A stretch of 64,000 bases of DNA from Halobacillus sp. Marseille-P3879 (lineage in GTDB: Bacteria; Bacillota; Bacilli; Bacillales; Halobacillaceae): NCBI RefSeq assembly GCF_900240285.1, contig NZ_OESS01000001.1, positions 62,001 through 126,000 of the forward strand, given 5' to 3'. The notes beneath the pieces were generated by a model that made no database searches, was not told where the DNA came from, and worked only from the letters and a program-made list of their open reading frames with translations. Made by a program: the position numbers and the translations under genes. Each line of letters opens with the position of its first letter. Position 1 is the stretch's first letter. Shown here piece after piece: positions 1 through 64,000 of the stretch.

Positions 1-63
1 TGCCTGCGGAAAGCGAAGGGTTTTGACGGAGCGATAGTAAAAATCTTTTATTGGCCCATATAT

Positions 64-97
64 AATCCGAACTGATTTCAACAAAATCGTTCGGATT
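64..97. repeat. Perfect 9-bp inverted repeat
   Basis: AATCCGAAC at 64-72 pairs with GTTCGGATT at 89-97 across a 16-nt spacer, followed by an AT-rich stretch. It may be the terminator of a gene to the left of the window or an operator. The first 195 bases hold no other recognisable feature. Confidence 0.4.
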
Positions 98-195
98 ATT
101 TTATGCATTAATCAGTTTTGTCCCGACTCCTTTTTTCATAAATAAAGGTATGAGATAGAGAAATATCGAAATATAAAGATAAAGGAGTTGATGAG

Positions 196-555
196 ATGAC
201 TATAAACCAAACAGGGTCACCCGTCCGGTCGATTTTCGACAAATTTTCGCGTGAGAAAGAAGCCGGACTTGTATATGGAGAACCGATTGCAGCGGGAGCA
301 AAGAAAGTACTTCCGGTTGCGAAAGCTTCCTATCACGTAGGCGGGGGAGGGGGCACATCTCATGGAAATGAGCATCATCCCGCATCCGACGGAGAAGGCG
401 GCGGAGGGTCCATTAGAGTAAAACCGTTAGGCATTTATGAAATCACTGAAGAACGGACTACATACCTGCCCGCTTATGACGTTAATAGAATGGTACTGAT
501 TGCTGCTTTGCTGACAGGCGGACTGGCGTGGTGTTTTTCCCGAAAAAGAAAGTAG
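196..555 (+). CDS. GerW/YtfJ-family sporulation protein (short)
   Basis: This 119-residue protein has the layout of the YtfJ/GerW family: an N-terminal helix, a GEP...LPVAKAS strand region (about residues 28-46), glycine-rich segments (GGGGG near residue 50 and GGGG near 70), an RVKPLG strand, and here a C-terminal hydrophobic segment (about 99-113) followed by a basic tail. Family members act in spores and germination. The ATG is preceded by AAAGGAG at a good distance. It is convergent with splB and shares a terminator with it. The glycine tracts and the hydrophobic tail are seen in the sequence; the spore role is inferred from the family and from the splAB neighbours. It is not the full-length ytfJ orthologue. 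Confidence 0.7.
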   Translation: MTINQTGSPVRSIFDKFSREKEAGLVYGEPIAAGAKKVLPVAKASYHVGGGGGTSHGNEHHPASDGEGGGGSIRVKPLGIYEITEERTTYLPAYDVNRMVLIAALLTGGLAWCFSRKRK

Positions 556-581
556 CTCAGGGTAACCCTGGCTGCTTTTTT
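554..581. terminator. Terminator between the YtfJ-family gene and splB
   Basis: AGC-t-CAGGG(TAA)CCCTG-GCT hairpin followed by a T-run at 576-581. It overlaps the stop codon of the upstream gene and lies at the 3' end of convergent splB. Confidence 0.6.
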
Positions 582-1608
582 ACGTGAAATATTCAAGTGT
601 GGCAGAAGGAAAGTGCTGTTCAATGTAGTCGCCAAGCGTATCTTTCATATCTTCCTGCTTGTCTTTTTTGTATACGTACTTGCCAATTCCGTAACGACCC
701 CACTTATACTGCCTTTTCTCTTCATCCATTTCCAGCTTTGTCATCGGGTAATTCTTTTGAATAACTCGTTTCGCCGGCTGGGTAAAACGGTGCTGAATCA
801 GCTCGAAAGTTAGATCTTTTGTCGCGTAGTCCGGCAATTTGGCTTCCAGCTTTTCAAACAACTCTTTATAGCCCTCTTTCCACCCCTCATATAAATAAAT
901 CGGCGCAATAATAAAACCTAATGGATAGCCGGCTTCTGCCACTTTAGCCGCTGCTTCAATACGATCATCCAGCCTTGACGTTCCCGGCTCCAGAAACTTA
1001 ATGACATAATCAGCGTTTAAGCTGAAACGGAAACGAGTCCGGCCGTTATGGTCCGCATCAAGCAAATGATCCACATGAGCAAACTTTGTCACAAACCGGA
1101 GGCGTCCGTACTTTGATTTTCCGAAATATTCAATCGCTTGTTTTAACGTGTGAGTAAGATGGTCAACGCCTACAATATCAGAGGTACAGGAGGCTTCAAA
1201 CCGTGTCTCTTCAGGGGCACGCTCTTTCATATAGCGTTCAGCCGAGTCAAAAATCTCCTCAACATTGACATAGGTACGGATGTAGGGCTTGCTTCCCATT
1301 GTCGTTTGCAGATAGCAGTAATGGCAGTGACCCATACAGCCTGTAGCAAAAGGGATTGCATATTCAGCTGATGGTTTAGACGTATCAAATTTCAATGTCT
1401 TGCGGACACCGACGACAAGTGTAGATTTAGCCACCCGGTATTTTTGAAAATCGTTCTCTCCAGGCAGATTTCTTACTTGATTATGAGATGTCGTTTCCCG
1501 TATTTCTATGTTCATCTCTTCAAATTTATCTTTTAGTTTACGACCGAGGGGGTATTCAAGTGCCCGTGGTTCAATATATACGAGCTGAGGAACAAAAGGC
1601 TTTACCAC
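580..1608 (-). CDS. splB: Spore photoproduct lyase (radical SAM)
   Basis: This enzyme reverses the 5-thyminyl-5,6-dihydrothymine lesion that UV makes in spore DNA, using a [4Fe-4S]/S-adenosylmethionine radical mechanism. The 342-residue protein has the radical-SAM cysteines C91, C95 and C98 in a C-x3-C-x2-C loop (CMGHCHYC), and C141 in ASCTSD, matching the hydrogen-donor cysteine of Bacillus SplB. Its length is normal for SplB. It overlaps the upstream splA by 7 bases, so the two genes are translationally coupled and transcribed together. In Bacillus the operon is made in the forespore; no convincing forespore promoter was identified here. Confidence 0.96.
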   Translation of the reverse strand: MVKPFVPQLVYIEPRALEYPLGRKLKDKFEEMNIEIRETTSHNQVRNLPGENDFQKYRVAKSTLVVGVRKTLKFDTSKPSAEYAIPFATGCMGHCHYCYLQTTMGSKPYIRTYVNVEEIFDSAERYMKERAPEETRFEASCTSDIVGVDHLTHTLKQAIEYFGKSKYGRLRFVTKFAHVDHLLDADHNGRTRFRFSLNADYVIKFLEPGTSRLDDRIEAAAKVAEAGYPLGFIIAPIYLYEGWKEGYKELFEKLEAKLPDYATKDLTFELIQHRFTQPAKRVIQKNYPMTKLEMDEEKRQYKWGRYGIGKYVYKKDKQEDMKDTLGDYIEQHFPSATLEYFT

Positions 1609-1862
1609 TCTAGTCCCCCCTCGTGGATGGAGCCGAAGCTTTCTTCGTACGCCATTTCTGCTTCAGCCAGCGAAGAATAGACGGCAATATTCTCATCTAA
1701 AGGAAAATACGTTTCATATAAAAACATAGCAAGCTCCCCGGGCTGTTCGGGGTGATGAACAACGGCAGCTTCCTGGACATTGGCTACGTTATACGTGTGA
1801 GGATTTCGGTAAATGACGTAAACAATATCGCCTGCCTGATAACTTTGATGACCCGTTTCCAT
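1602..1862 (-). CDS. splA: Transcriptional regulator SplA
   Basis: This small (86-residue) partner of splB matches the SplA family: QAGDIVYVIYRNPHTYNVANVQ near the start and an ETYFPL segment later. In B. subtilis SplA is a TRAP-like negative regulator of splB expression. The ATG at 1862 was chosen because AAAGG lies about 9 bases upstream; the GTG three codons earlier sits directly on that ribosome-binding site and is too close. The gene overlaps the first bases of splB. Confidence 0.9.
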   Translation of the reverse strand: METGHQSYQAGDIVYVIYRNPHTYNVANVQEAAVVHHPEQPGELAMFLYETYFPLDENIAVYSSLAEAEMAYEESFGSIHEGGLEW

Positions 1863-2004
1863 ACAATTCACACCTTTCTTCTTGTGCTTTCATTGTTCCA
1901 CTCGAGAAAAATTATATGTATCTTGACTACTTTATTCGAAAAATATTGAATTATATATATTAAAAATATAGAATTAAAGAAACTTACAAAAAAGAGGTGG
2001 AACG

Positions 2005-3048
2005 ATGGAAGTAATTCACTATAACTATAAAAAGAGAGAAACGTATGAGGTCCATATCGAGCATTCGATTTTATTTGAATGTGCACTCGGAATAGCCGCA
2101 TTTACCAACCAGTCCCTGATCAATACGCTGGAGAGAAAGGATTGGAACTTGTCCCGTTTTTCTGAGTCGCTGCATCACGAATTGGAATACGTGACTATGC
2201 ATAATACGTGGAAAGCCCTTCTCCAGATTTTACATCATGACGCCTTTTCTTCCCTTCACTCCTTTACTGAATTTCTTACCCATGCAGAAAGTGAAAAATT
2301 AAAACACCTCTGCCTGCCTTATGCAGGAGAAGCGCTGGAACAACTGCGAATAGAAGCTTCACGAGGACGCTTGGACGCCGTTCAGTCGTTTGCCGAAGAA
2401 GTAAATGACCACCCTTTTTTCCCTGCTTACGTTACATTTATCAGCGAAATCGATACAGAGAAGTTAAAACAGCATTTAATACGTGTTATGGAATTGTGGT
2501 TTGAAGCCGTCGTCCAGCCTGAAGAAGAGAAGCTGCGGGAATTGTTGCGATACGACCATGAAGCGAAAGAGAAAATGAAGCAGAAATTAGAGCCGGAAGC
2601 TTTTGTTGAATGGGCGACCGGCGGCCTTACCTATCGTCCAGAACCAAGTGTATATCAAGTTCTGCTGATCCCGCATTATACGTATAGACCGTGGAATGTA
2701 GAAGCCGACCTTAAAGGAACAAAGGTTTTCTATTACCCTGTGTCCAATGACAGCTTATACAAGGAGGACCCTTATATCCCCGGCCAGATGCTCGTTCAGC
2801 AGTATAAAGCATTAGGAGATGAAGTGCGCTTAAAGCTGGTCAAGTATTTATATGAGCGGGAACGATCGCTACAGGAACTGACGAACATATTACAAATGCG
2901 AAAATCGACCCTTCATCATCATTTAAAAATGTTAAAAGCGGCCCGCATGGTCGAATCAAATCATTCCACCTACCGTTTGAACCGCCATAAATTGGAGGCG
3001 ATGCCGATTAATCTTGAGCAGTTTCTAGACAAGAAAGATGAACAGTAA
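2005..3048 (+). CDS. ArsR-family winged-helix regulator
   Basis: This 347-residue protein has a long N-terminal effector-like region of unknown fold and a C-terminal ArsR-type winged helix (about residues 262-335). The tail reads YKALGDEVRLKLVKYL, then SLQELTNIL and STLHHHLKML as the recognition helix. No metal-binding ELCVCDL motif is present, so it is not a classic metal sensor. It overlaps the MFS transporter downstream by 11 bases, which suggests it controls that exporter. The start has a clear AAGAGGTGG upstream. It is divergent from splA. The regulated ligand cannot be deduced. Confidence 0.8.
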   Translation: MEVIHYNYKKRETYEVHIEHSILFECALGIAAFTNQSLINTLERKDWNLSRFSESLHHELEYVTMHNTWKALLQILHHDAFSSLHSFTEFLTHAESEKLKHLCLPYAGEALEQLRIEASRGRLDAVQSFAEEVNDHPFFPAYVTFISEIDTEKLKQHLIRVMELWFEAVVQPEEEKLRELLRYDHEAKEKMKQKLEPEAFVEWATGGLTYRPEPSVYQVLLIPHYTYRPWNVEADLKGTKVFYYPVSNDSLYKEDPYIPGQMLVQQYKALGDEVRLKLVKYLYERERSLQELTNILQMRKSTLHHHLKMLKAARMVESNHSTYRLNRHKLEAMPINLEQFLDKKDEQ

Positions 3049-4264
3049 TATGGAAGAGCTGGCTCACGGAGACAGCAGACCGGAATGGAGAAAAAATTAT
3101 CCGGCTTTTCGTTTAATCGGAGGAAATGTAGTCTCTTTTTTTGGTGACCAAATTTATTTACTTGCTTTACCGTTAATCGTACTGGCCCTGACGGATTCCC
3201 CAGTTGCAATGGGGATCGCAGCGTTCTTAGAAAGACTGCCGATTCTTTTGCAGCCGTGGCTTGGGGTTTTAACGGATCGGCTTTCCCGCAAGCGGATTTT
3301 GCTTGCGTGTGATGCGTGCCGTGCTTTCTTAGCAGGCGTAACGGGCGTACTGTTTATAATGGATCAGTTAACTGTCTGGCAGTTATTTTTGACTGCTTTT
3401 CTAATCGGATTGTTTACGCAGCTTTATAATACTGCCCAATTTACCGTCATTCCTTATTTAGTTCGCGAGCATGATCTAAAGAAAGCAAATGCTGTAAACA
3501 GCGGGCTTTTTCAAACAGCTGTCTTACTCGGTCCAGGACTTGGAGGAATGATCGTGAGCATCTATCATCCCGGATACGCCCTCATCATTAATGGGACAAG
3601 TTTTCTGGCAGCATGGCTTGCTATTAGAAGCCTTCCACTGCCCCGGGCAAGTGAGCATACTGCTCAACAGAAGGTATGGAAGCAGGTGGAGGAAGGGTTT
3701 CGATATGTTTTTAAACGAAAGCCGATTCTTTTTACTAACCTTGCGATGATGTTCTCAATTTTTGGTACTACGCTGTTTTTAACGATGATGGTTTTTCATC
3801 TTAAGGATGTTATTGGTTTATCACCAGCTGCGATCGGATGGCTGCTTTCGAGCGGTGGGGCTGCTGCGATTGGCGGGGCATTTCTGTCTCCAGTTTTAAC
3901 AAGCAAGTGGAGCTATAGGCACATTTTGTTTACTGCTTCTATATGTGGCGGTATATCAGTCATCGGTTTTGGCCTCATGGGAGCCTTTACTAGTCTTCTC
4001 ATAATGAATGCGATAGGAACATTTGCCGCTTCGATTCAAAGCCCTTGTATTATAACTATTCGGCAAAAGCTGACACCTAAACGATTACTTGGGAGGGTAC
4101 AGGCAACCAGCCGTTTAATCAGCTGGGTCTCCATGCCCGCAGCAGCCTTACTTGCCGGATTTATTTCCGAATGGTTCAGCACCGACGTAACGATAGTGAT
4201 AGGAGGCGTGATTACGACATTGGCCTCGTTTTTTTACTTACATCCTTCGCTAAAAACTGCTTAA
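3038..4264 (+). CDS. MFS transporter
   Basis: This 408-residue polytopic membrane protein of the major facilitator superfamily (MFS_3/EntS-like drug or siderophore exporters) shows about 12 hydrophobic segments. The loop 2-3 signature appears as GVLTDRLSRKRIL (about residues 79-91), with the conserved acidic/basic residues and Gly. It begins inside the last codons of the ArsR gene, so the two are probably co-translated. A second ATG lies four codons in (3050). Substrate unknown; an efflux role under control of the upstream regulator is inference. Confidence 0.85.
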   Translation: MNSNMEELAHGDSRPEWRKNYPAFRLIGGNVVSFFGDQIYLLALPLIVLALTDSPVAMGIAAFLERLPILLQPWLGVLTDRLSRKRILLACDACRAFLAGVTGVLFIMDQLTVWQLFLTAFLIGLFTQLYNTAQFTVIPYLVREHDLKKANAVNSGLFQTAVLLGPGLGGMIVSIYHPGYALIINGTSFLAAWLAIRSLPLPRASEHTAQQKVWKQVEEGFRYVFKRKPILFTNLAMMFSIFGTTLFLTMMVFHLKDVIGLSPAAIGWLLSSGGAAAIGGAFLSPVLTSKWSYRHILFTASICGGISVIGFGLMGAFTSLLIMNAIGTFAASIQSPCIITIRQKLTPKRLLGRVQATSRLISWVSMPAAALLAGFISEWFSTDVTIVIGGVITTLASFFYLHPSLKTA

Positions 4265-4377
4265 GAAATGTGGCAGAAATGTGGGATTTAAGAAAAAGAT
4301 CTTCAAAAGAAGGAATCTCCCTGTTTTAATGGAAATGAAGAGTAGGAGAAGATTTTTTCATAAGGAGAAAAACTTAT

Positions 4378-4815
4378 ATGAATATCACACACGCTACAAG
4401 AGAAGAGATTAACGAAATTATGCCTTATTTAGGAGAATCTCTTGAAGAAGGTTCCCGTGGCTACTACAAAATTGATCAGGATCAAGCAGCAAAAATGGTT
4501 CAGGACGTCTTAAGCGAAGATGGTCAAATACAAGTAGCTAAAGAAGATAACCAGGTAGTAGGCTGGGTCCTCTATGGCCATCAAAAGGACAGCTTTACTG
4601 GAGAGCTTATTGGCTTTATTTATGATTTGTTCGTTCTGCCGGATTACAGGTCTAGAGGGTTTGCCAAAAGCATGATGGAAAATGCAATGACGGAATTAAA
4701 ATTACAAGGGATGACATCCGTAAGGCTTGTGGTTTACGCCGGAAATGAAGCAAAGAAGCTGTATGAAAAGCTGGGCTTTGCTGAAAACCGCACGATTATG
4801 AATAAACCACTTTAA
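4378..4815 (+). CDS. GNAT-family N-acetyltransferase
   Basis: This 145-residue protein has the Gcn5-related acetyltransferase fold: a central strand ending in FVLPDYRSRGFA, where the R-x-x-G-x-A loop (about residues 98-103) binds acetyl-CoA pyrophosphate, and a late VRLVVYAGNEAKKLYEKLGF motif. The start has AAGGAG upstream. It is followed after three bases by a small exported protein. The acceptor substrate is unknown. Confidence 0.88.
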   Translation: MNITHATREEINEIMPYLGESLEEGSRGYYKIDQDQAAKMVQDVLSEDGQIQVAKEDNQVVGWVLYGHQKDSFTGELIGFIYDLFVLPDYRSRGFAKSMMENAMTELKLQGMTSVRLVVYAGNEAKKLYEKLGFAENRTIMNKPL

Positions 4816-4827
4816 GAGGTGTTCGGT

Positions 4828-5244
4828 TTGAGAAAGGCAGCCTTTTGTTGTATTCTTGCTTTTATTTTACAGGGAGGGGCAGTCTCAGCGGTAAGCTGGG
4901 CTTACCCTTTTGTAGTTTGGAATGGCGGCGTCTATCAAGTTACGGAGGAAACGGTAGAGGAAGTCGGCAAAGTCATTGGAGAAGTGGAAACAAAGCCGGA
5001 TGAAGAAGGGAATTATCGAGGCAATGCCTCCAATGCGTATGAAATTGGGACAAAATATTACTCGATTTCTGACTCGGATCCAAAAGAAGAGATAGCTGTG
5101 GAGGATGGGAATCAATATGTGAAGGCCGTTTATGAAAATAAAGCCCCGAAATCAGCTTCTTTTTATATCTATACGTTTTTCCTTAGTATTGCAGTAATTG
5201 TGAGTGCTGTGCTTATCTACTTGCGTTTTCAAAAAAACTATTAA
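4828..5244 (+). CDS. Small exported membrane-anchored protein
   Basis: No family recognised. The protein has an N-terminal hydrophobic signal segment (about residues 1-22), an extracytoplasmic acidic region (pI visibly low) and a C-terminal transmembrane helix (about 112-130, FYIYTFFLSIAVIVSAVLIY) with a short basic tail. The TTG at 4828 was chosen because AAGAGGTG lies 6 bases upstream; the in-frame GTG at 4819 is part of that ribosome-binding site. The stop is 1 base before the first parS site. Confidence 0.7.
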   Translation: MRKAAFCCILAFILQGGAVSAVSWAYPFVVWNGGVYQVTEETVEEVGKVIGEVETKPDEEGNYRGNASNAYEIGTKYYSISDSDPKEEIAVEDGNQYVKAVYENKAPKSASFYIYTFFLSIAVIVSAVLIYLRFQKNY

Positions 5245-5245
5245 A

Positions 5246-5261
5246 TGTTTCACGTGAAACA
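5246..5261. promoter_or_regulatory. parS: parS site 1
   Basis: Perfect 16-bp palindrome TGTTTCACGTGAAACA, the Spo0J/ParB loading site. It lies between the small exported protein and the VOC gene, 1.9 kb upstream of noc. An ATG overlaps it and would open a longer frame into the VOC gene, but that is coincidental. Confidence 0.97.
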
Positions 5262-5283
5262 TTATTTTAAGGAGGCACTTTAT

Positions 5284-5634
5284 TTGAATCCCATTTCAAA
5301 ACAAGTCGGAGCTATTTTTATTCCTGTTAAAGACATTGAAAAAGCTCGTGATTGGTATTGTGACTTGCTTGGAGAAGCAGCGGAAGGAGAGATTCCGTTC
5401 GGCCATCTTTATATTCTGCCGATGGAAAGTCCAAGAATTGTACTTGATAGTAAAATATACGCTGCCGATGCTGTTTATAAAGTGCCGTCTTTTCATTTTA
5501 ATACGAAGAATATTCAAGCTGCCTATCAATTTATGAAATCGAAAAACGTCGAGCTTATGACGGAAATTCAACATGGTCACTGGTTTACCTTTAAAGATCC
5601 TGATGGAAATCTGCTGATGGTCGCGGAGTGTTAA
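5284..5634 (+). CDS. VOC (glyoxalase/bleomycin-resistance) family protein
   Basis: This is a single vicinal-oxygen-chelate module of 117 residues: VGAIFIPVKDIEKARDWY at the start and WFTFKDPDGNLLMVAEC at the end. The end carries the typical DPDGN turn and the E metal-ligand position. The TTG at 5284 is preceded by AAGGAGG at 8 bases; the longer frame from 5245 would be encoded by parS and is rejected. It is followed after 3 bases by a GyrI-like gene, so the two are co-transcribed. Its substrate is unknown. Confidence 0.8.
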   Translation: MNPISKQVGAIFIPVKDIEKARDWYCDLLGEAAEGEIPFGHLYILPMESPRIVLDSKIYAADAVYKVPSFHFNTKNIQAAYQFMKSKNVELMTEIQHGHWFTFKDPDGNLLMVAEC

Positions 5635-5637
5635 AAA

Positions 5638-6138
5638 ATGTCGATCCTATATGAGCCGATTGTGAAAAATGTCGGCGAAATAAAGATTGTCGGATTCAGA
5701 GTGTATTGTGAAGACGGGGATAGATACATAGACGAAATTCCGAAAGCATCCCTCGCCTTAGATAAAAGAAAACAGGAAATTTGTCATCTAATTCACCCCG
5801 TTTATCAAATCGGGGTTTTTATTATTGAAACGGCATATATCGAAGAAGAAGGATATTGGGTCGGATTCGCCGTTCATCAATTTGTTGAGGTTCCTAATGA
5901 TATGTCGGCGCTTACGATCCCTCCTCAAACTTATGCGGCTCTAACGGTGAAAGGGTCTAATGACCAAATCCGTCCTGCTTATCAAAAGCTTCAGCAATGG
6001 ATGGAACAAAACAATTATCCCCGTCTTTTACACAAATGGCATGTTGAAAAATATACAAAATGGGGAAGGAAAGAGAATATAGAAGTGGAATTACTGGATA
6101 CCACGGAACTGAATGAGGGCTTTCATTCAAATTACTAA
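5638..6138 (+). CDS. GyrI-like small-molecule-binding domain protein
   Basis: This 166-residue protein resembles the effector-binding (GyrI/SbmC, AraC_E_bind) fold. It opens with a strand that in this family begins EPxIVxxxxxxVxGF, has FAVHQFVEVPNDMSALTIPPQTYAAL in the middle (the typical IP.G.YA segment before the second repeat), and lacks a DNA-binding domain. Stand-alone members bind hydrophobic cations or protect gyrase; neither role can be assigned from sequence. It is spaced 3 bases from the VOC gene. Confidence 0.65.
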   Translation: MSILYEPIVKNVGEIKIVGFRVYCEDGDRYIDEIPKASLALDKRKQEICHLIHPVYQIGVFIIETAYIEEEGYWVGFAVHQFVEVPNDMSALTIPPQTYAALTVKGSNDQIRPAYQKLQQWMEQNNYPRLLHKWHVEKYTKWGRKENIEVELLDTTELNEGFHSNY

Positions 6139-6156
6139 GGTAGAGGAGGGAAAAAC

Positions 6157-6417
6157 GTGGATTTATTTATTTATGCTGTACTCATTCTCATGCTTCTCCT
6201 CTTCGTTGGACGGGGAACTTCCATGGAAAAAAGGGTAAAAAGACTTGAAGAGACACTTCGCCGTGTAACAGAGCAAGTGGATCTTCCTCCTTCATCTACT
6301 GATGAGGAATTAAAACAGCTTGTACGTGAAGGCAAGGATGTGCAAGCGGTTAAACGAGCACGAAAAGAACTTGGCTTATCTCTGATAGAAGCTAAGGAAT
6401 ATATCGATAAGTTATAA
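6157..6417 (+). CDS. Membrane-anchored L7/L12 C-terminal-like domain protein
   Basis: An 86-residue protein with one N-terminal transmembrane helix (residues 3-18), a short coiled-coil (about 23-40) and a C-terminal segment (50-86) that resembles half of the ribosomal L7/L12 C-terminal domain: GKDVQAVKRARKELGLSLIEAKEYIDKL. It cannot replace the ribosomal protein, because the dimerisation domain is missing. The GTG start follows AGAGGAGGG at 7 bases. Function unknown. Confidence 0.72.
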   Translation: MDLFIYAVLILMLLLFVGRGTSMEKRVKRLEETLRRVTEQVDLPPSSTDEELKQLVREGKDVQAVKRARKELGLSLIEAKEYIDKL

Positions 6418-6542
6418 ATGAGCAACGAAACCTTTGATCGTTCTTCTACGTATGTAGTTTGAAACAGCTCTTTTTTAATTTGTAAGCATACTTACTAGAT
6501 TAAGGTGACGCTATATAAATTCAATCATTAGGAGTGGGTGTT

Positions 6543-6830
6543 ATGGATGTTTTATTAGCTTTGGGAATTGCAGCAGCAGGCTATTTCATAGGCGATGGAT
6601 TAAAAAATTTCAAAAATCCTTCCGCTCCGGATGTTTTAAGCAGTCTTAATGACGATGATGATCCTCAATTAGTGAAAGAAAAGGATGTGCATATTTATTT
6701 AGGCATGTCTAAAGAGGATGGCAGGCAGCTTCTCCAAGAATACCCCGATATTCCCCACGTCACGATTAACCAAAATATTTATTATCCAAAAGAGCAGCTG
6801 AAGGCATGGGTGAAGAAAATAGGAAATTAA
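6543..6830 (+). CDS. Small membrane-anchored protein with HTH-like tail
   Basis: Not assigned to a family with certainty. The 95-residue protein has an N-terminal hydrophobic helix (about residues 1-17), an acidic linker with DDDD (about 36-40), and a C-terminal part (about 49-95) patterned like a small winged or excisionase-type helix-turn-helix (YLGMSKEDGRQLLQEYPD ... YYPKEQLKAWVKK). The ATG at 6543 has GGAG 8 bases upstream; the GTG at 6534 overlaps that site. Confidence 0.6.
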   Translation: MDVLLALGIAAAGYFIGDGLKNFKNPSAPDVLSSLNDDDDPQLVKEKDVHIYLGMSKEDGRQLLQEYPDIPHVTINQNIYYPKEQLKAWVKKIGN

Positions 6831-7006
6831 TTTTTTAATCAAAGGAGTCGAAAATTTGAATTTTTCCTTTTACAATAAATAATAGAAATTAATTTTATCA
6901 ATGTATACGATACAGAAAAAGCGAACTTTCAATTATTCTATTTACTTCATGCTTTTAATAGTCAACTTGTGATAAAATAGATTAAGAGTGAAAAAGGCAT
7001 ACGCAT

Positions 7007-7040
7007 GCGCAGCAGCACGTTTGGCCTGCAGCGCTTTTTT
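7007..7040 (+). terminator. Terminator-like hairpin upstream of noc
   Basis: GCGCAGCAG at 7007-7015 pairs with CTGCAGCGC at 7026-7034 with one mismatch, followed by six T. It separates transcription of the accessory genes from noc. The stretch 6831-7114 holds this hairpin, parS site 2 and a possible weak promoter (TAAAAT at 6973) and no gene. Confidence 0.5.
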
Positions 7041-7056
7041 CTATTCTTATATGAAT

Positions 7057-7072
7057 TGTTTCACGTGAAACA
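7057..7072. promoter_or_regulatory. parS: parS site 2
   Basis: Perfect TGTTTCACGTGAAACA, 43 bases upstream of the chosen noc start. Confidence 0.97.
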
Positions 7073-7114
7073 TTTATGAATCGTGTGCTTGATCGAAAAA
7101 GGTGGTGTCTAATC

Positions 7115-7981
7115 GTGTTACATCCTTTTAGCCGTTTGTTCGGACTGGGGGATAAGTCGGACCCTGAGAATCACGATAATCAACACGAAGAAGAGTATAG
7201 TCCCGACGAAGTAATTCAAGTTCCTGTCGATCGTGTTCAACCGAACCGATATCAGCCGAGAGCTATCTTTAATGAGGAAAAAATAAGCGAACTTGCCCAG
7301 ACGTTACATACACATGGGATGATTCAACCGATTGTTGTACGTCGACTAAACGAGGAACAATTTGAAATTATCGCCGGGGAACGCAGGTGGAGAGCCGTCC
7401 AGACGCTCGAGTGGGAGACAATACCTGCGATCATACGGGATATGAACGATGCAGAAACAGCATCAGTAGCCCTAATAGAAAACCTTCAACGTGAAGAGTT
7501 AACGGTTATAGAAGAAGCAACAGCTTACGCCCGGCTTCTTGACATTCATGAACTGACCCAGGAGGCGCTGGCCCAGCGGTTAGGAAAAAGCCAATCAACA
7601 GTTGCTAATAAGCTGAGGCTGCTGAAGCTTCCGGAATCTGTACAGCAGGCTGTAATGAACAAGGAGATTACAGAACGACATGCCCGTGCTTTAATTGCCG
7701 TGAAAGATGAAGAAAAACAGGAAAAATTACTTCAGGAAATTATTGAGAAGCAGTTGAACGTTAAACAAACTGAAGACCGGATTAATAAGATTAATGATTC
7801 TACTCCTAAAAAGAAAAAACCAAAATTAAAAGGCGTAAACAAAGATATGCGAATTGCCATGAATACCATTCGTCAATCGCTGGATATGGTTACAGATACC
7901 GGAGTTGATTTAGAAACGAATGAAGAGGACCATGAAGATTACTATCAGTTTACGATTAAAATACCGAAGAAAAAATCATAA
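7115..7981 (+). CDS. noc: Nucleoid occlusion protein Noc (ParB family)
   Basis: Noc is a ParB-like CTPase that binds dispersed chromosomal sites, attaches to the membrane and keeps the Z-ring off the nucleoid. The 288-residue protein has an N-terminal amphipathic peptide [12 protein letters not shown], like the membrane-targeting helix of B. subtilis Noc. It also has a ParB CTP-binding core (GERRWRA at 88-94), ENLQREEL, and the helix-turn-helix [22 protein letters not shown]. The GTG at 7115 was chosen because it gives that amphipathic start and has AAAGGTGGTG upstream; the ATG at 7076 lies just after parS. It is distinguished from Spo0J by this N-terminus and by its order. A strong terminator follows. 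rsmG is not upstream as it is in B. subtilis. Confidence 0.94.
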
Positions 7982-7993
7982 ATTCTCAGACCT

Positions 7994-8028
7994 CACCCAT
8001 CTTAAACTGCAATGAGATGGGTGTTTTT
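7994..8028 (+). terminator. Terminator after noc
   Basis: CACCCATCT (7994-8002) and AGATGGGTG (8015-8023) form a perfect 9-bp stem followed by five T. It lies inside a longer open frame in front of soj, which is why that longer frame cannot be the real soj start. Confidence 0.85.
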
Positions 8029-8073
8029 AACAAAAATCGTACGTCAGTACTAAAGAAAAAGGCAGGTGGCAGC

Positions 8074-8847
8074 ATGGGCAGAGTAATTTCTATAGCCAAT
8101 CAGAAAGGCGGCGTAGGGAAAACTACGACAGCTGTAAATTTAAGTGCATGCCTCGCTTACTTAGAACACAGAGTTTTACTCGTTGATATAGATCCCCAGG
8201 GAAATGCGACCAGTGGTGTAGGTGTTGAAAAAGGGGGAATTGACCAGTGCATTTATGATGTACTTGTAGACAGTGTCAGTGCAGAAGAAGTATGCACAAA
8301 AACAATGGTGCAGAATTTGGATGCGCTCCCTGCTACCATACAGCTTGCCGGTGCTGAAATTGAATTGGTGCCGACCATTTCCAGAGAAGTCAGGCTTAAA
8401 AAGGCGATTGATGAAGTGAGACACGAATACGATTACGTGATTATTGACTGCCCCCCGTCTCTGGGACTGTTAACGATCAATTCGTTAACGGCTTCCGATT
8501 CCGTGTTAATTCCCGTTCAATGTGAGTACTATGCTTTAGAAGGGCTGAGCCAGCTGTTAAACACGATCAGGCTTGTCCAAAAGCATTTAAATAAAAACCT
8601 TATGATTGAAGGTGTTTTATTAACAATGCTTGATGCGCGCACAAATCTAGGGATCCAAGTTATTGATGAAGTGAAAAAATACTTCCAGGAAAGAGTCTAT
8701 CAATCTATCATTCCCCGAAATGTCCGCTTAAGTGAAGCTCCCAGTCATGGAAAACCCATTATTTTGTATGATGCAAAGTCGCGTGGTGCTGAGGTTTATC
8801 TAGATCTAGCGAAGGAAGTGGTGTCTAATGGCGAGAGGGTTAGGTAA
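8074..8847 (+). CDS. soj: Chromosome partitioning ATPase Soj (ParA)
   Basis: A ParA/MinD-type ATPase that works with Spo0J in origin segregation and controls DnaA activity. The 257-residue protein starts MGRVISIANQ and has the deviant Walker A KGGVGKTT (residues 11-18, signature lysine K11), DIDPQGNATSG after it, and the Walker B-like VIIDCPPSLG. The ATG at 8074 has AGGTGG upstream and gives the normal ParA N-terminus. The last 20 bases overlap the spo0J start, so the two are coupled. Confidence 0.95.
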   Translation: MGRVISIANQKGGVGKTTTAVNLSACLAYLEHRVLLVDIDPQGNATSGVGVEKGGIDQCIYDVLVDSVSAEEVCTKTMVQNLDALPATIQLAGAEIELVPTISREVRLKKAIDEVRHEYDYVIIDCPPSLGLLTINSLTASDSVLIPVQCEYYALEGLSQLLNTIRLVQKHLNKNLMIEGVLLTMLDARTNLGIQVIDEVKKYFQERVYQSIIPRNVRLSEAPSHGKPIILYDAKSRGAEVYLDLAKEVVSNGERVR

Positions 8848-9670
8848 AGGTATTAACGCACTTTTTACAGATTTCAATGCTAAAGAGGAAGATCAGTTTC
8901 TGGAAGTGAAGGTGAAGGATTGCAGGCCTAATCCATACCAGCCCCGGAAGGAGTTTGCTGAGGAAGCCATTAAAGAGTTGTCGCAATCGATCCAGGAACA
9001 TGGGGTTCTTCAGCCTTTAATTGTACGCAAAAGCATTAAAGGTTATGAGATTGTTGCAGGAGAACGCCGCTACCGGGCTGCGAAAGAGGCAGATTTAGAG
9101 AAAGTTCCTGTCATTGTCAAGGAGATGACTGATGAGCAGATGATGGAGGTGGCGCTGCTGGAGAATCTGCAGCGGGAAAACCTCACTCCGATTGAGGAGG
9201 CTCAAGCCTACAAGAGTTTAATTCACACGTTAGAGGTGACTCAGGAGGTACTCGCCAAAAGGCTTGGCAAGAGCAGGTCTCACATCGCTAACTCGGTAAG
9301 GCTGCTTGGATTATCCCCTGAAGTCATTCAAAAAATTAATGACGGTACGTTGTCCATGGGACACGGACGTGCATTACTCGGATTAAAGGATCAAGACAAA
9401 TCCATGGCTGTTGTGGAACGGATTGAAGCTGAACGTTTAAATGTAAGACAAACTGAAAAGCTGATTACAGAATTAAACGAACGGAAAACAAAGAAAAAAA
9501 CAAAGCCTCCAGAAAAAGATATATTTATTAAGGAAAGAGAAGAAACGTTGAAAGAGCGTCTCGGCACAGGTGTTACCATTCACCAGGGCAAGAAAAAAGG
9601 TAAGATTGAGATCGAGTTTTTTGACAATGAGGATCTGGAACGCATTTTAAATTGGCTGGATCACAAGTGA
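8828..9670 (+). CDS. spo0J: Chromosome partitioning protein Spo0J (ParB)
   Basis: A CTP-dependent ParB clamp that loads at parS, spreads, and recruits SMC. The 280-residue protein starts with the MARGLGKGINALF peptide that contacts Soj in family members. It has the CTP-binding GERRYRA motif, ENLQRENLTPIEEA, and the helix-turn-helix VLAKRLGKSRSHIANSVRLL; a C-terminal dimerisation domain completes the usual layout. It overlaps soj by 20 bases and has a terminator 17 bases after the stop. Three parS copies lie within 4.6 kb. Confidence 0.96.
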   Translation: MARGLGKGINALFTDFNAKEEDQFLEVKVKDCRPNPYQPRKEFAEEAIKELSQSIQEHGVLQPLIVRKSIKGYEIVAGERRYRAAKEADLEKVPVIVKEMTDEQMMEVALLENLQRENLTPIEEAQAYKSLIHTLEVTQEVLAKRLGKSRSHIANSVRLLGLSPEVIQKINDGTLSMGHGRALLGLKDQDKSMAVVERIEAERLNVRQTEKLITELNERKTKKKTKPPEKDIFIKEREETLKERLGTGVTIHQGKKKGKIEIEFFDNEDLERILNWLDHK

Positions 9671-9686
9671 TGGTTAAGATCACAGA

Positions 9687-9720
9687 AGACCTGGCAGGGA
9701 ATCCGTCCAGGTCTTTTGTT
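9687..9720 (+). terminator. Terminator after spo0J
   Basis: AGACCTGG (9687-9694) pairs with CCAGGTCT (9707-9714) followed by TTTGTTT. Confidence 0.8.
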
Positions 9721-9766
9721 TATGCCTGAGTCAATATTTCGAGCACGTTTTTAACGATTTACATAA

Positions 9767-9782
9767 TGTTTCACGTGAAACA
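9767..9782. promoter_or_regulatory. parS: parS site 3
   Basis: Perfect TGTTTCACGTGAAACA just downstream of the spo0J terminator and 20 bases before the DUF554 gene. Its last base overlaps an ATG that is not the real start of that gene. Confidence 0.97.
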
Positions 9783-9802
9783 TGAACATTGGAGAGAAAG
9801 CT

Positions 9803-10507
9803 ATGGCACTATTAGGAACAATTGTAAACGGAATTTGCATTATTATCGGAACGCTTCTAGGTTTGTTTTTCACAAAAATTCCTGAGCGGTTTAAAGAAAC
9901 AGTTATGAGCGGGGTTGGTTTAGCGGTTCTGTTAATTGGCTTACAAATGGGCTTTGAAACAGACAATATTGTTATTGTTTTGGTGAGTTTATTAACGGGA
10001 GCTATTATCGGTGAAGCTCTTCATTTAGAAGAAAGACTTGAATACATAGGACGCTGGATCGAGAGGAAATTCATTAAACCTGATCAGATGTCGACGATGG
10101 CCCAAGGGTTTATTACGGCTTCACTGATTTTTGGTATTGGAGCCATGTCGGTTATTGGAGCATTGGATGGAGGATTGCGTAACGATCACGAAATATTGAT
10201 TACTAAGGCGGTTATTGACGGATTTGTCGCATTAGTATTAACGTCAACGCTTGGGATCGGTGTCATTTTTTCTGTCATCCCTGTCGTTCTCTATCAGGGA
10301 TCGATTGCTTTGCTGGCCACCCAGATTAACCGCTGGATTCCGCAGGAAATGCTTGACCTTTTTATTGTGGAGATGACAGCCACGGGAGGACTTCTAATCG
10401 TGGCGCTAGGCTTAAATTTATTAAAGCTGACTAAGATACGTGTGGCCAATCTTCTTCCTTCTTTAATTATGGTGGGCTTAGTATTATATATTTCGCAGTT
10501 ATTTTAA
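9803..10507 (+). CDS. DUF554 (YdfK/YqgA-type) membrane protein
   Basis: A 234-residue polytopic membrane protein with at least six hydrophobic segments. The opening LGTIVNGICIIIGTLLGLF and the internal GFITASLIFGIGAMSVIGALDGGL are characteristic of the DUF554 family, predicted transporters of unknown substrate. The ATG at 9803 has GGAG 8 bases upstream; the ATG at 9782 belongs to parS. It converges on yyaC with a shared terminator. Confidence 0.85.
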   Translation: MALLGTIVNGICIIIGTLLGLFFTKIPERFKETVMSGVGLAVLLIGLQMGFETDNIVIVLVSLLTGAIIGEALHLEERLEYIGRWIERKFIKPDQMSTMAQGFITASLIFGIGAMSVIGALDGGLRNDHEILITKAVIDGFVALVLTSTLGIGVIFSVIPVVLYQGSIALLATQINRWIPQEMLDLFIVEMTATGGLLIVALGLNLLKLTKIRVANLLPSLIMVGLVLYISQLF

Positions 10508-10545
10508 CAGCAGTGAGGGGGCAAATCTCTCATTGCTGTTTTTTT
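10507..10545. terminator. Bidirectional terminator, DUF554 gene / yyaC
   Basis: ACAGCAGTGAG (10507-10517) pairs with CTCATTGCTGT (10529-10539) with one G-T pair, followed by a T-run on the + strand. Confidence 0.8.
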
Positions 10546-11144
10546 GTTGCGGCCAGAAAGTTCTGATAGGGCTGATTTTTAAATCGCTCATTCATACGTT
10601 TGGCTTCTGTTAACCGAAGGGAGGCTGCTATTTTTGCTGCCATATTCATCACTAAGTGCAGTCGTGTATTTTGCAGCACGACGTATTCCATGAACCCGCC
10701 TACGTTTACTAATCCGCTTATATGATAGTCCCCCACAGCAGGTAAATTCTTGTTCAGAGCGGCACCAGGTGTAAGGGCTCCGCGTCCAAAAACGACAGAT
10801 CCAATAGAAGCTTTTTTTCCAAGGCAAGCATCGATCGCAAGTATAGTCGGCTTAGGGTGCAGACGCTGGATCGATTGCATCGTTTCACTTAAGTTTAAAG
10901 CGTGCACAGGTTCTTCCAGCGTTCCGTAAATGTGAAAGCTTTGCATCGCCTGATCGCGCAGCATCGAACCGACTAACGGACCTAAAGCATCTCCTGTGGA
11001 ACGATCGGTCCCGATGCATACGATAATAACGTTCCGCTCCACGGGCAGCACTTCATACAAACAATCGCTCAGCTGTTCACACATGAATGGATCATCGGAT
11101 TGAAAACGGTGCTCGTTTTTTGAAAACTTGTCCTTCCTATTCAT
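10530..11144 (-). CDS. yyaC: Spore protease YyaC family
   Basis: This 204-residue protein matches YyaC (DUF1256), a sporulation protein with a fold related to germination and hydrogenase-maturation proteases. Visible motifs are VIIVCIGTDRSTGDALGPLVG near residue 45, ILAIDACLG with the second conserved acidic residue, and the late VGDYHISGLVNVGGFMEYVVLQNTRL segment. The ATG at 11144 has GTGGAGGAG upstream; an earlier ATG at 11162 lies inside that region. The spo0J-adjacent position is the same as in Bacillus. Its substrate is unknown. Confidence 0.9.
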   Translation of the reverse strand: MNRKDKFSKNEHRFQSDDPFMCEQLSDCLYEVLPVERNVIIVCIGTDRSTGDALGPLVGSMLRDQAMQSFHIYGTLEEPVHALNLSETMQSIQRLHPKPTILAIDACLGKKASIGSVVFGRGALTPGAALNKNLPAVGDYHISGLVNVGGFMEYVVLQNTRLHLVMNMAAKIAASLRLTEAKRMNERFKNQPYQNFLAATKKQQ

Positions 11145-11238
11145 AGCTTCTCCTCCACACACATATTAGTAACAGTATATAAAGCCGTTAGAATTTCTAT
11201 ACGTAGCAAATACATAGAGTAAGGGAGCGGTTCTTACA

Positions 11239-12255
11239 ATGATGTCAGGATTGAAGTGGATGTTCTTAATTATTGGAACAATGATCGGTGCAGGCTACGC
11301 TTCTGGCCGGGAGCTTTGGCAGTTTTTTGGACAAGACAGCAGTCTGGCCATTCTTCTTTTTACTCTTATGTTTATGATTTGCTGTGGTTCGATTATGAGC
11401 ATAAGCTTTGAACAGCAGACCGGTCATTATCTGCCTGTATTACGGAGGATCGTAGGCAGACATTTGACAGGGATCTATGACTGGATGATTATTGTGTATT
11501 TGTTTACGACGACTGTAATTATGCTGGCAGGCAGCGGGGCTACTTTAGAAGCTTTCAACTTGTCCTACCGCCTGGGCGTTTTAGCCATCGCCATACCTCT
11601 CATCCTGCTGTTTATATGGGATATAAAAGGGATCGTTGCTGTAAACAGTCTCATTCTTCCCTTATTAATAGGTGGATTATTGTTTATATTGCTGCTGTTT
11701 ATTACGGATCAGAAGCTTTCCTTATTTGGTCACCTGCATGAGACAAGCAATTGGTTATCAGCATTTCCATTTACCGCTTTAAATGTTCTTCCGTTAATTG
11801 CAGTCCTCGGGGCGATCGGCAACCGGATGACGAGTAAAAAAGAAGTATGGGTGGCAAGCATCGGCAGCGGGGCCGTGCTGGGAGCGGTTTCGTTTTTGTA
11901 CAACAGCAGTTTAATTCAGATTGCAGATGAAATCCTCGTTTATGAAATTCCTTTGTTCGCCATTCTTCAGCATTATCCTTACTCGATTATGGTATTTATG
12001 TCGGTTATGATGTGGATTGCTATTTTTACAACGGCGGCATCAGGGACGTTGGGGCTGGTGACGAGATTTCGGGATTATTGGGACCAGCCGCTATGGATTG
12101 TAGCTTTTGGGATTATAGCCATTATGCTTCCGTTTACATCTTTTGGTTTTTCAACCCTTATCGAATATCTTTATCCTTTATATGGATTGCTTAATTTGTA
12201 CGTCTTATTGTCTCTGCTCATTTATCCGGTTGTACATCGATTTAAAATCAGCTGA
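11239..12255 (+). CDS. YkvI-family membrane protein (APC-like)
   Basis: A 338-residue integral membrane protein with about ten hydrophobic helices. The first helix contains the broken-helix motif GTMIGAGYASGRELWQFFG (about residues 14-32), typical of the YkvI branch of amino-acid/polyamine/organocation-type carriers. Two ATGs lie at the start (11239 and 11242); the ribosome-binding site AAGGGAG fits either. The substrate is unknown. It is divergent from yyaC and followed by an MscS channel gene. Confidence 0.78.
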   Translation: MMSGLKWMFLIIGTMIGAGYASGRELWQFFGQDSSLAILLFTLMFMICCGSIMSISFEQQTGHYLPVLRRIVGRHLTGIYDWMIIVYLFTTTVIMLAGSGATLEAFNLSYRLGVLAIAIPLILLFIWDIKGIVAVNSLILPLLIGGLLFILLLFITDQKLSLFGHLHETSNWLSAFPFTALNVLPLIAVLGAIGNRMTSKKEVWVASIGSGAVLGAVSFLYNSSLIQIADEILVYEIPLFAILQHYPYSIMVFMSVMMWIAIFTTAASGTLGLVTRFRDYWDQPLWIVAFGIIAIMLPFTSFGFSTLIEYLYPLYGLLNLYVLLSLLIYPVVHRFKIS

Positions 12256-12301
12256 AAACCTGTTAAAATAGACCTCAGAATATGAGAGGCAGGGGAGAGC
12301 T

Positions 12302-13198
12302 GTGGAGGATGCTTTAACACAATGGGATGAAGCTGTAGACTATATTACTGGACCGGAGTTATGGTTTACGATTGGACAGGGTGCTTTAAAGATTATCGCC
12401 ATCTTAATTATTTCCTACTTAATTATTAAAGTAGGCAACCGGGTGATCTCCCAGTTTTTCGCCAGGCGCAGAGAGGGTCCTTTCTCCATTACGGAACGAA
12501 GAGAAGCGACGCTGAAAAAACTCATTATTAACGCTTTAACCTACGTGGTTTATTTCACTGCGTTTATTATGATTTTAGAAACGTTTACTCTCGATATCGG
12601 GGCTTTATTAGCAGGAGCTGGAATTGCCGGGCTGGCCATTGGTTTTGGAGCCCAGAACCTCGTTCGCGACATTATCAGCGGTTTTTTTATCATCTTTGAG
12701 GACCAATTTTCTGTGGGTGACTATATACTTGCTTCCGGGGTCGAAGGGATTGTGGAAGAAGTAGGGATTCGCACGTGCAAAATTAAAGGATTTACCGGTG
12801 AAGTGCATATTCTGCCCAATGGCAATGTGACGCAGGTCACCAACTACTCGATTCATAATAGTTTTGCTATAGTAGATGTAAGCATTGCTTATGAAGAGAA
12901 CATTGAAAAGGCGGAACAGGTGATCGCTGACCTGCTTGAAGAACTTCCTGACCGGTATCCTGAAATGATTACGGTGCCTGAACTGCTTGGTGTGCAGAAC
13001 CTGGCCGCTTCTGAAGTGGTCATTCGGATCATGGCAGAAGTTGAACCGATGGAGCATTTCTCCATGTCACGCGCGATTCGCAAAGAAGTGAAGAACCGTC
13101 TCGATATGGAAGGCATCGAGATTCCATTCCCTCGCCTGGTGATGTATTCCCGTCATGAAGAAGAGACGGCACAAGAGCCATCAAAAACAGGAGGTTAA
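12302..13198 (+). CDS. MscS-family small-conductance mechanosensitive channel
   Basis: A 298-residue channel that releases solutes on hypo-osmotic shock, which suits a halophile. It has two N-terminal helices, then the pore-lining TM3 with the Gly/Ala pattern GALLAGAGIAGLAIGFGAQNL (about 101-121). The beta-domain follows with DQFSVGDYI and the ILPNGNVTQVTNYS signature, and then an alpha/beta C-terminal domain. The GTG start is 5 bases after AGGGGAG. The DUF951 gene follows by 4 bases. Confidence 0.93.
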   Translation: MEDALTQWDEAVDYITGPELWFTIGQGALKIIAILIISYLIIKVGNRVISQFFARRREGPFSITERREATLKKLIINALTYVVYFTAFIMILETFTLDIGALLAGAGIAGLAIGFGAQNLVRDIISGFFIIFEDQFSVGDYILASGVEGIVEEVGIRTCKIKGFTGEVHILPNGNVTQVTNYSIHNSFAIVDVSIAYEENIEKAEQVIADLLEELPDRYPEMITVPELLGVQNLAASEVVIRIMAEVEPMEHFSMSRAIRKEVKNRLDMEGIEIPFPRLVMYSRHEEETAQEPSKTGG

Positions 13199-13202
13199 CC
13201 AA

Positions 13203-13403
13203 ATGGTGGAGAAAACCTATGAATTAAACGATGTAGTACAAATGAAAAAAGCTCATCCATGCGGGGAGAATCGCTGGAAGATTATTCGTATGGGCGCGGA
13301 CATTCGGATAAAGTGCGAGGGCTGCGGACACAGTGTCATGATCCCTCGTAAAAAATTCGAATCCAAGCTGAAAAAAGTGATCGAAAAAAATGAAGCAAAG
13401 TAA
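13203..13403 (+). CDS. DUF951 family protein
   Basis: A 66-residue member of DUF951, found next to mscS/ychF in many Firmicutes. It has the core ELNDVVQMKKAHPCGENRWKIIRMGADIRIKC.GC, and the spaced cysteines (C23, C43, C46) could bind a metal. The ATG at 13203 follows AGGAGG at 7 bases; a longer frame runs back into mscS and is not used. Function unknown. Confidence 0.9.
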   Translation: MVEKTYELNDVVQMKKAHPCGENRWKIIRMGADIRIKCEGCGHSVMIPRKKFESKLKKVIEKNEAK

Positions 13404-13460
13404 CATTTTTCGGGAATAGGACTCCTTCATTTTTCAGAATTTAATAAGGGAAATGAGAAA

Positions 13461-13488
13461 AACAGGCTCTATGAGGAGCTTGTTTTTT
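13461..13488 (+). terminator. Terminator after the mscS-DUF951 unit
   Basis: AACAGGCTC (13461-13469) pairs with GAGCTTGTT (13476-13484), one G-T wobble, followed by T's. Confidence 0.7.
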
Positions 13489-13502
13489 ACTTTTTGTATA
13501 GG

Positions 13503-13531
13503 TTGTTATTTTTTTGTGTAGTATCTATAAT
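13503..13531 (+). promoter_or_regulatory. Sigma-A promoter of ychF
   Basis: TTGTTA at 13503-13508, a 17-base spacer and a perfect TATAAT at 13526-13531. It follows the previous terminator and lies 52 bases before the ychF start. Confidence 0.65.
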
Positions 13532-13582
13532 TGGTATGACCAACATACATGTATGGAAATCCTTAAGGAGTGGAAGTTTTAT

Positions 13583-14680
13583 ATGGCACTAACAGCTGGA
13601 ATCGTAGGCTTGCCGAACGTCGGTAAATCTACTTTATTTAATGCAATTACACAGGCAGGAGCTTTATCTGCAAACTATCCGTTTGCTACGATCGATCCTA
13701 ACGTTGGGATCGTAGAAGTACCAGACTACCGTCTGCAGAAGCTTACTGAACTGGTTAATCCGAAAAAAACAGTACCGACAGCTTTTGAATTTACGGATAT
13801 AGCAGGGATCGTTAAAGGGGCAAGCAAAGGGGAAGGACTGGGCAACCAATTCTTATCCCACATTCGTCAGGTGGATGCCATCTGTCATGTCGTGCGGGCC
13901 TTTGAAGATGAAAATATTACGCACGTCTCAGGTCAGGTGGATCCCATTTCAGATATTGAAACAATTAATCTGGAGTTAATCTTAGCCGACCTTGAAACTG
14001 TTTCGAAGCGGATCGACCGCGTGGCTAAAATGGCACGTCAAAAGGACAAGGATGCCCTGGCCGAGTATGCTGTTCTTGAAAAAGTGAAAGAAGCGCTGGA
14101 AAATGAAACACCTGCTCGTGCCGTGGAATTTTCTGATGATCAGCAGAAGATTGTAAAAGGCCTTCATTTGCTGACGTCTAAGCCGATTCTATATGTAGCG
14201 AACGTAAGTGAAGATGAGATTGGCGAGGAAGACAACGATCAGGTAAAGCAGATTCGTGAATTTGCCGCTAACGAGAACGCTGAAGTGATCGTGGTATGCG
14301 CTAAAATTGAGGCAGAAATTGCGGAACTGGATGGAGAAGAAAAGGAAGAATTCTTAGAAGATCTGGGCATTGCTGAATCTGGTCTTGATCAGCTGATTAA
14401 AGCGACGTACAACCTTCTTGGGCTTGCGACTTACTTTACAGCAGGAGAGCAGGAAGTACGCGCCTGGACGTTTAAGGAAGGGATGACAGCTCCTCAGTGT
14501 GCGGGTATTATTCATACAGACTTTGAACGCGGCTTTATTCGTGCAGAAACGGTCTCTTATGAAGATTTAGTAGACGCGGGGACTATGGGGACAGCGAGAG
14601 AACGTGGACGAGTACGCCTTGAAGGTAAAGAGTATTTAGTGAAAGATGGCGACGTGATTCATTTCCGTTTTAACGTATAA
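13583..14680 (+). CDS. ychF: Redox-regulated ribosome-associated ATPase YchF/OLA1
   Basis: An Obg-family P-loop protein of 366 residues that prefers ATP. It starts MALTAGIVGLPNVGKST, with G1 at residues 9-17, then the G3 DIAGIVKGASKGEGLGNQFL. A coiled-coil follows, and then a C-terminal TGS domain ending GDVIHFRFNV. The ATG at 13583 has AAGGAG upstream; the longer frame runs back past the promoter. Position upstream of rpsF-ssb-rpsR is conserved in Bacillus. It acts on the ribosome and in stress; its exact role is not settled. Confidence 0.96.
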   Translation: MALTAGIVGLPNVGKSTLFNAITQAGALSANYPFATIDPNVGIVEVPDYRLQKLTELVNPKKTVPTAFEFTDIAGIVKGASKGEGLGNQFLSHIRQVDAICHVVRAFEDENITHVSGQVDPISDIETINLELILADLETVSKRIDRVAKMARQKDKDALAEYAVLEKVKEALENETPARAVEFSDDQQKIVKGLHLLTSKPILYVANVSEDEIGEEDNDQVKQIREFAANENAEVIVVCAKIEAEIAELDGEEKEEFLEDLGIAESGLDQLIKATYNLLGLATYFTAGEQEVRAWTFKEGMTAPQCAGIIHTDFERGFIRAETVSYEDLVDAGTMGTARERGRVRLEGKEYLVKDGDVIHFRFNV

Positions 14681-14702
14681 GCGAGGATCTCTCCGTTAAC
14701 TA

Positions 14703-14731
14703 TTGTTTTTATAATAGAGTTTTGATATAAT
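14703..14731 (+). promoter_or_regulatory. Sigma-A promoter of rpsF-ssb-rpsR
   Basis: TTGTTT at 14703-14708, 17-base spacer and TATAAT at 14726-14731, about 90 bases ahead of rpsF. Confidence 0.65.
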
Positions 14732-14749
14732 ACAACATTGTGAGTAATT

Positions 14750-14820
14750 AAAGTTGAATTACTCCTTGCTCCTTCCGAATTGGAGGAGGAGCCGTTAAGT
14801 CCACAAGGAGGTGAATACGG
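14750..14820 (+). ncRNA. Candidate S6:S18 ribosomal-protein leader
   Basis: The leader of rpsF can fold: CTCC segments at 14762-14775 pair with the GGAGGAGGAG at 14781-14790, and CCG trinucleotides lie in the loop (14777-14779) and after the stem (14792-14794). Bacterial rpsF leaders bind the S6:S18 complex through a CCG-containing bulge to repress the operon. The match was judged by eye only; the exact bulge geometry is uncertain. Confidence 0.4.
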
Positions 14821-15111
14821 ATGAGAAACTATGAAATTATGTACATCATCCGCCCAGATATCGAGGAGGAAGCCAAATCAACAGTAGTTGATCGTTTCAG
14901 CGGCATTCTTACTGATAACGGTGCGGAAATCGAAGAAGTTAAAGAAGTTGGCAAGCGTCGTCTTGCATACGAAATTAACGACTATCGTGATGGCATTTAT
15001 GTTACAATTAACTTCAAAGGCGATCGTGAAGCTATCAACGAATTCGACCGTCAAGCGAAGTTCTCTGATGACGTAATTCGTCATATCGCTGTACGTGAAG
15101 ATGATCAATAA
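14821..15111 (+). CDS. rpsF: 30S ribosomal protein S6
   Basis: A 96-residue ribosomal protein that pairs with S18 on the small-subunit platform. It opens [17 protein letters not shown] and has the [18 protein letters not shown] segment. The ATG has AAGGAGGTG upstream. It is the first gene of the rpsF-ssb-rpsR operon, with a putative autoregulatory leader. Confidence 0.98.
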
Positions 15112-15123
15112 GGAGTGGTTCTG

Positions 15124-15591
15124 ATGTTAAATCGTGTCGTTTTGGTCGGCAGATTAACGAGGGATCCGGATTTACGCTATACGCCAAACGGAGTAGCTGT
15201 TGCCAACTTCACTCTTGCTGTGAATCGTCCTTTCTCCAACAATCAAGGAGATCGGGATGCCGATTTTATCAACTGTGTCGTTTGGAGACGAGCAGCTGAA
15301 AACCTCGCTAACTTTATGAACAAAGGCAGTCTTGTCGGAGTAGACGGACGATTACAGTCCCGCAGCTTTGACAATCAGGAAGGCAAGCGTGTGTTTGTAA
15401 CAGAAGTTGTTGCTGACAGCGTACAGTTCCTTGAGTCAAAAGGCGGTTCTTCACAAGGTGGAGGCGGCCAGCAAGGATTCCAGCCAAATCAGAATCAACA
15501 GCCTAACTATAACAACAACAATAATAATGAGGATCCTTTCGCAGACAAAGGTGAACCTATTGATATTTCCGATGATGATTTACCATTTTAA
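15124..15591 (+). CDS. ssb: Single-stranded DNA-binding protein
   Basis: An essential homotetrameric SSB that coats single-stranded DNA in replication and repair. The 155-residue protein has the OB fold ([23 protein letters not shown] ... [15 protein letters not shown]), then a Gln/Asn/Gly-rich flexible linker (about 110-140), then the acidic tip DISDDDLPF that docks partner proteins. The ATG at 15124 gives the family N-terminus; an in-frame GTG three codons upstream is not used. GGAGTGG precedes it. Confidence 0.97.
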
Positions 15592-15615
15592 TCAAATGTA
15601 AGGAGGGAAAGCCAT

Positions 15616-15843
15616 ATGGCACGTCGTGGACGCGGTAAACGTAAAAAGGTGTGTTTCTTCACAGCGAACGGAATTACACACATCGATTACAAAGATACTG
15701 ACTTGCTAAGACGTTTCATTTCCGACCGTGGAAAGATTCTTCCTCGTCGCGTAACTGGAACTTCTGCTAAGTACCAACGTAAATTGACTAAAGCGATCAA
15801 ACGCTCTCGTCAAATGGCTCTTTTGCCATACTCTGCTGAATAA
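15616..15843 (+). CDS. rpsR: 30S ribosomal protein S18
   Basis: A 75-residue, very basic ribosomal protein with [25 protein letters not shown] as the family core. It opens [15 protein letters not shown], with one cysteine only, so it is the zinc-independent form. Its ribosome-binding site AGGAGGG is strong. It is the last gene of the operon, and a bidirectional terminator follows. Confidence 0.98.
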
Positions 15844-15852
15844 CAGCAGACG

Positions 15853-15892
15853 AAAAAGCCTTGAAGTCTACGATAGACTTCAAGGCTTTTTT
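15853..15892. terminator. Bidirectional terminator, rpsR / nsrR
   Basis: AAAAAGCCTTGAAGTCTA and its complement (15853-15870 and 15874-15891) form an 18-bp stem with a 3-nt loop and A/T flanks, so it works both ways. Confidence 0.92.
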
Positions 15893-16330
15893 CTATTTCA
15901 TATCCATTAATGCCTGGAGCTCATCTTTGTTGGAGAGCAGGTCTTCAAGCGTGTATTCATCAAGAACTTTTAAAAAGGCATACAAGGCATCGTTGAGGAT
16001 GTGCTTCAATTTGCAGGCAGGTGTAATAACGCAGTAATTGGTATCACGATCAAAGCACTCGAGCAGGTGAAAATCGTCTTCCATCGCGCGCACGACATAG
16101 CCGATATTGATCTCTTTTGGATGCTTTGCTAATTTAATGCCCCCGCTCCGTCCTCTAATCGTTTCTAACATTCCCAGTTTATTCAGCTGGTGAATGATCT
16201 TTCCTAAATGATTTTCAGAGATATGAAAAACCTTTGAGATTTCTCCTTTGCTGGCCAGTTCACCATCGGGCTTTGAAGCCGTATAGATCATTACACGCAA
16301 TGCGTAATCCGTATATTTTTTTAATCTCAT
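15893..16330 (-). CDS. nsrR: Nitric-oxide sensor repressor NsrR (Rrf2 family)
   Basis: An Rrf2-family repressor with an [Fe-S] cluster that releases DNA when nitric oxide attacks it. The 145-residue protein starts MRLKKYTDYALRV, with the winged helix at about residues 25-65 and IRGRSGGIKLA as its wing. The cluster cysteines C92, C100 and C106 fall at the same positions as in B. subtilis NsrR. The ATG at 16330 has GAGGG 8 bases upstream; an in-frame ATG five codons earlier is less well placed. It is divergent from hmp, its expected target, which has two NsrR-type operators. Confidence 0.92.
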   Translation of the reverse strand: MRLKKYTDYALRVMIYTASKPDGELASKGEISKVFHISENHLGKIIHQLNKLGMLETIRGRSGGIKLAKHPKEINIGYVVRAMEDDFHLLECFDRDTNYCVITPACKLKHILNDALYAFLKVLDEYTLEDLLSNKDELQALMDMK

Positions 16331-16447
16331 AGGAATATCCCTCATTTAATAGATTGGTTACTTTCTATTCTATCATAGGGCTTCACAGCATGTCTTTCTT
16401 ATTGATTAGAAGCTTCTTCCATCAATGTACCAAATCTGTCACAAAAG

Positions 16448-16464
16448 ATGTATTTTAAATATTG
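16448..16464. promoter_or_regulatory. NsrR operator 1 (overlaps hmp -35)
   Basis: ATGTATTTTAAATATTG fits the Bacillus NsrR consensus ATRTATYTTAAATATAT at 15 of 17 positions. It reaches into the -35 element at 16462. Confidence 0.7.
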
Positions 16465-16491
16465 CTTTAAACGTGTAATTGTTTTTATAAT
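16462..16491 (+). promoter_or_regulatory. hmp promoter
   Basis: TTGCTT at 16462-16467, 18-base spacer and TATAAT at 16486-16491. It is flanked by both NsrR operators. Confidence 0.65.
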
Positions 16492-16516
16492 AAAGATGTA
16501 AAATAAATGCATCTTT
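16492..16516. promoter_or_regulatory. NsrR-like operator 2 (at transcription start)
   Basis: AAAGATG (16492-16498) and CATCTTT (16510-16516) are perfect inverted arms with AAATG before the second arm. This resembles the AAGATGYYTTT-AAARGCATCTT form known from enteric NsrR sites. It overlaps the expected +1. Confidence 0.55.
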
Positions 16517-16533
16517 AAAAAGGGGTTTTTACC

Positions 16534-17748
16534 ATGGCTGTTGCACTTAGTGAAAAAACCATTCAAACTGTTAAGTCCACCGTACCGGTACTGGCTGAGC
16601 ATGGAGAAGCGATTACGACTCATTTTTACAAGCGGATGTTTGAGAATCACCCGGAGCTGAAAAACATATTCAATATGACCAATCAAAAGGCGGGCCGGCA
16701 GCCTAGAGCCCTAGCCAATGCGGTTTATGCTGCGGCACAGAATATTGATAACTTAGAAGCCATTCTGCCGACCGTTGATCAAATTGCAGAAAAACACCGG
16801 AGCTTAAATGTGAAGCCGGAGCATTATCCTATTGTAGGGGAATACTTATTGTTGGCGATTAAAGAAGTGCTGGGGGAGGCGGCGACGGACGAAATTATTG
16901 AGGCCTGGGGAGAGGCTTACGGCGCGATTGCCGATGTTTTTATCAAGGTCGAGCAGGAGAAGTACCGTGCCGTGGAGGAGCAGACAGGGGGATGGAGCGG
17001 TTATCGTAACTTTACCGTGACTCACAAAGTAAAAGAAAGCGATGTGATTACCTCGCTGTACCTGCAGCCCGAAGACGGCGGAGAACTGGCTCCTTTTCAT
17101 CCCGGGCAGTACATTACCGTACAGGTAAATATTCCAGGAAGTGAGTACACTCAATTGCGCCAGTACAGCTTATCGGATGCCCCTGGGAAAGATTATTACC
17201 GTATCAGCGTCAAGAGAGAAGAAGGAAATGGAAGTCAGCCTGATGGGATCGTCTCCACGTTTTTACACAACCATTTAAAAGAGGGCGATATCCTGCCGAT
17301 TACAGCTCCTGCCGGCGAGTTCTACCTCAATGAAGAAAGTGTAAATCCGGTTGTTTTCATAAGCGGAGGCGTTGGTTTAACTCCTATGATGAGTATGCTC
17401 AACCAGATCGTTGAGGAAGGGGTTGAGCGGGATGTCTACTTTATTCACGCTTCTCAAAACGGTGAGGTTCATGCATTTAAAAATGATGTGGCTCAATTCG
17501 AGCACACGGTTTCAGCTGTACAGTCCAAAGTCATCTACAGTGATCCGCGTCCTTCTGATGAGGAATATGACAAGCAGGGCCATATTGATTTAGAATGGCT
17601 GAAGTCTGTCGTTCCTTACGATGCAGAGTTTTATTTCTGCGGCCCCGAAGGTTTTATGAAAGCTGTTCATTCCGCCTTACGAAATTGGGGAGTGCCTGAG
17701 GGTCAAATATATTATGAATTTTTTGGACCGGAATTAAGCTTACAGTAA
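16534..17748 (+). CDS. hmp: Flavohaemoprotein (nitric oxide dioxygenase)
   Basis: It converts nitric oxide and O2 to nitrate with NAD(P)H, in the cytoplasm. The 404-residue protein has a globin domain (residues 1-140; proximal haem histidine about H88 in IAEKHRSL), an FAD-binding domain with RQYSLSD (209-215), and an NAD-binding domain with GGVGLTP (278-284) and the late CGPEGFM. Length is typical. It is divergent from nsrR with two operators in the shared region, so induction by nitric oxide is expected. Confidence 0.97.
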   Translation: MAVALSEKTIQTVKSTVPVLAEHGEAITTHFYKRMFENHPELKNIFNMTNQKAGRQPRALANAVYAAAQNIDNLEAILPTVDQIAEKHRSLNVKPEHYPIVGEYLLLAIKEVLGEAATDEIIEAWGEAYGAIADVFIKVEQEKYRAVEEQTGGWSGYRNFTVTHKVKESDVITSLYLQPEDGGELAPFHPGQYITVQVNIPGSEYTQLRQYSLSDAPGKDYYRISVKREEGNGSQPDGIVSTFLHNHLKEGDILPITAPAGEFYLNEESVNPVVFISGGVGLTPMMSMLNQIVEEGVERDVYFIHASQNGEVHAFKNDVAQFEHTVSAVQSKVIYSDPRPSDEEYDKQGHIDLEWLKSVVPYDAEFYFCGPEGFMKAVHSALRNWGVPEGQIYYEFFGPELSLQ

Positions 17749-17789
17749 AAAAACAAGCAGCCGCTTTATGCGCTGCTTGTTTTTTTAAA
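17747..17789. terminator. Bidirectional terminator, hmp / oligopeptide-binding protein
   Basis: AAACAAGCAGC and GCTGCTTGTTT form the stem (17751-17761 and 17772-17782), with a T-run following and an A-run before. Confidence 0.88.
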
Positions 17790-17794
17790 ATTTT

Positions 17795-19474
17795 TTATTC
17801 TTCAACATAGGCCCATTTGAATTCTAGTTCAGGTCCCGTTGCTGTGGTGAATACGCCTTTAATCGAAGGACGGAAAAGCTGTGCTTTAGAATCCTGGTAC
17901 ATCGGCGCTACTGCTGCATCTTCTTCAAGAAGAAGTCTTTCTGCTTCCAGGAAGGTTTCAAAACGCTGATCAGGATCTTGAGCATATTCCCCGTTCGCTT
18001 GCTCGATAAGAGAGTCATATTCTTCACTTGAGTAGTTCATATTGTTATTTTGTCCATCGGTCAGGTACATATTGAGATACGTGTTCGGGTCAACATAGTC
18101 AGGACCCCACGTAGCGGCTTCTATCTCAAATTCAGAGTTCTGGTCACGCTCGACACGCTCGTTAAATGGAACTTCCATAACATTGATGGTAAGGCCGTCC
18201 AGAGTCGATTCCAGCTTTTCTTTATAATAAGCCATGACGTTACTTACGGTTCCAGTATCATCACCGAGAAGTTCAATTTCAACTTCATCGGTTCCAAGCT
18301 CTTCAAGGGCTGCATCCCAATGTTCTTTTGCTTTTTCTTCATCATATTCAACTAAAGGACCCTGTGCATCGCGGAAATCTTCGTCACTGTCCGGCATGTT
18401 GACAAAGTTAGAAGGAACATAGCCTTCTGCAGGTACAGAGCCATCGTTTAAGATCGTGTCCACGAGGGCTTGACGATCGATGGAATAGGAAATCGCTTTA
18501 CGCACGTCCACATTGGCTAAAGCTTCGTTTGCTTCCTGGTTAAATTTAAAGAAGTACAGGTATGGCTTCTCAGCAATGTTGAAATCTTCCGTGGTGCGGT
18601 ATTCATCTACGAATTCGGCGTTAAGCTCGGTTTGGTCAAGATCACCAGATTCGTACAAGTTAACACCTGTAGAAACTTCTTTTACCACCTGAGCATTTAC
18701 CGCATTTAACTGCACTGTGTCTGCATCCCAGTATGTGTCGTTCTTCTCAACGGTCCATCCTTCTTCATGATCCCATGAAGTCATTTCAAAAGGTCCGTTA
18801 GCCAGGGTGTATTCAGCTTCCGTGCCGAAGTCTTCGCCGTGTTCTTCAACGAAGTCCTGGTTCAATGGCATAAAGGTTACAAATACAGTCATTGATTCAA
18901 AGTATGGTACAGGTTTTTCTAATTGAACTTCTAATGTATGTTCATCTACTGCTGTAGCGCCAAGCTCGTCCAACTCTGCTTCGCCGTCAGCAATTTCCTG
19001 AGCGTTTTCAATGACTCCGCCTAAGAAGTAAGGACCGTATTCAGATCCCGTATCAGGATCAACGGCACGCTGCCATGCATAGACAAAATCATCTGCTGTT
19101 ACAGGATCACCGTTAGACCATTCGGCATCCTCACGTAAATCAAAGGTCCATGTCAGTCCATCATCGCTGACGGAGCTGTCTGTTGCAATTCCTTCCGACA
19201 GGTTGCCATCTTCATCCAGGCGGTAAAGTCCTTCAAGTGTCTCACCGGCCCACTGAAATCCAACCGTATCTGTGATTAAGGATGGATCCATGCTGGAAAT
19301 TTCACTTTTAGCAGTTACGGTGATTTCCTGGTCGCCGCTTGCTTCCCCTGACCCTTCGCTGTCTCCTCCATCGGAATCACCCGTTGATTCTGTTTCATCT
19401 CCACCGCTGCATGCCGCAAGGAAAAGAGCTAGTACCAGAGCGAACATCAGCCACAGGCTTTTGTGCTTTCTCAA
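17795..19474 (-). CDS. Oligopeptide ABC transporter substrate-binding lipoprotein
   Basis: A family-5 solute-binding lipoprotein of 559 residues (OppA/DppE type). It has a signal peptide with the lipobox LAAC (about residues 18-21) and an acidic Ser/Gly linker, then the family-5 segments GLYRLDEDGNLSEGIA, WTFDLREDAEWSNGDPVTADDFVYAW and a C-terminal AAVAPMYQDSKAQL. It is rich in Asp/Glu, as expected for an exposed halophile protein. The TTG at 19474 has GGGGGAG 6 bases upstream; an earlier TTG at 19489 lies inside that site. No permease or ATPase genes are adjacent, so it is an orphan receptor or uses a remote transporter. Confidence 0.9.
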   Translation of the reverse strand: MRKHKSLWLMFALVLALFLAACSGGDETESTGDSDGGDSEGSGEASGDQEITVTAKSEISSMDPSLITDTVGFQWAGETLEGLYRLDEDGNLSEGIATDSSVSDDGLTWTFDLREDAEWSNGDPVTADDFVYAWQRAVDPDTGSEYGPYFLGGVIENAQEIADGEAELDELGATAVDEHTLEVQLEKPVPYFESMTVFVTFMPLNQDFVEEHGEDFGTEAEYTLANGPFEMTSWDHEEGWTVEKNDTYWDADTVQLNAVNAQVVKEVSTGVNLYESGDLDQTELNAEFVDEYRTTEDFNIAEKPYLYFFKFNQEANEALANVDVRKAISYSIDRQALVDTILNDGSVPAEGYVPSNFVNMPDSDEDFRDAQGPLVEYDEEKAKEHWDAALEELGTDEVEIELLGDDTGTVSNVMAYYKEKLESTLDGLTINVMEVPFNERVERDQNSEFEIEAATWGPDYVDPNTYLNMYLTDGQNNNMNYSSEEYDSLIEQANGEYAQDPDQRFETFLEAERLLLEEDAAVAPMYQDSKAQLFRPSIKGVFTTATGPELEFKWAYVEE

Positions 19475-19607
19475 AAAAATCTCCCCCAATTATTAATTTT
19501 CTGAATAATAACCACCTTTTAATTATATAGACAATTCCAAATTCTTTCATTATTTAGTATAAAGAAAAAAAAGAAAAAAACGTTTTGTTTAGATTGCTTA
19601 GTTTACA

Positions 19608-19635
19608 TTGACAATGCCTGTTCATTTGATAGGAT
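19608..19635 (+). promoter_or_regulatory. Promoter of the serine pathway operon
   Basis: Perfect TTGACA at 19608-19613, 16-base spacer, TAGGAT at 19630-19635. Confidence 0.55.
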
Positions 19636-19709
19636 AAAGGAATATTAAAAATTTTCTACCGTAGGTACTAGTTTGTACGCGTAGGATGTACAGGAGGGAA
19701 ATGTTCACC

Positions 19710-20873
19710 ATGAATCGTGAGTGGGAGATATTGCAAATACCCGGCCCGACACCTATACCGCCAAGTGTAGAGCGGGCAATGGTTCAGCCGATGATCGGCC
19801 ATAGAGGACAAAAGTGTAAAGAGTTAATTGAAGATATCGCACCGAGGCTGAAGCCGATTTTTGGCACAACGGGCGATGTTCTTGTGCTTTCAAGCAGCGG
19901 GACTTCTGCTTTAGAAGCTGCCGTAGTCAACACGACGGCCCCTGGAGATGAAGTGATTGTAGTCGTAGCGGGAGCTTTTGGAGACCGTTTTGCAAAGATC
20001 TGTAAGACGTACGAGCTGAACGTTCACCGTATAGATGTAGAATGGGGTCGAGCGGTCGATACAGCTGCGATTGAAGAACAGCTTCAGGCACATCCTGATG
20101 TGAAGGCGGTTTTCGTCACACATTGTGAAACGTCTACCGGTGTGATGCATCCGATTGAGGAAATTGCTGAGCGCGTTCATCAAGCAAGCGACGCATTAGT
20201 GATTGTTGATGGAGTATCTTCCATTGGCGGAGCAGAGGTAGATATGGATGGTTCTGGAATCGATCTCTTAGTCTCTGGATCTCAGAAAGCAATGATGCTG
20301 CCAGCTGGACTGGCATTCGTGGCTGTCAGCGATCAAGCCTGGAAAGTAATCGACGATAATCCGCGTCCTCGGTTTTACTTAGATCTGCGCAGCTATAAGA
20401 AGAGCATTGATAACGGGCAGACTCCGTTCACCCCTGCTTTATCGTTGTTGTTCGGCCTGCAGGAAGTATTGCGTTTAATTGAAGAAGAAGGCCTCCAAAA
20501 CGTTCATGAGCGTCACCAGATTATGAAGGAAATGACGCGTGCAGCTTTTCGTGCTGTCAATGTGCCACTGTTAGTTTCAGATGAGGATGCTTCTTCAACC
20601 GTAACTTCTGTACGTCCTCAAACGTTCGAAGCTGAGCAATTTAGAAAAATTGTTAATCAGGAATTCGGTTTAATGACAGCAGGAGGACAGCAGCACATGA
20701 AGGGTGATATTTTCCGAATCGGCCATATGGGGTATTCACGCCCGGCCAATGTTCTCCAATATATCAGTATTATTGAAATTGCATTAAAACGCCTCGGCCA
20801 TGATTTTGAACAAGGTGCTGGAACGACAGCCGCACAGGAAGCCTATTTACAAGCAACAAGGGAGATGGATTAA
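19710..20873 (+). CDS. Class V PLP aminotransferase (alanine-glyoxylate / serine-pyruvate type)
   Basis: A fold-type I class V enzyme of 387 residues. It opens ILQIPGPTPIPPSVERAM and has the VDGVSS PLP-contact motif (D167) and the Schiff-base lysine K193 in SGSQKAMMLP. Because serA follows directly, the likely role is 3-phosphohydroxypyruvate (or hydroxypyruvate) transamination in serine synthesis, although the family signature is alanine-glyoxylate rather than SerC. The ATG at 19710 matches the family start and has AGGAGGG upstream; earlier in-frame ATGs at 19686 and 19701 are too close to or before that site. A promoter is seen at 19608. Confidence 0.85.
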   Translation: MNREWEILQIPGPTPIPPSVERAMVQPMIGHRGQKCKELIEDIAPRLKPIFGTTGDVLVLSSSGTSALEAAVVNTTAPGDEVIVVVAGAFGDRFAKICKTYELNVHRIDVEWGRAVDTAAIEEQLQAHPDVKAVFVTHCETSTGVMHPIEEIAERVHQASDALVIVDGVSSIGGAEVDMDGSGIDLLVSGSQKAMMLPAGLAFVAVSDQAWKVIDDNPRPRFYLDLRSYKKSIDNGQTPFTPALSLLFGLQEVLRLIEEEGLQNVHERHQIMKEMTRAAFRAVNVPLLVSDEDASSTVTSVRPQTFEAEQFRKIVNQEFGLMTAGGQQHMKGDIFRIGHMGYSRPANVLQYISIIEIALKRLGHDFEQGAGTTAAQEAYLQATREMD

Positions 20874-22457
20874 ATGTACCGCGTACTTATAAGTGATCCG
20901 CTAAGTGAAGAAGGAATTAAGCCTTTACTCGAAGCATCAGACGTAGAAGCCGTTATTGATCCGGCATTGTCCCACGAAGAGTTATTCAAAGAAATCAGTA
21001 CGAGCGATGCACTGATTGTCCGCAGTCAAACCCAGGTGACAAGAGAACTGATCGAAAACGCACCCCGGCTTAAGGTGATCGGCCGCGCTGGAGTAGGAGT
21101 AGACAACATTGACCTCGATGCAGCGACGGATCATGGTGTCGTTGTAGTGAACGCTCCGGACGGCAATACGATTTCAACAGCGGAGCACACGATGGCGATG
21201 TTGATGTCGCTCGCCCGTAATATCCCGCAGGCGTATCACCAGCTCAAGCAGAACCGCTGGGAGCGCAAGAAGTTTGTCGGGGTGGAATTAAAGGGCAAGA
21301 CGCTTGGAATTGTCGGGTTTGGACGTATTGGTAACGAGGTAGCCCAGCGTGCCAAAGGCCACCGCATGAAAGTGATTGCTTATGACCCGTTTTTAACGCA
21401 GGAAAAAGCAGACAAAGCAGGTGTGCAGCACGGAACATTAGAAGAAGTCCTGCAGCAGGCTGACTTTCTAACTGTCCATACCCCGTTGATCGAAAAAACG
21501 AAGCACTTAATCAATAAAGAAACGATTCAACTGATGAAGCCGGGCGCCCGCATTTTAAATTGTGCCCGCGGCGGTATTGTAGAAGAAGATGCGTTGTACG
21601 AAGCGATTGAAAAAGGAAAAATTGCCGGAGCAGCGCTTGATGTTTTTGAAGAAGAGCCGGCAATTGACCATCCGCTGCTCTCGCTGGAAGAAGTGATTGC
21701 GACTCCCCACTTAGGAGCAAGCACGATTGAAGCACAGGAAAACGTTGCGACCGACGTGAGTATTGATGTAATGGATGTCCTGCGCGGGGGAGCTGTGAAA
21801 CACCCTGTAAACATGCCTTCTGTATCTTCCGAAGTAATGGAACAACTGGCTCCTTACTTTACGCTCGTTGAAAAACTAGGAAGCTTTATTTCCAACGTCA
21901 CAGATGGTGCACTTGAGCGCGTTAATGTCTATTATTCTGGTGATCTGCTGGATGTAGATACGACGCCGCTGACGCGAATTTCTGTAAAAGGGATTCTCAA
22001 GCGTTATATCGGTGAGCGTGTGAACGATGTTAACGCGTATAAGACGGCATCCGATAAGGGAATCGTCATTAATGAACAGAAATCCACATCCACTAAAGGG
22101 TTTACAAACCTTGTGACGATCGAAATTGAAACCGACAAGGAGAAACGTATGATTTCAGGTACGCTCCTAAACGGTCTGGGTGCTCGTATTGTAAAACTAG
22201 ATGAGTACTCCATTGACGTCGTACCTGAAGGGCATTTAATCGTCGTTCACCATACGGACCAGCCAGGTGCCATCGGACGCGTCGGTAGTCTGCTTGCTGA
22301 ACACCACGTCAACATTGCGACGATGCAGGTTGGACGTACGAATCAGGGTGGAGAAGCTGTCATGGTCTTAACCGTTGATAAAGCGGTAGAAGAAGATTGT
22401 CAGGATCAGCTCGGAGGAGTTGCTAACATTCACCAGGTACAGTGCTTAACGTTATAA
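20874..22457 (+). CDS. serA: D-3-phosphoglycerate dehydrogenase
   Basis: The first enzyme of phosphorylated serine synthesis, oxidising 3-phosphoglycerate with NAD+. The 527-residue protein has the Rossmann motif GFGRIG (148-153) and catalytic R232 (CARGGIVEE), an E in VFEEEP (about 261) and H279 (ATPHLGAS). An ASB domain follows and a C-terminal ACT domain (about 452-527: HLIVVHHTDQPGAIGRV), which gives serine feedback in this long form. It starts directly after the aminotransferase stop, so the two are one operon. A terminator follows. Confidence 0.97.
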   Translation: MYRVLISDPLSEEGIKPLLEASDVEAVIDPALSHEELFKEISTSDALIVRSQTQVTRELIENAPRLKVIGRAGVGVDNIDLDAATDHGVVVVNAPDGNTISTAEHTMAMLMSLARNIPQAYHQLKQNRWERKKFVGVELKGKTLGIVGFGRIGNEVAQRAKGHRMKVIAYDPFLTQEKADKAGVQHGTLEEVLQQADFLTVHTPLIEKTKHLINKETIQLMKPGARILNCARGGIVEEDALYEAIEKGKIAGAALDVFEEEPAIDHPLLSLEEVIATPHLGASTIEAQENVATDVSIDVMDVLRGGAVKHPVNMPSVSSEVMEQLAPYFTLVEKLGSFISNVTDGALERVNVYYSGDLLDVDTTPLTRISVKGILKRYIGERVNDVNAYKTASDKGIVINEQKSTSTKGFTNLVTIEIETDKEKRMISGTLLNGLGARIVKLDEYSIDVVPEGHLIVVHHTDQPGAIGRVGSLLAEHHVNIATMQVGRTNQGGEAVMVLTVDKAVEEDCQDQLGGVANIHQVQCLTL

Positions 22458-22464
22458 AATAAGT

Positions 22465-22497
22465 AACAGGCAGGCCACGGGTCTGCCTGTTTTTTTA
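22465..22497 (+). terminator. Terminator after serA
   Basis: AACAGGCAG (22465-22473) pairs with CTGCCTGTT (22483-22491), then T's. Confidence 0.88.
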
Positions 22498-22590
22498 GTA
22501 GAAGTAGATGCCTTACGATAATGAAGGGGTCTTCGTTCCTGGCGGCAAGAAAAAAGCTTGCAGAAAATCAGGAGATTCTCCACAAGCAGA

Positions 22591-22617
22591 AGGCTGTCGA
22601 GTGGATCTCGACAGCCT
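22591..22617. repeat. CTGTCGAG-type hairpin, copy 1
   Basis: AGGCTGTCGA (22591-22600) and TCGACAGCCT (22608-22617) are perfect 10-bp arms. No T-run follows on either strand. The same core GCTGTCGAG...CTCGACAGC recurs as the terminator after htrA (41376). It lies between convergent serA and the PHP phosphatase gene. Confidence 0.6.
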
Positions 22618-22661
22618 CTTAAGTATGGGGTGTGCTTTTCAGGACAAGCTTCCCGGGCCCA

Positions 22662-23477
22662 TCAATCAATTTTCTCAACGCGGGCTTCGCGCTGCGTAAA
22701 TACATGGACTTCATCGTAACCTACAGAGCGCGCGAAATCGATCGCATCTTCGTAGGCATAGCCAATATGGGCCGGCTTATGAGCATCGGAGCATAGCACA
22801 ATGCCGATTCCTTTTTCCTTGCAAATGCGCAGGAATTCAGGGTCAGGATACATTTCGCCGACCGGCTTGCGTAATCCTGCTGTACTGATTTCGATGCATG
22901 TACCGCTTTTTGCCAGGGCCTCAGCAGCGCGTTCATACTGCTGAAGTAAAAATTCGCGGTCGTCGGGACGGTAGCCGAATACTTTAATCACATCAATGTG
23001 GCCGACGAAATCAAATAATCCGGATTCAGCAAGCGTTACCACCCGGTCAAAATATTGGCGGTACACTTCTTTCAGGTCACGTTTTTCATATTCTTCGCGG
23101 AAAATCGCAAGGTCAATGCCCCACTCATCAATCCAGTGGACCGACCCGATCACATAATCAAAGGGATGGGCTTCAATGAAAGCTTTCATTTCCTCCTCTT
23201 TGCCTGGCATGTAGTCCATTTCAATCCCCATTTTAATAGGAAGACCTGCTTCATTCGCTTCATCAAACATTTGCTGGTAGGTTTCAAAATCAAGGGTTCT
23301 GCGATTCTCAACCCACTCATTCGATAAAATGTCTCTCGTTTCCTGGAAGAAGTAGGCGTGCTCTGAGATCCCGAGCTCTTCGATGCCTTCCTCTTTCGCT
23401 TTTTCAATATAAGTGCGTAAGTAGTCGACGGATAGGTCGCCGGTTTCTGCCATATGAACATGATAATCTGTGCGCAT
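22662..23477 (-). CDS. PHP-domain histidinol-phosphatase family protein
   Basis: A metal-dependent PHP phosphoesterase of 271 residues, in the HisJ/HisK-like family. It has MRTDYHVHM at the start (metal-binding H-x-H), ELGISEHAYFF, IGSVHWID and SDAHKPAHIG near the end. The ATG has AGGAGG upstream. No other histidine genes are nearby, so the phosphatase could serve histidine synthesis from a remote site or act on another substrate. Confidence 0.85.
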   Translation of the reverse strand: MRTDYHVHMAETGDLSVDYLRTYIEKAKEEGIEELGISEHAYFFQETRDILSNEWVENRRTLDFETYQQMFDEANEAGLPIKMGIEMDYMPGKEEEMKAFIEAHPFDYVIGSVHWIDEWGIDLAIFREEYEKRDLKEVYRQYFDRVVTLAESGLFDFVGHIDVIKVFGYRPDDREFLLQQYERAAEALAKSGTCIEISTAGLRKPVGEMYPDPEFLRICKEKGIGIVLCSDAHKPAHIGYAYEDAIDFARSVGYDEVHVFTQREARVEKID

Positions 23478-23630
23478 GGTAGCCTCCTAGGTTCTAAGTG
23501 TTTCACCTATCATATCAAACTACCAGAATAGAAACAAAAGCTTGTGTCAATAAGAGGTTTGAGGAGAAGAAAGTGGGTTTTCTATGTTAGAATAGGGAAG
23601 TTAGCATAGAACATTGAGGAGCATGAAATC

Positions 23631-24575
23631 ATGAATGATACAAGAAAAATTACAGAAGGGGCTTTAATGACGGGGTCTTACCTGCTATTATTGTTGATAA
23701 TTCTATTTACACCGGGATTTATCGGGTCCTTCTTCCTATTTATTTTACCCGTTCCGTTTATTTTTTACAGCTACCGGCATGGGTGGAAGCCGGGACTGCT
23801 TATGCTTGCGGCAGCCATGGTTTTTTCATTTATTTTTGCGACGGTCTTTTCGCTGCCCGTAACCTTGCTTTCAGGGATCGGTGGTTTGTTTCTTGGGGGA
23901 GCGATGTTTAAGAAGAGGAGCGCTTATGAGACCCTTGCCGCTGGTTCGCTTGGTTTTATTATCGGTCTGGTGGCCGTCTATTTAATTTCTCAGTTATTCT
24001 TCGGGCTAAACTGGGCAGACGAGATCCGTACAGCGATCGGGGACGCTTTTTCCACGACGGAAGGATTAATGAACACGTTTGGAGGCAGTGAAGGAGCCGA
24101 GGAGCAGCTGACAGCCCTTCAAGAGCAGTTTACATCCCTTCCTGACTATCTGCCGAGTATCCTGGCTATCTTGGGGCTCGTTTACGCTTTCATCAGCCAG
24201 TGGCTCAGTTATAAAGTGATCAACCGTGTGGAAGGCAAAAAGTTTCATTTCCCGGCTTTCCGTAACTTTAACCTTCCTATCTCAGTATTATGGTATTATT
24301 TTTTTGCGTTAATTTTCACCTTTATCTTTAATGATAGTGATAACATCTGGCACTTAGCTGCGATTAACGTATTTACGCTTGCGGGGGCCTTTCTCGTCCT
24401 TCAGGGCTTTGCGTTTATTTTTTATTACACACACGTGAAAGAGAAGTCAAAGGCACTTCCGATACTGGCAATTGTTGGTTCGTTACTTTTCCCAACAATT
24501 CTGCTGTATCTTGTTCGAATCTTAGGTATAATTGATTTAGGATTCTCGCTTCGTGAACGATTGCAGAATAAATAA
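23631..24575 (+). CDS. yybS: YybS-family membrane protein (DUF2232)
   Basis: A 314-residue membrane protein with eight or so hydrophobic helices and DUF2232-type composition. The order yybS-gdpP-rplI-replicative helicase is the same as in B. subtilis. The start has GAGGAG upstream. Its function is unknown; the family resembles membrane components of ECF-type or cell-envelope systems, but no transport partner is seen here. Confidence 0.88.
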   Translation: MNDTRKITEGALMTGSYLLLLLIILFTPGFIGSFFLFILPVPFIFYSYRHGWKPGLLMLAAAMVFSFIFATVFSLPVTLLSGIGGLFLGGAMFKKRSAYETLAAGSLGFIIGLVAVYLISQLFFGLNWADEIRTAIGDAFSTTEGLMNTFGGSEGAEEQLTALQEQFTSLPDYLPSILAILGLVYAFISQWLSYKVINRVEGKKFHFPAFRNFNLPISVLWYYFFALIFTFIFNDSDNIWHLAAINVFTLAGAFLVLQGFAFIFYYTHVKEKSKALPILAIVGSLLFPTILLYLVRILGIIDLGFSLRERLQNK

Positions 24576-24610
24576 AGATCGCCCGTATTTGATGGCAGGA
24601 GTTGAATGAC

Positions 24611-26584
24611 ATGCCGAATTTTTTTAAACAACCGACCATGAGCGGCCATTTATGGATCATTTATACAATCTCTCTCATTCTTCTCGGGTTCATCTGGTAT
24701 TACCAGTGGATGCTCGGGCTGATGATGACGCTGCTTCTGGCTGGTTCGATCTTTTACAGTGTTCGAACAGAACAAAACATGATTAATCAAACGGAAAATT
24801 ATATATCGACTCTCTCTTACCGTGTGAAAAAGGTGGGGGAAGAGGCGCTTTTAGAAATGCCGATCGGAATTGTTCTCTACAGTGACGACTACAAAATCGA
24901 GTGGGCCAACCCGTATATGAATAAGTTCACAAATGAGGACACGATTGTTGGGGAGTCGTTGAACAATCTGTCGGAAGACCTCATTCCCTATATTAAAGAA
25001 GACCATGGGGAAGTATGGGTTGATATTGATGAGTACAAGCTGCAGACATTGGTAAAGCGGGATGAGCGGCTGCTGTACTTCTTTGATCGGACGAATCAGA
25101 CTAAGATTCATAACTTGTATAAGAATGAGCAGACGGTGCTGTCGATCATTTTCTTAGATAACTATGAAGAAATTACCCAGGGCATGGACGATACAGCGAA
25201 AAGCCAGATTAACTCGCAGGTGACGTCCATTTTAAATAAGTGGGCAAGCGATTATGGGATTTACTTGAAACGGACGTCCCAGGAACGATTTATCGCCGTA
25301 ATGAATCAGGAAATTCTGCAGCGGCTTGAACGGAATAAGTTTGAAATTCTTGATGAAGTTCGTGAATTAATTACCGATCAAAATGTGCCGTTAACTCTCA
25401 GTTATGGCATCGGTGTCGGTCCGGTACCTCTGCCTGAACTGGGCGAGCTTGCGCAGTCGAGTCTTGATTTAGCGTTAGGCCGCGGCGGGGATCAGGTCGC
25501 CATCAAGGATGATAGTGGAAAAGTCCGTTTCTACGGAGGAAAAACAAATCCGATGGAAAAACGTACGAGAGTCCGGGCCCGCGTGATTTCCCACGCGCTG
25601 AAGGAGCTTGTGCAAAACAGTGAGCGCGTGCTTATTATGGGGCATAAATCTCCTGACATGGATGCCGTTGGGGCGTCGATCGGGATTTTAAAAATCGCCC
25701 AGGCGAACCAAAAGGAAGGCAGTATCGTGCTCGATCCGGACGAAATCGATACAGGTGTTCAGCGGATGATTGAAGAGATCGAGAAAGACGATGAGTTGTG
25801 GTCGAATTTCATTACTCCTGAGGACGCGATGGAGCTTGTCACAAACGATACGCTGCTCGTTGTCGTCGATACACACAAACCTTCCCTGGTGATGGAGGAA
25901 AAACTGCTATCGAAAACAGAGCACGTCGTCGTCATTGACCACCACCGCCGGGCAGAAGAATTTATTTCTGATCCGACGCTTGTATACATGGAACCTTATG
26001 CTTCCTCTACGGCTGAACTTGTGACAGAACTGCTTGAGTACCAGCCTAAGAAGCTTAAGCTATCCATGCTTGAAGCGACCTCCCTGTTGTCAGGAATTAT
26101 TGTGGATACGAAAGCATTTACGCTCCGTACAGGTTCGCGAACGTTTGATGCTGCTTCCTATCTCCGGTCAAAAGGCGCCGACACGGTGCTTGTTCAGAAG
26201 TTCATGAAGGAAGACCTTGATGTGTATGTCAGGCGCAGTCGGCTGATCGAAAAAGCCGACATCTACCGCGACGGCATTGCGATCTCAGCAGGCGAGTCTG
26301 GAGAATTGTATGGTCCTGTGGTCATTGCCCAGGCAGCGGATACACTGCTGACGATGACTGGGATTGTTTGTTCCTTCGTAATTTCTGAACGAAAAGACGG
26401 ACGAATTGGCATCAGCGCCCGTTCCCTTGGGGATGTAAACGTACAGGTGATCATGGAGCGCATGAACGGCGGCGGTCACTTAACCAATGCTGCTACCCAG
26501 CTTGAAGATACAACGATTGAAGACGCGAGAGCTTTATTGCAAGATATAATTGATGAGTATTATGAAGGAGGAGACGAAGAATGA
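24611..26584 (+). CDS. gdpP: Cyclic-di-AMP phosphodiesterase GdpP
   Basis: It hydrolyses c-di-AMP to pApA and so controls potassium and osmolyte uptake, important in a halophile. The 657-residue protein has two N-terminal transmembrane helices (about 12-50), a PAS-like domain (about 80-160), a degenerate GGDEF domain (about 170-300), and DHH/DHHA1 phosphoesterase motifs GHKSPDMDA (344-352), VIDHHRR (441-447) and the late GGGH motif. The ATG at 24611 has AGGAG at 9 bases; a TTG at 24602 sits directly on that site. It overlaps rplI by 4 bases. Confidence 0.96.
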
Positions 26585-27027
26585 AAGTCATATTCACATC
26601 TGACGTTAAAGGAAAAGGAAAAAAAGGGGAAATCAAAAACGTCTCTGATGGTTATGCACGTAACTACCTTTTAAAAAATAATTTAGCTGTGGAGGCTACA
26701 AGCGGCAACATGAAAGCCCAGCAGGCAAAAGACGCAAAGAAAGAGCAGGAAGCGGAAGAAGTGAAAAAGGAAGCTGAACAGCTAAAAGAGAAGCTTGCCG
26801 ATATGGAAGTGAAGCTTACAGCTAAATCCGGAGATAATGGAAGATTGTTCGGCTCTATTACGAGCAAACAGATCGCGGAAGAGCTTAAAAAATCCCATAA
26901 TATAAAAATCGATAAACGCAAAATTGAACTGGACGATCCGATTCGTAACCTCGGTTATACGAACGTACCCGTTAAGCTTCACAACGATGTGACAGGAACG
27001 ATTCGTGTCCACGTGGCCGAGAAATAA
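26581..27027 (+). CDS. rplI: 50S ribosomal protein L9
   Basis: A 148-residue ribosomal protein of the large subunit. Its N-terminal domain has [21 protein letters not shown] and [13 protein letters not shown] long charged linker helix follows (about residues 40-75), and then a C-terminal domain ([16 protein letters not shown]). It overlaps the gdpP stop by 4 bases (ATGA), so the two are translationally coupled. Confidence 0.98.
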
Positions 27028-27067
27028 ATGTTCGTTTTCGTTTCGCAGGTAGAGGAGGAAACAGCTT

Positions 27068-28429
27068 GTGAGTGAATTATGGAATGACCGTACACCGCCG
27101 CACAACATTGAAGCTGAGCAGGCGGTTCTTGGTGCGGTCTTTTTAGAGCCTGAAGCGATGTCTACGGCTGCGGAATATTTAATCCCGGAAGATTTTTACC
27201 GGGCGAGTCACCAGCGGATCTTTGAGGTAATGCTTACGCTCTCTGACCGCGGAGAGCCGATCGACCTGGTGACCGTGACAACGGCATTATCCAATAACAA
27301 AGTGTTGGAAGAAGTCGGCGGTGTGTCTTATTTAAGTGATATCGCCAATTCCGTCCCGACCGCTGCCAATATTTCGTATTACACAAAGATTGTCAGTGAG
27401 AAATCAACGCTGCGCGGCTTGATCCGGACGGCCACCAACATTGTGACAAGCGGATTCGCCGAGGAAGAGAATATTGAGGATGTCTTGAATTCCGCTGAGA
27501 AAGAAATACTCGAAGTTTCCCAGCGTAAAGATTCAGGAGCCTTTAAAAATATAAAAGATGTTCTAATCGATGTGTACGATAACATTGAAATGCTTCATAA
27601 TAATGACGGCAGTACAACGGGCATTCCTACCGGGTATCGCGATCTGGACCACATTACGTCCGGGTTTCAGCGGAATGACTTAATCATTATCGCAGCCCGT
27701 CCTTCAATGGGTAAAACGGCGTTTGCCTTAAACATTGCGCAAAACGTTGCCGTGAACTCAGATGAAAACGTAGCGATTTTCAGTCTTGAGATGGGAGCTG
27801 ACCAGCTCGTATCAAGGATGCTGTGTGCAGAAGGTAACATTGACGCGCAGCGGCTGCGTACGGGAGCCATGGAGGCAGAAGACTGGAACAAGCTGACGAT
27901 GGCGATGGGAAGTTTATCGAATGCCGGGATTTATATCGATGATACCCCTGGCGTCCGCGTTAACGAAATCAGGTCTAAATGCCGTCGTCTCAAGCAGGAG
28001 CACGGGCTTGGAATGATTTTAATTGATTATTTGCAGTTGATTCAAGGAAGCGCTAATTCCAAGGAAAACCGACAGCAGGAAGTGTCGGAAATTTCCCGGT
28101 CGCTTAAAGGGTTAGCCCGGGAATTAAATGTGCCGCTTATTGCCTTATCCCAGCTTTCCCGTGGGGTGGAATCCAGGCAGGACAAGCGTCCGATGATGTC
28201 TGACCTTCGTGAATCCGGGTCGATCGAGCAGGATGCCGATATTGTCGGATTCTTGTACCGTGATGATTACTATGACCAGGAATCAGAGAACCAGAATATC
28301 ATCGAAATTATTATATCAAAGCAGCGTAACGGCCCGGTCGGCAACGTTGAGCTTGCCTTTGTAAAAGAATACAACAAATTCGTCGACCTCGACCACCGCT
28401 ACACCGATGCTGATATACCGCCGGCATAA
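27068..28429 (+). CDS. dnaB: Replicative DNA helicase (DnaB; named DnaC in B. subtilis)
   Basis: A hexameric 5'-3' helicase that drives the replication fork. The 453-residue protein has the N-terminal domain (PPHNIEAEQAVLGAVFLE), a linker, and the RecA-type core with Walker A ARPSMGKTAFA (about 213-223), Walker B MILIDYLQLI, and the late SDLRESGSIEQDAD. The GTG start follows AGAGGAGG. It closes the conserved gdpP-rplI-helicase group; a terminator follows. Confidence 0.97.
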   Translation: MSELWNDRTPPHNIEAEQAVLGAVFLEPEAMSTAAEYLIPEDFYRASHQRIFEVMLTLSDRGEPIDLVTVTTALSNNKVLEEVGGVSYLSDIANSVPTAANISYYTKIVSEKSTLRGLIRTATNIVTSGFAEEENIEDVLNSAEKEILEVSQRKDSGAFKNIKDVLIDVYDNIEMLHNNDGSTTGIPTGYRDLDHITSGFQRNDLIIIAARPSMGKTAFALNIAQNVAVNSDENVAIFSLEMGADQLVSRMLCAEGNIDAQRLRTGAMEAEDWNKLTMAMGSLSNAGIYIDDTPGVRVNEIRSKCRRLKQEHGLGMILIDYLQLIQGSANSKENRQQEVSEISRSLKGLARELNVPLIALSQLSRGVESRQDKRPMMSDLRESGSIEQDADIVGFLYRDDYYDQESENQNIIEIIISKQRNGPVGNVELAFVKEYNKFVDLDHRYTDADIPPA

Positions 28430-28440
28430 AGGCAAATAAA

Positions 28441-28482
28441 AAGCCGTTCATCACAATTAACTGCGATGAACGGCTTCTTTTA
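28441..28482 (+). terminator. Terminator after the replicative helicase
   Basis: AAGCCGTTCATC (28441-28452) and GATGAACGGCTT (28465-28476) form a 12-bp stem, then a T-rich tail. Confidence 0.88.
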
Positions 28483-28533
28483 TATATTCATCACTTACCG
28501 TTACGCCTCCCGCTATCATGGAGTTACGCCGGC

Positions 28534-29403
28534 TCATGAATGAACGCTGTTTAACCAATGCGTAATCGCGTGGGCTACGCCATGCTCATCATTCGTTTTT
28601 GTAATAAAATCACATACTTCCAGTACAGCATCTCTTCCATTGCCCATCGCTGCTTTATGCCCTGCGACGCTTAACATCGATAAGTCGTTCGGACTGTCGC
28701 CGATCGCGGCCGTATCGCGTAAATCATAGCCCAGGTGCGTGGCGAGCTTTTCTAATGCGATTCCTTTTGAAGCATACTTGTGCTCAAGCTCAAAGTTATG
28801 CACACCAGAACTGACAAGGGTAAGGTGCGGGTAATTTTCAAAATGGCGCCAGCCTTGGTCGCGTTTTTCTTTTTCAAAAGTGAACGCAAGCACGTTATAA
28901 AGGGGAGCTCCAGATTCTATAATTTCCCGGTAAGACGGCACCTTTTTAAATCCGGTCTGACCGAATTGTTTTTTAAGCGCATGCTCAAGCTCCGCGATAT
29001 TGGCATCCGGGTTCGCCGTACGGATCCGGTCAAGTTCAATATAAAGCAAATCACGGCCTTTTTCCGGCGTAAGAATCGCATCATCACTGAACACTTCATA
29101 ATAATAGTCTTCGGCTTCAAGCCAGCTTAAGATCTCTTCGGCGTCCTTAGGCTGAATTGGTACAGAATCAAACAGTTCACCTTCCGGGGTATGGATGGTC
29201 GCCCCGTTCGCCCCGATCACCCACGTGGAGAGCCCCGTTTTTGAGAAAACTTCCCGAACGTCGAATTCGGCGCGTCCTGTGGCCACAACCACCTCTACGC
29301 CTTCGTTTTGAGCTTTTTTGATCGCTTCCAGGTTTTCTGCACTGATTTGACTTTCATTGTTTAACAGCGTGCCATCCAGGTCAATTGCAATCATCTTCAT
29401 CAT
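28534..29403 (-). CDS. Cof-type HAD-superfamily phosphatase
   Basis: A 289-residue HAD phosphatase, Cof/YkrA/YwpJ type, acting on small sugar or cofactor phosphates. Motif I is DLDGTLLN (catalytic D8, D10), motif II VVATGR with T/S at about 41, and motif IV AIGDSPNDLSML. A C2-type cap occupies the middle. The ATG follows the DeoR gene's stop directly (TAA-ATG) and carries that gene's GAGGAGG as its ribosome-binding site. It is therefore co-transcribed with and probably controlled by the DeoR regulator. Confidence 0.9.
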   Translation of the reverse strand: MMKMIAIDLDGTLLNNESQISAENLEAIKKAQNEGVEVVVATGRAEFDVREVFSKTGLSTWVIGANGATIHTPEGELFDSVPIQPKDAEEILSWLEAEDYYYEVFSDDAILTPEKGRDLLYIELDRIRTANPDANIAELEHALKKQFGQTGFKKVPSYREIIESGAPLYNVLAFTFEKEKRDQGWRHFENYPHLTLVSSGVHNFELEHKYASKGIALEKLATHLGYDLRDTAAIGDSPNDLSMLSVAGHKAAMGNGRDAVLEVCDFITKTNDEHGVAHAITHWLNSVHS

Positions 29404-30168
29404 TTATTCCTCCTCTGTCACCAATAATTCCACTTGATTATTTTCTAAAAGCTGTTGAAACTCTTTGCTGGGCGTCTGATCGGTAATGAGGAGATCGATA
29501 TCGGCCAGCTCGGCGTACTGGTAAAAATCTGTGACTCCGAGTTTTGTATGGTCGGCGAGCACCGTTACCTGCTGAGCCTGTTCGGTCATCTTCCGTTTGA
29601 CCATCCCGTCTTCCTCGTGGGCACTCGTCAGTCCGTATTCGGAAATCCCGACGACCCCGATAAAGGCATGATCGACATAATATTTGGACAGCCGGTCAAT
29701 CACTGACGTTCCAAAGAGGAAGCGGTGCTCTTTGTTCAGCTGCCCTCCTAATAAATGAATATCCACCTGCGTATTGGCAGAGAGCTGGTCAGCTAAATTG
29801 ATCGAGTTCGTAATCACAGTGATGTCGATGTTATCCATTTGGGCCGCACATGACTGGACCGTCGTGGATGCGTCGAGAATAACTTTATCTCCGGTACGTA
29901 AAAGGGAAGCGGCTTTACGACCGATGGCCAGCTTCTCTTCAGAGACCGTCTGCAGGCGGTTAGAGTAGTCTTTGACCTCATTATGACTCGTAGGCAGGAT
30001 CGCCCCGCCTCTCGTCCGCACAATCGCCTGCTGTTCCTCCAGCTTGACGAGATCTCTTCTTGCCGTATCGCGTGAGACATTAAATAGCTCGCAGATTTTA
30101 TCCACTGAAATCCGCTTCGTCTGTTTAAGATAGCTCAGGATTTCAATCAGCCGTTCCTCTTGATACAA
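29404..30168 (-). CDS. DeoR-family transcriptional regulator
   Basis: A 254-residue DeoR/GlpR-type repressor. It has an N-terminal winged helix (QEERLIEILSYLKQTKRISVDKI ... NVSRDTARRDLVKLEEQQAIVRTRGGA) and a C-terminal sugar-phosphate-sensing domain with LDASTT and ADHTKLG. The TTG at 30168 was chosen: GGTGG precedes it and it gives the usual LYQEER start. The longer frame would include part of the operator array (30197-30262). It leads a two-gene operon with the HAD phosphatase. The inducer is not known. Confidence 0.88.
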   Translation of the reverse strand: MYQEERLIEILSYLKQTKRISVDKICELFNVSRDTARRDLVKLEEQQAIVRTRGGAILPTSHNEVKDYSNRLQTVSEEKLAIGRKAASLLRTGDKVILDASTTVQSCAAQMDNIDITVITNSINLADQLSANTQVDIHLLGGQLNKEHRFLFGTSVIDRLSKYYVDHAFIGVVGISEYGLTSAHEEDGMVKRKMTEQAQQVTVLADHTKLGVTDFYQYAELADIDLLITDQTPSKEFQQLLENNQVELLVTEEE

Positions 30169-30196
30169 AACATCCACCGTCCTATGATTTAGTATA

Positions 30197-30262
30197 TAAG
30201 TCATTTTAAGTAATTATGATAATAATATCAAGTATTTTAAGTTTTTTTAAGTATTTGTAAGT
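30197..30262. promoter_or_regulatory. Helically phased TAAGT operator array upstream of the DeoR gene
   Basis: TAAGT (ACTTA on the coding strand) occurs at 30197, 30207, 30238, 30248 and 30258, with a CAAGT variant at 30229. The steps are 10, 22, 9, 10 and 10 bases, so the copies face the same side of the helix. The likely reader is the DeoR regulator itself. Confidence 0.5.
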
Positions 30263-30283
30263 AATTACGAATTTGAGATAAAT

Positions 30284-30317
30284 CGAACATTAAAATAATT
30301 TTAAATTAAAATGTTCG
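30284..30317. promoter_or_regulatory. PurBox pair upstream of purA
   Basis: CGAACATT at 30284-30291 and its inverse AATGTTCG at 30310-30317 flank an AT-rich spacer. This is the divergent pair of CGAA-centred boxes bound by PurR in Bacillus purine operons. It lies 10 bases before the purA -35. Confidence 0.6.
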
Positions 30318-30326
30318 TGTTTTGCG

Positions 30327-30355
30327 TTGACGGATGGCTGTAAACTTGATAAACT
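30327..30355 (+). promoter_or_regulatory. purA promoter
   Basis: TTGACG at 30327-30332, 17-base spacer and TAAACT at 30350-30355. Confidence 0.55.
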
Positions 30356-30372
30356 GACGTTGGAATTAATGA

Positions 30373-31692
<1,320 letters not shown>

Positions 31693-31705
31693 CTTTCATA
31701 GAAGG

Positions 31706-31743
31706 ACACGTCTTCCTTATACTATAGGAAGGCGTGTTTTTTT
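31706..31743 (+). terminator. Terminator after purA
   Basis: ACACGTCTTCCTTA (31706-31719) pairs with the TAGGAAGGCGTGT segment ending at 31737, then T's. Confidence 0.85.
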
Positions 31744-31791
31744 GGTTACAGATGGACGAGGAGCGCTTCTGACCAAAGAGGAGGAGAACAT

Positions 31792-32337
31792 ATGAAGCGA
31801 ATCAGTGTGTTTGCCGGGGCAAGTACGGGACATGACCCGGCATTTATCGAACAGACGAAAAAGCTGGGTAAAGCCTTTGCGGAAAAAAAGATTGAGCTCG
31901 TTTATGGAGGAGCAAAAAGCGGCCTTATGGGAGCCATGGCCGATGCGATTCTGGAACATGGAGGCAAGGTGACAGGCATCATGCCCACCGCCTTATTTGA
32001 AAAGGAAATCGTGCATCAAGGGGTGACGACCTTTATCGAAGTCGATACCATGCACCAGCGTAAAGAGAAAATGAGCCAGCTGGCTGACGGGTTTATTGCC
32101 CTGCCGGGAGGGTTCGGTACGTTGGAAGAATTATTTGAAACGATCACTTGGGCGCAGATCGGACTTCACGAAAAGCCCGTCGGTTTGTTTAACATTCAAG
32201 GCTATTATTCGCCGCTGCTGAACTTAATGGATCATGCGATCGAGGCGGGGTTTGTGTCTCCTGAGAACCGTACCATTCTATTAGAATCAGCCGATCCTCA
32301 TAACCTGCTTTCTTTACTGGAAAACAAGGAAATTTAA
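31792..32337 (+). CDS. LOG-family nucleotide phosphoribohydrolase
   Basis: A 181-residue lysine-decarboxylase-like/LOG protein (YvdD type). It has YGGAKSGLMGAMADA and the nucleotide-binding motif PGGFGTLEELFE (about residues 102-113), and DTMHQRKEKM before it. Family members hydrolyse nucleoside 5'-monophosphates to base plus ribose 5-phosphate; the lysine-decarboxylase name is historical. The start has GAGGAG upstream. Confidence 0.9.
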   Translation: MKRISVFAGASTGHDPAFIEQTKKLGKAFAEKKIELVYGGAKSGLMGAMADAILEHGGKVTGIMPTALFEKEIVHQGVTTFIEVDTMHQRKEKMSQLADGFIALPGGFGTLEELFETITWAQIGLHEKPVGLFNIQGYYSPLLNLMDHAIEAGFVSPENRTILLESADPHNLLSLLENKEI

Positions 32338-32344
32338 AAATCTA

Positions 32345-32374
32345 TTGCGTATTTAAAAAAAGGTATGGTATGAT
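32345..32374 (+). promoter_or_regulatory. tRNA operon promoter
   Basis: TTGCGT at 32345-32350, 18-base spacer and TATGAT at 32369-32374, 35 bases ahead of tRNA-Asp. Confidence 0.5.
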
Positions 32375-32409
32375 ATTCTTCGTTGCAGTTAAGAAGAAAT
32401 ATCATACAC

Positions 32410-32486
32410 GGTCCGGTAGTTCAGTTGGTTAGAATGCCTGCCTGTCACGCAGGAGGTCGCGGGTTCGAGTCCCGTCCGGACCGCCA
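32410..32486 (+). tRNA. trnD: tRNA-Asp (GTC)
   Basis: A full cloverleaf: acceptor GGTCCGG/CCGGACC, anticodon stem CCTGC/GCAGG around loop CTGTCAC with anticodon GTC, T-loop TTCGAGT, discriminator G. CCA is encoded. Confidence 0.98.
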
Positions 32487-32565
32487 TTTCTACTTAATAC
32501 AGCTTAATAGAATATGGTGGCTTGAAGTAATCGGCAGAGAAGCCCTTCCTTAAAAAACCTATTAC

Positions 32566-32638
<73 letters not shown>

Positions 32639-32647
32639 CTCACAAAG

Positions 32648-32684
32648 AAGTGTCAGTGAACCTCACGTTCGCTGGCGCTTTTTT
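32648..32684 (+). terminator. Terminator of the tRNA unit
   Basis: AAGTGTCAGTGAAC (32648-32661) pairs over 14 positions, with G-U pairs, with GTTCGCTGGCGCTT (32667-32680), followed by T's. The rest of 32685-32950 is AT-rich and shows no gene; it should hold the promoter of the M23 peptidase gene. Confidence 0.82.
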
Positions 32685-32950
32685 ATTTTATAGCAGGTCA
32701 AAAAACTATGTAATCGTATCGCAAAAATACATGAATATTATTCCAATTTAAGGTGTAAAATTACACAAAAAGAGTAGATTATTAATTTGAACATGAGATT
32801 TTTGGAAGCAATATTATAAATACATTACATCCTTTAATAACGGTTCATTAGACTTTATTACTATGGTAAATTGATAAAGTGTCAATAAATACGAGAAAAC
32901 TACACAATATACAGAAAAAGAGAGAGAAATTGTCATAGGGGGAAGTGGAC

Positions 32951-34351
32951 GTGAAAGAGACGACGGGGCTTTGGAAGAAAGCTGCCGCCATCGCTTTGCT
33001 TGCTGTAAGTTTAAGTTTTGGGACGGTTTACGCCGAAGATAATCTAAAGACTGTATACCACGTATATGTAGGGGATAAACATATTGGTATCGTCGATGAC
33101 AAAGAAACAGCCGAAGAAAAGGTTCAGCAAAACTTAGATGAAGAACAGGCGAAGCATGAGGAGTACGATGTGGAGCTTTTAGAAGATGTGTCATACGTAC
33201 CGGAAAAGATTTTTTCTCCATCGCATGATTCTAAAGAAACGGTGCGCGAGCTTGAAGAATCCATAGAAGTGGGTGTATCTGCTGTCGAACTGACTGTAGA
33301 CGACGAGACGGCAGCTTTTCTTCCAAGTGAACAAGAAGCTGAGGAAGCGGTGCGCAGTTATAAGGAACAGTATGTGGATGCTGAGGACCTGAAGGAAGCA
33401 GAAGCAAGAGACGAGAACGAAGAACCGGAGATTAAAGACAAGACCATTGTCGATGTCGAACTGTCGAAAGATGTGGAGCAGACAGAGAAAATTATTGAAG
33501 CATCGGATATGAACGATATCGAGGAAGCGGTAGAGATTCTGCAAAATGGTAAGAATAAAGAAAAGATTCATAAAGTAGAAGACGGTGAAGTTCTTGGAGA
33601 AATTGCTTCTCAGTATGATCTTTCTGAAGACAAGCTGCTGGAACTCAATGAAGAACTAGAGGAAGAAGAACCATTGCAGATCGATCAGGAGGTCACTGTA
33701 ACCGATACGGAACCTTTAACTGAGGTGCTGATTAAAGAAGAGGGAATAAAAAAAGAGAAAATCCCTCATGAGACAGAAGTAGTCGAAACCGACGACTTAC
33801 TTAAGGGTGAAAAAGAGACAAAACAAGAGGGTAAAGACGGCGAGAAAGAAGTACATTACTACAAAGATAAGAGAAATGATCGTACGACGGACGAAGGGAC
33901 GATAGAAGAGAAAGAACTATCGGAACCGAAGAAAGAAATCGTATTAAAAGGCACAAAAGAAATTCCTTCTAAAGGCACCGGCGATTTTGAATGGCCGGCA
34001 GTAGGAGGAACCATTACGAGTAAGCAGGGTGAACGATGGGGCTCTCACCACAAAGGCATTGACATTGCAGGCGTTTCTGACCGGACGATTAAAGCCGCTG
34101 ATAATGGCAAGGTCATCGAGGCTGAAAAGAGCGGAGCGTATGGCAACAAAGTAGTCGTCGATCACAATAACGGCTACGAAACGACTTATGCTCACCTGAA
34201 ATCCATGGATGTTAAAGTAGGAGACACCGTGGAGAAAGGCTCCTCCCTCGGGGTGATGGGCACTACCGGACGTTCCACCGGTGTTCACTTACACTTTGAA
34301 CTTCACAAAAATGGTTCTCTGGAAAACCCATTAGACCATGTTCAACAATAA
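32951..34351 (+). CDS. Secreted M23-family peptidase with LysM and G5 domains
   Basis: An exported cell-wall endopeptidase of about 466 residues. It has a signal peptide (about 1-27, ending VYA) and a long acidic region. A LysM-like wall-binding segment (about 203-250, HKVEDGEVLGEIASQYDLSEDKLLELN) and a G5-like domain (about 262-345) follow. The C-terminal M23 (LytM-type) domain has zinc ligands in HHKGID and HLHFE. The GTG at 32951 was chosen because GGGGGA lies about 8 bases upstream; the GTG at 32945 is too close. It stands just ahead of walR and is plausibly part of the WalRK wall-homeostasis output. Confidence 0.85.
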   Translation: MKETTGLWKKAAAIALLAVSLSFGTVYAEDNLKTVYHVYVGDKHIGIVDDKETAEEKVQQNLDEEQAKHEEYDVELLEDVSYVPEKIFSPSHDSKETVRELEESIEVGVSAVELTVDDETAAFLPSEQEAEEAVRSYKEQYVDAEDLKEAEARDENEEPEIKDKTIVDVELSKDVEQTEKIIEASDMNDIEEAVEILQNGKNKEKIHKVEDGEVLGEIASQYDLSEDKLLELNEELEEEEPLQIDQEVTVTDTEPLTEVLIKEEGIKKEKIPHETEVVETDDLLKGEKETKQEGKDGEKEVHYYKDKRNDRTTDEGTIEEKELSEPKKEIVLKGTKEIPSKGTGDFEWPAVGGTITSKQGERWGSHHKGIDIAGVSDRTIKAADNGKVIEAEKSGAYGNKVVVDHNNGYETTYAHLKSMDVKVGDTVEKGSSLGVMGTTGRSTGVHLHFELHKNGSLENPLDHVQQ

Positions 34352-34359
34352 TACGCTAG

Positions 34360-34391
34360 GCCGCTATGATAAGAATCGTAGCGGCTTTTTT
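34360..34391 (+). terminator. Terminator between the M23 gene and walR
   Basis: GCCGCTA (34360-34366) pairs with TAGCGGC (34379-34385), then six T. Confidence 0.85.
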
Positions 34392-34469
34392 GCTGGAGTA
34401 AGACATTTTTCATGAAATAAGTTAAAATGAGGGAAAGAATAGAAGTTGACAAAAAGGAAGTGACTGAAA

Positions 34470-35174
34470 ATGGCACAGAAAATTTTAGTAGTAGATGATG
34501 AGAAGCCAATTGCAGATATATTGAAATTTAATTTAGAGAAGGAAGGCTACGAGGTGGTGTGCGCCTACGATGGCGATGAAGCGATCCGTAAAGCCGATGA
34601 AGAAAAGCCGGAATTGATTTTGCTGGATATTATGCTTCCGAGCAAAGATGGAAACGAAGTATGCCGTGAAGTGCGTAAAAATCATGCGATGCCGATTATT
34701 ATGCTCACGGCAAAGGATGCGGAAATCGACAAAGTTCTCGGCCTTGAAATGGGAGCCGATGACTACGTAACGAAACCATTCAGCAACCGTGAACTAATTG
34801 CCCGCGTTAAAGCTAATCTGCGCAGGCAGCAGCAGGAGCCTGAAGACCAGGGGCAGCAGACGAAGGACATTACCATTGGACGCTTAGCTATTCATCCTGA
34901 TGCCTATACGGTGACGCGAGACGGCTCATATATTGAACTGACACATCGTGAATTTGAGCTGCTGCATTATTTAGCCCGTCATATCGGACAAGTCATGACC
35001 CGTGAGCATTTGCTGGAAACGGTATGGGGCTATGACTATTACGGTGATGTGCGTACGGTGGATGTAACTGTTCGCCGTCTGCGTGAGAAAATTGAGGAGA
35101 ATCCAAGTAACCCGGCGTGGATCGTAACACGAAGAGGGGTTGGGTATTATTTAAGAAATCCAGAGCAGGAGTAG
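34470..35174 (+). CDS. walR: Response regulator WalR
   Basis: The essential OmpR-type response regulator of cell-wall metabolism. The 234-residue protein has a receiver domain with phosphoacceptor D53 (LLDIMLPS), the acidic pair in VVDDEKP and K in [10 protein letters not shown], and a winged-helix output domain ending [12 protein letters not shown]. It heads the walR-walK-walH-walI-walJ-htrA operon in the usual order, 9 bases before walK. Confidence 0.97.
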
Positions 35175-35183
35175 TGTTCGTGT

Positions 35184-37019
35184 ATGAAGAAGGTAGGTTT
35201 CTTTCAGTCGGTTCGGCTGAAGCTGACAATTGTTTATATACTTCTTCTTCTGCTTGGGATTCAAGTCATCGGATCCTACTTTGGCGGAGAGCTGACAGAG
35301 CGGTTAGAGCAGAACTTCAACGATTCGATTGACGGAAGGCTGAGGTCTTTAGCCTACAGCGTCCAGAATTCGTATGAGACTGACCGCAGTGACTCGGATT
35401 CTTCTTTAGAATCCGACGTCCAGGTGTTAATCAATGAGTTTAATGAAAATGACATTCAAAAGGTGATGGTTGTCGACTACTCCAACAGGCGGGTCATTGC
35501 TACATATGACCGGGACTTGTCCGAATCGGATGTCGGGAAAAAAGCCAACAACCCGATGATCACGAGTGCCCTTCTTTATAAAAATTCCGACTGGGAAATG
35601 AAAGTCGATCCCGCTACGGAAAATCGCCTCAGAGTAGGAGCCAGGCCGGTAGAGAGCAGTGATGGAGAAGAAGTCCATGCTGCTATTTACTATGAAGCCG
35701 ATATGAGTTCAGTGTATAACCAGCTTCAGCAAATCAATAACATTTTTGCCCGCGGAACGGTGTTAGCCATCACGGTAGCGGCGCTTCTTGGCATCTTAGT
35801 GGCCCGTACGATTACGAAGCCGTTATCTGAGATGAGAAGACAGGCTCAGATTATGGCGACAGGAGACTTTTCCCAGAAGGTAAGTGTTCATGGAAACGAT
35901 GAAATCGGCCAGCTCGGGATTACGTTTAACGATTTGAACGATAAGCTTAAGCAGTCTCAGGCCACAACCGAAGGGGAACGGCGGAAACTGAGTTCGGTGC
36001 TTTCCAACATGTCGGACGGCGTTATAGCAACTGATCGATCAGGAGCCATTACGCTTATGAATGCTCCTGCTTCAAAGCTGATCGGGCAGAGCTTTGAAGA
36101 AGTACAGGGGCAGTCGCTCGTCGATATCCTTGATCTTACCGATCAGGTGAACGAGATCAACGATGTGGAAACGATCGGTTCGATCATTGTCGATTTAAGC
36201 AACGAAGACCAGCAGCTTCTGTTAAAAGCCAACTTCTCCGTTGTCCAGGATGAGAACGACGAAATGGACGGCTTCATCACCGTGATTAGTGATGTAACAG
36301 AACAGGAAAAAATCGAACAGGAACGCAGAGAGTTTGTTTCCAACGTGTCACACGAACTGCGGACGCCGCTTACTACGATGCGCAGCTATTTGGAAGCTTT
36401 AACCGACGGAGCCTGGGAAGATAAAGAAATCGCCCCGCGTTTCCTCGATGTGACACAGAACGAAACTGACCGGATGATTCGTCTTGTCAATGATCTGCTG
36501 CAGCTTTCGAAGATGGACCGCAAAGACACCGGGCTGTTTAAAGAAAAAGTCGAATTTATAGAGTATTTCAGTCATATTATTGATCGATTTGAAATGAATC
36601 GTGACGAAAAAAATACATTCAGGCGGGAGTTATCGAACGAGAACCTTTTCGTATGGATTGATAAAGATAAAGTGACACAGGTTCTCGACAATATTATTTC
36701 CAACGCGATTAAATATTCCCCAGAAGGCGGAACCATCACCTTTAAAGCGGAAACGCTGAAGAAGCAGCTGCTCGTCAGCGTCAGTGATCAGGGGATGGGA
36801 ATGCCGGCAGACACAGTTGACAAGATTTTTGATCGATTTTACCGAGTCGATAAAGCCCGCTCCCGGGAAATGGGCGGTACGGGGCTTGGACTGGCTATTG
36901 CCCGGGAAATAATTGAATCCCACCATGGTCAAATATGGGCGAACAGTCAAGAAGGGAAAGGTACGACCGTATTCTTTACTCTTCCGCTCATTAACCAGAA
37001 GCGGAGGAAGCGCAAATGA
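35184..37019 (+). CDS. walK: Sensor histidine kinase WalK
   Basis: The membrane partner of WalR, 611 residues. It has transmembrane helices at about 14-33 and 190-208 around an extracellular sensor, a HAMP domain (about 210-262), a PAS domain (about 265-375), and the histidine kinase core with H390 in FVSNVSHELRTPL. The ATPase motifs are DNIISNAIKYSP, DQGMGMP and GTGLGLAIA. It overlaps walH by 4 bases. Two sequences near the 3' end resemble Noc-binding sites (see findings). Confidence 0.97.
   Translation: MKKVGFFQSVRLKLTIVYILLLLLGIQVIGSYFGGELTERLEQNFNDSIDGRLRSLAYSVQNSYETDRSDSDSSLESDVQVLINEFNENDIQKVMVVDYSNRRVIATYDRDLSESDVGKKANNPMITSALLYKNSDWEMKVDPATENRLRVGARPVESSDGEEVHAAIYYEADMSSVYNQLQQINNIFARGTVLAITVAALLGILVARTITKPLSEMRRQAQIMATGDFSQKVSVHGNDEIGQLGITFNDLNDKLKQSQATTEGERRKLSSVLSNMSDGVIATDRSGAITLMNAPASKLIGQSFEEVQGQSLVDILDLTDQVNEINDVETIGSIIVDLSNEDQQLLLKANFSVVQDENDEMDGFITVISDVTEQEKIEQERREFVSNVSHELRTPLTTMRSYLEALTDGAWEDKEIAPRFLDVTQNETDRMIRLVNDLLQLSKMDRKDTGLFKEKVEFIEYFSHIIDRFEMNRDEKNTFRRELSNENLFVWIDKDKVTQVLDNIISNAIKYSPEGGTITFKAETLKKQLLVSVSDQGMGMPADTVDKIFDRFYRVDKARSREMGGTGLGLAIAREIIESHHGQIWANSQEGKGTTVFFTLPLINQKRRKRK
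36858..36910. promoter_or_regulatory. Candidate Noc-binding sites inside walK
   Basis: ATTGCCCGGGAAAT at 36897-36910 fits the Bacillus Noc consensus ATTTCCCGGGAAAT at 13 of 14 positions. A weaker copy at 36858-36871 matches 11 of 14. Single sites could be chance; binding is not shown. Confidence 0.35.
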
Positions 37020-38362
37020 ATGTAGAAACACTTAAATCCATCATACTTGTGATCCTAATAGGATTCAGCCTGCTGCTTACTGTCGCATTATGGAACTTCC
37101 AGCCGGAATATGAAAATTTAGAAAAAGAAGAAGGCTTAATTGAGGAGACGACTATTGGCGGGGAAGAACAGGATGTTTCGTCCCTCGTTCGCCCCAGTCA
37201 GTTTGTCTTTCATCAGTCCGGGGATTATTATGATTTTGAAGATGCAGAAGATATTGAATTAACGTATAGCAGTATGAAGAATTGGACGATCAGAAATTTC
37301 AGAAGTACGGAAAGCCAGGATCCTCCGACCGGGGAGGAGGCAATGGTAGAAGTGATTTTTCCAGCGGAGGTGCCGGCTCAGGCCATTCCTGACATTTTTA
37401 CCTTTGATGACTCCGAAATGGAGCCTCCCTCCGGACAGTTTAATCGGATCTTTATTACATTGAATACAGAAGGGAATAATGCAGAACTGTTGTTTACTTC
37501 AGATCAAGCCGGCTCGACATCCTTTAGAGCTTCGATCGGAAGCAGTGATGCGGCTGAGCTTAGTAATATGATGAATGATGACGACCTGCTTCGTGAAAAC
37601 ATTATGTTTGATGGAGATGAAGAAAAACGTATTTTTATCCCTAAAGAAAGAGTGGAACTGCCGGAAGACCAGATAGATTCTACAGAAATCGGGCTGCTTC
37701 CGTTAACGAATGAATTATTTGGAGAATCTCCCGTCGTAAGAGAACACTCCTCTTCCACTTCAGATCAGAGACTTACAGATTATAGTAACCGACTTGAAGT
37801 CCTGGGAGATGGGAACCGCCTGGAATTTACAAAGCTGAACAGCAGCTCAGCATCAGGGGTGCAGACAGCATTGAGCTCGTTTGATTTATTAAATAACAGC
37901 ATGGATTTCGTGAATACTCATGAAGGATGGACGGATACTTTCCATTTAACATCCTTAAATCCATCCACTTCTATGGCTCAATTTCATATGTATTTTAACG
38001 ATCTTCCTCTGTTGGAGAGCTCTGATGATCTTCACAAGATAGAAGTAGAATACGATGGGGAAGAATTAGCGAGATATATGCGGCCTTTACGTGATTTCGA
38101 CACGTCATTTCCTCCAACAGGATCAACGCAGGAGCTTCCTTCAGGTGAATCAGTTGCTTCTTACCTCATGGAGTCCAGGCAGTATAATATGAACTTAATT
38201 GAGGATATCCAGATCGGCTATACTCTTGAGCCGCAGGATGCTTATGAGGTGTACAAGCTGGTACCGGCCTGGTTCGTTTTAGAAAACGGCAGCTGGAAGG
38301 AAATTTCGGATGTATCCCCGGCTGAAGAGGGAGGGGTAAGCAATGCAATGGGGTCAAATTAA
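37016..38362 (+). CDS. walH: WalRK regulatory protein WalH (YycH)
   Basis: A membrane-anchored WalK modulator of 448 residues. It has one N-terminal helix (about 9-26) and a large extracytoplasmic part with YycH-type segments (IFIPKERVELPEDQIDS and a late YTLEPQDAYEVYKLVPAWFV). With WalI it binds the WalK membrane region and tunes kinase activity. It overlaps walK at the start and walI by 20 bases at the end. Confidence 0.92.
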   Translation: MNVETLKSIILVILIGFSLLLTVALWNFQPEYENLEKEEGLIEETTIGGEEQDVSSLVRPSQFVFHQSGDYYDFEDAEDIELTYSSMKNWTIRNFRSTESQDPPTGEEAMVEVIFPAEVPAQAIPDIFTFDDSEMEPPSGQFNRIFITLNTEGNNAELLFTSDQAGSTSFRASIGSSDAAELSNMMNDDDLLRENIMFDGDEEKRIFIPKERVELPEDQIDSTEIGLLPLTNELFGESPVVREHSSSTSDQRLTDYSNRLEVLGDGNRLEFTKLNSSSASGVQTALSSFDLLNNSMDFVNTHEGWTDTFHLTSLNPSTSMAQFHMYFNDLPLLESSDDLHKIEVEYDGEELARYMRPLRDFDTSFPPTGSTQELPSGESVASYLMESRQYNMNLIEDIQIGYTLEPQDAYEVYKLVPAWFVLENGSWKEISDVSPAEEGGVSNAMGSN

Positions 38363-39245
38363 AACCTTGTTTATTTTGAGTTTTCTCGTTCTTGATTTGT
38401 TTCTGCTGCAGCAGTTTTTAACAAAGCAGGAGGATGCGTCTATCGGTACGATCGATGAAGGGTCGATGTTTGAAGAGAGTCCGGCAGAGGATAATGTATC
38501 TATATCAGATGATGTCCCTCAGGAAGCGCCCGAAGTCGATTTCCTTATTGCTTCCCTTAGTGAATTCTCCCAAAGCCAGTTAGACCGAATTGGCGAGTTG
38601 GAAGGGCAGCGGGCAGAGGTTTATGGAAGCGAGCTTCTTGTCTCTACCTTTGAGGAACCGGTCAGCCTTGGCCAAAGCGAAGAGTCTATTAACGAAGCTG
38701 TAAGTGAGCACGTACCGTTCAGTGATCAGTATTCGTACTGGGGCTGGAATGAGTCAGAGGACCGGCTTTTGTTTTTCCAAACGACAGATTCACGAACCGT
38801 TTATTTTAATCCAGCCGGAGTGCTTATGATTGAAGTGGAAGACGGCCGGATGACTGGTTATCAAATGTCCCAGCTGCGGGAAGACGAAGATGAAAATAGT
38901 GATCAGCGGGAGTTGCTGGATCCTCGTGATGTGATTGATATCCTGTATGAAGAGCGGGAAATCTCTTCAGGTGATGAAATCACAAATATGAAAGTCGGCT
39001 ATCACTCGGCAGCAGGATTTGAACCCACTCAAGTGTTTGCGCCGATCTGGAAAGTAACCGTGAATGATGAGGAAGATTTATTCCTTAATGCAGTGACCGG
39101 GGAAGGACAGCTGCTTGACTTAGAAGAAGAAGATTTTATTGGGGATACATCAGAGTATTTCCAGGAGCTGATTTCTGACAATCAGCAGGATATTTTCTCA
39201 AATGAAGAAGAGGTTGGAGAGGAAGAAAATAACTCTGATGAATAG
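38343..39245 (+). CDS. walI: WalRK regulatory protein WalI (YycI)
   Basis: The second WalK modulator, 300 residues. It opens MQWGQIKTLFILSFLVLDLFLL, the characteristic YycI transmembrane start, and has an extracytoplasmic YycI domain with PIWKVTVND near the end. It is notably acidic at the C-terminus. The gene begins 20 bases inside walH, so the two are translationally coupled. Confidence 0.94.
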   Translation: MQWGQIKTLFILSFLVLDLFLLQQFLTKQEDASIGTIDEGSMFEESPAEDNVSISDDVPQEAPEVDFLIASLSEFSQSQLDRIGELEGQRAEVYGSELLVSTFEEPVSLGQSEESINEAVSEHVPFSDQYSYWGWNESEDRLLFFQTTDSRTVYFNPAGVLMIEVEDGRMTGYQMSQLREDEDENSDQRELLDPRDVIDILYEEREISSGDEITNMKVGYHSAAGFEPTQVFAPIWKVTVNDEEDLFLNAVTGEGQLLDLEEEDFIGDTSEYFQELISDNQQDIFSNEEEVGEEENNSDE

Positions 39246-39266
39246 AAAAACATGGAGTGTCATACA

Positions 39267-40061
39267 ATGACGTTACAATTTAGCGTGCTTGCCTCCGGAA
39301 GTACAGGCAACGCCTTTTATATTGAATCAGGAGAGGAAAAAATATTAGTCGACGCCGGACTCAGCGGCAAGAAAATTGAGGGGCTGTTTGATCAGATCAA
39401 CGTTGATCCTCATGAGTTGTCCCGTGTTCTTGTGACGCACGAGCACAGCGATCATATTAAAGGGCTCGGTATTATGGCCCGCCGCTATAACCTGCCGATC
39501 TACGCCAACGAAAAAACATGGCAGGCGATGGAAGGGCAGCTCGGCAAGCTTTCTGTTGATCAGAAGTTTCATTTTAATATGGAAGAAACGAAAGACTTTG
39601 GCGGCATTGACGTACAGTCCTTTGCCGTATCGCATGACGCTGCAGAGCCGATGTTCTATACGTTTCATAAGGACGGCAGAAAAATCTCTCTCGTCACCGA
39701 TCTAGGCTACGTGTCTGAACGAATTAAAAAAACGGTCGAAGGGTCGGACGCGCTCATTTTTGAATCGAATCATGATGTAAGCATGCTGCGAATGGGCCGT
39801 TATCCGTGGAACGTTAAACGACGGATCTTAGGAGATTCCGGCCACGTGTCGAATGAAGATTGCGCGCTCGCGCTTTGTGATATTATGGATGACCAGACGA
39901 AACGGGTCTACCTCGCCCACCTGAGTAAGGATAATAATATGAAGGATTTAGCCCGCATGTCAGTAGAGGATGTGTTAAAAGAACGCGGATTTGAAATAGG
40001 TACACGGATTGAAGTGCACGATACAGACCCTGCGGAAGCGACACCTCTGTATAAAGTATAA
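39267..40061 (+). CDS. walJ: Metallo-beta-lactamase fold nuclease WalJ (YycJ)
   Basis: A cytoplasmic metallo-hydrolase of 264 residues, part of the wal operon, with a role in DNA repair or wall stress. The motif [10 protein letters not shown] (57-66) supplies the metal ligands, and it opens [20 protein letters not shown] as in YycJ. The ATG at 39267 has GGAGTG upstream; an in-frame ATG five codons earlier is not used. It is followed by htrA. Confidence 0.94.
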
Positions 40062-40134
40062 AAAGGTTTTAAAAAACAGGGTTACGGTAACAATAAAATA
40101 AATAAGATGTGGAAAGAAAGGAAAGGTGATAGCC

Positions 40135-41355
40135 GTGGGCTACTACGACGATCATTCACCAGCCACACAGCAGCAGAAAAAGAGCCGCAGATTTATGATG
40201 CCTACACTGATCGGCATCGTCCTCGGTGCGGTTCTTATTTTGCTGGCGTTACCTGCGCTGGTTCAAACCAATTTGCTCCCTTACAGCATTACAACGCCAA
40301 ACGAAGAGAATGAAGCAACAGATAATGAAGGAACCGGGATCAGCAGTGAGAAGGTAGAAGTCGATGTGAATACACAGATTACCGAAGTCGTGGAAGAGGT
40401 TACCCCTTCTGTCGTCGGAGTGGTCAACCTTCAATCTCAGTCCAACTTCTGGGATGAACAAAACGGCTCAGAAGAAGAAGCAGGCGTTGGCTCTGGAGTG
40501 ATTTATAAGAAGGAAGGCGGAGAAGCCTACGTAGTCACCAACAACCACGTCATTAACGGGGCCAGTGAAATAGAAGTGGTTCTCTCAGATGAAACAAGGG
40601 TACCGGCTGAATTAATCGGAGGCGACGTATTCTCGGATTTAGCTGTATTAAAAATGTCCGATGAACACGTAACGAAGGTAGCGGATATTGGATCTTCGGA
40701 AAACTTAAAAGTCGGCGAACCGGCCATTGCGATCGGAAATCCCCTGGGTCTGCAGTTTGCCGGGTCTGTGACTAAAGGAATTATCAGCGGCAAACAGCGA
40801 GCGATCCCGCAGGACTTTAACAATGACGGTCAGGAAGACTGGCAGGCCGAAGTTATTCAAACAGACGCTGCGATTAACCCTGGAAACAGCGGAGGAGCCT
40901 TAATTAATGTGGAAGGCCAGCTGATCGGAATTAACTCAATGAAAGTCGCCCAGTCTTCCGTAGAAGGAATCGGTTTTGCTATTCCAATTGATTCTGCCCT
41001 GCCGTTAATAGAAGAATTAGAGCAGGACGGCCAAGTGAGCCGTGCATTTATCGGAATAGAGGCCTACGGATTAAATGAAGTCCCTACCTCAGAATGGGAG
41101 AATACGTTAAACCTTCCGGATGATGTAGAAGGCGGGTTATATATTCGAAGCGTGTCACAAATGTCACCAGCCTCCAAAGCAGGGCTGGAGCAGCTCGATG
41201 TGATTACCGAGCTTGACGGCGAACCTGTAGAGGATATCATTGATCTGCGTAAGTATTTATATGAAGAAAAAGATCCAGGCGAGGAACTAGAGGTTACCTA
41301 TTATCGAGATGGTGAGCCTAACCAAACGACACTCACCCTGGATACGCAGGAATAA
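40135..41355 (+). CDS. htrA: HtrA-family serine protease
   Basis: A membrane-anchored quality-control protease of 406 residues. It has an N-terminal transmembrane helix (about 21-43), then a trypsin-like domain with catalytic H138 (TNNHVI), D168 (SDLAVLK) and S252 (GNSGGAL), then one PDZ domain (about 285-400). The position after walJ is as in B. subtilis, where the gene is yycK/htrC. The GTG at 40135 has AAAGGTG 6 bases upstream; an earlier in-frame GTG at 40126 lies inside that site. A terminator follows. Confidence 0.95.
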   Translation: MGYYDDHSPATQQQKKSRRFMMPTLIGIVLGAVLILLALPALVQTNLLPYSITTPNEENEATDNEGTGISSEKVEVDVNTQITEVVEEVTPSVVGVVNLQSQSNFWDEQNGSEEEAGVGSGVIYKKEGGEAYVVTNNHVINGASEIEVVLSDETRVPAELIGGDVFSDLAVLKMSDEHVTKVADIGSSENLKVGEPAIAIGNPLGLQFAGSVTKGIISGKQRAIPQDFNNDGQEDWQAEVIQTDAAINPGNSGGALINVEGQLIGINSMKVAQSSVEGIGFAIPIDSALPLIEELEQDGQVSRAFIGIEAYGLNEVPTSEWENTLNLPDDVEGGLYIRSVSQMSPASKAGLEQLDVITELDGEPVEDIIDLRKYLYEEKDPGEELEVTYYRDGEPNQTTLTLDTQE

Positions 41356-41375
41356 AGAAGAATGGTCACACCCGG

Positions 41376-41408
41376 GCTGTCGAGAAATTAAATCTCGACA
41401 GCTTTTTT
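41376..41408 (+). terminator. Terminator after htrA (CTGTCGAG-type hairpin, copy 2)
   Basis: GCTGTCGAGA (41376-41385) pairs perfectly with TCTCGACAGC (41393-41402), then six T. It shares its core with the hairpin at 22591. Confidence 0.92.
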
Positions 41409-41577
41409 ACTTTCGTCGTCTTAATTATACGGAATAAATGCCCTTATATGAGTCAAGCTCGTGGTCTCCCAAGCCCTACAGCCAGCTGCTTGGCGGAACC
41501 TGGAGTAGAGTCTTACACAAACGGCATGTGCTTCTCTATAAGTAAACGTTATTTAGTTATCCCAAAGTAAATTTTCA

Positions 41578-41928
41578 TTATCCACACCATGTGCATATTG
41601 ATCTGGACAGGGTACATATATGGTAGCGAACATACATACGAAATACCATATACATGATCTCTTTTGTGTATATGTGGATAGTTTTGTGGATAATGTGTTT
41701 ATACGATGGGATAACTTGTGAATAGCTCGAAATCAGAAAGTTCTGTGCATAAGTCTGTGGATAATTGTGGGTAACTCATTTCGTTAGTTGAGTTACCCAC
41801 ATATTCACAAAGATATCCACGGTACACCTGACTTTATTAAACATTTCTCGACATTATTCAACTTTCTTCACAAATCAATACTAACGACTCCCGAGACTGA
41901 GTTATCCACAGCAAAAAAGTTGTCCACG
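41578..41928. other. DnaA-box cluster
   Basis: The gene-free stretch 41409-41971 holds exact TTATCCACA boxes at 41578-41586 (+), 41685-41693 (-), 41756-41764 (-) and 41902-41910 (+), and TTATGCACA at 41744-41752 (-). One-mismatch copies (to TTATNCACA) lie at 41673 (-), 41717 (-), 41766 (-), 41793 (+) and 41801 (+), with weaker ones at 41813 and 41920. The 41766 and 41793 copies sit in the arms of a perfect 12-bp inverted repeat. This looks like a DnaA-titration or regulatory cluster. Confidence 0.75.
41766..41801. repeat. 12-bp perfect inverted repeat carrying DnaA-like boxes
   Basis: TGTGGGTAACTC (41766-41777) and GAGTTACCCACA (41790-41801) flank a 12-nt spacer. There is no T-run, so it is not a terminator. 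Confidence 0.85.
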
Positions 41929-41971
41929 TTCCTCATGTTTCGTAAAATGAAGCTATTGAGGAGGAATACAT

Positions 41972-42991
41972 ATGATAGATTTACGAAGCGATACCGTCAC
42001 AAGACCCACTCCCGGGATGCGGCAGGCCGCCTTTGAGGTAGAGGTCGGGGATGACGTATATGGCGAAGATCCAAGTGTCCTAAAGCTGGAAGAAACGGCG
42101 GCACGGCTGCTTGGTAAAGAAGCAGCGCTATTTGTCACCAGTGGTACACAAGGCAACCAAATTGCAGCATTAACGCACTGTCAGCCTGGAGACGAAGTTC
42201 TGCTGGAAGCTAATGCTCACCTTTTTCTCTATGAAGGAGCTTCGATGAGCGCTTTAGCGGGTGTCCAGCCTCGCACGATCGAAGGCGACCGCGGGGCGAT
42301 GGATCCTAATAAAGTGCGTGCGGCTGTACGCCCTGACGATATTCATTTTCCAGAAACAGGTTTGATTTGTGTGGAGAACACACATAATAAGGCGGGAGGG
42401 GCGGTTGTATCGCTTGGCAATATGCAGGCGATCTATGAAGTGGCCCGGGAAAATGGGATTCCCGTTCACCTGGACGGAGCGCGTTTGTTTAATGCTGTGA
42501 CAGCATCCGGCGTATCGGCCAAGCAATACGCATCGCAGGCCGATACGGTTCAATTCTGTTTATCTAAAGGATTAGGAGCTCCTGTCGGTTCGATCATTAC
42601 CGGCTCTGCTTCATTTATTGCCCGCGCACGCAAATGGCGCAAGCGCCTCGGAGGCGGACTTCGCCAGGTCGGTGTGATCGCAGAACCAGGCTATATCGCT
42701 CTGACGCAAATGGTAGACAGACTTGCCGATGATCATGACAATGCCCGTCTGCTGGCAGATTCAGTCAACCAAATTGCCGGGCTGAGGGTCGAGTGTCCTG
42801 TAGAGACCAACATCGTGCTCGTTAATGTCGAGGGAGCCGGCATGACCGCAGAGCAGTTCCTCGACGAGCTGAAAAAAGAAGGCATACTCGCTGTGCCGTT
42901 CGGAACGCATACGGTCCGGTTCGTCACCCATTTTGATGTCAGCCGTGAGGATATTAAAGAAGCGATTGATCACATGAGGAAGATTATATAG
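41972..42991 (+). CDS. ltaA: Low-specificity threonine aldolase
   Basis: A PLP enzyme of 339 residues that splits threonine or allo-threonine to glycine and acetaldehyde. It opens MIDLRSDTVTRPT and has ENTHNKAGG, HLDGARLFNA and the PLP-lysine motif CLSKGLGAPVGS, with an active-site K at about 203. The ATG has GAGGAGG upstream. The gene's promoter must lie among the DnaA boxes, so its expression might respond to DnaA. Confidence 0.93.
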   Translation: MIDLRSDTVTRPTPGMRQAAFEVEVGDDVYGEDPSVLKLEETAARLLGKEAALFVTSGTQGNQIAALTHCQPGDEVLLEANAHLFLYEGASMSALAGVQPRTIEGDRGAMDPNKVRAAVRPDDIHFPETGLICVENTHNKAGGAVVSLGNMQAIYEVARENGIPVHLDGARLFNAVTASGVSAKQYASQADTVQFCLSKGLGAPVGSIITGSASFIARARKWRKRLGGGLRQVGVIAEPGYIALTQMVDRLADDHDNARLLADSVNQIAGLRVECPVETNIVLVNVEGAGMTAEQFLDELKKEGILAVPFGTHTVRFVTHFDVSREDIKEAIDHMRKII

Positions 42992-43111
42992 AAGATCGAA
43001 TCTCGGCAGTCTCCGTATACTTTTTTATTAAATTAGAGAGTTCTGCCCATGATTGGCGAATTTTTAGCTATAATAAGAGAAAAGGCTTTTGACCGTGAGG
43101 AGGTCTGTATC

Positions 43112-43564
43112 ATGAAATCGAAAAGATGGTTAATCATCGCAGCCACTCTATTACTTATCAGTATCGGGATAAACATCTATCAATACCAGTCGCATCAGGC
43201 GGTTCTGACCGAGGCAAAATCAACAGATCTGACAGCCATCCGCGGTGTCATGACGGAACTCGCTGTGCGCATCGGCGATGAGGATGCATCAGAATCCGAG
43301 ATTGAGGCGCTGGCTTTTTCATTAAACCGCCTGACGTCCGACCTCTCTTCATCGGTCTCTTTATACCCGGGCAGCACGGCTGATTACGAGTTTTACCAAA
43401 AAACCGCCCGCACATTGATGACTTTTGTAAACAATCATGAAGTCACAGAGATGAGCATTCAGAAGCGTGATGTGATTTTTCAAACGATTATGAGCGGTGT
43501 CGGCTCCAAAGATGCAGACTTCATAGAACAGCAGTTAACAGAACTGTCACAAGACGTTGAATAG
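43112..43564 (+). CDS. Small membrane-anchored protein
   Basis: No family recognised. A 150-residue protein with one N-terminal transmembrane helix (about 4-22, WLIIAATLLLISIGINIYQY) and a helical extracytoplasmic region. The ATG at 43112 follows GAGGAGG at 8 bases; the longer frame from 43049 lacks a site. Confidence 0.7.
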   Translation: MKSKRWLIIAATLLLISIGINIYQYQSHQAVLTEAKSTDLTAIRGVMTELAVRIGDEDASESEIEALAFSLNRLTSDLSSSVSLYPGSTADYEFYQKTARTLMTFVNNHEVTEMSIQKRDVIFQTIMSGVGSKDADFIEQQLTELSQDVE

Positions 43565-43628
43565 GATGGGAAACAGTAAGGATATCATATTGACATTAAA
43601 TGACAAGCATCTATAATTGATTATAACG

Positions 43629-43658
43629 GCCGATACAAACGACTTGTATCGGCTATTT
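43629..43658 (+). terminator. Terminator-like hairpin
   Basis: GCCGATACA (43629-43637) pairs perfectly with TGTATCGGC (43645-43653), then TATTTT. Confidence 0.6.
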
Positions 43659-43730
43659 TGTGGAAAAGGATGGATAAATTATACTTCTAAAGTAAATTTT
43701 AAAATAACTTTTCTAAAAAATTATAATGAA

Positions 43731-43761
43731 TGAAAACTTTTTCCCATGTTCGCAGGTATAT
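43731..43761 (+). promoter_or_regulatory. Possible ECF-type promoter
   Basis: TGAAAACTTT at 43731 with GGTATA at 43755-43760 resembles ECF sigma promoters (AAC motif and GTA), which often autoregulate. The spacing is a little long. Confidence 0.3.
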
Positions 43762-43795
43762 AAAGTGAGAGTGCTTTAAAAGGTGGAGTTAAGCT

Positions 43796-44332
43796 ATGGG
43801 GACGGACGTCGAACGGAAACTGATTCAGAAGGTGAAAAAAGGGAATCAAAAGGCTTTTAAGAAGCTGTATGATCTCTATTCAGGCTACGCTCTGCGAACC
43901 GCTTTTGCGATCGCAAAAAGTGAAGCCGACGCCGCTGATATTGTTCAGGAAACGTTCATCCGCGTATACCGCAGCATTGACTCCTATGATGCAACGAAGC
44001 CCTTTAAACCATGGTTCTACCGCATTCTCATGAATGAAACCCACCGCCTTCTAAAAAAACGGTCGGACCCACGAAGCGTGATTATCGATGTAGAGACAGA
44101 TGAAGCTCTGCACCCGGCGTCTTCCATTCAAGGAGAGTACGAGGACTTACAGGAAGCACTCGACCAACTTGACCATCATCATAAAACCGTATTGGTCCTG
44201 AAGTATTTGCACGGTTTTTCGGAAAAAGAGATCGCAGCGATTCTCGACGAAAACCAAAATACGATCAAATCCAGGCTTTTTAAAGGAAGAAAAAAGCTTA
44301 AACAGGTTTTAGGAGCGATCGAACATGAATAA
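43796..44332 (+). CDS. ECF-type RNA polymerase sigma factor
   Basis: A 178-residue extracytoplasmic-function sigma factor. Region 2 has DLYSGYALRTAFAIAKSEADAADIVQETFIRVYRSIDSYD and a PWFYRILMNE segment. Region 4 has LVLKYLHGFSEKEIAAILDENQNTIKSRLFKGRKKLK with its helix-turn-helix. It overlaps the downstream membrane protein by 8 bases, as with an anti-sigma. The regulon is unknown. Confidence 0.9.
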   Translation: MGTDVERKLIQKVKKGNQKAFKKLYDLYSGYALRTAFAIAKSEADAADIVQETFIRVYRSIDSYDATKPFKPWFYRILMNETHRLLKKRSDPRSVIIDVETDEALHPASSIQGEYEDLQEALDQLDHHHKTVLVLKYLHGFSEKEIAAILDENQNTIKSRLFKGRKKLKQVLGAIEHE

Positions 44333-45059
44333 GGAAAAAGTAAGCATGGAAGAGTTTCTAAAAAAGAAGACCGACGATGCTGAAGAGTTGAAGGAAGCAA
44401 CGTGGGCCGGCATAGAGAAGGAATTATTCCCGAAGCCGAACAAGCAGTTTCTTTGGGTGAAAGCCGCCAGTTTCGTTGCGGCCATTTTCATTCTCGGTCT
44501 GTCTTTAACGACCCATAAAGGGCAGGCGCTGATTCAAAACATTTGGGATTTGTTTGAAGAAGAGAAGACCGTTCAATTCGAGCTTGAGGGCCAGCGTGAG
44601 ATTAATTACGCCAAGCTCAATGCGAATCAAGAGCTGGATTACGTCATTTATGTGGATGAATCACGTTACAGACTGGAAGAAGGCGAGGAAAGCGACCGGA
44701 TTGTTCCTGAAATGGAGCTGGGGCCGCAGTATCCCGAAGTCTCTATGGAGATTGAGCCGGTGACAGGTTCTACAGCAGATCAGGAGGTCGAACGCATCAG
44801 GCAGTCACTGACAGACAGGGACTTTCGCATCATAAAAGATTCCGAAATTGTGAAACCTGTGGACGGCTCAATCGTTATAGCAAGTGAGGCAGAAGCAGGT
44901 GAACAGCAGTGGGACTCCGTGATGGAGAAGTATTACGTCACGGAAAGCGACAATCAAGCCTTATTTGTCATTAAACAGAAGTACTTTCTTGAAGCGGAAG
45001 AAGGGCATGGGGTTCGATTTGACACCATGCTGGAAAGCTTCGAAATTGTAGATGAATAA
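44325..45059 (+). CDS. Anti-sigma-factor-like membrane protein
   Basis: A 244-residue protein with a short cytoplasmic N-terminal helix region (about 1-46), one transmembrane helix (about 47-62) and a large acidic extracytoplasmic domain. The layout and the overlap with the ECF sigma gene support an anti-sigma role. It lacks the zinc-binding HxxxCxxC motif of the ZAS domain, so it belongs to another anti-sigma type. The signal sensed is unknown. Confidence 0.72.
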   Translation: MNKEKVSMEEFLKKKTDDAEELKEATWAGIEKELFPKPNKQFLWVKAASFVAAIFILGLSLTTHKGQALIQNIWDLFEEEKTVQFELEGQREINYAKLNANQELDYVIYVDESRYRLEEGEESDRIVPEMELGPQYPEVSMEIEPVTGSTADQEVERIRQSLTDRDFRIIKDSEIVKPVDGSIVIASEAEAGEQQWDSVMEKYYVTESDNQALFVIKQKYFLEAEEGHGVRFDTMLESFEIVDE

Positions 45060-45060
45060 A

Positions 45061-45098
45061 GGAATCCCGTTAGAAAAAGATAAAGGGATTCCGCATGT
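45061..45098 (+). terminator. Hairpin after the sigma/anti-sigma pair
   Basis: GGAATCCC (45061-45068) and GGGATTCC (45085-45092) pair perfectly over 8 bp; the tail GCATGTTTT has a weak T-run. Confidence 0.5.
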
Positions 45099-45134
45099 TT
45101 TAGGAAATACTATTAAAAAGGGGATATCTATTAA

Positions 45135-47048
45135 ATGTGTGGATTTATAGGTATTTTACACAACAAAGGTCAATCTGACAACGAAGATTTTGTAAAAGCG
45201 TTTGAAGCAAGCAATGAACTGATTAAGCACCGCGGGCCGGATGACGAAGGTTATTATCACGATGATCACATTTCCTTAGGATTCCGCCGGTTAAGCATTA
45301 TCGATATTGAAAGCGGACACCAGCCATTTCATTTTGAGAACGAGCGCTACTGGATGGTCTTTAACGGTGAAATTTACAACTATGTCGAGCTTCGCAAGCA
45401 ATTAATCGAAAAAGGATATACCTTTGAAACCGAATCAGACACGGAAGTCATCGCCGTCCTCTTTCAGGACAAACAAGTGGAGGCGTTTAACGACCTGCGC
45501 GGCATGTTCAGCATCTTAATCTGGGATAAGCAGGAGAAATCCCTGTACGGCGCACGCGACCCATTCGGCATCAAACCGCTCTATTACAGCGATGCGGACG
45601 GCATGCTGAGCTTTGCTTCGGAGAAAAAAAGCCTGGCCAAAAAGGGCGATGAAGTCTCCACGCTTGCGCTGCAGCACTATTTAAGCTACCAATTTGTACC
45701 CGAGCCACTGACAATGACAGACGGCGTACATAAAGTAGAACCCGGGCACTACTTTGTGAAAAAAGCGGATCAGCCGCTTGAGATGGAGCGCTATTTCCAT
45801 GCCACATTCAAGCCCGTGATCACAGAAGAGAAACGCCAGATCAAACAGATTCAAGATGTGATGTTTGACTCGGTCGGCGTGCACATGCGCAGTGACGTAC
45901 CCGTCGGCTCCTTTTTATCCGGCGGCATTGACTCCTCACTGATCGTATCGATTGCCAAGCAGTATAACCCGAATATAAAAACGTTCTCCGTCGGATTTGC
46001 CCGCGAAGGCTATTCTGAAGTAGACGTTGCCCAGGAAACCTCAAACGCGCTGAACGTAGAGAATCATTCCTACTTAATTACAGCCGAAGAATACGTAGAG
46101 AAGCTGCCGAAAATCATGTGGCACATGGATGATCCACTCGCCGATCCATCCTGTGTACCGCTTTATTTCGTCGCCCGTGAAGCCCGTAAAGACGTCACAG
46201 TTGTCCTCTCAGGGGAAGGCGCCGATGAATTATTCGGCGGCTACAACATTTACCGTGAACCGGAATCCCTAAAAGCGTTCCAGTCCATGCCGGAAATGCT
46301 GAAAAAAGCATTGAACAAAGTCGCGAATGTACTGCCTGAAGGCGTAAGAGGAAAAAGCCTGCTTGAACGAGGCACCACTCCGCTGAAGGACCGCTACATC
46401 GGCAACGCGAAAATGTTTGAAGAAACCGAAAAAGAACGCCTGCTGACACAGTATGCGAAGGAACATCCATACCAAACCGTCACCAGGAGCCTGTATCAGA
46501 ACGCTGGTGAATATGAAGCTACGCACCAAATGCAGTACGTGGACATCCACACGTGGCTGCGCGGCGACATTCTGTTGAAAGCCGATAAAATGACGATGGC
46601 CAACTCGCTTGAGCTGCGCGTCCCATTTTTAGACAAAGAAGTATTCAACGTCGCCCGCGAGCTCGACGTCAGCCGCACGATTGCTGACGGAACAACCAAA
46701 TCAATCCTGCGAAAAGCCGCCCGCGGCATCGTCCCGGATCACGTGCTCGACCGCAAGAAGCTCGGCTTCCCGGTCCCTATGCGCTACTGGCTCCGCAACG
46801 AGCTTTACGACTGGGCGAAAGGCCTGATTGAAGCAAGCGCCACCGACCATCTTGTTAGAAAAGACGTCGTCCGCGACCTGCTTGAAGCCCACGTACAGCA
46901 AAAAGGCGACTATTCCCGTAAGATCTGGACCGTGCTCATGTTCATGCTGTGGCACCAGATCTACATCGAAGGCGTCTACTCCTTTGATGAGCTTCGCAAA
47001 GAGGACGAAACCGAAAGTAAAGTCCTCGAACAGATGCAGCTCGTTTAA
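45135..47048 (+). CDS. asnB: Asparagine synthase (glutamine-hydrolysing)
   Basis: It makes asparagine from aspartate, glutamine and ATP. The 637-residue protein opens MCGFIGIL with the nucleophile C2 of the class II glutaminase domain (RGPDDEGYY, FNGEIYNY). Its C-terminal synthase domain has the PPi loop SFLSGGIDSS and VVLSGEGADELFGGY. Length matches Bacillus AsnB/AsnO. Which of the paralogues it is cannot be settled from this window. A long-stem terminator follows. Confidence 0.95.
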   Translation: MCGFIGILHNKGQSDNEDFVKAFEASNELIKHRGPDDEGYYHDDHISLGFRRLSIIDIESGHQPFHFENERYWMVFNGEIYNYVELRKQLIEKGYTFETESDTEVIAVLFQDKQVEAFNDLRGMFSILIWDKQEKSLYGARDPFGIKPLYYSDADGMLSFASEKKSLAKKGDEVSTLALQHYLSYQFVPEPLTMTDGVHKVEPGHYFVKKADQPLEMERYFHATFKPVITEEKRQIKQIQDVMFDSVGVHMRSDVPVGSFLSGGIDSSLIVSIAKQYNPNIKTFSVGFAREGYSEVDVAQETSNALNVENHSYLITAEEYVEKLPKIMWHMDDPLADPSCVPLYFVAREARKDVTVVLSGEGADELFGGYNIYREPESLKAFQSMPEMLKKALNKVANVLPEGVRGKSLLERGTTPLKDRYIGNAKMFEETEKERLLTQYAKEHPYQTVTRSLYQNAGEYEATHQMQYVDIHTWLRGDILLKADKMTMANSLELRVPFLDKEVFNVARELDVSRTIADGTTKSILRKAARGIVPDHVLDRKKLGFPVPMRYWLRNELYDWAKGLIEASATDHLVRKDVVRDLLEAHVQQKGDYSRKIWTVLMFMLWHQIYIEGVYSFDELRKEDETESKVLEQMQLV

Positions 47049-47121
47049 TTTGGTCAGCACCAGGGTCTGTGGCTGATTTATTGAAAAAATCGCCAATATA
47101 AACAGAAAAACGCTGATATTA

Positions 47122-47172
47122 AACAAAGGTCCGCTCTCTCTGGCATCAAGCTAGAGAGAGTGGACCTTTGTT
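47122..47172. terminator. Long-stem terminator after asnB
   Basis: Arms of 20 bases (47122-47141 and 47153-47172, one G-T pair) around an 11-nt loop, between convergent genes, with T-rich flanks. Confidence 0.75.
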
Positions 47173-47563
47173 ATAGTTCCAGTGTTTCCTTCAACATCTG
47201 CAGATCATTCGCTATCATCGCTGCATCCAGCATGAAATGATCCTCCGACATCTCCGGCAGCCGGAATAACGTAAACAATACCTCGCATCCCGGACCATTC
47301 GGAATCACCCGCATCGGATTAAGGATCTCCGCCCCACCACCTATCGTTACATAATGATCCAGCACCCCATATGGATTATCATCAACAAATCGAATTTTGG
47401 CCGGCCCATCCTCCGTCTCTACCATCCACTCGTCATTCCGATTCGCCACCGTCAGACAGAACGATTTCGCCCATGCCGGCAGGTTCATCGGCTCATGCAC
47501 AAAACGGTACACCTCCTGCATCGGCCTGTTGATCGTAACACTTATCGTTTTCGTCTCAAACAT
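47171..47563 (-). CDS. SRPBCC-like protein, copy A
   Basis: A 130-residue protein with the START/SRPBCC (polyketide cyclase-like) layout. It opens FETKTISVTINRPMQEVYRF (strand then helix), has PMNLPAWAKSF, then strands DNPYGVLDHYV, and ends in a long helix DAAMIANDLQMLKETLE. The ATG at 47563 has GGAG 9 bases upstream. The protein at 48472-48873 is a clear paralogue. Ligand unknown. Confidence 0.8.
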   Translation of the reverse strand: MFETKTISVTINRPMQEVYRFVHEPMNLPAWAKSFCLTVANRNDEWMVETEDGPAKIRFVDDNPYGVLDHYVTIGGGAEILNPMRVIPNGPGCEVLFTLFRLPEMSEDHFMLDAAMIANDLQMLKETLEL

Positions 47564-47754
47564 AGTCAGCAACTCCTTCACCTATCCATACCCTGTTTTG
47601 AGAAGAAAATATCCTGAATTATTGTTCTTTCTGGCAGCGAAATTCCGGGTATTCAAATTACAAATAATGTCACAACATGACTGTCAGTCGTATTCTGACA
47701 ATAAATGGGAACAAGAGAGACAGATCTCCTTATCACTCTGGTGATTTTTTCCAA

Positions 47755-47779
47755 CAAAAAAGCCAGCTTTATAGCTGAC
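47755..47779 (-). terminator. Terminator of the lipoprotein at 47831
   Basis: On the minus strand, GTCAGC pairs with GCTGGC around a 6-nt loop, followed by six T. Confidence 0.7.
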
Positions 47780-47830
47780 CTGCGATGCATTCGATGGTAT
47801 GTACTGTTTATGGATAAGAGTTGGAATGGT

Positions 47831-48307
47831 TTAGAGTTTCTTGCTTGTAAGCTCTAAAGGAATGGTTTCTTTTTTCTCACCCCATTCAATCGTAAGTTCA
47901 AGAGAAGCATCTTCTTTTAAGTAAGCTTCAGATCCATCTGTCTCATGCAAAGCTTCAGAAGAAGATAAGATACCTAATCGTGATTGGAAATGACTCAAGG
48001 ATGCTTGTGATTCTACTATCTGTTCACCCTGGATTTCCCAACTAATCGGATAATCGTCATCATTCTTCTCTTTTTCTTCCTTATTCTCTCCAATATATTT
48101 GATCACTGGTTTTTCAAGATAATTATATTTGCCATGGGACTCTTCATTGGGAGATTGCTGAACTTCAAAGACCACTTCCCAGTTCGAGTTTTCCCCTTCA
48201 AACACAAGCTGAGCAGGAATATTTCCTTCACTACTGGTTGTTTCAGTGTCAGAACAGGCTGTAAAGAATAACGTGATCATTCCTAATAAGAGAAAAGTGT
48301 GCTTCAA
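47831..48307 (-). CDS. Small lipoprotein
   Basis: Not recognised. A 158-residue exported protein with a lipobox (FFTAC, with Cys about residue 17) and an acidic mature part. The TTG at 48307 has GGAG upstream and gives a normal lipoprotein signal peptide; the longer frame from 48340 would overlap the ribosome-binding site. It lies between the two SRPBCC paralogues. Confidence 0.65.
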   Translation of the reverse strand: MKHTFLLLGMITLFFTACSDTETTSSEGNIPAQLVFEGENSNWEVVFEVQQSPNEESHGKYNYLEKPVIKYIGENKEEKEKNDDDYPISWEIQGEQIVESQASLSHFQSRLGILSSSEALHETDGSEAYLKEDASLELTIEWGEKKETIPLELTSKKL

Positions 48308-48471
48308 TATTTTTATCACTCCAAATACGTCTAAAAGCATAACTGCTTTGAATAAACAGTTATGCTTCTATACGATCGATTTCTTTATTTAATGGTGGTA
48401 ATTTTAGCAGAGCTATCTAAAGAAATCCATGGCTCACGCAGGATAGAAACTGAAAAAGAAGACAATAAAAA

Positions 48472-48873
48472 CTAGCCTTCTATTTGTTCAACGGTCTCCT
48501 TCAGCCGCCGCAAATCATCAAGCAGCAGCGATCCATCCAGCAGGAAATCCTCCTCCGACACCTCAGGGCGGCGGAACAACGTCGCGACCACCTCAGAGCG
48601 GTCTCCATTTTCAAGCACCCGCAGCGGATGATTCATCTCCTCACCCGTCGCAAGCTTTAAGTAAAAGTCCAGCACCCCGTACGGATTATCTTCGGTGAAC
48701 CACACGCGGGCCGCTCCGTCTCCCGTTTCGACGAACCACTCATCGTTTTTATATGCGACCGACAGGCAGAAAGACTTGGCCCAGGCTGCCAGGTTCATCG
48801 GCTCGCGCACGAACCGGTAGACATCCTCTGCGTGTGCATCTATCGATATACTGACTGTTCTTGCATTCAGCAT
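48472..48873 (-). CDS. SRPBCC-like protein, copy B
   Basis: A 133-residue paralogue of copy A: it shares the N-terminal strand, PMNLAAWAKSF, DEWFVET.DG.A, DNPYGVLDFY and the final helix (LLLDDLRRLKETVE). The ATG at 48873 has GGAGGGG 5 bases upstream. The two probably arose by duplication, with a lipoprotein between them. Confidence 0.8.
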   Translation of the reverse strand: MLNARTVSISIDAHAEDVYRFVREPMNLAAWAKSFCLSVAYKNDEWFVETGDGAARVWFTEDNPYGVLDFYLKLATGEEMNHPLRVLENGDRSEVVATLFRRPEVSEEDFLLDGSLLLDDLRRLKETVEQIEG

Positions 48874-49077
48874 TTCATCCCCTCCACAAACAACAAACAT
48901 TTTCTACTTCTTTACCCCATCATCCCCTTATGGTAAAACCTCTATTCTACCCAGGAGGGAAAAAAGGACATAAAAAAGATTCCGTTCCAAAATACAATAA
49001 GGAATCCCTTTCTACAAAAGATATGATTTTCGTTATAGTGCACCCCGTTCATACAGAGTCCAAATGTCCCCCGATTG

Positions 49078-49115
49078 GAAAAAGCCTGCCCCGACTTTTG
49101 CGGGAACAGGCTTTT
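49078..49115 (-). terminator. Terminator of the lipoprotein at 49119
   Basis: On the minus strand AAAAGCCTG-TT-CCCG pairs with CGGGGCAGGCTTTTT, ending in T's. Confidence 0.85.
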
Positions 49116-49118
49116 CAC

Positions 49119-50237
49119 TTACTGATAATTGATAATCGCTGGATTAGGATCCATTTTTAAAACATCTTCAGGCTCCATGACTGGCTCATCTTTATCATAA
49201 AAGATCTTAAACCCGCCGTACTGGTTCGGTTCATCCCGCACAAATTTGCGGTAGAGCGAGTGTTTGGCGTCAGAGTTGCCCCAGCCGTCATAATTGAGGG
49301 CAACTTGAACATTGTCCGTTGGCTCAATCGCTTCTTTATTCGTCAGCGCCGCATCGGTAAACTGGTGGACAAAAACGAATTTATCCGGAAGATCGTTCTC
49401 TTCCGTCAGCTGTGAGACATACTTAACGGCTTCCTGCACTTCCGCACCATCAACCTGGCCGAGATCCTCTCCAGGGGTTTCTCCTTCCCCGACATGGAAT
49501 TCCGTATCAATCGCCAGATGAACATGAGGGTGCTTCAGCCACTTCTCAATCGATTTCACCTGATTCATAACAGAGTCCGTGCCAAGCTGAACATCCAGCA
49601 TCACAAGCGCATCATGCTCCTCCGCCAGCTCAACATACTCCTCAATATTCTCATCCGAGGTCTTACGCACATAATCCCCATCCGGACCAGGTTCACTCTG
49701 AGCCATCGTCGTAATCAGCTCAATCGTCGGAACCGCCGGACGTTCCGGATCCGCATCCGAATACGCCTGCGTCTGCTCCTTCAGTTTCTCCATATACTCA
49801 TCCGGCTCCATCGTACCCAGAATCCCCATATTCTCAGATTCCGGCGTCCCATAAAAAGCGACAAGACGATGGTCCTTCAACGGCCCGTCCGACTCATCTT
49901 CAGCCCCGGCAGACAGCGTTTCCCCAACAGGAATCGAACGCTCAGGATCGCCGCCCTGCGCCTGCGCTTCAGGCATCTGCTCCCGCTCCTCCTCAGACAA
50001 GCTTTCCTTTAAAGGCTCAGCATCCTCCGAAGGCTCTACAGGCTTAAACGGCTGCTCCGGCTCTTTACTTTCTTCCTCTTCCTTCTCATTTTCCTTTTCT
50101 TCCTTTTCACCCGGATCGCTTTCTTCTTCAGTCGAATCCTGATTCTCATCATCCGAAGAAGTCGGAGACGAATCCGTACAAGCCGCCAACAGCACCATAA
50201 GTCCAACAGCCGCTAACAGCAGCAAGAATTTTTTCAT
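49119..50237 (-). CDS. Exported lipoprotein with TIM-barrel-like domain
   Basis: A 372-residue lipoprotein with lipobox LLAAC (about 17-21). A low-complexity acidic Glu/Ser/Pro linker follows (about 25-75), then a folded part: LVAFYGTPESENMGILG, PAVPTIELITTMAQSEPGPDGDYVR, ALVMLDVQLG, HLAIDTEF and FVFVHQFT. The strand-helix periodicity suggests a beta/alpha barrel, as in glycosidase-like wall proteins, but no catalytic residues can be named. The long acidic linker is typical of halophile surface proteins. Confidence 0.75.
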   Translation of the reverse strand: MKKFLLLLAAVGLMVLLAACTDSSPTSSDDENQDSTEEESDPGEKEEKENEKEEEESKEPEQPFKPVEPSEDAEPLKESLSEEEREQMPEAQAQGGDPERSIPVGETLSAGAEDESDGPLKDHRLVAFYGTPESENMGILGTMEPDEYMEKLKEQTQAYSDADPERPAVPTIELITTMAQSEPGPDGDYVRKTSDENIEEYVELAEEHDALVMLDVQLGTDSVMNQVKSIEKWLKHPHVHLAIDTEFHVGEGETPGEDLGQVDGAEVQEAVKYVSQLTEENDLPDKFVFVHQFTDAALTNKEAIEPTDNVQVALNYDGWGNSDAKHSLYRKFVRDEPNQYGGFKIFYDKDEPVMEPEDVLKMDPNPAIINYQ

Positions 50238-50440
50238 CAACGCATACACATCCTTTTTCATAAGCAGTAAAGCTAACTATAAATAGAATATTGAGGAAGT
50301 GTATCACATTTTTTCTAAATTCAAACCCATGTAAACAAATTGATAGAAAACCTTCACAACACACTAAAAAAGCACTCAGAAAGCACCCCCTCATTCATGG
50401 TAAAATAGAACGAAGAAAAACAAGCGGGAGGACGAACCCA

Positions 50441-50920
50441 ATGAAAATAACCATCGTAACCGTCGGAAAACTAAAAGAAAAATACTTAAAACAAGGCATT
50501 GACGAATACATCAAACGCCTCACCCCTTATGCGAAAGTCGATATCGTTGAAGTCCCCGACGAAAAAGCACCCGAGAACTTAAGTGAAGCGCAAATGCTTG
50601 AAGTCAAGCAGAAGGAAGGGGAGCGGATTCTATCAAAAATCCAGCAGGATACATACGTGATTACGCTTGAAATCGAAGGCAAGCAGCTGACTTCTGAAAA
50701 ACTCGCCAAGCAGCTTGATGACCTGGCGACGTATGGGAAGAGTAAGGTGGCGTTTGTGATTGGCGGATCACTTGGCTTGAGTGACGAGGTGCTGAAGCGG
50801 AGTGATTATGGGATGTCATTCTCGAAGATGACGTTTCCTCATCAGTTGATGCGGTTGATGTTGGTGGAGCAGGTGTATCGGGCATTTAAGATTATTAGGG
50901 GGGAACCTTATCATAAGTAA
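50441..50920 (+). CDS. rlmH: 23S rRNA (pseudouridine1915-N3) methyltransferase RlmH
   Basis: A SPOUT methyltransferase of 159 residues that methylates pseudouridine 1915 of 23S rRNA. It opens [16 protein letters not shown] and has the knot-forming [39 protein letters not shown] and the final RGEPYHK. The ATG at 50441 follows CGGGAGG and gives the family start. Its last 18 bases resemble the SCC attachment core (see findings). The foreign island starts immediately after it. Confidence 0.97.
50903..50920 (+). other. Candidate attachment site at the rlmH 3' end
   Basis: GAACCTTATCATAAGTAA matches the staphylococcal SCC attB core (GAAGCATATCATAAATGA) at 14 of 18 positions and contains the palindrome CTTATCATAAG. 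Much of the match follows from the shared protein end (EPYHK/EAYHK), so integration here is inference. Confidence 0.35.
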
Positions 50921-51477
50921 GTACAAAGTCATCTTGAGATAAAACGTCAAACAACAATTTAATGCCCATGGCGCTTTTTTTATCTGGCGAATTATTTTCA
51001 TTGACTTTATTTTATTTATAATATTATGAAAAAATTCTTTTGTTTTTCAGGGTTTATTTTCGATATCACCTCTGAAATCGCGTTTAATTTTGTGCAAAAC
51101 TTTTGAACTAGAATATGGACTTTTTTGAACTATAAAGTACGGGAGTTTTAGCTTCTGGTTTGGCTACTGAAATAACTATTTCTGGCGAACTAGTATATTC
51201 AGATTTCGATAAGACAAAATCTTTTCTTCTTATAATAGAATTTATTTTATCGTTTGTTTATGTATCGTTATATTTAAAGAAAAAGTAAACAAACTAATAG
51301 ATATTAATAAACAATTTATTTGAAAGAGGACAACTAAAAATATAAAAAGCGATATTGATGAAATAAAATCTAAGTTAAATAATGAGAATAATCAGCTGAC
51401 CAATATTTGTGATTTAACTGAAATAAATTATCGATTCAATCGTAGAAATTATAATTTTCTGATTATAGATAAAGTTT

Positions 51478-51503
51478 AAAGGGCGAGTAAATCGCTCTTT
51501 TTT
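51478..51503 (+). terminator. Terminator in the decayed region
   Basis: AGGGCGA (51480-51486) pairs with TCGCTCT (51492-51498), then T's. It sits right behind the coiled-coil remnant. Confidence 0.75.
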
Positions 51504-51585
51504 ATTTCTTGGCTCTAAAATATTTCTTATTGTATTAAAAACGTACAGTTAAAAAAAATGATGTAAAAGTTACGAAGAGGTGGTA

Positions 51586-52057
51586 GTGTCTACAGGCTAT
51601 AACCTTGCTCCAATTATGACAGAACTGACTTTTCCTGACGTTTCTTTAGCTTATATGCATGTACAAAAAGGCTCAAAGTCAATTAACTTAATTCAAGTGG
51701 TTCACAAATATCATAGGTGGATCTTTTTCTTGTCCGAAGTGGGTTGAAAAGATGTCAGTGGTGGCTACCAACCATGTCTCTCTAAAGTGTTAGTATATAA
51801 ATTAGAAAGAATAAGTAGAAGAACAAAACATTTGATTGAAATGTCATACCTATTTGCTTAGAAAGAAGTAGCCTTATCGTTACAAAACCAATTTGATACA
51901 GTACCACGATGGGTAGATTCTTCTTTTGTACAAGGGCAAGTATAGTGGAACTTAAAAGATGTATACCAGAGAAAAAAACAAAGCGGGACTTGAATCAACA
52001 AGAGCAAGAAGTCATAAAAGTGGAAGAGCAAAGAAAGATAAAAAGGAAATGGTTTAG
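51586..52057 (+). pseudogene. Serine site-specific recombinase (resolvase/invertase) pseudogene
   Basis: Reading three frames in turn restores a small serine recombinase. Frame 1 gives VSTGYNLAPIMTEL (the VST-G catalytic-serine motif), then VLVYKLERISRRTKHLIEM, the family's KLDRLGRSTKHLI helix, then SLQNQFDTVP. Stops interrupt it at 51745 and 51859. Frame 2 gives MGRFFF (51909). Frame 3 gives REKNKAGLESTRARSHKSGRAKK (from 51968), the family's RERTKAGLESARARGRKGGRPKK, ending at TAG 52055-52057. The terminator follows at once. It is thus dead, but marks a past mobile element. Confidence 0.85.
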
Positions 52058-52083
52058 ACACTCATTATTTAAGATGAGTGTCT
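52056..52083 (+). terminator. Terminator of the recombinase pseudogene
   Basis: AGACACTCAT (52056-52065) pairs perfectly with ATGAGTGTCT (52074-52083), with TCTTCTT behind. Confidence 0.75.
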
Positions 52084-52118
52084 TCTTCTATTGGGGGCGC
52101 ACGACAACAAAAGCTAAA

Positions 52119-52310
52119 TTAATTTGTAAAGAATACTACCACAGGTGCGAAAACAAAAAACAAAAATGCAAAAAATACCATACCATATGTCACTTCAATA
52201 TTCATGATATCTTGAATTAAACTTTTCTTCATTTCCTTCACTTCTTGGACAAGATTTTTTTTCTTTTTACATTGACGTCTGGTTATTTGATGTGGGTTTT
52301 CCATTAACAT
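52119..52310 (-). CDS. Possible small membrane protein
   Basis: A 63-residue protein, not recognised, with a basic N-terminal half and one transmembrane helix (about 42-61, YGMVFFAFLFFVFAPVVVFF). The ATG has AGGAG at 4 bases. In a decayed region, so it may not be expressed. Confidence 0.35.
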   Translation of the reverse strand: MLMENPHQITRRQCKKKKNLVQEVKEMKKSLIQDIMNIEVTYGMVFFAFLFFVFAPVVVFFTN

Positions 52311-52890
52311 ATTTCTCCTCTCTATTAGTGGGATTTTTATATCATTACCAAGGATAATTCCTAATTATACATTATTTTCATTTGAAAGTACCATTTAAGA
52401 TTAAATAAATGGTAATGATGACCTACTCGACATGGCACAGCTGAAGAAAGGAGCTCTTGGTACATCCCCACAACGTCCTGAAACCTTATGGCTCCTCCCC
52501 GAAGCATCGACACTCGTCTCCAAACCTCAGTATTCACTTCTTTCAACATCTCCTCTAGAAACACAGGGAATGAGGTATTTTTGAGGTGACTTTCATAAAA
52601 GGTATGGGATGGAAGCGGCTTACGAAGTGATGTGGTCTAATCAAGTGGGCATAAACTGTGCTTTTGGTATGTGTGATTATTCCTAAACTATACAATTGGT
52701 GATGCTATAGTAGGTAAGTAAACGGCAAATGACCTAACTTTTTGATTATGGTCTTTACCTAGGTTTGCTTGTTTTAGAAGTTAAAGATTATATCTTACTC
52801 ACCGCCTTAATCACGATGAATATATGATTAATAGCAGTACTAATAAGCTAGTAACAGTAATATCTCCTTTAAAACAATCAAGGGATTAAC

Positions 52891-53220
52891 ATGTTTCATA
52901 TTCATGATTTGCTTAAGAAAGACGGAAAGCTAATTAATCAAGAAGGGAAATATCTAGGTAAGTTAAAATTCCCATGTGGTTTTGGAACTGTACTTACACA
53001 TCTTAGCCAGAAGCAATGAATAAAAGTGCCTGCCCCCTATCTGTTAAAGCGATAAAGCGGTGGGGTAAGGGCCTTTAAAGGTAAGCCGTACACCAAAATA
53101 GGGCACTTACGGTCTGATAGGGGCGTTCCTCTCACCACGCAAGTCGTCTCTGTCAAACATAAAAAGACGTCGTTTATCCTTAATGGACAAACAACAGCTT
53201 ATTCAAAGGGGTGGGGATGA
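52891..53220 (+). pseudogene. Interrupted reading frame of unknown family
   Basis: One frame with codon-like content runs from ATG 52891 to TGA 53218, broken by stops at 53017 and 53053. Readable parts are MFHIHDLLKKDGKLINQEGKY, then FKGKPYTKIGHLRSDRGVPL, then VKHKKTSFILNGQTTAY. No family recognised. Two stops in one frame with sensible sequence on both sides suggest decay. Confidence 0.4.
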
Positions 53221-53363
53221 AACGGAAGGGTACCCCTCTTGTTATATAAATGCAGGTACCTAGAGAATTTATATACTATTTTTTCCTTTTCTATTGTGTT
53301 ACTTCAGTACTATCTATAAAATAAAAAATAAGTATAAAAAAAGTAAGAGTAGGTGACTTCAAC

Positions 53364-53609
53364 GTGGAAGTTAAACTGTTTCAAAGAACACAAAGGGATT
53401 TAGCGGCGTCTATTAATCTAGTAATCGATAAATACTGGGAAGATTCTATTAGTGAAGAAGACATGGTTAAGTTGATTAATAAATTGTACATAAATAATGA
53501 AGAGAAATTTAAGAGAAATGGAAATTACACAACAGTACTTCGTCAACAGTGTGGGAAAAGAAGGTTATCTGTTGTCAGTAAAGTCCTTCAACCAAAAGAA
53601 GTATCGTAA
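53364..53609 (+). CDS. TIGR04540-like small protein
   Basis: An 81-residue, helical, charged protein resembling the TIGR04540 family: INLVIDKYWEDSISEEDMVKLINKLYINNEEKFKRNGNYTTVLRQQCGKRRLSVVSKVL, with its WED.ISEE, NG.YTTV and GKRR elements. The GTG start follows AGTAGGTGA. It lies 30 bases before the helicase gene in the same direction and is probably the first gene of the defence operon. Its function is unknown; a regulatory or DNA-binding role is possible. Confidence 0.65.
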   Translation: MEVKLFQRTQRDLAASINLVIDKYWEDSISEEDMVKLINKLYINNEEKFKRNGNYTTVLRQQCGKRRLSVVSKVLQPKEVS

Positions 53610-53639
53610 GGGAAACTAATGGCTTAGGAGTTGTAGAAA

Positions 53640-56600
53640 ATGCAAAAAGTATTAGACAACAAAAGCTTGGGATTGATAGGGGATACGTTAAAAGAAGATA
53701 TTCGTTCAAATTCTAAATTAACTATTATGTCAGCGTACTTCTCCATCTATGCATTTCAAGAGCTAAAAAAGCAATTGTTAAAAGTAGATAGTGTGAAATT
53801 GTTATTTACCGAACCTACTTTTACAAATACAAACGAGAAATCAGAAATGCAAATGTTTAGAGAAAAGGGTATTGCAGGATTTGAAGATGAAGCCAAGTTT
53901 AGAAATCAGCTCAACCAACATAAAATTGCAAAAGAATGCGCAGAATGGTTGAGAGATAAAGTCGAAGTCAAATCAATGAAACACAGTTCTCCAATGAGTA
54001 TGATAAACATTTTAAACCCAAGACATAATGACGTGAATTTATTCGGAAGTACTCATTTTACAAGTGGTTACTTAGGTTTCACATATTCTAACGTACCTAC
54101 TGCCGCCAATTACACAAATGATAATGTAGCGACCGAACAGTACGTTAACTTATTTGAATCTCACTGGAGTGATCCGGTGCATTTAGAAGAGGTGAAAGAA
54201 AGCCTATTAGAACACCTAGAAGTATTACATAAAGATCATTCTCCAGAATTCATATACTTTGTAACGCTATATCATATATTCAAAGATTATTTAGACGAGC
54301 TTGATGAAGAGGCGATTGTTAAGTCGAAAACGGGCTTCCAGGATACGTCAATATGGAACAAACTTTATAAATTTCAGCGTGATGGCGTACTTGGAGCTAT
54401 CGATAAATTAGAAAAATATAATGGTTGCATCATTGCAGATAGTGTTGGACTTGGGAAAACCTTTGAAGCACTAGCTGTCATCAAATATTACGAACTAAGA
54501 AATGATAGAGTGCTCGTCCTAAGCCCGAAGAAATTACGGGAAAACTGGACAATTTATACACAAAACGATAAAAGAAATCTATTGGCTGATGATCGTTTCA
54601 ATTATGATGTATTGAATCATACCGATCTAAGTAGGTATCAAGGGATGTCTGCGGATATCAATTTGGAAACGGTGAATTGGAGCAATTATGATTTGATTGT
54701 TATAGATGAATCTCATAACTTCCGTAATAATGAAGCACGGAAAGACAGAGAAACAAGATATCAACGTCTGATGAATAAAGTTATTAAATCAGGGGTTAAA
54801 ACAAAGGTTTTAATGCTTTCAGCTACCCCCTTGAATAATCGAATGAATGATCTGAAAAACCAAATGGCATTTATCACTGAAGGTAAGGATGATGCTTTGG
54901 AGAATGCAGGTATTAGTAGTGTTGAATCATCATTGAGAAAAGCACAAGTGGCTTTTAATAAGTGGCTTAAGTTAGGTGATGAGGAACGAAATACCGATAA
55001 ACTATTGGAGATGTTAAATACAGACTATTTTAAGCTATTAGATTCTCTAACAATTGCAAGATCTAGAAAGCATTTAGAAAAATATTATGACCTTAAAAAG
55101 ATTGGGAAGTTTCCGAAACGGCTAAAACCGATAAACATTTATCCCCCAATCGATAATAAAAATGAATTTCCATCGATGGAGCAAGTGAATAAAATTATTA
55201 ACCGATTGAATCTCAGTGCATATGCACCATTAAGGTACTTACTGCCAGAAAAAAGAGCTGAGTATAGCAAGAAATATGACACTGTGGTTAAAGGTTCTAC
55301 CATATTAACTCAAGCAGATAGAGAAAACAGTCTTATTCATTTAATGAGAGTTAATTTACTTAAAAGAATGGAAAGTTCAATTCATTCTTTTGGTTTAACG
55401 GTTTCTAAGTTATTGCAATCAATTGATAACTTATTAGATAAACTTGAGCATTACAAAGACTATTCTGCTCAATCAATGTCTATTTCTGATATTGATTTAG
55501 AAGATGATGCATTTGAAGATATGTTGATTGGCGCTAAAGTAAAAGTTCTTATCCAAGACTTAGATCGTATCAAGTGGAAACAAGCTCTAGAAGATGACAA
55601 AGAGAATCTTGAAGAAATTTTAAGAGAGGCATTTAAGGTTCAACCTGATCGGGATGAAAAGCTACAAAAGTTGAAAACACTCATTCAAGATAAAGTAAAC
55701 AATCCTATAAATAATAACAATAAGAAAGTTATAGTATTTACAGCATTTGCAGATACCGCTAAATATCTATATGACAATATTGCGGATTGGTCAAATTCGA
55801 ACCTTGATGTCCACTCAGCTATTGTTACAGGATCTGGGCAAAATAAGTCGAATATGAAAGGTGTGAGAGCGAAAGACATAAATGGTGTCTTAACGCATTT
55901 TTCACCTAACTCAAAAAATAGAGATACCTTATATCCAGATATGAAAGATGAGATTGATATTCTTATTGCTACTGACTGCATCTCAGAAGGGCAAAACCTT
56001 CAGGATTGTGATTACTTAATAAACTATGATATTCACTGGAACCCTGTACGAATTGTTCAACGATTCGGACGTATCGATCGTTTAGGTTCAACTAATGAGC
56101 AAATACAGTTGGTTAATTTCTGGCCAAATATAGAATTGGACGAGTACATTAATCTGGAAGCTCGTGTCACTGGTAGAATGGCCCTGATGGATGTTTCTGC
56201 TACGGGAGAAGAGAATGTAATTGAAGGTAAAAGCGATAATATGAATGATTTAGAATATCGTCGTAAACAATTATTTCAATTACAGGATGAGGTTATTGAT
56301 TTAGAAGAAATGTCTGGTGGTTTATCTATAACAGATTTAACTCTAAACGACTTTAAAATGGATTTAGTTTCATATATGGAAGAGAATAAGGAACTGATAG
56401 AACAAACACCAGCAGGACTACACGCATTAGCTAAGATTAATTCAAATGAGATTGATGGTATAGATCCAGGAATCATATTCTGTTTACGTCAAATTAAAGG
56501 CGAAAAGGATATTAAAGAACAAAGTGCTTTGGAACCATATTTTTTAGTCTACATTACAGAGGATCGAAGGATTGAGTTTAGTCATGTGAAAAGCAAGCAA

Positions 56601-56864
56601 ATCCTTGATTTATACAGGCATTTGTCGTTAGGAAAAAACCATGTTTACGACAATCTAGTTGATGTATTTAAAGATGAAACAGATGATTATGAAGATATGG
56701 AAAAGTATCAAGCCATGTTAACAAGTGCTATTAATTTTATTGTTGGTAAAAATGAAGAAATGGGAATGGCTTCATTATTTAGTATTGGAGAATCTAGCTT
56801 GTCCAATGATTCTTTTCAAGAAGCGGACGATTTTGAGCTCATAACGTATCTCGTAGTTAAGTAG
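53640..56864 (+). CDS. PLD-like/SNF2-type helicase
   Basis: A 1074-residue superfamily 2 helicase. Residues 1-170 form a PLD-like domain: SAYFSIYAFQEL, LFTEPTF, and GSTHFTSGYLG (136-146), which matches the GS.NFT.GL segment of PLD nucleases. The usual H-x-K is not seen (MSMINIL lies where HAKxxIL would), so the PLD part may be inactive. The motor has Walker A DSVGLGKT (267-274), DESH (356-359) and SATP (394-397). Its second half has IATDCISEGQNLQDCD and QRFGRIDRLGS. It heads a block of four genes: DUF4391 starts 8 bases later, then Mod and Res. It probably translocates on DNA in the restriction reaction. Confidence 0.9.
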   Translation: MQKVLDNKSLGLIGDTLKEDIRSNSKLTIMSAYFSIYAFQELKKQLLKVDSVKLLFTEPTFTNTNEKSEMQMFREKGIAGFEDEAKFRNQLNQHKIAKECAEWLRDKVEVKSMKHSSPMSMINILNPRHNDVNLFGSTHFTSGYLGFTYSNVPTAANYTNDNVATEQYVNLFESHWSDPVHLEEVKESLLEHLEVLHKDHSPEFIYFVTLYHIFKDYLDELDEEAIVKSKTGFQDTSIWNKLYKFQRDGVLGAIDKLEKYNGCIIADSVGLGKTFEALAVIKYYELRNDRVLVLSPKKLRENWTIYTQNDKRNLLADDRFNYDVLNHTDLSRYQGMSADINLETVNWSNYDLIVIDESHNFRNNEARKDRETRYQRLMNKVIKSGVKTKVLMLSATPLNNRMNDLKNQMAFITEGKDDALENAGISSVESSLRKAQVAFNKWLKLGDEERNTDKLLEMLNTDYFKLLDSLTIARSRKHLEKYYDLKKIGKFPKRLKPINIYPPIDNKNEFPSMEQVNKIINRLNLSAYAPLRYLLPEKRAEYSKKYDTVVKGSTILTQADRENSLIHLMRVNLLKRMESSIHSFGLTVSKLLQSIDNLLDKLEHYKDYSAQSMSISDIDLEDDAFEDMLIGAKVKVLIQDLDRIKWKQALEDDKENLEEILREAFKVQPDRDEKLQKLKTLIQDKVNNPINNNNKKVIVFTAFADTAKYLYDNIADWSNSNLDVHSAIVTGSGQNKSNMKGVRAKDINGVLTHFSPNSKNRDTLYPDMKDEIDILIATDCISEGQNLQDCDYLINYDIHWNPVRIVQRFGRIDRLGSTNEQIQLVNFWPNIELDEYINLEARVTGRMALMDVSATGEENVIEGKSDNMNDLEYRRKQLFQLQDEVIDLEEMSGGLSITDLTLNDFKMDLVSYMEENKELIEQTPAGLHALAKINSNEIDGIDPGIIFCLRQIKGEKDIKEQSALEPYFLVYITEDRRIEFSHVKSKQILDLYRHLSLGKNHVYDNLVDVFKDETDDYEDMEKYQAMLTSAINFIVGKNEEMGMASLFSIGESSLSNDSFQEADDFELITYLVVK

Positions 56865-56872
56865 GTGAGAAA

Positions 56873-57637
56873 ATGAGAAAGGAATTGATTGCAAAACTGC
56901 AAATGCCTAAAAGGACTGTGTTGAACCGAAACATTCCAAAGAAACAGTTTTACGAACAGGCTGAATTATCCAATCAAGAGAAAGAGCTTATAAAAGATGA
57001 TATAGAAAGCATTTACTTACTATCAATTTGTCGTCAGGATACATTAAATGTACCTAAATATGTGGAGGAAGATCTACATTACGAGGAGATTTATTGGGTA
57101 TTTGTATCACTTAAATCAACGAAACGCTTTGAAAAAGTTTGTAAGGCGATACATCGAGCATTTCCAAACCCAGTGGTTCTGGTTTGTTCTAATGCAGGAC
57201 AAGAAATTGCGGTAAGTACTGGACATAAACGATTGAATCAAAACGTTTCTAGTAAGTCTGTGGTAGAAGAATTAAACTTATCACCTTTTATTGATCCATA
57301 TAGTCATGATGAAGGAGTAGTCAGGTTTATTGAAAGGTTGAGTTTTCCATCTCTTTCTCATCAAAATTTGTATCTATTCTATGATGATTTGTCAAAAGCG
57401 ACTGAGGCTAGTCAAATTATAAGTCTCATAGGAAGTTACCCTAGCAAAGAACTAAGTCTTCTTGATTCCACAAGGGTTATTAAAGAGATTAATTTAAATG
57501 CAGAAGAATTGTTACGTTTGAAAAAAGAACATGATGACCAAACAGATTTTGGTGAAAAAATGAACACTCATATAAAAGTTAAACAAGAAGAAACAAAAAA
57601 AGAAAAACTGATTAACCAGTTGAAGGAGTTGTGTTAA
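56873..57637 (+). CDS. DUF4391 protein
   Basis: A 254-residue DUF4391-type protein, a family found beside type III Mod/Res and helicase genes. It has FYEQAELSNQEKELIKDDIESIYLLSICRQDTLNVPKY, EIYWVFVSLKS, and a helical C-terminal part rich in Lys/Glu (about 205-250). The ATG follows TAGGTGAGA. It ends at the base before the mod start, so the two are coupled. No catalytic motif is visible; a specificity or bridging role in the restriction complex is inference. Confidence 0.8.
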   Translation: MRKELIAKLQMPKRTVLNRNIPKKQFYEQAELSNQEKELIKDDIESIYLLSICRQDTLNVPKYVEEDLHYEEIYWVFVSLKSTKRFEKVCKAIHRAFPNPVVLVCSNAGQEIAVSTGHKRLNQNVSSKSVVEELNLSPFIDPYSHDEGVVRFIERLSFPSLSHQNLYLFYDDLSKATEASQIISLIGSYPSKELSLLDSTRVIKEINLNAEELLRLKKEHDDQTDFGEKMNTHIKVKQEETKKEKLINQLKELC

Positions 57638-59473
57638 GTGGAAAAACTAGATGGAAAAACATTTAATGTTATTAACGACAATATTGAAAAATTAAAAGAG
57701 ATATTTCCAGAGGTTATAACCGAGGAGAAAATTGATTTTGAAAAACTTCAACAAGCATTAGGCGAAAACATAGAAAAATCTAAGGAACGCTATGACTTTA
57801 CATGGAACGGAAAATCTGAGGCGATCAACATGGCCCAAAAACAAACAACTGGGACATTAAGGCCCTGTAAAGAAGAAAGTGTCAATTGGGACACAACTCA
57901 AAACCTGTACATTGAAGGGGATAATCTTGAGGTATTAAGGGTACTCCAAAATTCTTATAGAAATAAAGTGAAAATGATTTACATTGACCCACCTTATAAT
58001 ACTGGAAATGATTTTATTTACGAAGACGATTTTAAAAATAATGTAAAAAATTACTTGGAAATGAATTTTGAAAATCTAAAATCAAATGCTGAAACTAGTG
58101 GGCGTTATCATACAGATTGGTTGAACTTAATGTATCCTAGACTAAAAATTGCTAGGAACTTATTAAAAGATGATGGGGTCATATTTATGTCTATTGATGA
58201 TGTAGAGGTAAATAATCTAAAAAAGATTTCCGATGAAATTTTTGGTGAGTCAAATTTCATATCTATAATTACAAGAGAGGCTATAAAAGGTGGATCCCAA
58301 TCCAGACATATTCGTGTAACACATGATTATATTTTAATATATTGTAAAGATATTAACTCTGTTAATTTAACAGGCATAGAGACTGAGGGAATTAAATTAA
58401 ACCTTGAAGATGAAAAGGGTAAATATGCTAAAGGAAGAGAATTGAATAAATGGGGAGCTGGTTCTCGAAGAGAAGATTCTCCTAGTATGTGGTTTCCAAT
58501 ACCTGGCCCAAATGGTGAAGAGGTTTATCCTATTAGAAATGATGGATCAGAAGGAAGATGGCGGTTAGGAAAAGCAAAAATGCAAAAGTTAGTAGAGGAA
58601 AATGATGTTTTATTTGAAAAAAGAGATAATGGTACGTATATCGCTTATCAAAAGATTCGTGATGATTCTCCAAAAATAAAACAATTTACTACGCTATTTA
58701 CTGATAAGTATATAAACGCTAGAGGTACTGAAGAGATAAAGTCCTTATTTGAAGTGGAACGAACATTATTTGATTATGCGAAACCAGTTGAATTAATAGA
58801 AGATCTTATAACAATGTCGAACTTGAACGAACACGATATTGTACTCGATTTTTTTTCAGGGTCTGCAACCACAGCACAAGCATGTATGAAAAAAAGTTTG
58901 GAGGATAATAAAGCTATTAAATATATCCTAGTTCAACTTGATGAGTCAACAGGAGAAAATTCAGAAGCAAGAAAATTAGGGTATAGCTTAATACCCGAAG
59001 TCGCAAAGGATCGAATTAGAAAATCCGGGAATAAATTACTTTCTAGTGTGTCTGGAAACGATAATAAATTGGATATCGGGTTTAAAGTGTTTAAATTAGA
59101 TGAAACAAATTTACATACATGGGACTCGGAGAAGGACAATTTAGAACAAAATCTCATTGAGCTAGTCGAGTCCTTAAAAGATGGTAGAACTCAAGAAGAT
59201 GTTGTATATGAGGTTCTACTTAAATTTGGTGTAGATTTAACTGTTCCAATTAATGAGAAGGAAATTGCAGATAAGACAGTATATGATGTTGGAATGGGAT
59301 ACTTGTTCATTTGCTTAGAGAAAAACTTAGAATTATACGTAATTGAAGAAATAGCGAAAGTAAAACCTACTCGAGTGGTTTTTTATGATGAAAGTTTTAA
59401 AGATGATACTGTACGAACTAACGCCCAACAAATATTAAAACGTTATGGTGTAGAGGATGTTCGTGTTATTTAA
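57638..59473 (+). CDS. mod: Type III restriction-modification Mod (N6-adenine methyltransferase)
   Basis: A 611-residue DNA adenine methyltransferase and specificity subunit. The beta-class order is seen: DPPY motif IV at 117-120 (MIYIDPPYNTG), then a variable target-recognition region (about 210-390), then motif I (VLDFFSGSATTAQA, about 402-413). The GTG start comes right after the DUF4391 stop. No simple repeats that would give phase variation are seen. It should recognise and methylate one strand of an asymmetric site; the site cannot be predicted. Confidence 0.95.
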   Translation: MEKLDGKTFNVINDNIEKLKEIFPEVITEEKIDFEKLQQALGENIEKSKERYDFTWNGKSEAINMAQKQTTGTLRPCKEESVNWDTTQNLYIEGDNLEVLRVLQNSYRNKVKMIYIDPPYNTGNDFIYEDDFKNNVKNYLEMNFENLKSNAETSGRYHTDWLNLMYPRLKIARNLLKDDGVIFMSIDDVEVNNLKKISDEIFGESNFISIITREAIKGGSQSRHIRVTHDYILIYCKDINSVNLTGIETEGIKLNLEDEKGKYAKGRELNKWGAGSRREDSPSMWFPIPGPNGEEVYPIRNDGSEGRWRLGKAKMQKLVEENDVLFEKRDNGTYIAYQKIRDDSPKIKQFTTLFTDKYINARGTEEIKSLFEVERTLFDYAKPVELIEDLITMSNLNEHDIVLDFFSGSATTAQACMKKSLEDNKAIKYILVQLDESTGENSEARKLGYSLIPEVAKDRIRKSGNKLLSSVSGNDNKLDIGFKVFKLDETNLHTWDSEKDNLEQNLIELVESLKDGRTQEDVVYEVLLKFGVDLTVPINEKEIADKTVYDVGMGYLFICLEKNLELYVIEEIAKVKPTRVVFYDESFKDDTVRTNAQQILKRYGVEDVRVI

Positions 59474-59491
59474 AAGGAAGGAGGCGTAATT

Positions 59492-62476
59492 TTGAAAATT
59501 AAGTTTGATGAACAACAATATCAATTAGATGCAATTAATTCCACTGTAAATATATTCGAAGGACAACCTGTTAAAGTATCTAATTTCTCAGTAAGCGCTG
59601 AAGAATTTTTAGGTCAAGAACAGACTGAATTAGGTATTGGAAATAAACTTGAGTTATCTGATATAGATCTATTGGAGAATGTTCAAGCTATACAAAAAAG
59701 AAATCGTCTGACAAAAAGTCAAGATTTACAAGATCGTAACTTCACGGTCGAAATGGAAACAGGAACTGGTAAGACATATGTTTATACAAGGTCTGTTTTT
59801 GAATTAAACCAAAGATATGGTTTTTCGAAATTTGTTATTGTTGTGCCAAGTGTAGCAATACGTGAAGGTGTTTATAAGTCATTTCAAATGACAGAGTCAC
59901 ACTTCAAAGAATTATATCCTAGTCAGCACTGCAATTATTTTATTTATGATTCTTCAAAGTTAGAAAAAGTTCGTGAGTTTGCAACTAGTAGTAATATCGA
60001 GGTTATGATTATTAATATTGATGCCTTCAAAAAGAGTTTTGAAGACCCTGAAAAAGAAGACAAGGCTAACCTAATTCACCGCGAACGAGATACGATGAAT
60101 GGGAAAAAACCAATAGAATTTATACAGGAAACGAATCCAATTGTTATTATTGACGAGCCTCAAAGTGTCGACAACACTGATAAAGCAAAAGAAGCAATTG
60201 CATCTTTAAACCCTTTATGTAAATTACGTTATTCAGCAACACACAGGGATACTTATAATTTGATGTATAAATTAGATCCTGTGGCAGCATATGAAGAACG
60301 GCTCGTGAAGAAAATTGAAGTATTGTCTGTGAAACCTGAAGATGACTTTAATGATCCTTACATTAAGTTAAAGAATGTTTCGAATAAGAACGGCTATCAA
60401 GCCACGTTAGAAATGGATGTTCAACAGAAAAACGGTGTAGTTAAACGTAAAAACATCAAGGTTGATCCGAACAAGCGTAGCGATTTGTATGTCTTATCAG
60501 GAGAGAGAGACATATATCAAGGTTATTATGTTGAAGGAATAGATTGTTTACCTGGAAATGAATCTATTGAATTTGAAGGGAAACAACCTCTATACCTTGG
60601 AGAAGCCATCGGAGAAATGAATGATGCAGTATTAAAACGTTATCAAATTCGAGAAACAATTCGCGCTCACTTAGATAAAGAACTTCAATTGATGCACAAA
60701 GGCATTAAAGTATTAAGTTTATTCTTTATTGATAAAGTAGCCAACTATCGAATTTATAATGATGATGGTACTTGGAGTCACGGATCGTATGCGGAGGTTT
60801 TTGAAGAAGAATATCTAAATATGATCAAAAACCAGAAATATCAAACGTTATTTAAAGAAGACAGCCCTATTGCAAATTTTAACGTTTCAGAAGTACATGG
60901 TGGTTATTTCTCACAAGACAAAAAAGGTCGCTTTAAAGATAGTAATCTTAAAAAAGATGGAACACTGCGTTCGAATAAAGACGATGAATCGTTCTTTGAG
61001 TTAATCATGAAGAAGAAAGAAGAGCTTTTAAGCTTCGATACACCATTGAGATTTATTTTCTCTCACTCTGCTTTGAAAGAAGGTTGGGACAATCCTAATG
61101 TCTTTCAAATTTGTACACTAGTTGAAACCAAAGATACGTTAACGAAGCGTCAGAAAATTGGTCGAGGTCTGAGGTTACCTGTTAAGGATGACGGTCGTCG
61201 TCATTTTGATGAAAATGATAACGTTCTGACTGTAGTAGCGAATGAATCGTACGAAGAGTTTGCTGATTCACTACAAAAAGAAATGGAATCAGAAACGGGT
61301 GTGCGATTTGGATTTATCGAGAAACATACATTTGCACCGATCACTTATACGAATGAAGACAATGAAAAAGAGGCCCTTGGTTCAGATGAGTCCGAGAAAA
61401 TTTATAATTATTTTGTTGCTCAGAACTATATAGATAGGAAAGGTAAAATCAAAGATTCACTCAAGCAAGATTTAGCTCAAGGAGTTATGGAAATACCAGA
61501 GGAATACAGTGTAGTTAAGAAAGATATTGAAGAAACCTTAAAGAGAGCTATCAAGAAGCTACCAGTATTTAATTATGATGATAAAGTTAAAGTCCAACCT
61601 GATAAGCAAGTTTTACTTAGTGATGATTTTAAGCAATTATGGAATCGCATTAAGCATAAAACCACTTATTCTGTTGACATTGACACCGAAACACTGATTA
61701 AGAAGAGTGTGGAGGAAATTCAAAGACTCCCAAGATTTCGAGCGCGTAAAATAAGGCGTGAAACAGCTAACTTAGACATTACTGAAGCTGGTGTTAAAGG
61801 TGAAGGCGGGGGAGTAAGATTCTATGAAGCTGAAGAAGAAACCAGACAACTACCAGACATCTTAAGGTACTTACAAGATCAAACGAATTTAAAGCGCCGT
61901 ACAATAGTCGATATACTCATTAAGTCTAAACGCTTGGATGATTTTAAGAAAAACCCACAATCATTCATGGAAGAAGTCATGAAAATTATTAATAAAGAAA
62001 AACGTAAATTAATCATTGATGGCATCAAGTATGAAAAGATCGGAGACCATGAATACTTTGAGCAATCATTGTTTGAGAGTGAAGAATTGATTGGTTATTT
62101 GAAGAAAAATGCAATTGAAGTGGGTGAACACAAATCTGTTTATGATCACATTGTGTATGACTCAAATATAGAAAAAGAGTTTGCTGAGCGGTTAAATAGT
62201 GATCCGGATGTTAAGCTCTTTGTTAAATTACCTAGCTTCTTTGTGATAGACACCCCTCTTGGCAACTATAACCCTGATTGGGCTGTTTTAATAGAAAGCG
62301 ATGGTATAGAGCAGCTATACTTTGTGGTTGAAACTAAAGGAAGTACTGACCAAGAAGACCTGAGGATAGCCGAAAACGGTAAAATTATCTGTGGTCGTAA
62401 ACATTTTGAAGCACTCGAAGATGGTGTCGAGTATAAACTAGCTAGTACTTATGAAGAGTTAAAACAAGAAGTATAG
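59492..62476 (+). CDS. res: Type III restriction enzyme Res subunit
   Basis: A 994-residue superfamily 2 ATPase-nuclease that works with Mod. It has Walker A GTGKT (91-95), DEPQ (221-224) as motif II, SATHRDT, HSALKEGWDNPNVFQI, and RQKIGRGLRLPV as motif VI. Its C-terminal PD-(D/E)xK nuclease has P928-D929 (NPDWAVL) and E947-x-K949 (VVETKGS). The TTG start follows AAGGAGG. It is 18 bases after mod and ends the operon. All motor and nuclease residues are present, so it looks functional. Confidence 0.95.
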   Translation: MKIKFDEQQYQLDAINSTVNIFEGQPVKVSNFSVSAEEFLGQEQTELGIGNKLELSDIDLLENVQAIQKRNRLTKSQDLQDRNFTVEMETGTGKTYVYTRSVFELNQRYGFSKFVIVVPSVAIREGVYKSFQMTESHFKELYPSQHCNYFIYDSSKLEKVREFATSSNIEVMIINIDAFKKSFEDPEKEDKANLIHRERDTMNGKKPIEFIQETNPIVIIDEPQSVDNTDKAKEAIASLNPLCKLRYSATHRDTYNLMYKLDPVAAYEERLVKKIEVLSVKPEDDFNDPYIKLKNVSNKNGYQATLEMDVQQKNGVVKRKNIKVDPNKRSDLYVLSGERDIYQGYYVEGIDCLPGNESIEFEGKQPLYLGEAIGEMNDAVLKRYQIRETIRAHLDKELQLMHKGIKVLSLFFIDKVANYRIYNDDGTWSHGSYAEVFEEEYLNMIKNQKYQTLFKEDSPIANFNVSEVHGGYFSQDKKGRFKDSNLKKDGTLRSNKDDESFFELIMKKKEELLSFDTPLRFIFSHSALKEGWDNPNVFQICTLVETKDTLTKRQKIGRGLRLPVKDDGRRHFDENDNVLTVVANESYEEFADSLQKEMESETGVRFGFIEKHTFAPITYTNEDNEKEALGSDESEKIYNYFVAQNYIDRKGKIKDSLKQDLAQGVMEIPEEYSVVKKDIEETLKRAIKKLPVFNYDDKVKVQPDKQVLLSDDFKQLWNRIKHKTTYSVDIDTETLIKKSVEEIQRLPRFRARKIRRETANLDITEAGVKGEGGGVRFYEAEEETRQLPDILRYLQDQTNLKRRTIVDILIKSKRLDDFKKNPQSFMEEVMKIINKEKRKLIIDGIKYEKIGDHEYFEQSLFESEELIGYLKKNAIEVGEHKSVYDHIVYDSNIEKEFAERLNSDPDVKLFVKLPSFFVIDTPLGNYNPDWAVLIESDGIEQLYFVVETKGSTDQEDLRIAENGKIICGRKHFEALEDGVEYKLASTYEELKQEV

Positions 62477-62486
62477 TCACCTAGAT

Positions 62487-62524
62487 AAACCCCCCTATAT
62501 CATTTGAAATGAATAGGGGGTTTT
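62487..62524 (+). terminator. Terminator of the restriction operon
   Basis: AAACCCCCCTAT (62487-62498) pairs with ATAGGGGGTTTT (62513-62524), 14-nt loop, then A/T-rich sequence. The gap to 62704 is AT-rich and should hold the promoter of the OLD gene. Confidence 0.88.
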
Positions 62525-62704
62525 AAAAAATTCTTCACGAGCTTGAATACTACAAATAATTTCCATAAGTTACTTAGCTCACAACTTTTATAAAGATGTT
62601 TCTTGTTTAGTTCCAATTTAAAAGAGTTTTAATTTCTTGGTAAATATTCATTTGTTTCTACCCCTTTAGTCAAATTTCTTGGATTGAATAGAAGGAGAGT
62701 TGTT

Positions 62705-64000
62705 ATGTATTTAAGTAGATTAAAAATATGGAACTATAGAAAATTCAGTCAACACGAAAATAACACTCCTGGGATAATTGTACCTTTCCATAGAAACTTT
62801 AATTTACTAGTTGGAGAAAATGATTCTGGTAAGACAGCTATTATTGATGCAATAAAAATAGTATTAGGAACAACAAGCTCTGAATCGATATCTATTGATG
62901 AGGATGACTTTTTTATTGATGAGAATGGTAATAGGAGCAGTACCTTTTCTATCGAATGTTTATTTAAAGGATTATCTTCTCGTGAGAAGGGACTTTTTTT
63001 GGAATGGCTTACTTTTAATGAAGATGGGAGCTTGGAACTGAGAGTTATCTTGAATGCTGAAAAAACATATGACTTTTCAAAGAAAAAACAAATTATAAAT
63101 AAAACTATAAAAGCTGGAACTGTCGGAAGTGAAAAGACGTTGGATAATGAAGCGAGAATCCTATTAAACACAACTTATCTAAAGCCTTTGAGAGATGCTG
63201 ACAATGAATTGAGATCTGGAAGGCAATCTAGATTTGCGCAGATTTTAAAGAATTTGGAGGAGTTTAATCAAGACGATTCCGAAGCTAAGGACAGAGTGGA
63301 AAGTGCATTTAACGAGGCAAATGATGTTTTAGAGCAGTTTCTGAAAGAACCAGTTATAGACAAAATGAAGGAGATTGTAAAAGACTTTTTTATAGAAGGT
63401 GCTGTAGATAGAGAAGAGTATTTACCAAAAGCAACACCTAAGAAAATGGAACTTTTAGAAATATTACGCAAGCTCGATTTAAGCATTTCTGAACCTTCAT
63501 CAGGTTTAGGGAGTTCTAATTTATTATTTATTGCTGCAGAGTTATTACTTTTAAACACTAGAGATTTTGGAGCAAACTTAGCACTAATTGAAGAAATAGA
63601 ATCCCATATTCACCCTCAAGCGCAGCTAAGGCTAATTGAATATTTTACTAATGATCAAGAATTAGGTCAGTACATTTTAACAACACACAGTACAGTCTTG
63701 GCTGCCTCTACACACTTAGAGCATATTACATTATTGCATGATAATAAAGCTTTTCCTATGGGGGAAGATTGGACAAAACTTACTTCAGAGGATTATGCAT
63801 TTCTAGAAAGGTTTTTAGATGCTACGAAGTCAAACTTATTCTTTGCTACAGGTGTAATATTAGTCGAAGGTGATGCAGAAAACCTATTATTGCCTACGTT
63901 ATCAAGGGCTATTAACAAACCCCTACATAAATATGGAGTTTCAATAGTTAATATTGGAAGCACAGCTTTTAACCGCTATTTACCGATATTTCAAAGATCA
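62705..64000 (+). CDS. OLD-family ATP-dependent endonuclease (partial; possible GajA)
   Basis: The first 432 codons of an OLD-family nuclease; the gene runs off the right end. It opens MYLSRLKIWNYRKF and has Walker A GENDSGKT (37-44), LIEEIESHIHPQAQ as Walker B, TTHST as the H-loop region, and the start of a TOPRIM domain with VILVEGDAENLLLP. The ATG follows GGAGAG. OLD proteins act alone (class 1) or with a UvrD-like helicase (class 2, Gabija). The next gene would decide this. It is in the same direction as, but separated by a terminator from, the restriction operon. Confidence 0.93.
   Translation, partial: MYLSRLKIWNYRKFSQHENNTPGIIVPFHRNFNLLVGENDSGKTAIIDAIKIVLGTTSSESISIDEDDFFIDENGNRSSTFSIECLFKGLSSREKGLFLEWLTFNEDGSLELRVILNAEKTYDFSKKKQIINKTIKAGTVGSEKTLDNEARILLNTTYLKPLRDADNELRSGRQSRFAQILKNLEEFNQDDSEAKDRVESAFNEANDVLEQFLKEPVIDKMKEIVKDFFIEGAVDREEYLPKATPKKMELLEILRKLDLSISEPSSGLGSSNLLFIAAELLLLNTRDFGANLALIEEIESHIHPQAQLRLIEYFTNDQELGQYILTTHSTVLAASTHLEHITLLHDNKAFPMGEDWTKLTSEDYAFLERFLDATKSNLFFATGVILVEGDAENLLLPTLSRAINKPLHKYGVSIVNIGSTAFNRYLPIFQRS

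Follow-up and report, generated by a model that had tools for sequence, protein, structure and literature searches.

Type III restriction enzymes are usually studied as Mod plus Res. The window analyzed here, a stretch of 64,000 nucleotides from Halobacillus sp. Marseille-P3879, carries an operon in which mod and res follow the genes of a large SNF2-type motor protein and of a DUF4391 protein, and this raises the question of whether the two additional proteins belong to the restriction system and what they would contribute to it.

Operon layout and protein domains

All five genes lie on the forward strand: a small first gene of the TIGR04540 family (53364..53609, an ORF of 81 aa), the motor gene (53640..56864, 1074 aa), the DUF4391 gene (56873..57637, 254 aa), mod (57638..59473, 611 aa), encoding a type III DNA methyltransferase with DPPY, and res (59492..62476, 994 aa), encoding the type III restriction subunit. 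The gaps between these co-directional ORFs (30, 8, 0 and 18 bases) are exactly those given in an earlier note on this DNA, which had also placed a strong terminator at the end of the operon. Indeed, folding revealed a stable hairpin 3' of res (62486..62525, + strand; -17.6 kcal/mol, z -3.25), equaled by 0 of 200 shuffles, which is a probable terminator. It was missed by a simple terminator scan, for which its T run is probably too short. The gene names in that note were likewise backed by profile matches throughout (TIGR04540, SNF2/Helicase_C, DUF4391, type III Mod and Res).

Mod matched the type III methyltransferase model PDLC03634 (675.4 bits) and N6_N4_Mtase (118.7 bits), and Res matched the type III restriction enzyme model PDLC03647 (1056.3 bits) and RE_endonuc (128.3 bits). 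As in type III systems, Mod carries beta-class methyltransferase motifs (DPPY) and adjoins Res, which combines ATPase motifs with a C-terminal PD-(D/E)XK nuclease; in the window, these are a Walker A motif, a DEAD-like motor and a PD..ETK nuclease motif. DPP was present in Mod in 81/81 extended rows, while Res displayed a loose nuclease pattern in 79/81 and a Walker A pattern in 75/81. Residues ~226-376 of Mod are variable and probably serve in target recognition. Type III cleavage requires two inversely oriented sites, with the cut ~25-27 bp off.

The motor protein matched the Pfam models SNF2 and Helicase_C and, over residues 13-1073, the PADLOC model "HKD+Snf2" (PDLC01075, 457.8 bits). Motifs I, II and VI were found by pattern in 123/123 family sequences. 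Both in a profile search and with Foldseek, the top solved matches were RapA and SNF2 remodellers; the Foldseek TM-scores against RapA were low, and MDA5/RIG-I ranked high too. The PLD/HKD-like region at the N terminus (residues 1-230; 53640..54329, + strand) evolves fast, with a median identity of 0.28 versus 0.56 for the motor part. The earlier note had considered an effector arm, but as a nuclease arm this region did not hold up: it is without the catalytic HxK(x)4D in the window, and among 123 sequences, the aligned HxK was kept in 2 and the full motif in 0. A plain HxK text search gave 7/123; by eye, the aligned site is present only in L039 and L135. With these residues missing from the window protein and from almost every aligned relative, we ruled out the PLD domain as a nuclease.

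The DUF4391 protein matched its Pfam family with 154.5 bits and evolves faster than the helicase (median identity 0.22 versus 0.47); its alignment contains no invariant column. A scan of genome contigs with this protein alone recovered zero relatives, probably because of fast divergence. The predicted model consists of a confident alpha/beta part and a C-terminal helical hairpin (~residues 191-254). Foldseek returned no PDB match to this fold at E <=0.001, and the best match of the profile to PDB sequences had an E value of 0.077. The VIA-align rows cover mainly residues 191-254 and barely the alpha/beta part, and we therefore do not claim a new fold. DUF4391 is named in PMC7784981; in titles, abstract starts and text passages, we found no literature naming the helicase-DUF4391-Mod-Res set. 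LlaFI, mentioned in passages of PMC3658997, PMC2932693 and PMC3874151, may be an already studied member.

Linkage and co-diversification of the four proteins

According to the earlier note, the helicase and DUF4391 form part of one enzyme with Mod and Res, a claim to be judged by whether they co-occur above chance. Among the best 80 of at least 587 helicase matches, DUF4391 was found at 72/73 loci with >=900 bases downstream, and DUF4391, Mod and Res together at 58/59 loci with >=7.5 kb downstream. These sampled loci span many phyla and include two archaea. The same gene order was found on plasmids of Bacillota, Pseudomonadota, Thermodesulfobacteriota and one archaeon, although Res is disrupted in those from Desulforapulum and Acetobacter and Mod in one from Latilactobacillus. 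In E. coli, it was found on a plasmid (pLAO18, L186) and on two chromosomes. A DNA search with the L186-type helicase listed 60 of 68 records, none of them E. coli NCTC86.

Furthermore, of 398 genomes from the phylum, including the one that contains the window, 34 had DUF4391, 52 had Res (>=285 bits) and 33 had both (Fisher p 1.3e-33). The 36 DUF4391 places, counted without the second piece of a split hit (G219), included 29 with Res within 15 kb on the same contig and one (G194:C1) where Res was detected by local profile; at the remaining 6, the contigs end inside the operon. Conversely, DUF4391 lay within 15 kb at 29 of the 58 Res places. Twenty of the 29 Res places without it nearby were examined: 10 had mod/res and upstream room and no full pair of this family, and the other 10 were cut by contig ends. 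Loci that have lost or lack the pair (L088 beside L039, L187 beside L188) also retain full-length Mod/Res, and the pair is therefore not strictly needed. Such pair-less Mod/Res are mostly scattered within the same Res branch.

We then compared identities over 77 non-redundant loci of 89. The helicase correlated with Res (rho 0.89), Mod with Res (0.80) and the helicase with Mod (0.78), and no permutation exceeded 0.17; these values also carry shared operon descent, with the species phylogeny still within them. The helicase-Res correlation remained at 0.62 as a partial correlation given the Mod core. One could suppose that the helicase and DUF4391 form a defence pair of their own that lies beside type III genes by chance, as defence islands group unrelated systems and Gabija adjoins the operon here. 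The same ordered genes at nearly all sampled loci across phyla and an identity agreement well over permutations nearly refute this reading, and chance neighbourhood was set aside on linkage, co-diversification and the 398-genome co-occurrence. The pair thus belongs with Mod and Res, the part of the earlier proposal that stood, and from these sequence comparisons, the four proteins very probably act as one functional unit.

The same comparison bears on which partner the pair would serve. Type III sites carry methylation on one strand, as described in a passage of PMC8259958, and the pair could aid modification, for example by bringing Mod to newly replicated sites methylated in this way, in line with the helicase-Mod correlation. 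However, the helicase tracks Res more closely than Mod, and its correlation with the Mod core (0.83) fell to a partial value of 0.25 given Res, which makes an aid to modification very improbable. DUF4391 correlated better with the C-terminal part of the motor (0.75) than with the N-terminal part (0.50), as would be expected if it docked there. This docking step is weakly based, because the helicase-DUF4391 coupling given Res left a partial correlation of 0.08 and the C-terminal part tracks Res (0.84) more closely than DUF4391.

First gene, cargo slots and neighbours

Two features go beyond the earlier note: a non-homologous small gene at the first position and cargo slots within the operon. 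In the window, the small gene matched TIGR04540 with 95.5 bits (cut-off 50); elsewhere, the first position is occupied by unrelated small proteins (Cro-like or MerR-like HTH, WYL, MAD1-like HTH), suggesting that it harbors a regulator. Extra ORFs inside the operon were found in 50/127 loci, a count that includes near copies. A scan of 70 of the 83 ORFs, some of which may be spurious (the 13 omitted were mostly the shortest), gave matches to GmrSD, Schlafen, SIR2, Fic, RhuM and AAA_13. Additionally, the cargo includes Gabija-like genes at L058 and a gene annotated as ATP-dependent endonuclease at L192. Such cargo would suit a pair that does not help to cut but detects when Mod/Res is inhibited and then sets off another response, in many cases by way of the cargo. 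However, 77/127 loci, including the window, have no cargo, and no active nuclease motif was found in the motor-DUF4391 pair, so that we regard this guarding role as improbable. In the reading favored below, the slots between the genes would hold swappable defence genes that may serve as a second line once the core is blocked, and they are a place to seek such genes.

The operon is followed by Gabija gajA (62684..64000, + strand), which extends past the window, with gajB next in the genome; this is a separate neighbour system, outside the four-protein set. Upstream, positions 50903..50920 (+ strand) are what we take to be the 3' end of rlmH. A copy of this site with 3/18 mismatches lies 15.9 kb further on, past the window and after gajB, and the two may mark the boundaries of an SCC-like element that holds the operon and Gabija. 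An empty rlmH site was not found in the one congener of 10 that was looked at (G001). In this genome, the flanking gene is the same and lies 12 kb past rlmH, and the + strand of a 15-kb stretch contains a single rlmH-end site when up to 4 mismatches are allowed. A Ccr recombinase (PF07508) was unmatched across the genome at E 0.001.

A proposed role and comparison with known systems

We tentatively favor the explanation that the operon represents a four-protein subclass of type III systems, in which a motor-adaptor pair would aid Mod/Res. A motor of the RapA/SNF2 kind would move on double-stranded DNA and displace bound protein. Type III complexes slide along DNA, and together with the RapA analogy, this suggests that the motor could remove obstacles such as RNA polymerase, repressors or phage proteins, which keep the sliding complexes of two sites from meeting; we regard this roadblock clearing as possible rather than probable. 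DUF4391 would be an adaptor docking on the motor, perhaps on its C-terminal part, and linking it to Res. Mod/Res alone would keep basal activity, whereas the pair would have no use in their absence. If a dedicated pair of this kind is present in a large share of type III enzymes, the meeting of sliding type III complexes on crowded DNA becomes testable by a two-gene deletion.

Alternatively, the pair might act as a licence, scanning DNA and turning Res on for non-self DNA only. The DISARM helicase pair is thought to gate DISARM, whose DrmD is likewise an SNF2 motor beside a DNA methyltransferase, and the DrmD models were the best PADLOC matches of our motor after HKD+Snf2. The fast evolution of the adaptor and of the N-terminal part of the motor, as expected of a sensor, and the helicase-Res coupling would also fit. 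However, the DrmD models cover only parts of the motor (168 bits versus a cut-off of 610), and the DISARM partners, the DrmA helicase and DrmB (DUF1998), were absent from the six scanned proteins; the only trace was a partial DrmA match of P0002. Moreover, the retention of Mod/Res without the pair suggests that they are neither lethal nor useless when ungated, and we consider such a licence unlikely.

The roadblock reading borrows from RapA, the SNF2 ATPase that recycles RNA polymerase. RapA is the best solved match, but the sequence match is limited to the motor parts, and RapA is not known to be a defence protein. The HKD-SF2 helicases of the PbeABCD/CxC and type-2 BREX-related systems likewise have a PLD-like N terminus fused to an SNF2 motor; passages of PMC10853773 and PMC12839542 describe them as HKD nuclease effectors. 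Here, by contrast, the catalytic residues are lost, and the motor is accompanied by DUF4391, Mod and Res. Pfam searches of the five genes and the in-window part of gajA found neither the DUF499 ATPase nor DUF3780 of the BREX-related type 2 systems.

The classical type III enzymes EcoP1I and EcoP15I likewise consist of Mod and Res, with an SF2 motor and a PD-ExK nuclease, and the window Res matched the EcoP15I restriction subunit (PDB 4zcf) with 206.4 bits. The phage P1 record contains mod and res alone (5.1 kb), whereas the operon described here adds the motor and DUF4391; in the Res tree, P1 Res and L105 share a long branch of their own. A whole branch of type III enzymes, classed as two-gene systems since Mod and Res are what annotation models detect, could, with some doubt on our part, be a four-protein machine with a second, nuclease-dead SNF2 motor linked to Res through DUF4391, a swappable regulator ahead of it and slots for second-line defence genes that would act once the core comes under attack. 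SNF2 motors would then have been joined to type III enzymes at least twice. If many type III enzymes have a motor-adaptor pair, in vitro work and annotation have missed half of the system.

Eco86II and BspHIV, described in passages of Murray et al. 2021 (PMC8259958), are three-gene type III m4C systems that include an additional ATPase. According to these passages, the helicase-like ATPase gene 5' of mod is conserved across >500 genomes in systems of this kind, and an Eco86II preparation cleaved DNA partially, with peptides of the companion ATPase undetected. In E. coli NCTC86, we found a SNF2-Mod-Res locus with this layout, which from the described layout we infer to be Eco86II; DUF4391 was absent by profile from the surrounding 20 kb. 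Its SNF2 protein shares 44% identity over its full length with the DrmD-like protein of L090, where five ORFs upstream, scanned for DISARM, gave no PADLOC match at 1e-20. Compared with the helicase family studied here, it shows 25-29% identity over the motor parts only and is not a full-length homolog, and blastp did not match the NCTC86 Res to that of the window at E <=1. L090 and NCTC86 are thus a second case in which type III enzymes are paired with an SNF2 motor, here a different one. In the three-gene systems, the extra ATPase gene lies directly 5' of mod, whereas in the operon described here, DUF4391 stands between the motor and mod.

A conserved four-gene set and its surroundings

Re-reading of the ORFs in the window bore out the five co-directional genes and the gaps of 30, 8, 0 and 18 bases described in the earlier note. 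By profile search, their products belong to TIGR04540, SNF2-type helicases (PADLOC label HKD+Snf2), DUF4391, type III methyltransferases (Mod) and type III restriction enzymes (Res). A hairpin (-17.6 kcal/mol) lies 3' of res.

We analyzed 398 genomes of the phylum of the window's organism, its own included. DUF4391 was present in 34 genomes, 33 of which also encoded a Res of at least 285 bits (52 genomes overall). A helicase-seeded scan with one genome per species gave at least 587 relatives, of which the best 80 were fetched. Among these, DUF4391 was present in 72 of the 73 loci with at least 900 bases downstream, and DUF4391, Mod and Res were all present in 58 of the 59 loci with at least 7.5 kb downstream. 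The sole exception is L126, with a fragmented mod and no detected res. The helicase-DUF4391-Mod-Res set is real and conserved, and the co-occurrence of helicase and DUF4391 (the pair) with Mod/Res, which the earlier note had put forward as a check, was confirmed.

The sampled loci come from Bacillota, Pseudomonadota, Thermodesulfobacteriota, Myxococcota, Bacteroidota, Chlorobiota, Planctomycetota, Verrucomicrobiota, Lentisphaerota, Chloroflexota, Nitrospinota and a Methanobrevibacter, among others, and the set is also found on a Methanomethylovorans plasmid. With the helicase as tblastn query, 107 of 72,556 plasmid records matched at E 1e-50, and in 98 the match spanned at least 80% of the query. 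The E. coli plasmid version, used as DNA query, was found in 68 of 5,426 complete E. coli genomes (10 over at least 80% of the query). This order of four genes is also seen in an Erysipelothrix phage, where the second carries an annotation other than DUF4391, and a Listeria plasmid version harbors a short, diverged DUF4391 (185 aa, 33.4 bits) at the expected place (L188, 8301-8858).

In the window, the next gene after the operon is Gabija gajA, starting at 62684; gajB then lies beyond the window. The gene immediately before the operon and Gabija (50441-50920) is presumably rlmH. Its 3' end (50903-50920) recurs with 3 mismatches in 18 just past gajB (about 6846 of locus L195), with the operon and Gabija in between. 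The approximately 16 kb between these copies possibly represent an SCC-like element with two defence systems; a profile search of the genome for the PF07508 recombinase gave no match. In the congener G001, the same flanking gene lies 12 kb after rlmH (L196), and the site may thus be a hotspot holding other content there.

Co-diversification and probable loss of the pair

Pairwise identities were correlated over the 77 non-redundant loci, out of 89, with all four proteins intact. The highest value was obtained for helicase-Res (0.89), followed by Mod-Res (0.80), helicase-Mod (0.78), DUF4391-Res (0.74), helicase-DUF4391 (0.69) and DUF4391-Mod (0.62); the top value for any protein pair in 500 permutations was 0.17. 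With the variable part of Mod excluded, partial correlations were 0.62 for helicase-Res and 0.51 for Mod-Res, and that of helicase-DUF4391 given Res was 0.08. As judged from sequence, these values, which still include species relatedness and do not alone imply contact, show that the four proteins behave as one unit that moves and diversifies together. Together with the linkage in the long loci (58/59), this indicates that the earlier grouping of the pair with Mod/Res was right.

In a midpoint-rooted Res tree of 93 rows, the classical reference P1 Res groups with L105 on a branch of its own, and the remaining 10 pair-less Res fall among those with the pair, either on short branches (L187 beside L188, L088 beside L039, L099 beside L043) or on longer ones (L087, L101 and the pair L103/L104), with L090, L091 and L100 in one group. 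The simple reading of this scatter would be repeated loss of the pair, gain being the alternative; L088 keeps a remnant of the helicase before mod. In four of the eleven pair-less loci (L099, L101, L103 and L104), Res is only 761-808 aa long and adjoins a full-length Mod; three of these Res lack a loose nuclease pattern, and the match in L101 has a different sequence context. Since Mod/Res occurs without the pair, yet just one of the 59 long helicase loci lacks part of Mod/Res, these data argue that the pair may serve Mod/Res rather than the reverse.

Motor, putative adaptor and variable slots

Walker A, DExH and motif VI patterns were found in all 123 motor sequences, and SATP in 119. The best solved matches by profile search were RapA and eukaryotic SNF2 remodellers; Foldseek with the motor model (mean pLDDT 78.7) ranked RapA first, with low TM-scores, and MDA5/RIG-I also high. 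Residues 1-230 have a PLD-like layout, but the window protein has other residues in place of the catalytic histidine and lysine, as do all except two of the 123 sequences. The helicase thus resembles a motor that carries an inactive nuclease domain, and a nuclease as the effector arm considered in the earlier note is not supported. L039 and L135, which keep HxK at the PLD site, are possibly close to the ancestral form.

The alignment of 70 DUF4391 sequences has zero invariant columns, P12, K23, E72, P98 and Y170 being present in at least 90%. The structure model (pLDDT 95.8, pTM 0.89) shows an alpha/beta part plus, at about residues 191-254, a helical hairpin. Because it changes fast and has no conserved catalytic residues, DUF4391 fits better as an adaptor or sensor than as an enzyme.

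The sequences establish gene order and linkage, co-diversification, intact motifs in Mod, Res and the motor, and the loss of the PLD site. In the mechanism that we propose beyond this, DUF4391 would dock on the motor, perhaps on its C-terminal part, since variation there tracks DUF4391 better than that of the N-terminal part (0.75 versus 0.50), though Res is still closer (0.84), and would connect the motor to Res. The motor would travel along double-stranded DNA, clearing obstacles to sliding Mod-Res complexes. Type III complexes diffuse on DNA until meeting another at an inverted site, according to PMC8259958.

The small first gene is TIGR04540 in the window and in Enterococcus hirae; elsewhere it encodes HTH types, a WYL protein or a MAD1-like HTH, and several loci have no clear one. 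As it differs in kind from locus to locus, this looks like a swappable regulator slot. Further genes (cargo), at least one same-strand ORF of at least 90 aa between core genes, occur in 50 of 127 DUF4391 loci, a rough share as these contain near copies. They occupy 6/125 of the helicase-DUF4391 slots, 25/118 of the DUF4391-mod slots and 34/109 of the mod-res slots. Pfam matches among the 70 of 83 cargo proteins scanned included RhuM (8), GmrSD (6), Schlafen/AlbA (5), Fic (3), YhcG nuclease (3), UvrD (3), AAA_13 (2), SIR2 (2) and HerA-type (2). Among individual loci, L044 carries a TIR protein, L058 a GajA-like OLD ATPase together with UvrD and KilA-N, and L062 an ORF containing SieB and the end of a disrupted DUF4391. 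The DUF4391-mod slot of one Enterobacter plasmid holds genes for an ATP-dependent endonuclease and a DUF2130 protein.

Comparison with known type III systems

Among openly licensed papers, we found none describing this helicase family, its DUF4391 partner, the dead PLD domain or the cargo slots. Type III systems with an additional ATPase are already published: according to Murray et al. 2021 (PMC8259958), the m4C systems Eco86II and BspHIV carry a helicase-like ATPase gene 5' of mod, found near Mod and Res in over 500 genomes, dispensable for methylation and undetected in a preparation with DNA cleavage activity. In E. coli NCTC86, of which two 50-kb stretches and 2 kb were covered, SNF2 (963 aa), Mod (1040 aa) and Res (1126 aa) lie at 5046030-5055447, in a record without the name Eco86II; a profile search of the first 20 kb of the covered stretch that holds them gave no DUF4391. 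Its SNF2 has only partial similarity to the window motor, and its Res does not match the window Res. In L090, a 1279-aa protein (2903-6742), for which neither Pfam nor PADLOC gave a match at the thresholds applied, lies between a DrmD-like SNF2 and mod. This SNF2, preceding Mod/Res, is 44% identical to that of NCTC86 over the latter's length, and the L090 Res falls within the window's Res branch; thus, L090 combines the NCTC86 kind of motor with a Res of this branch.
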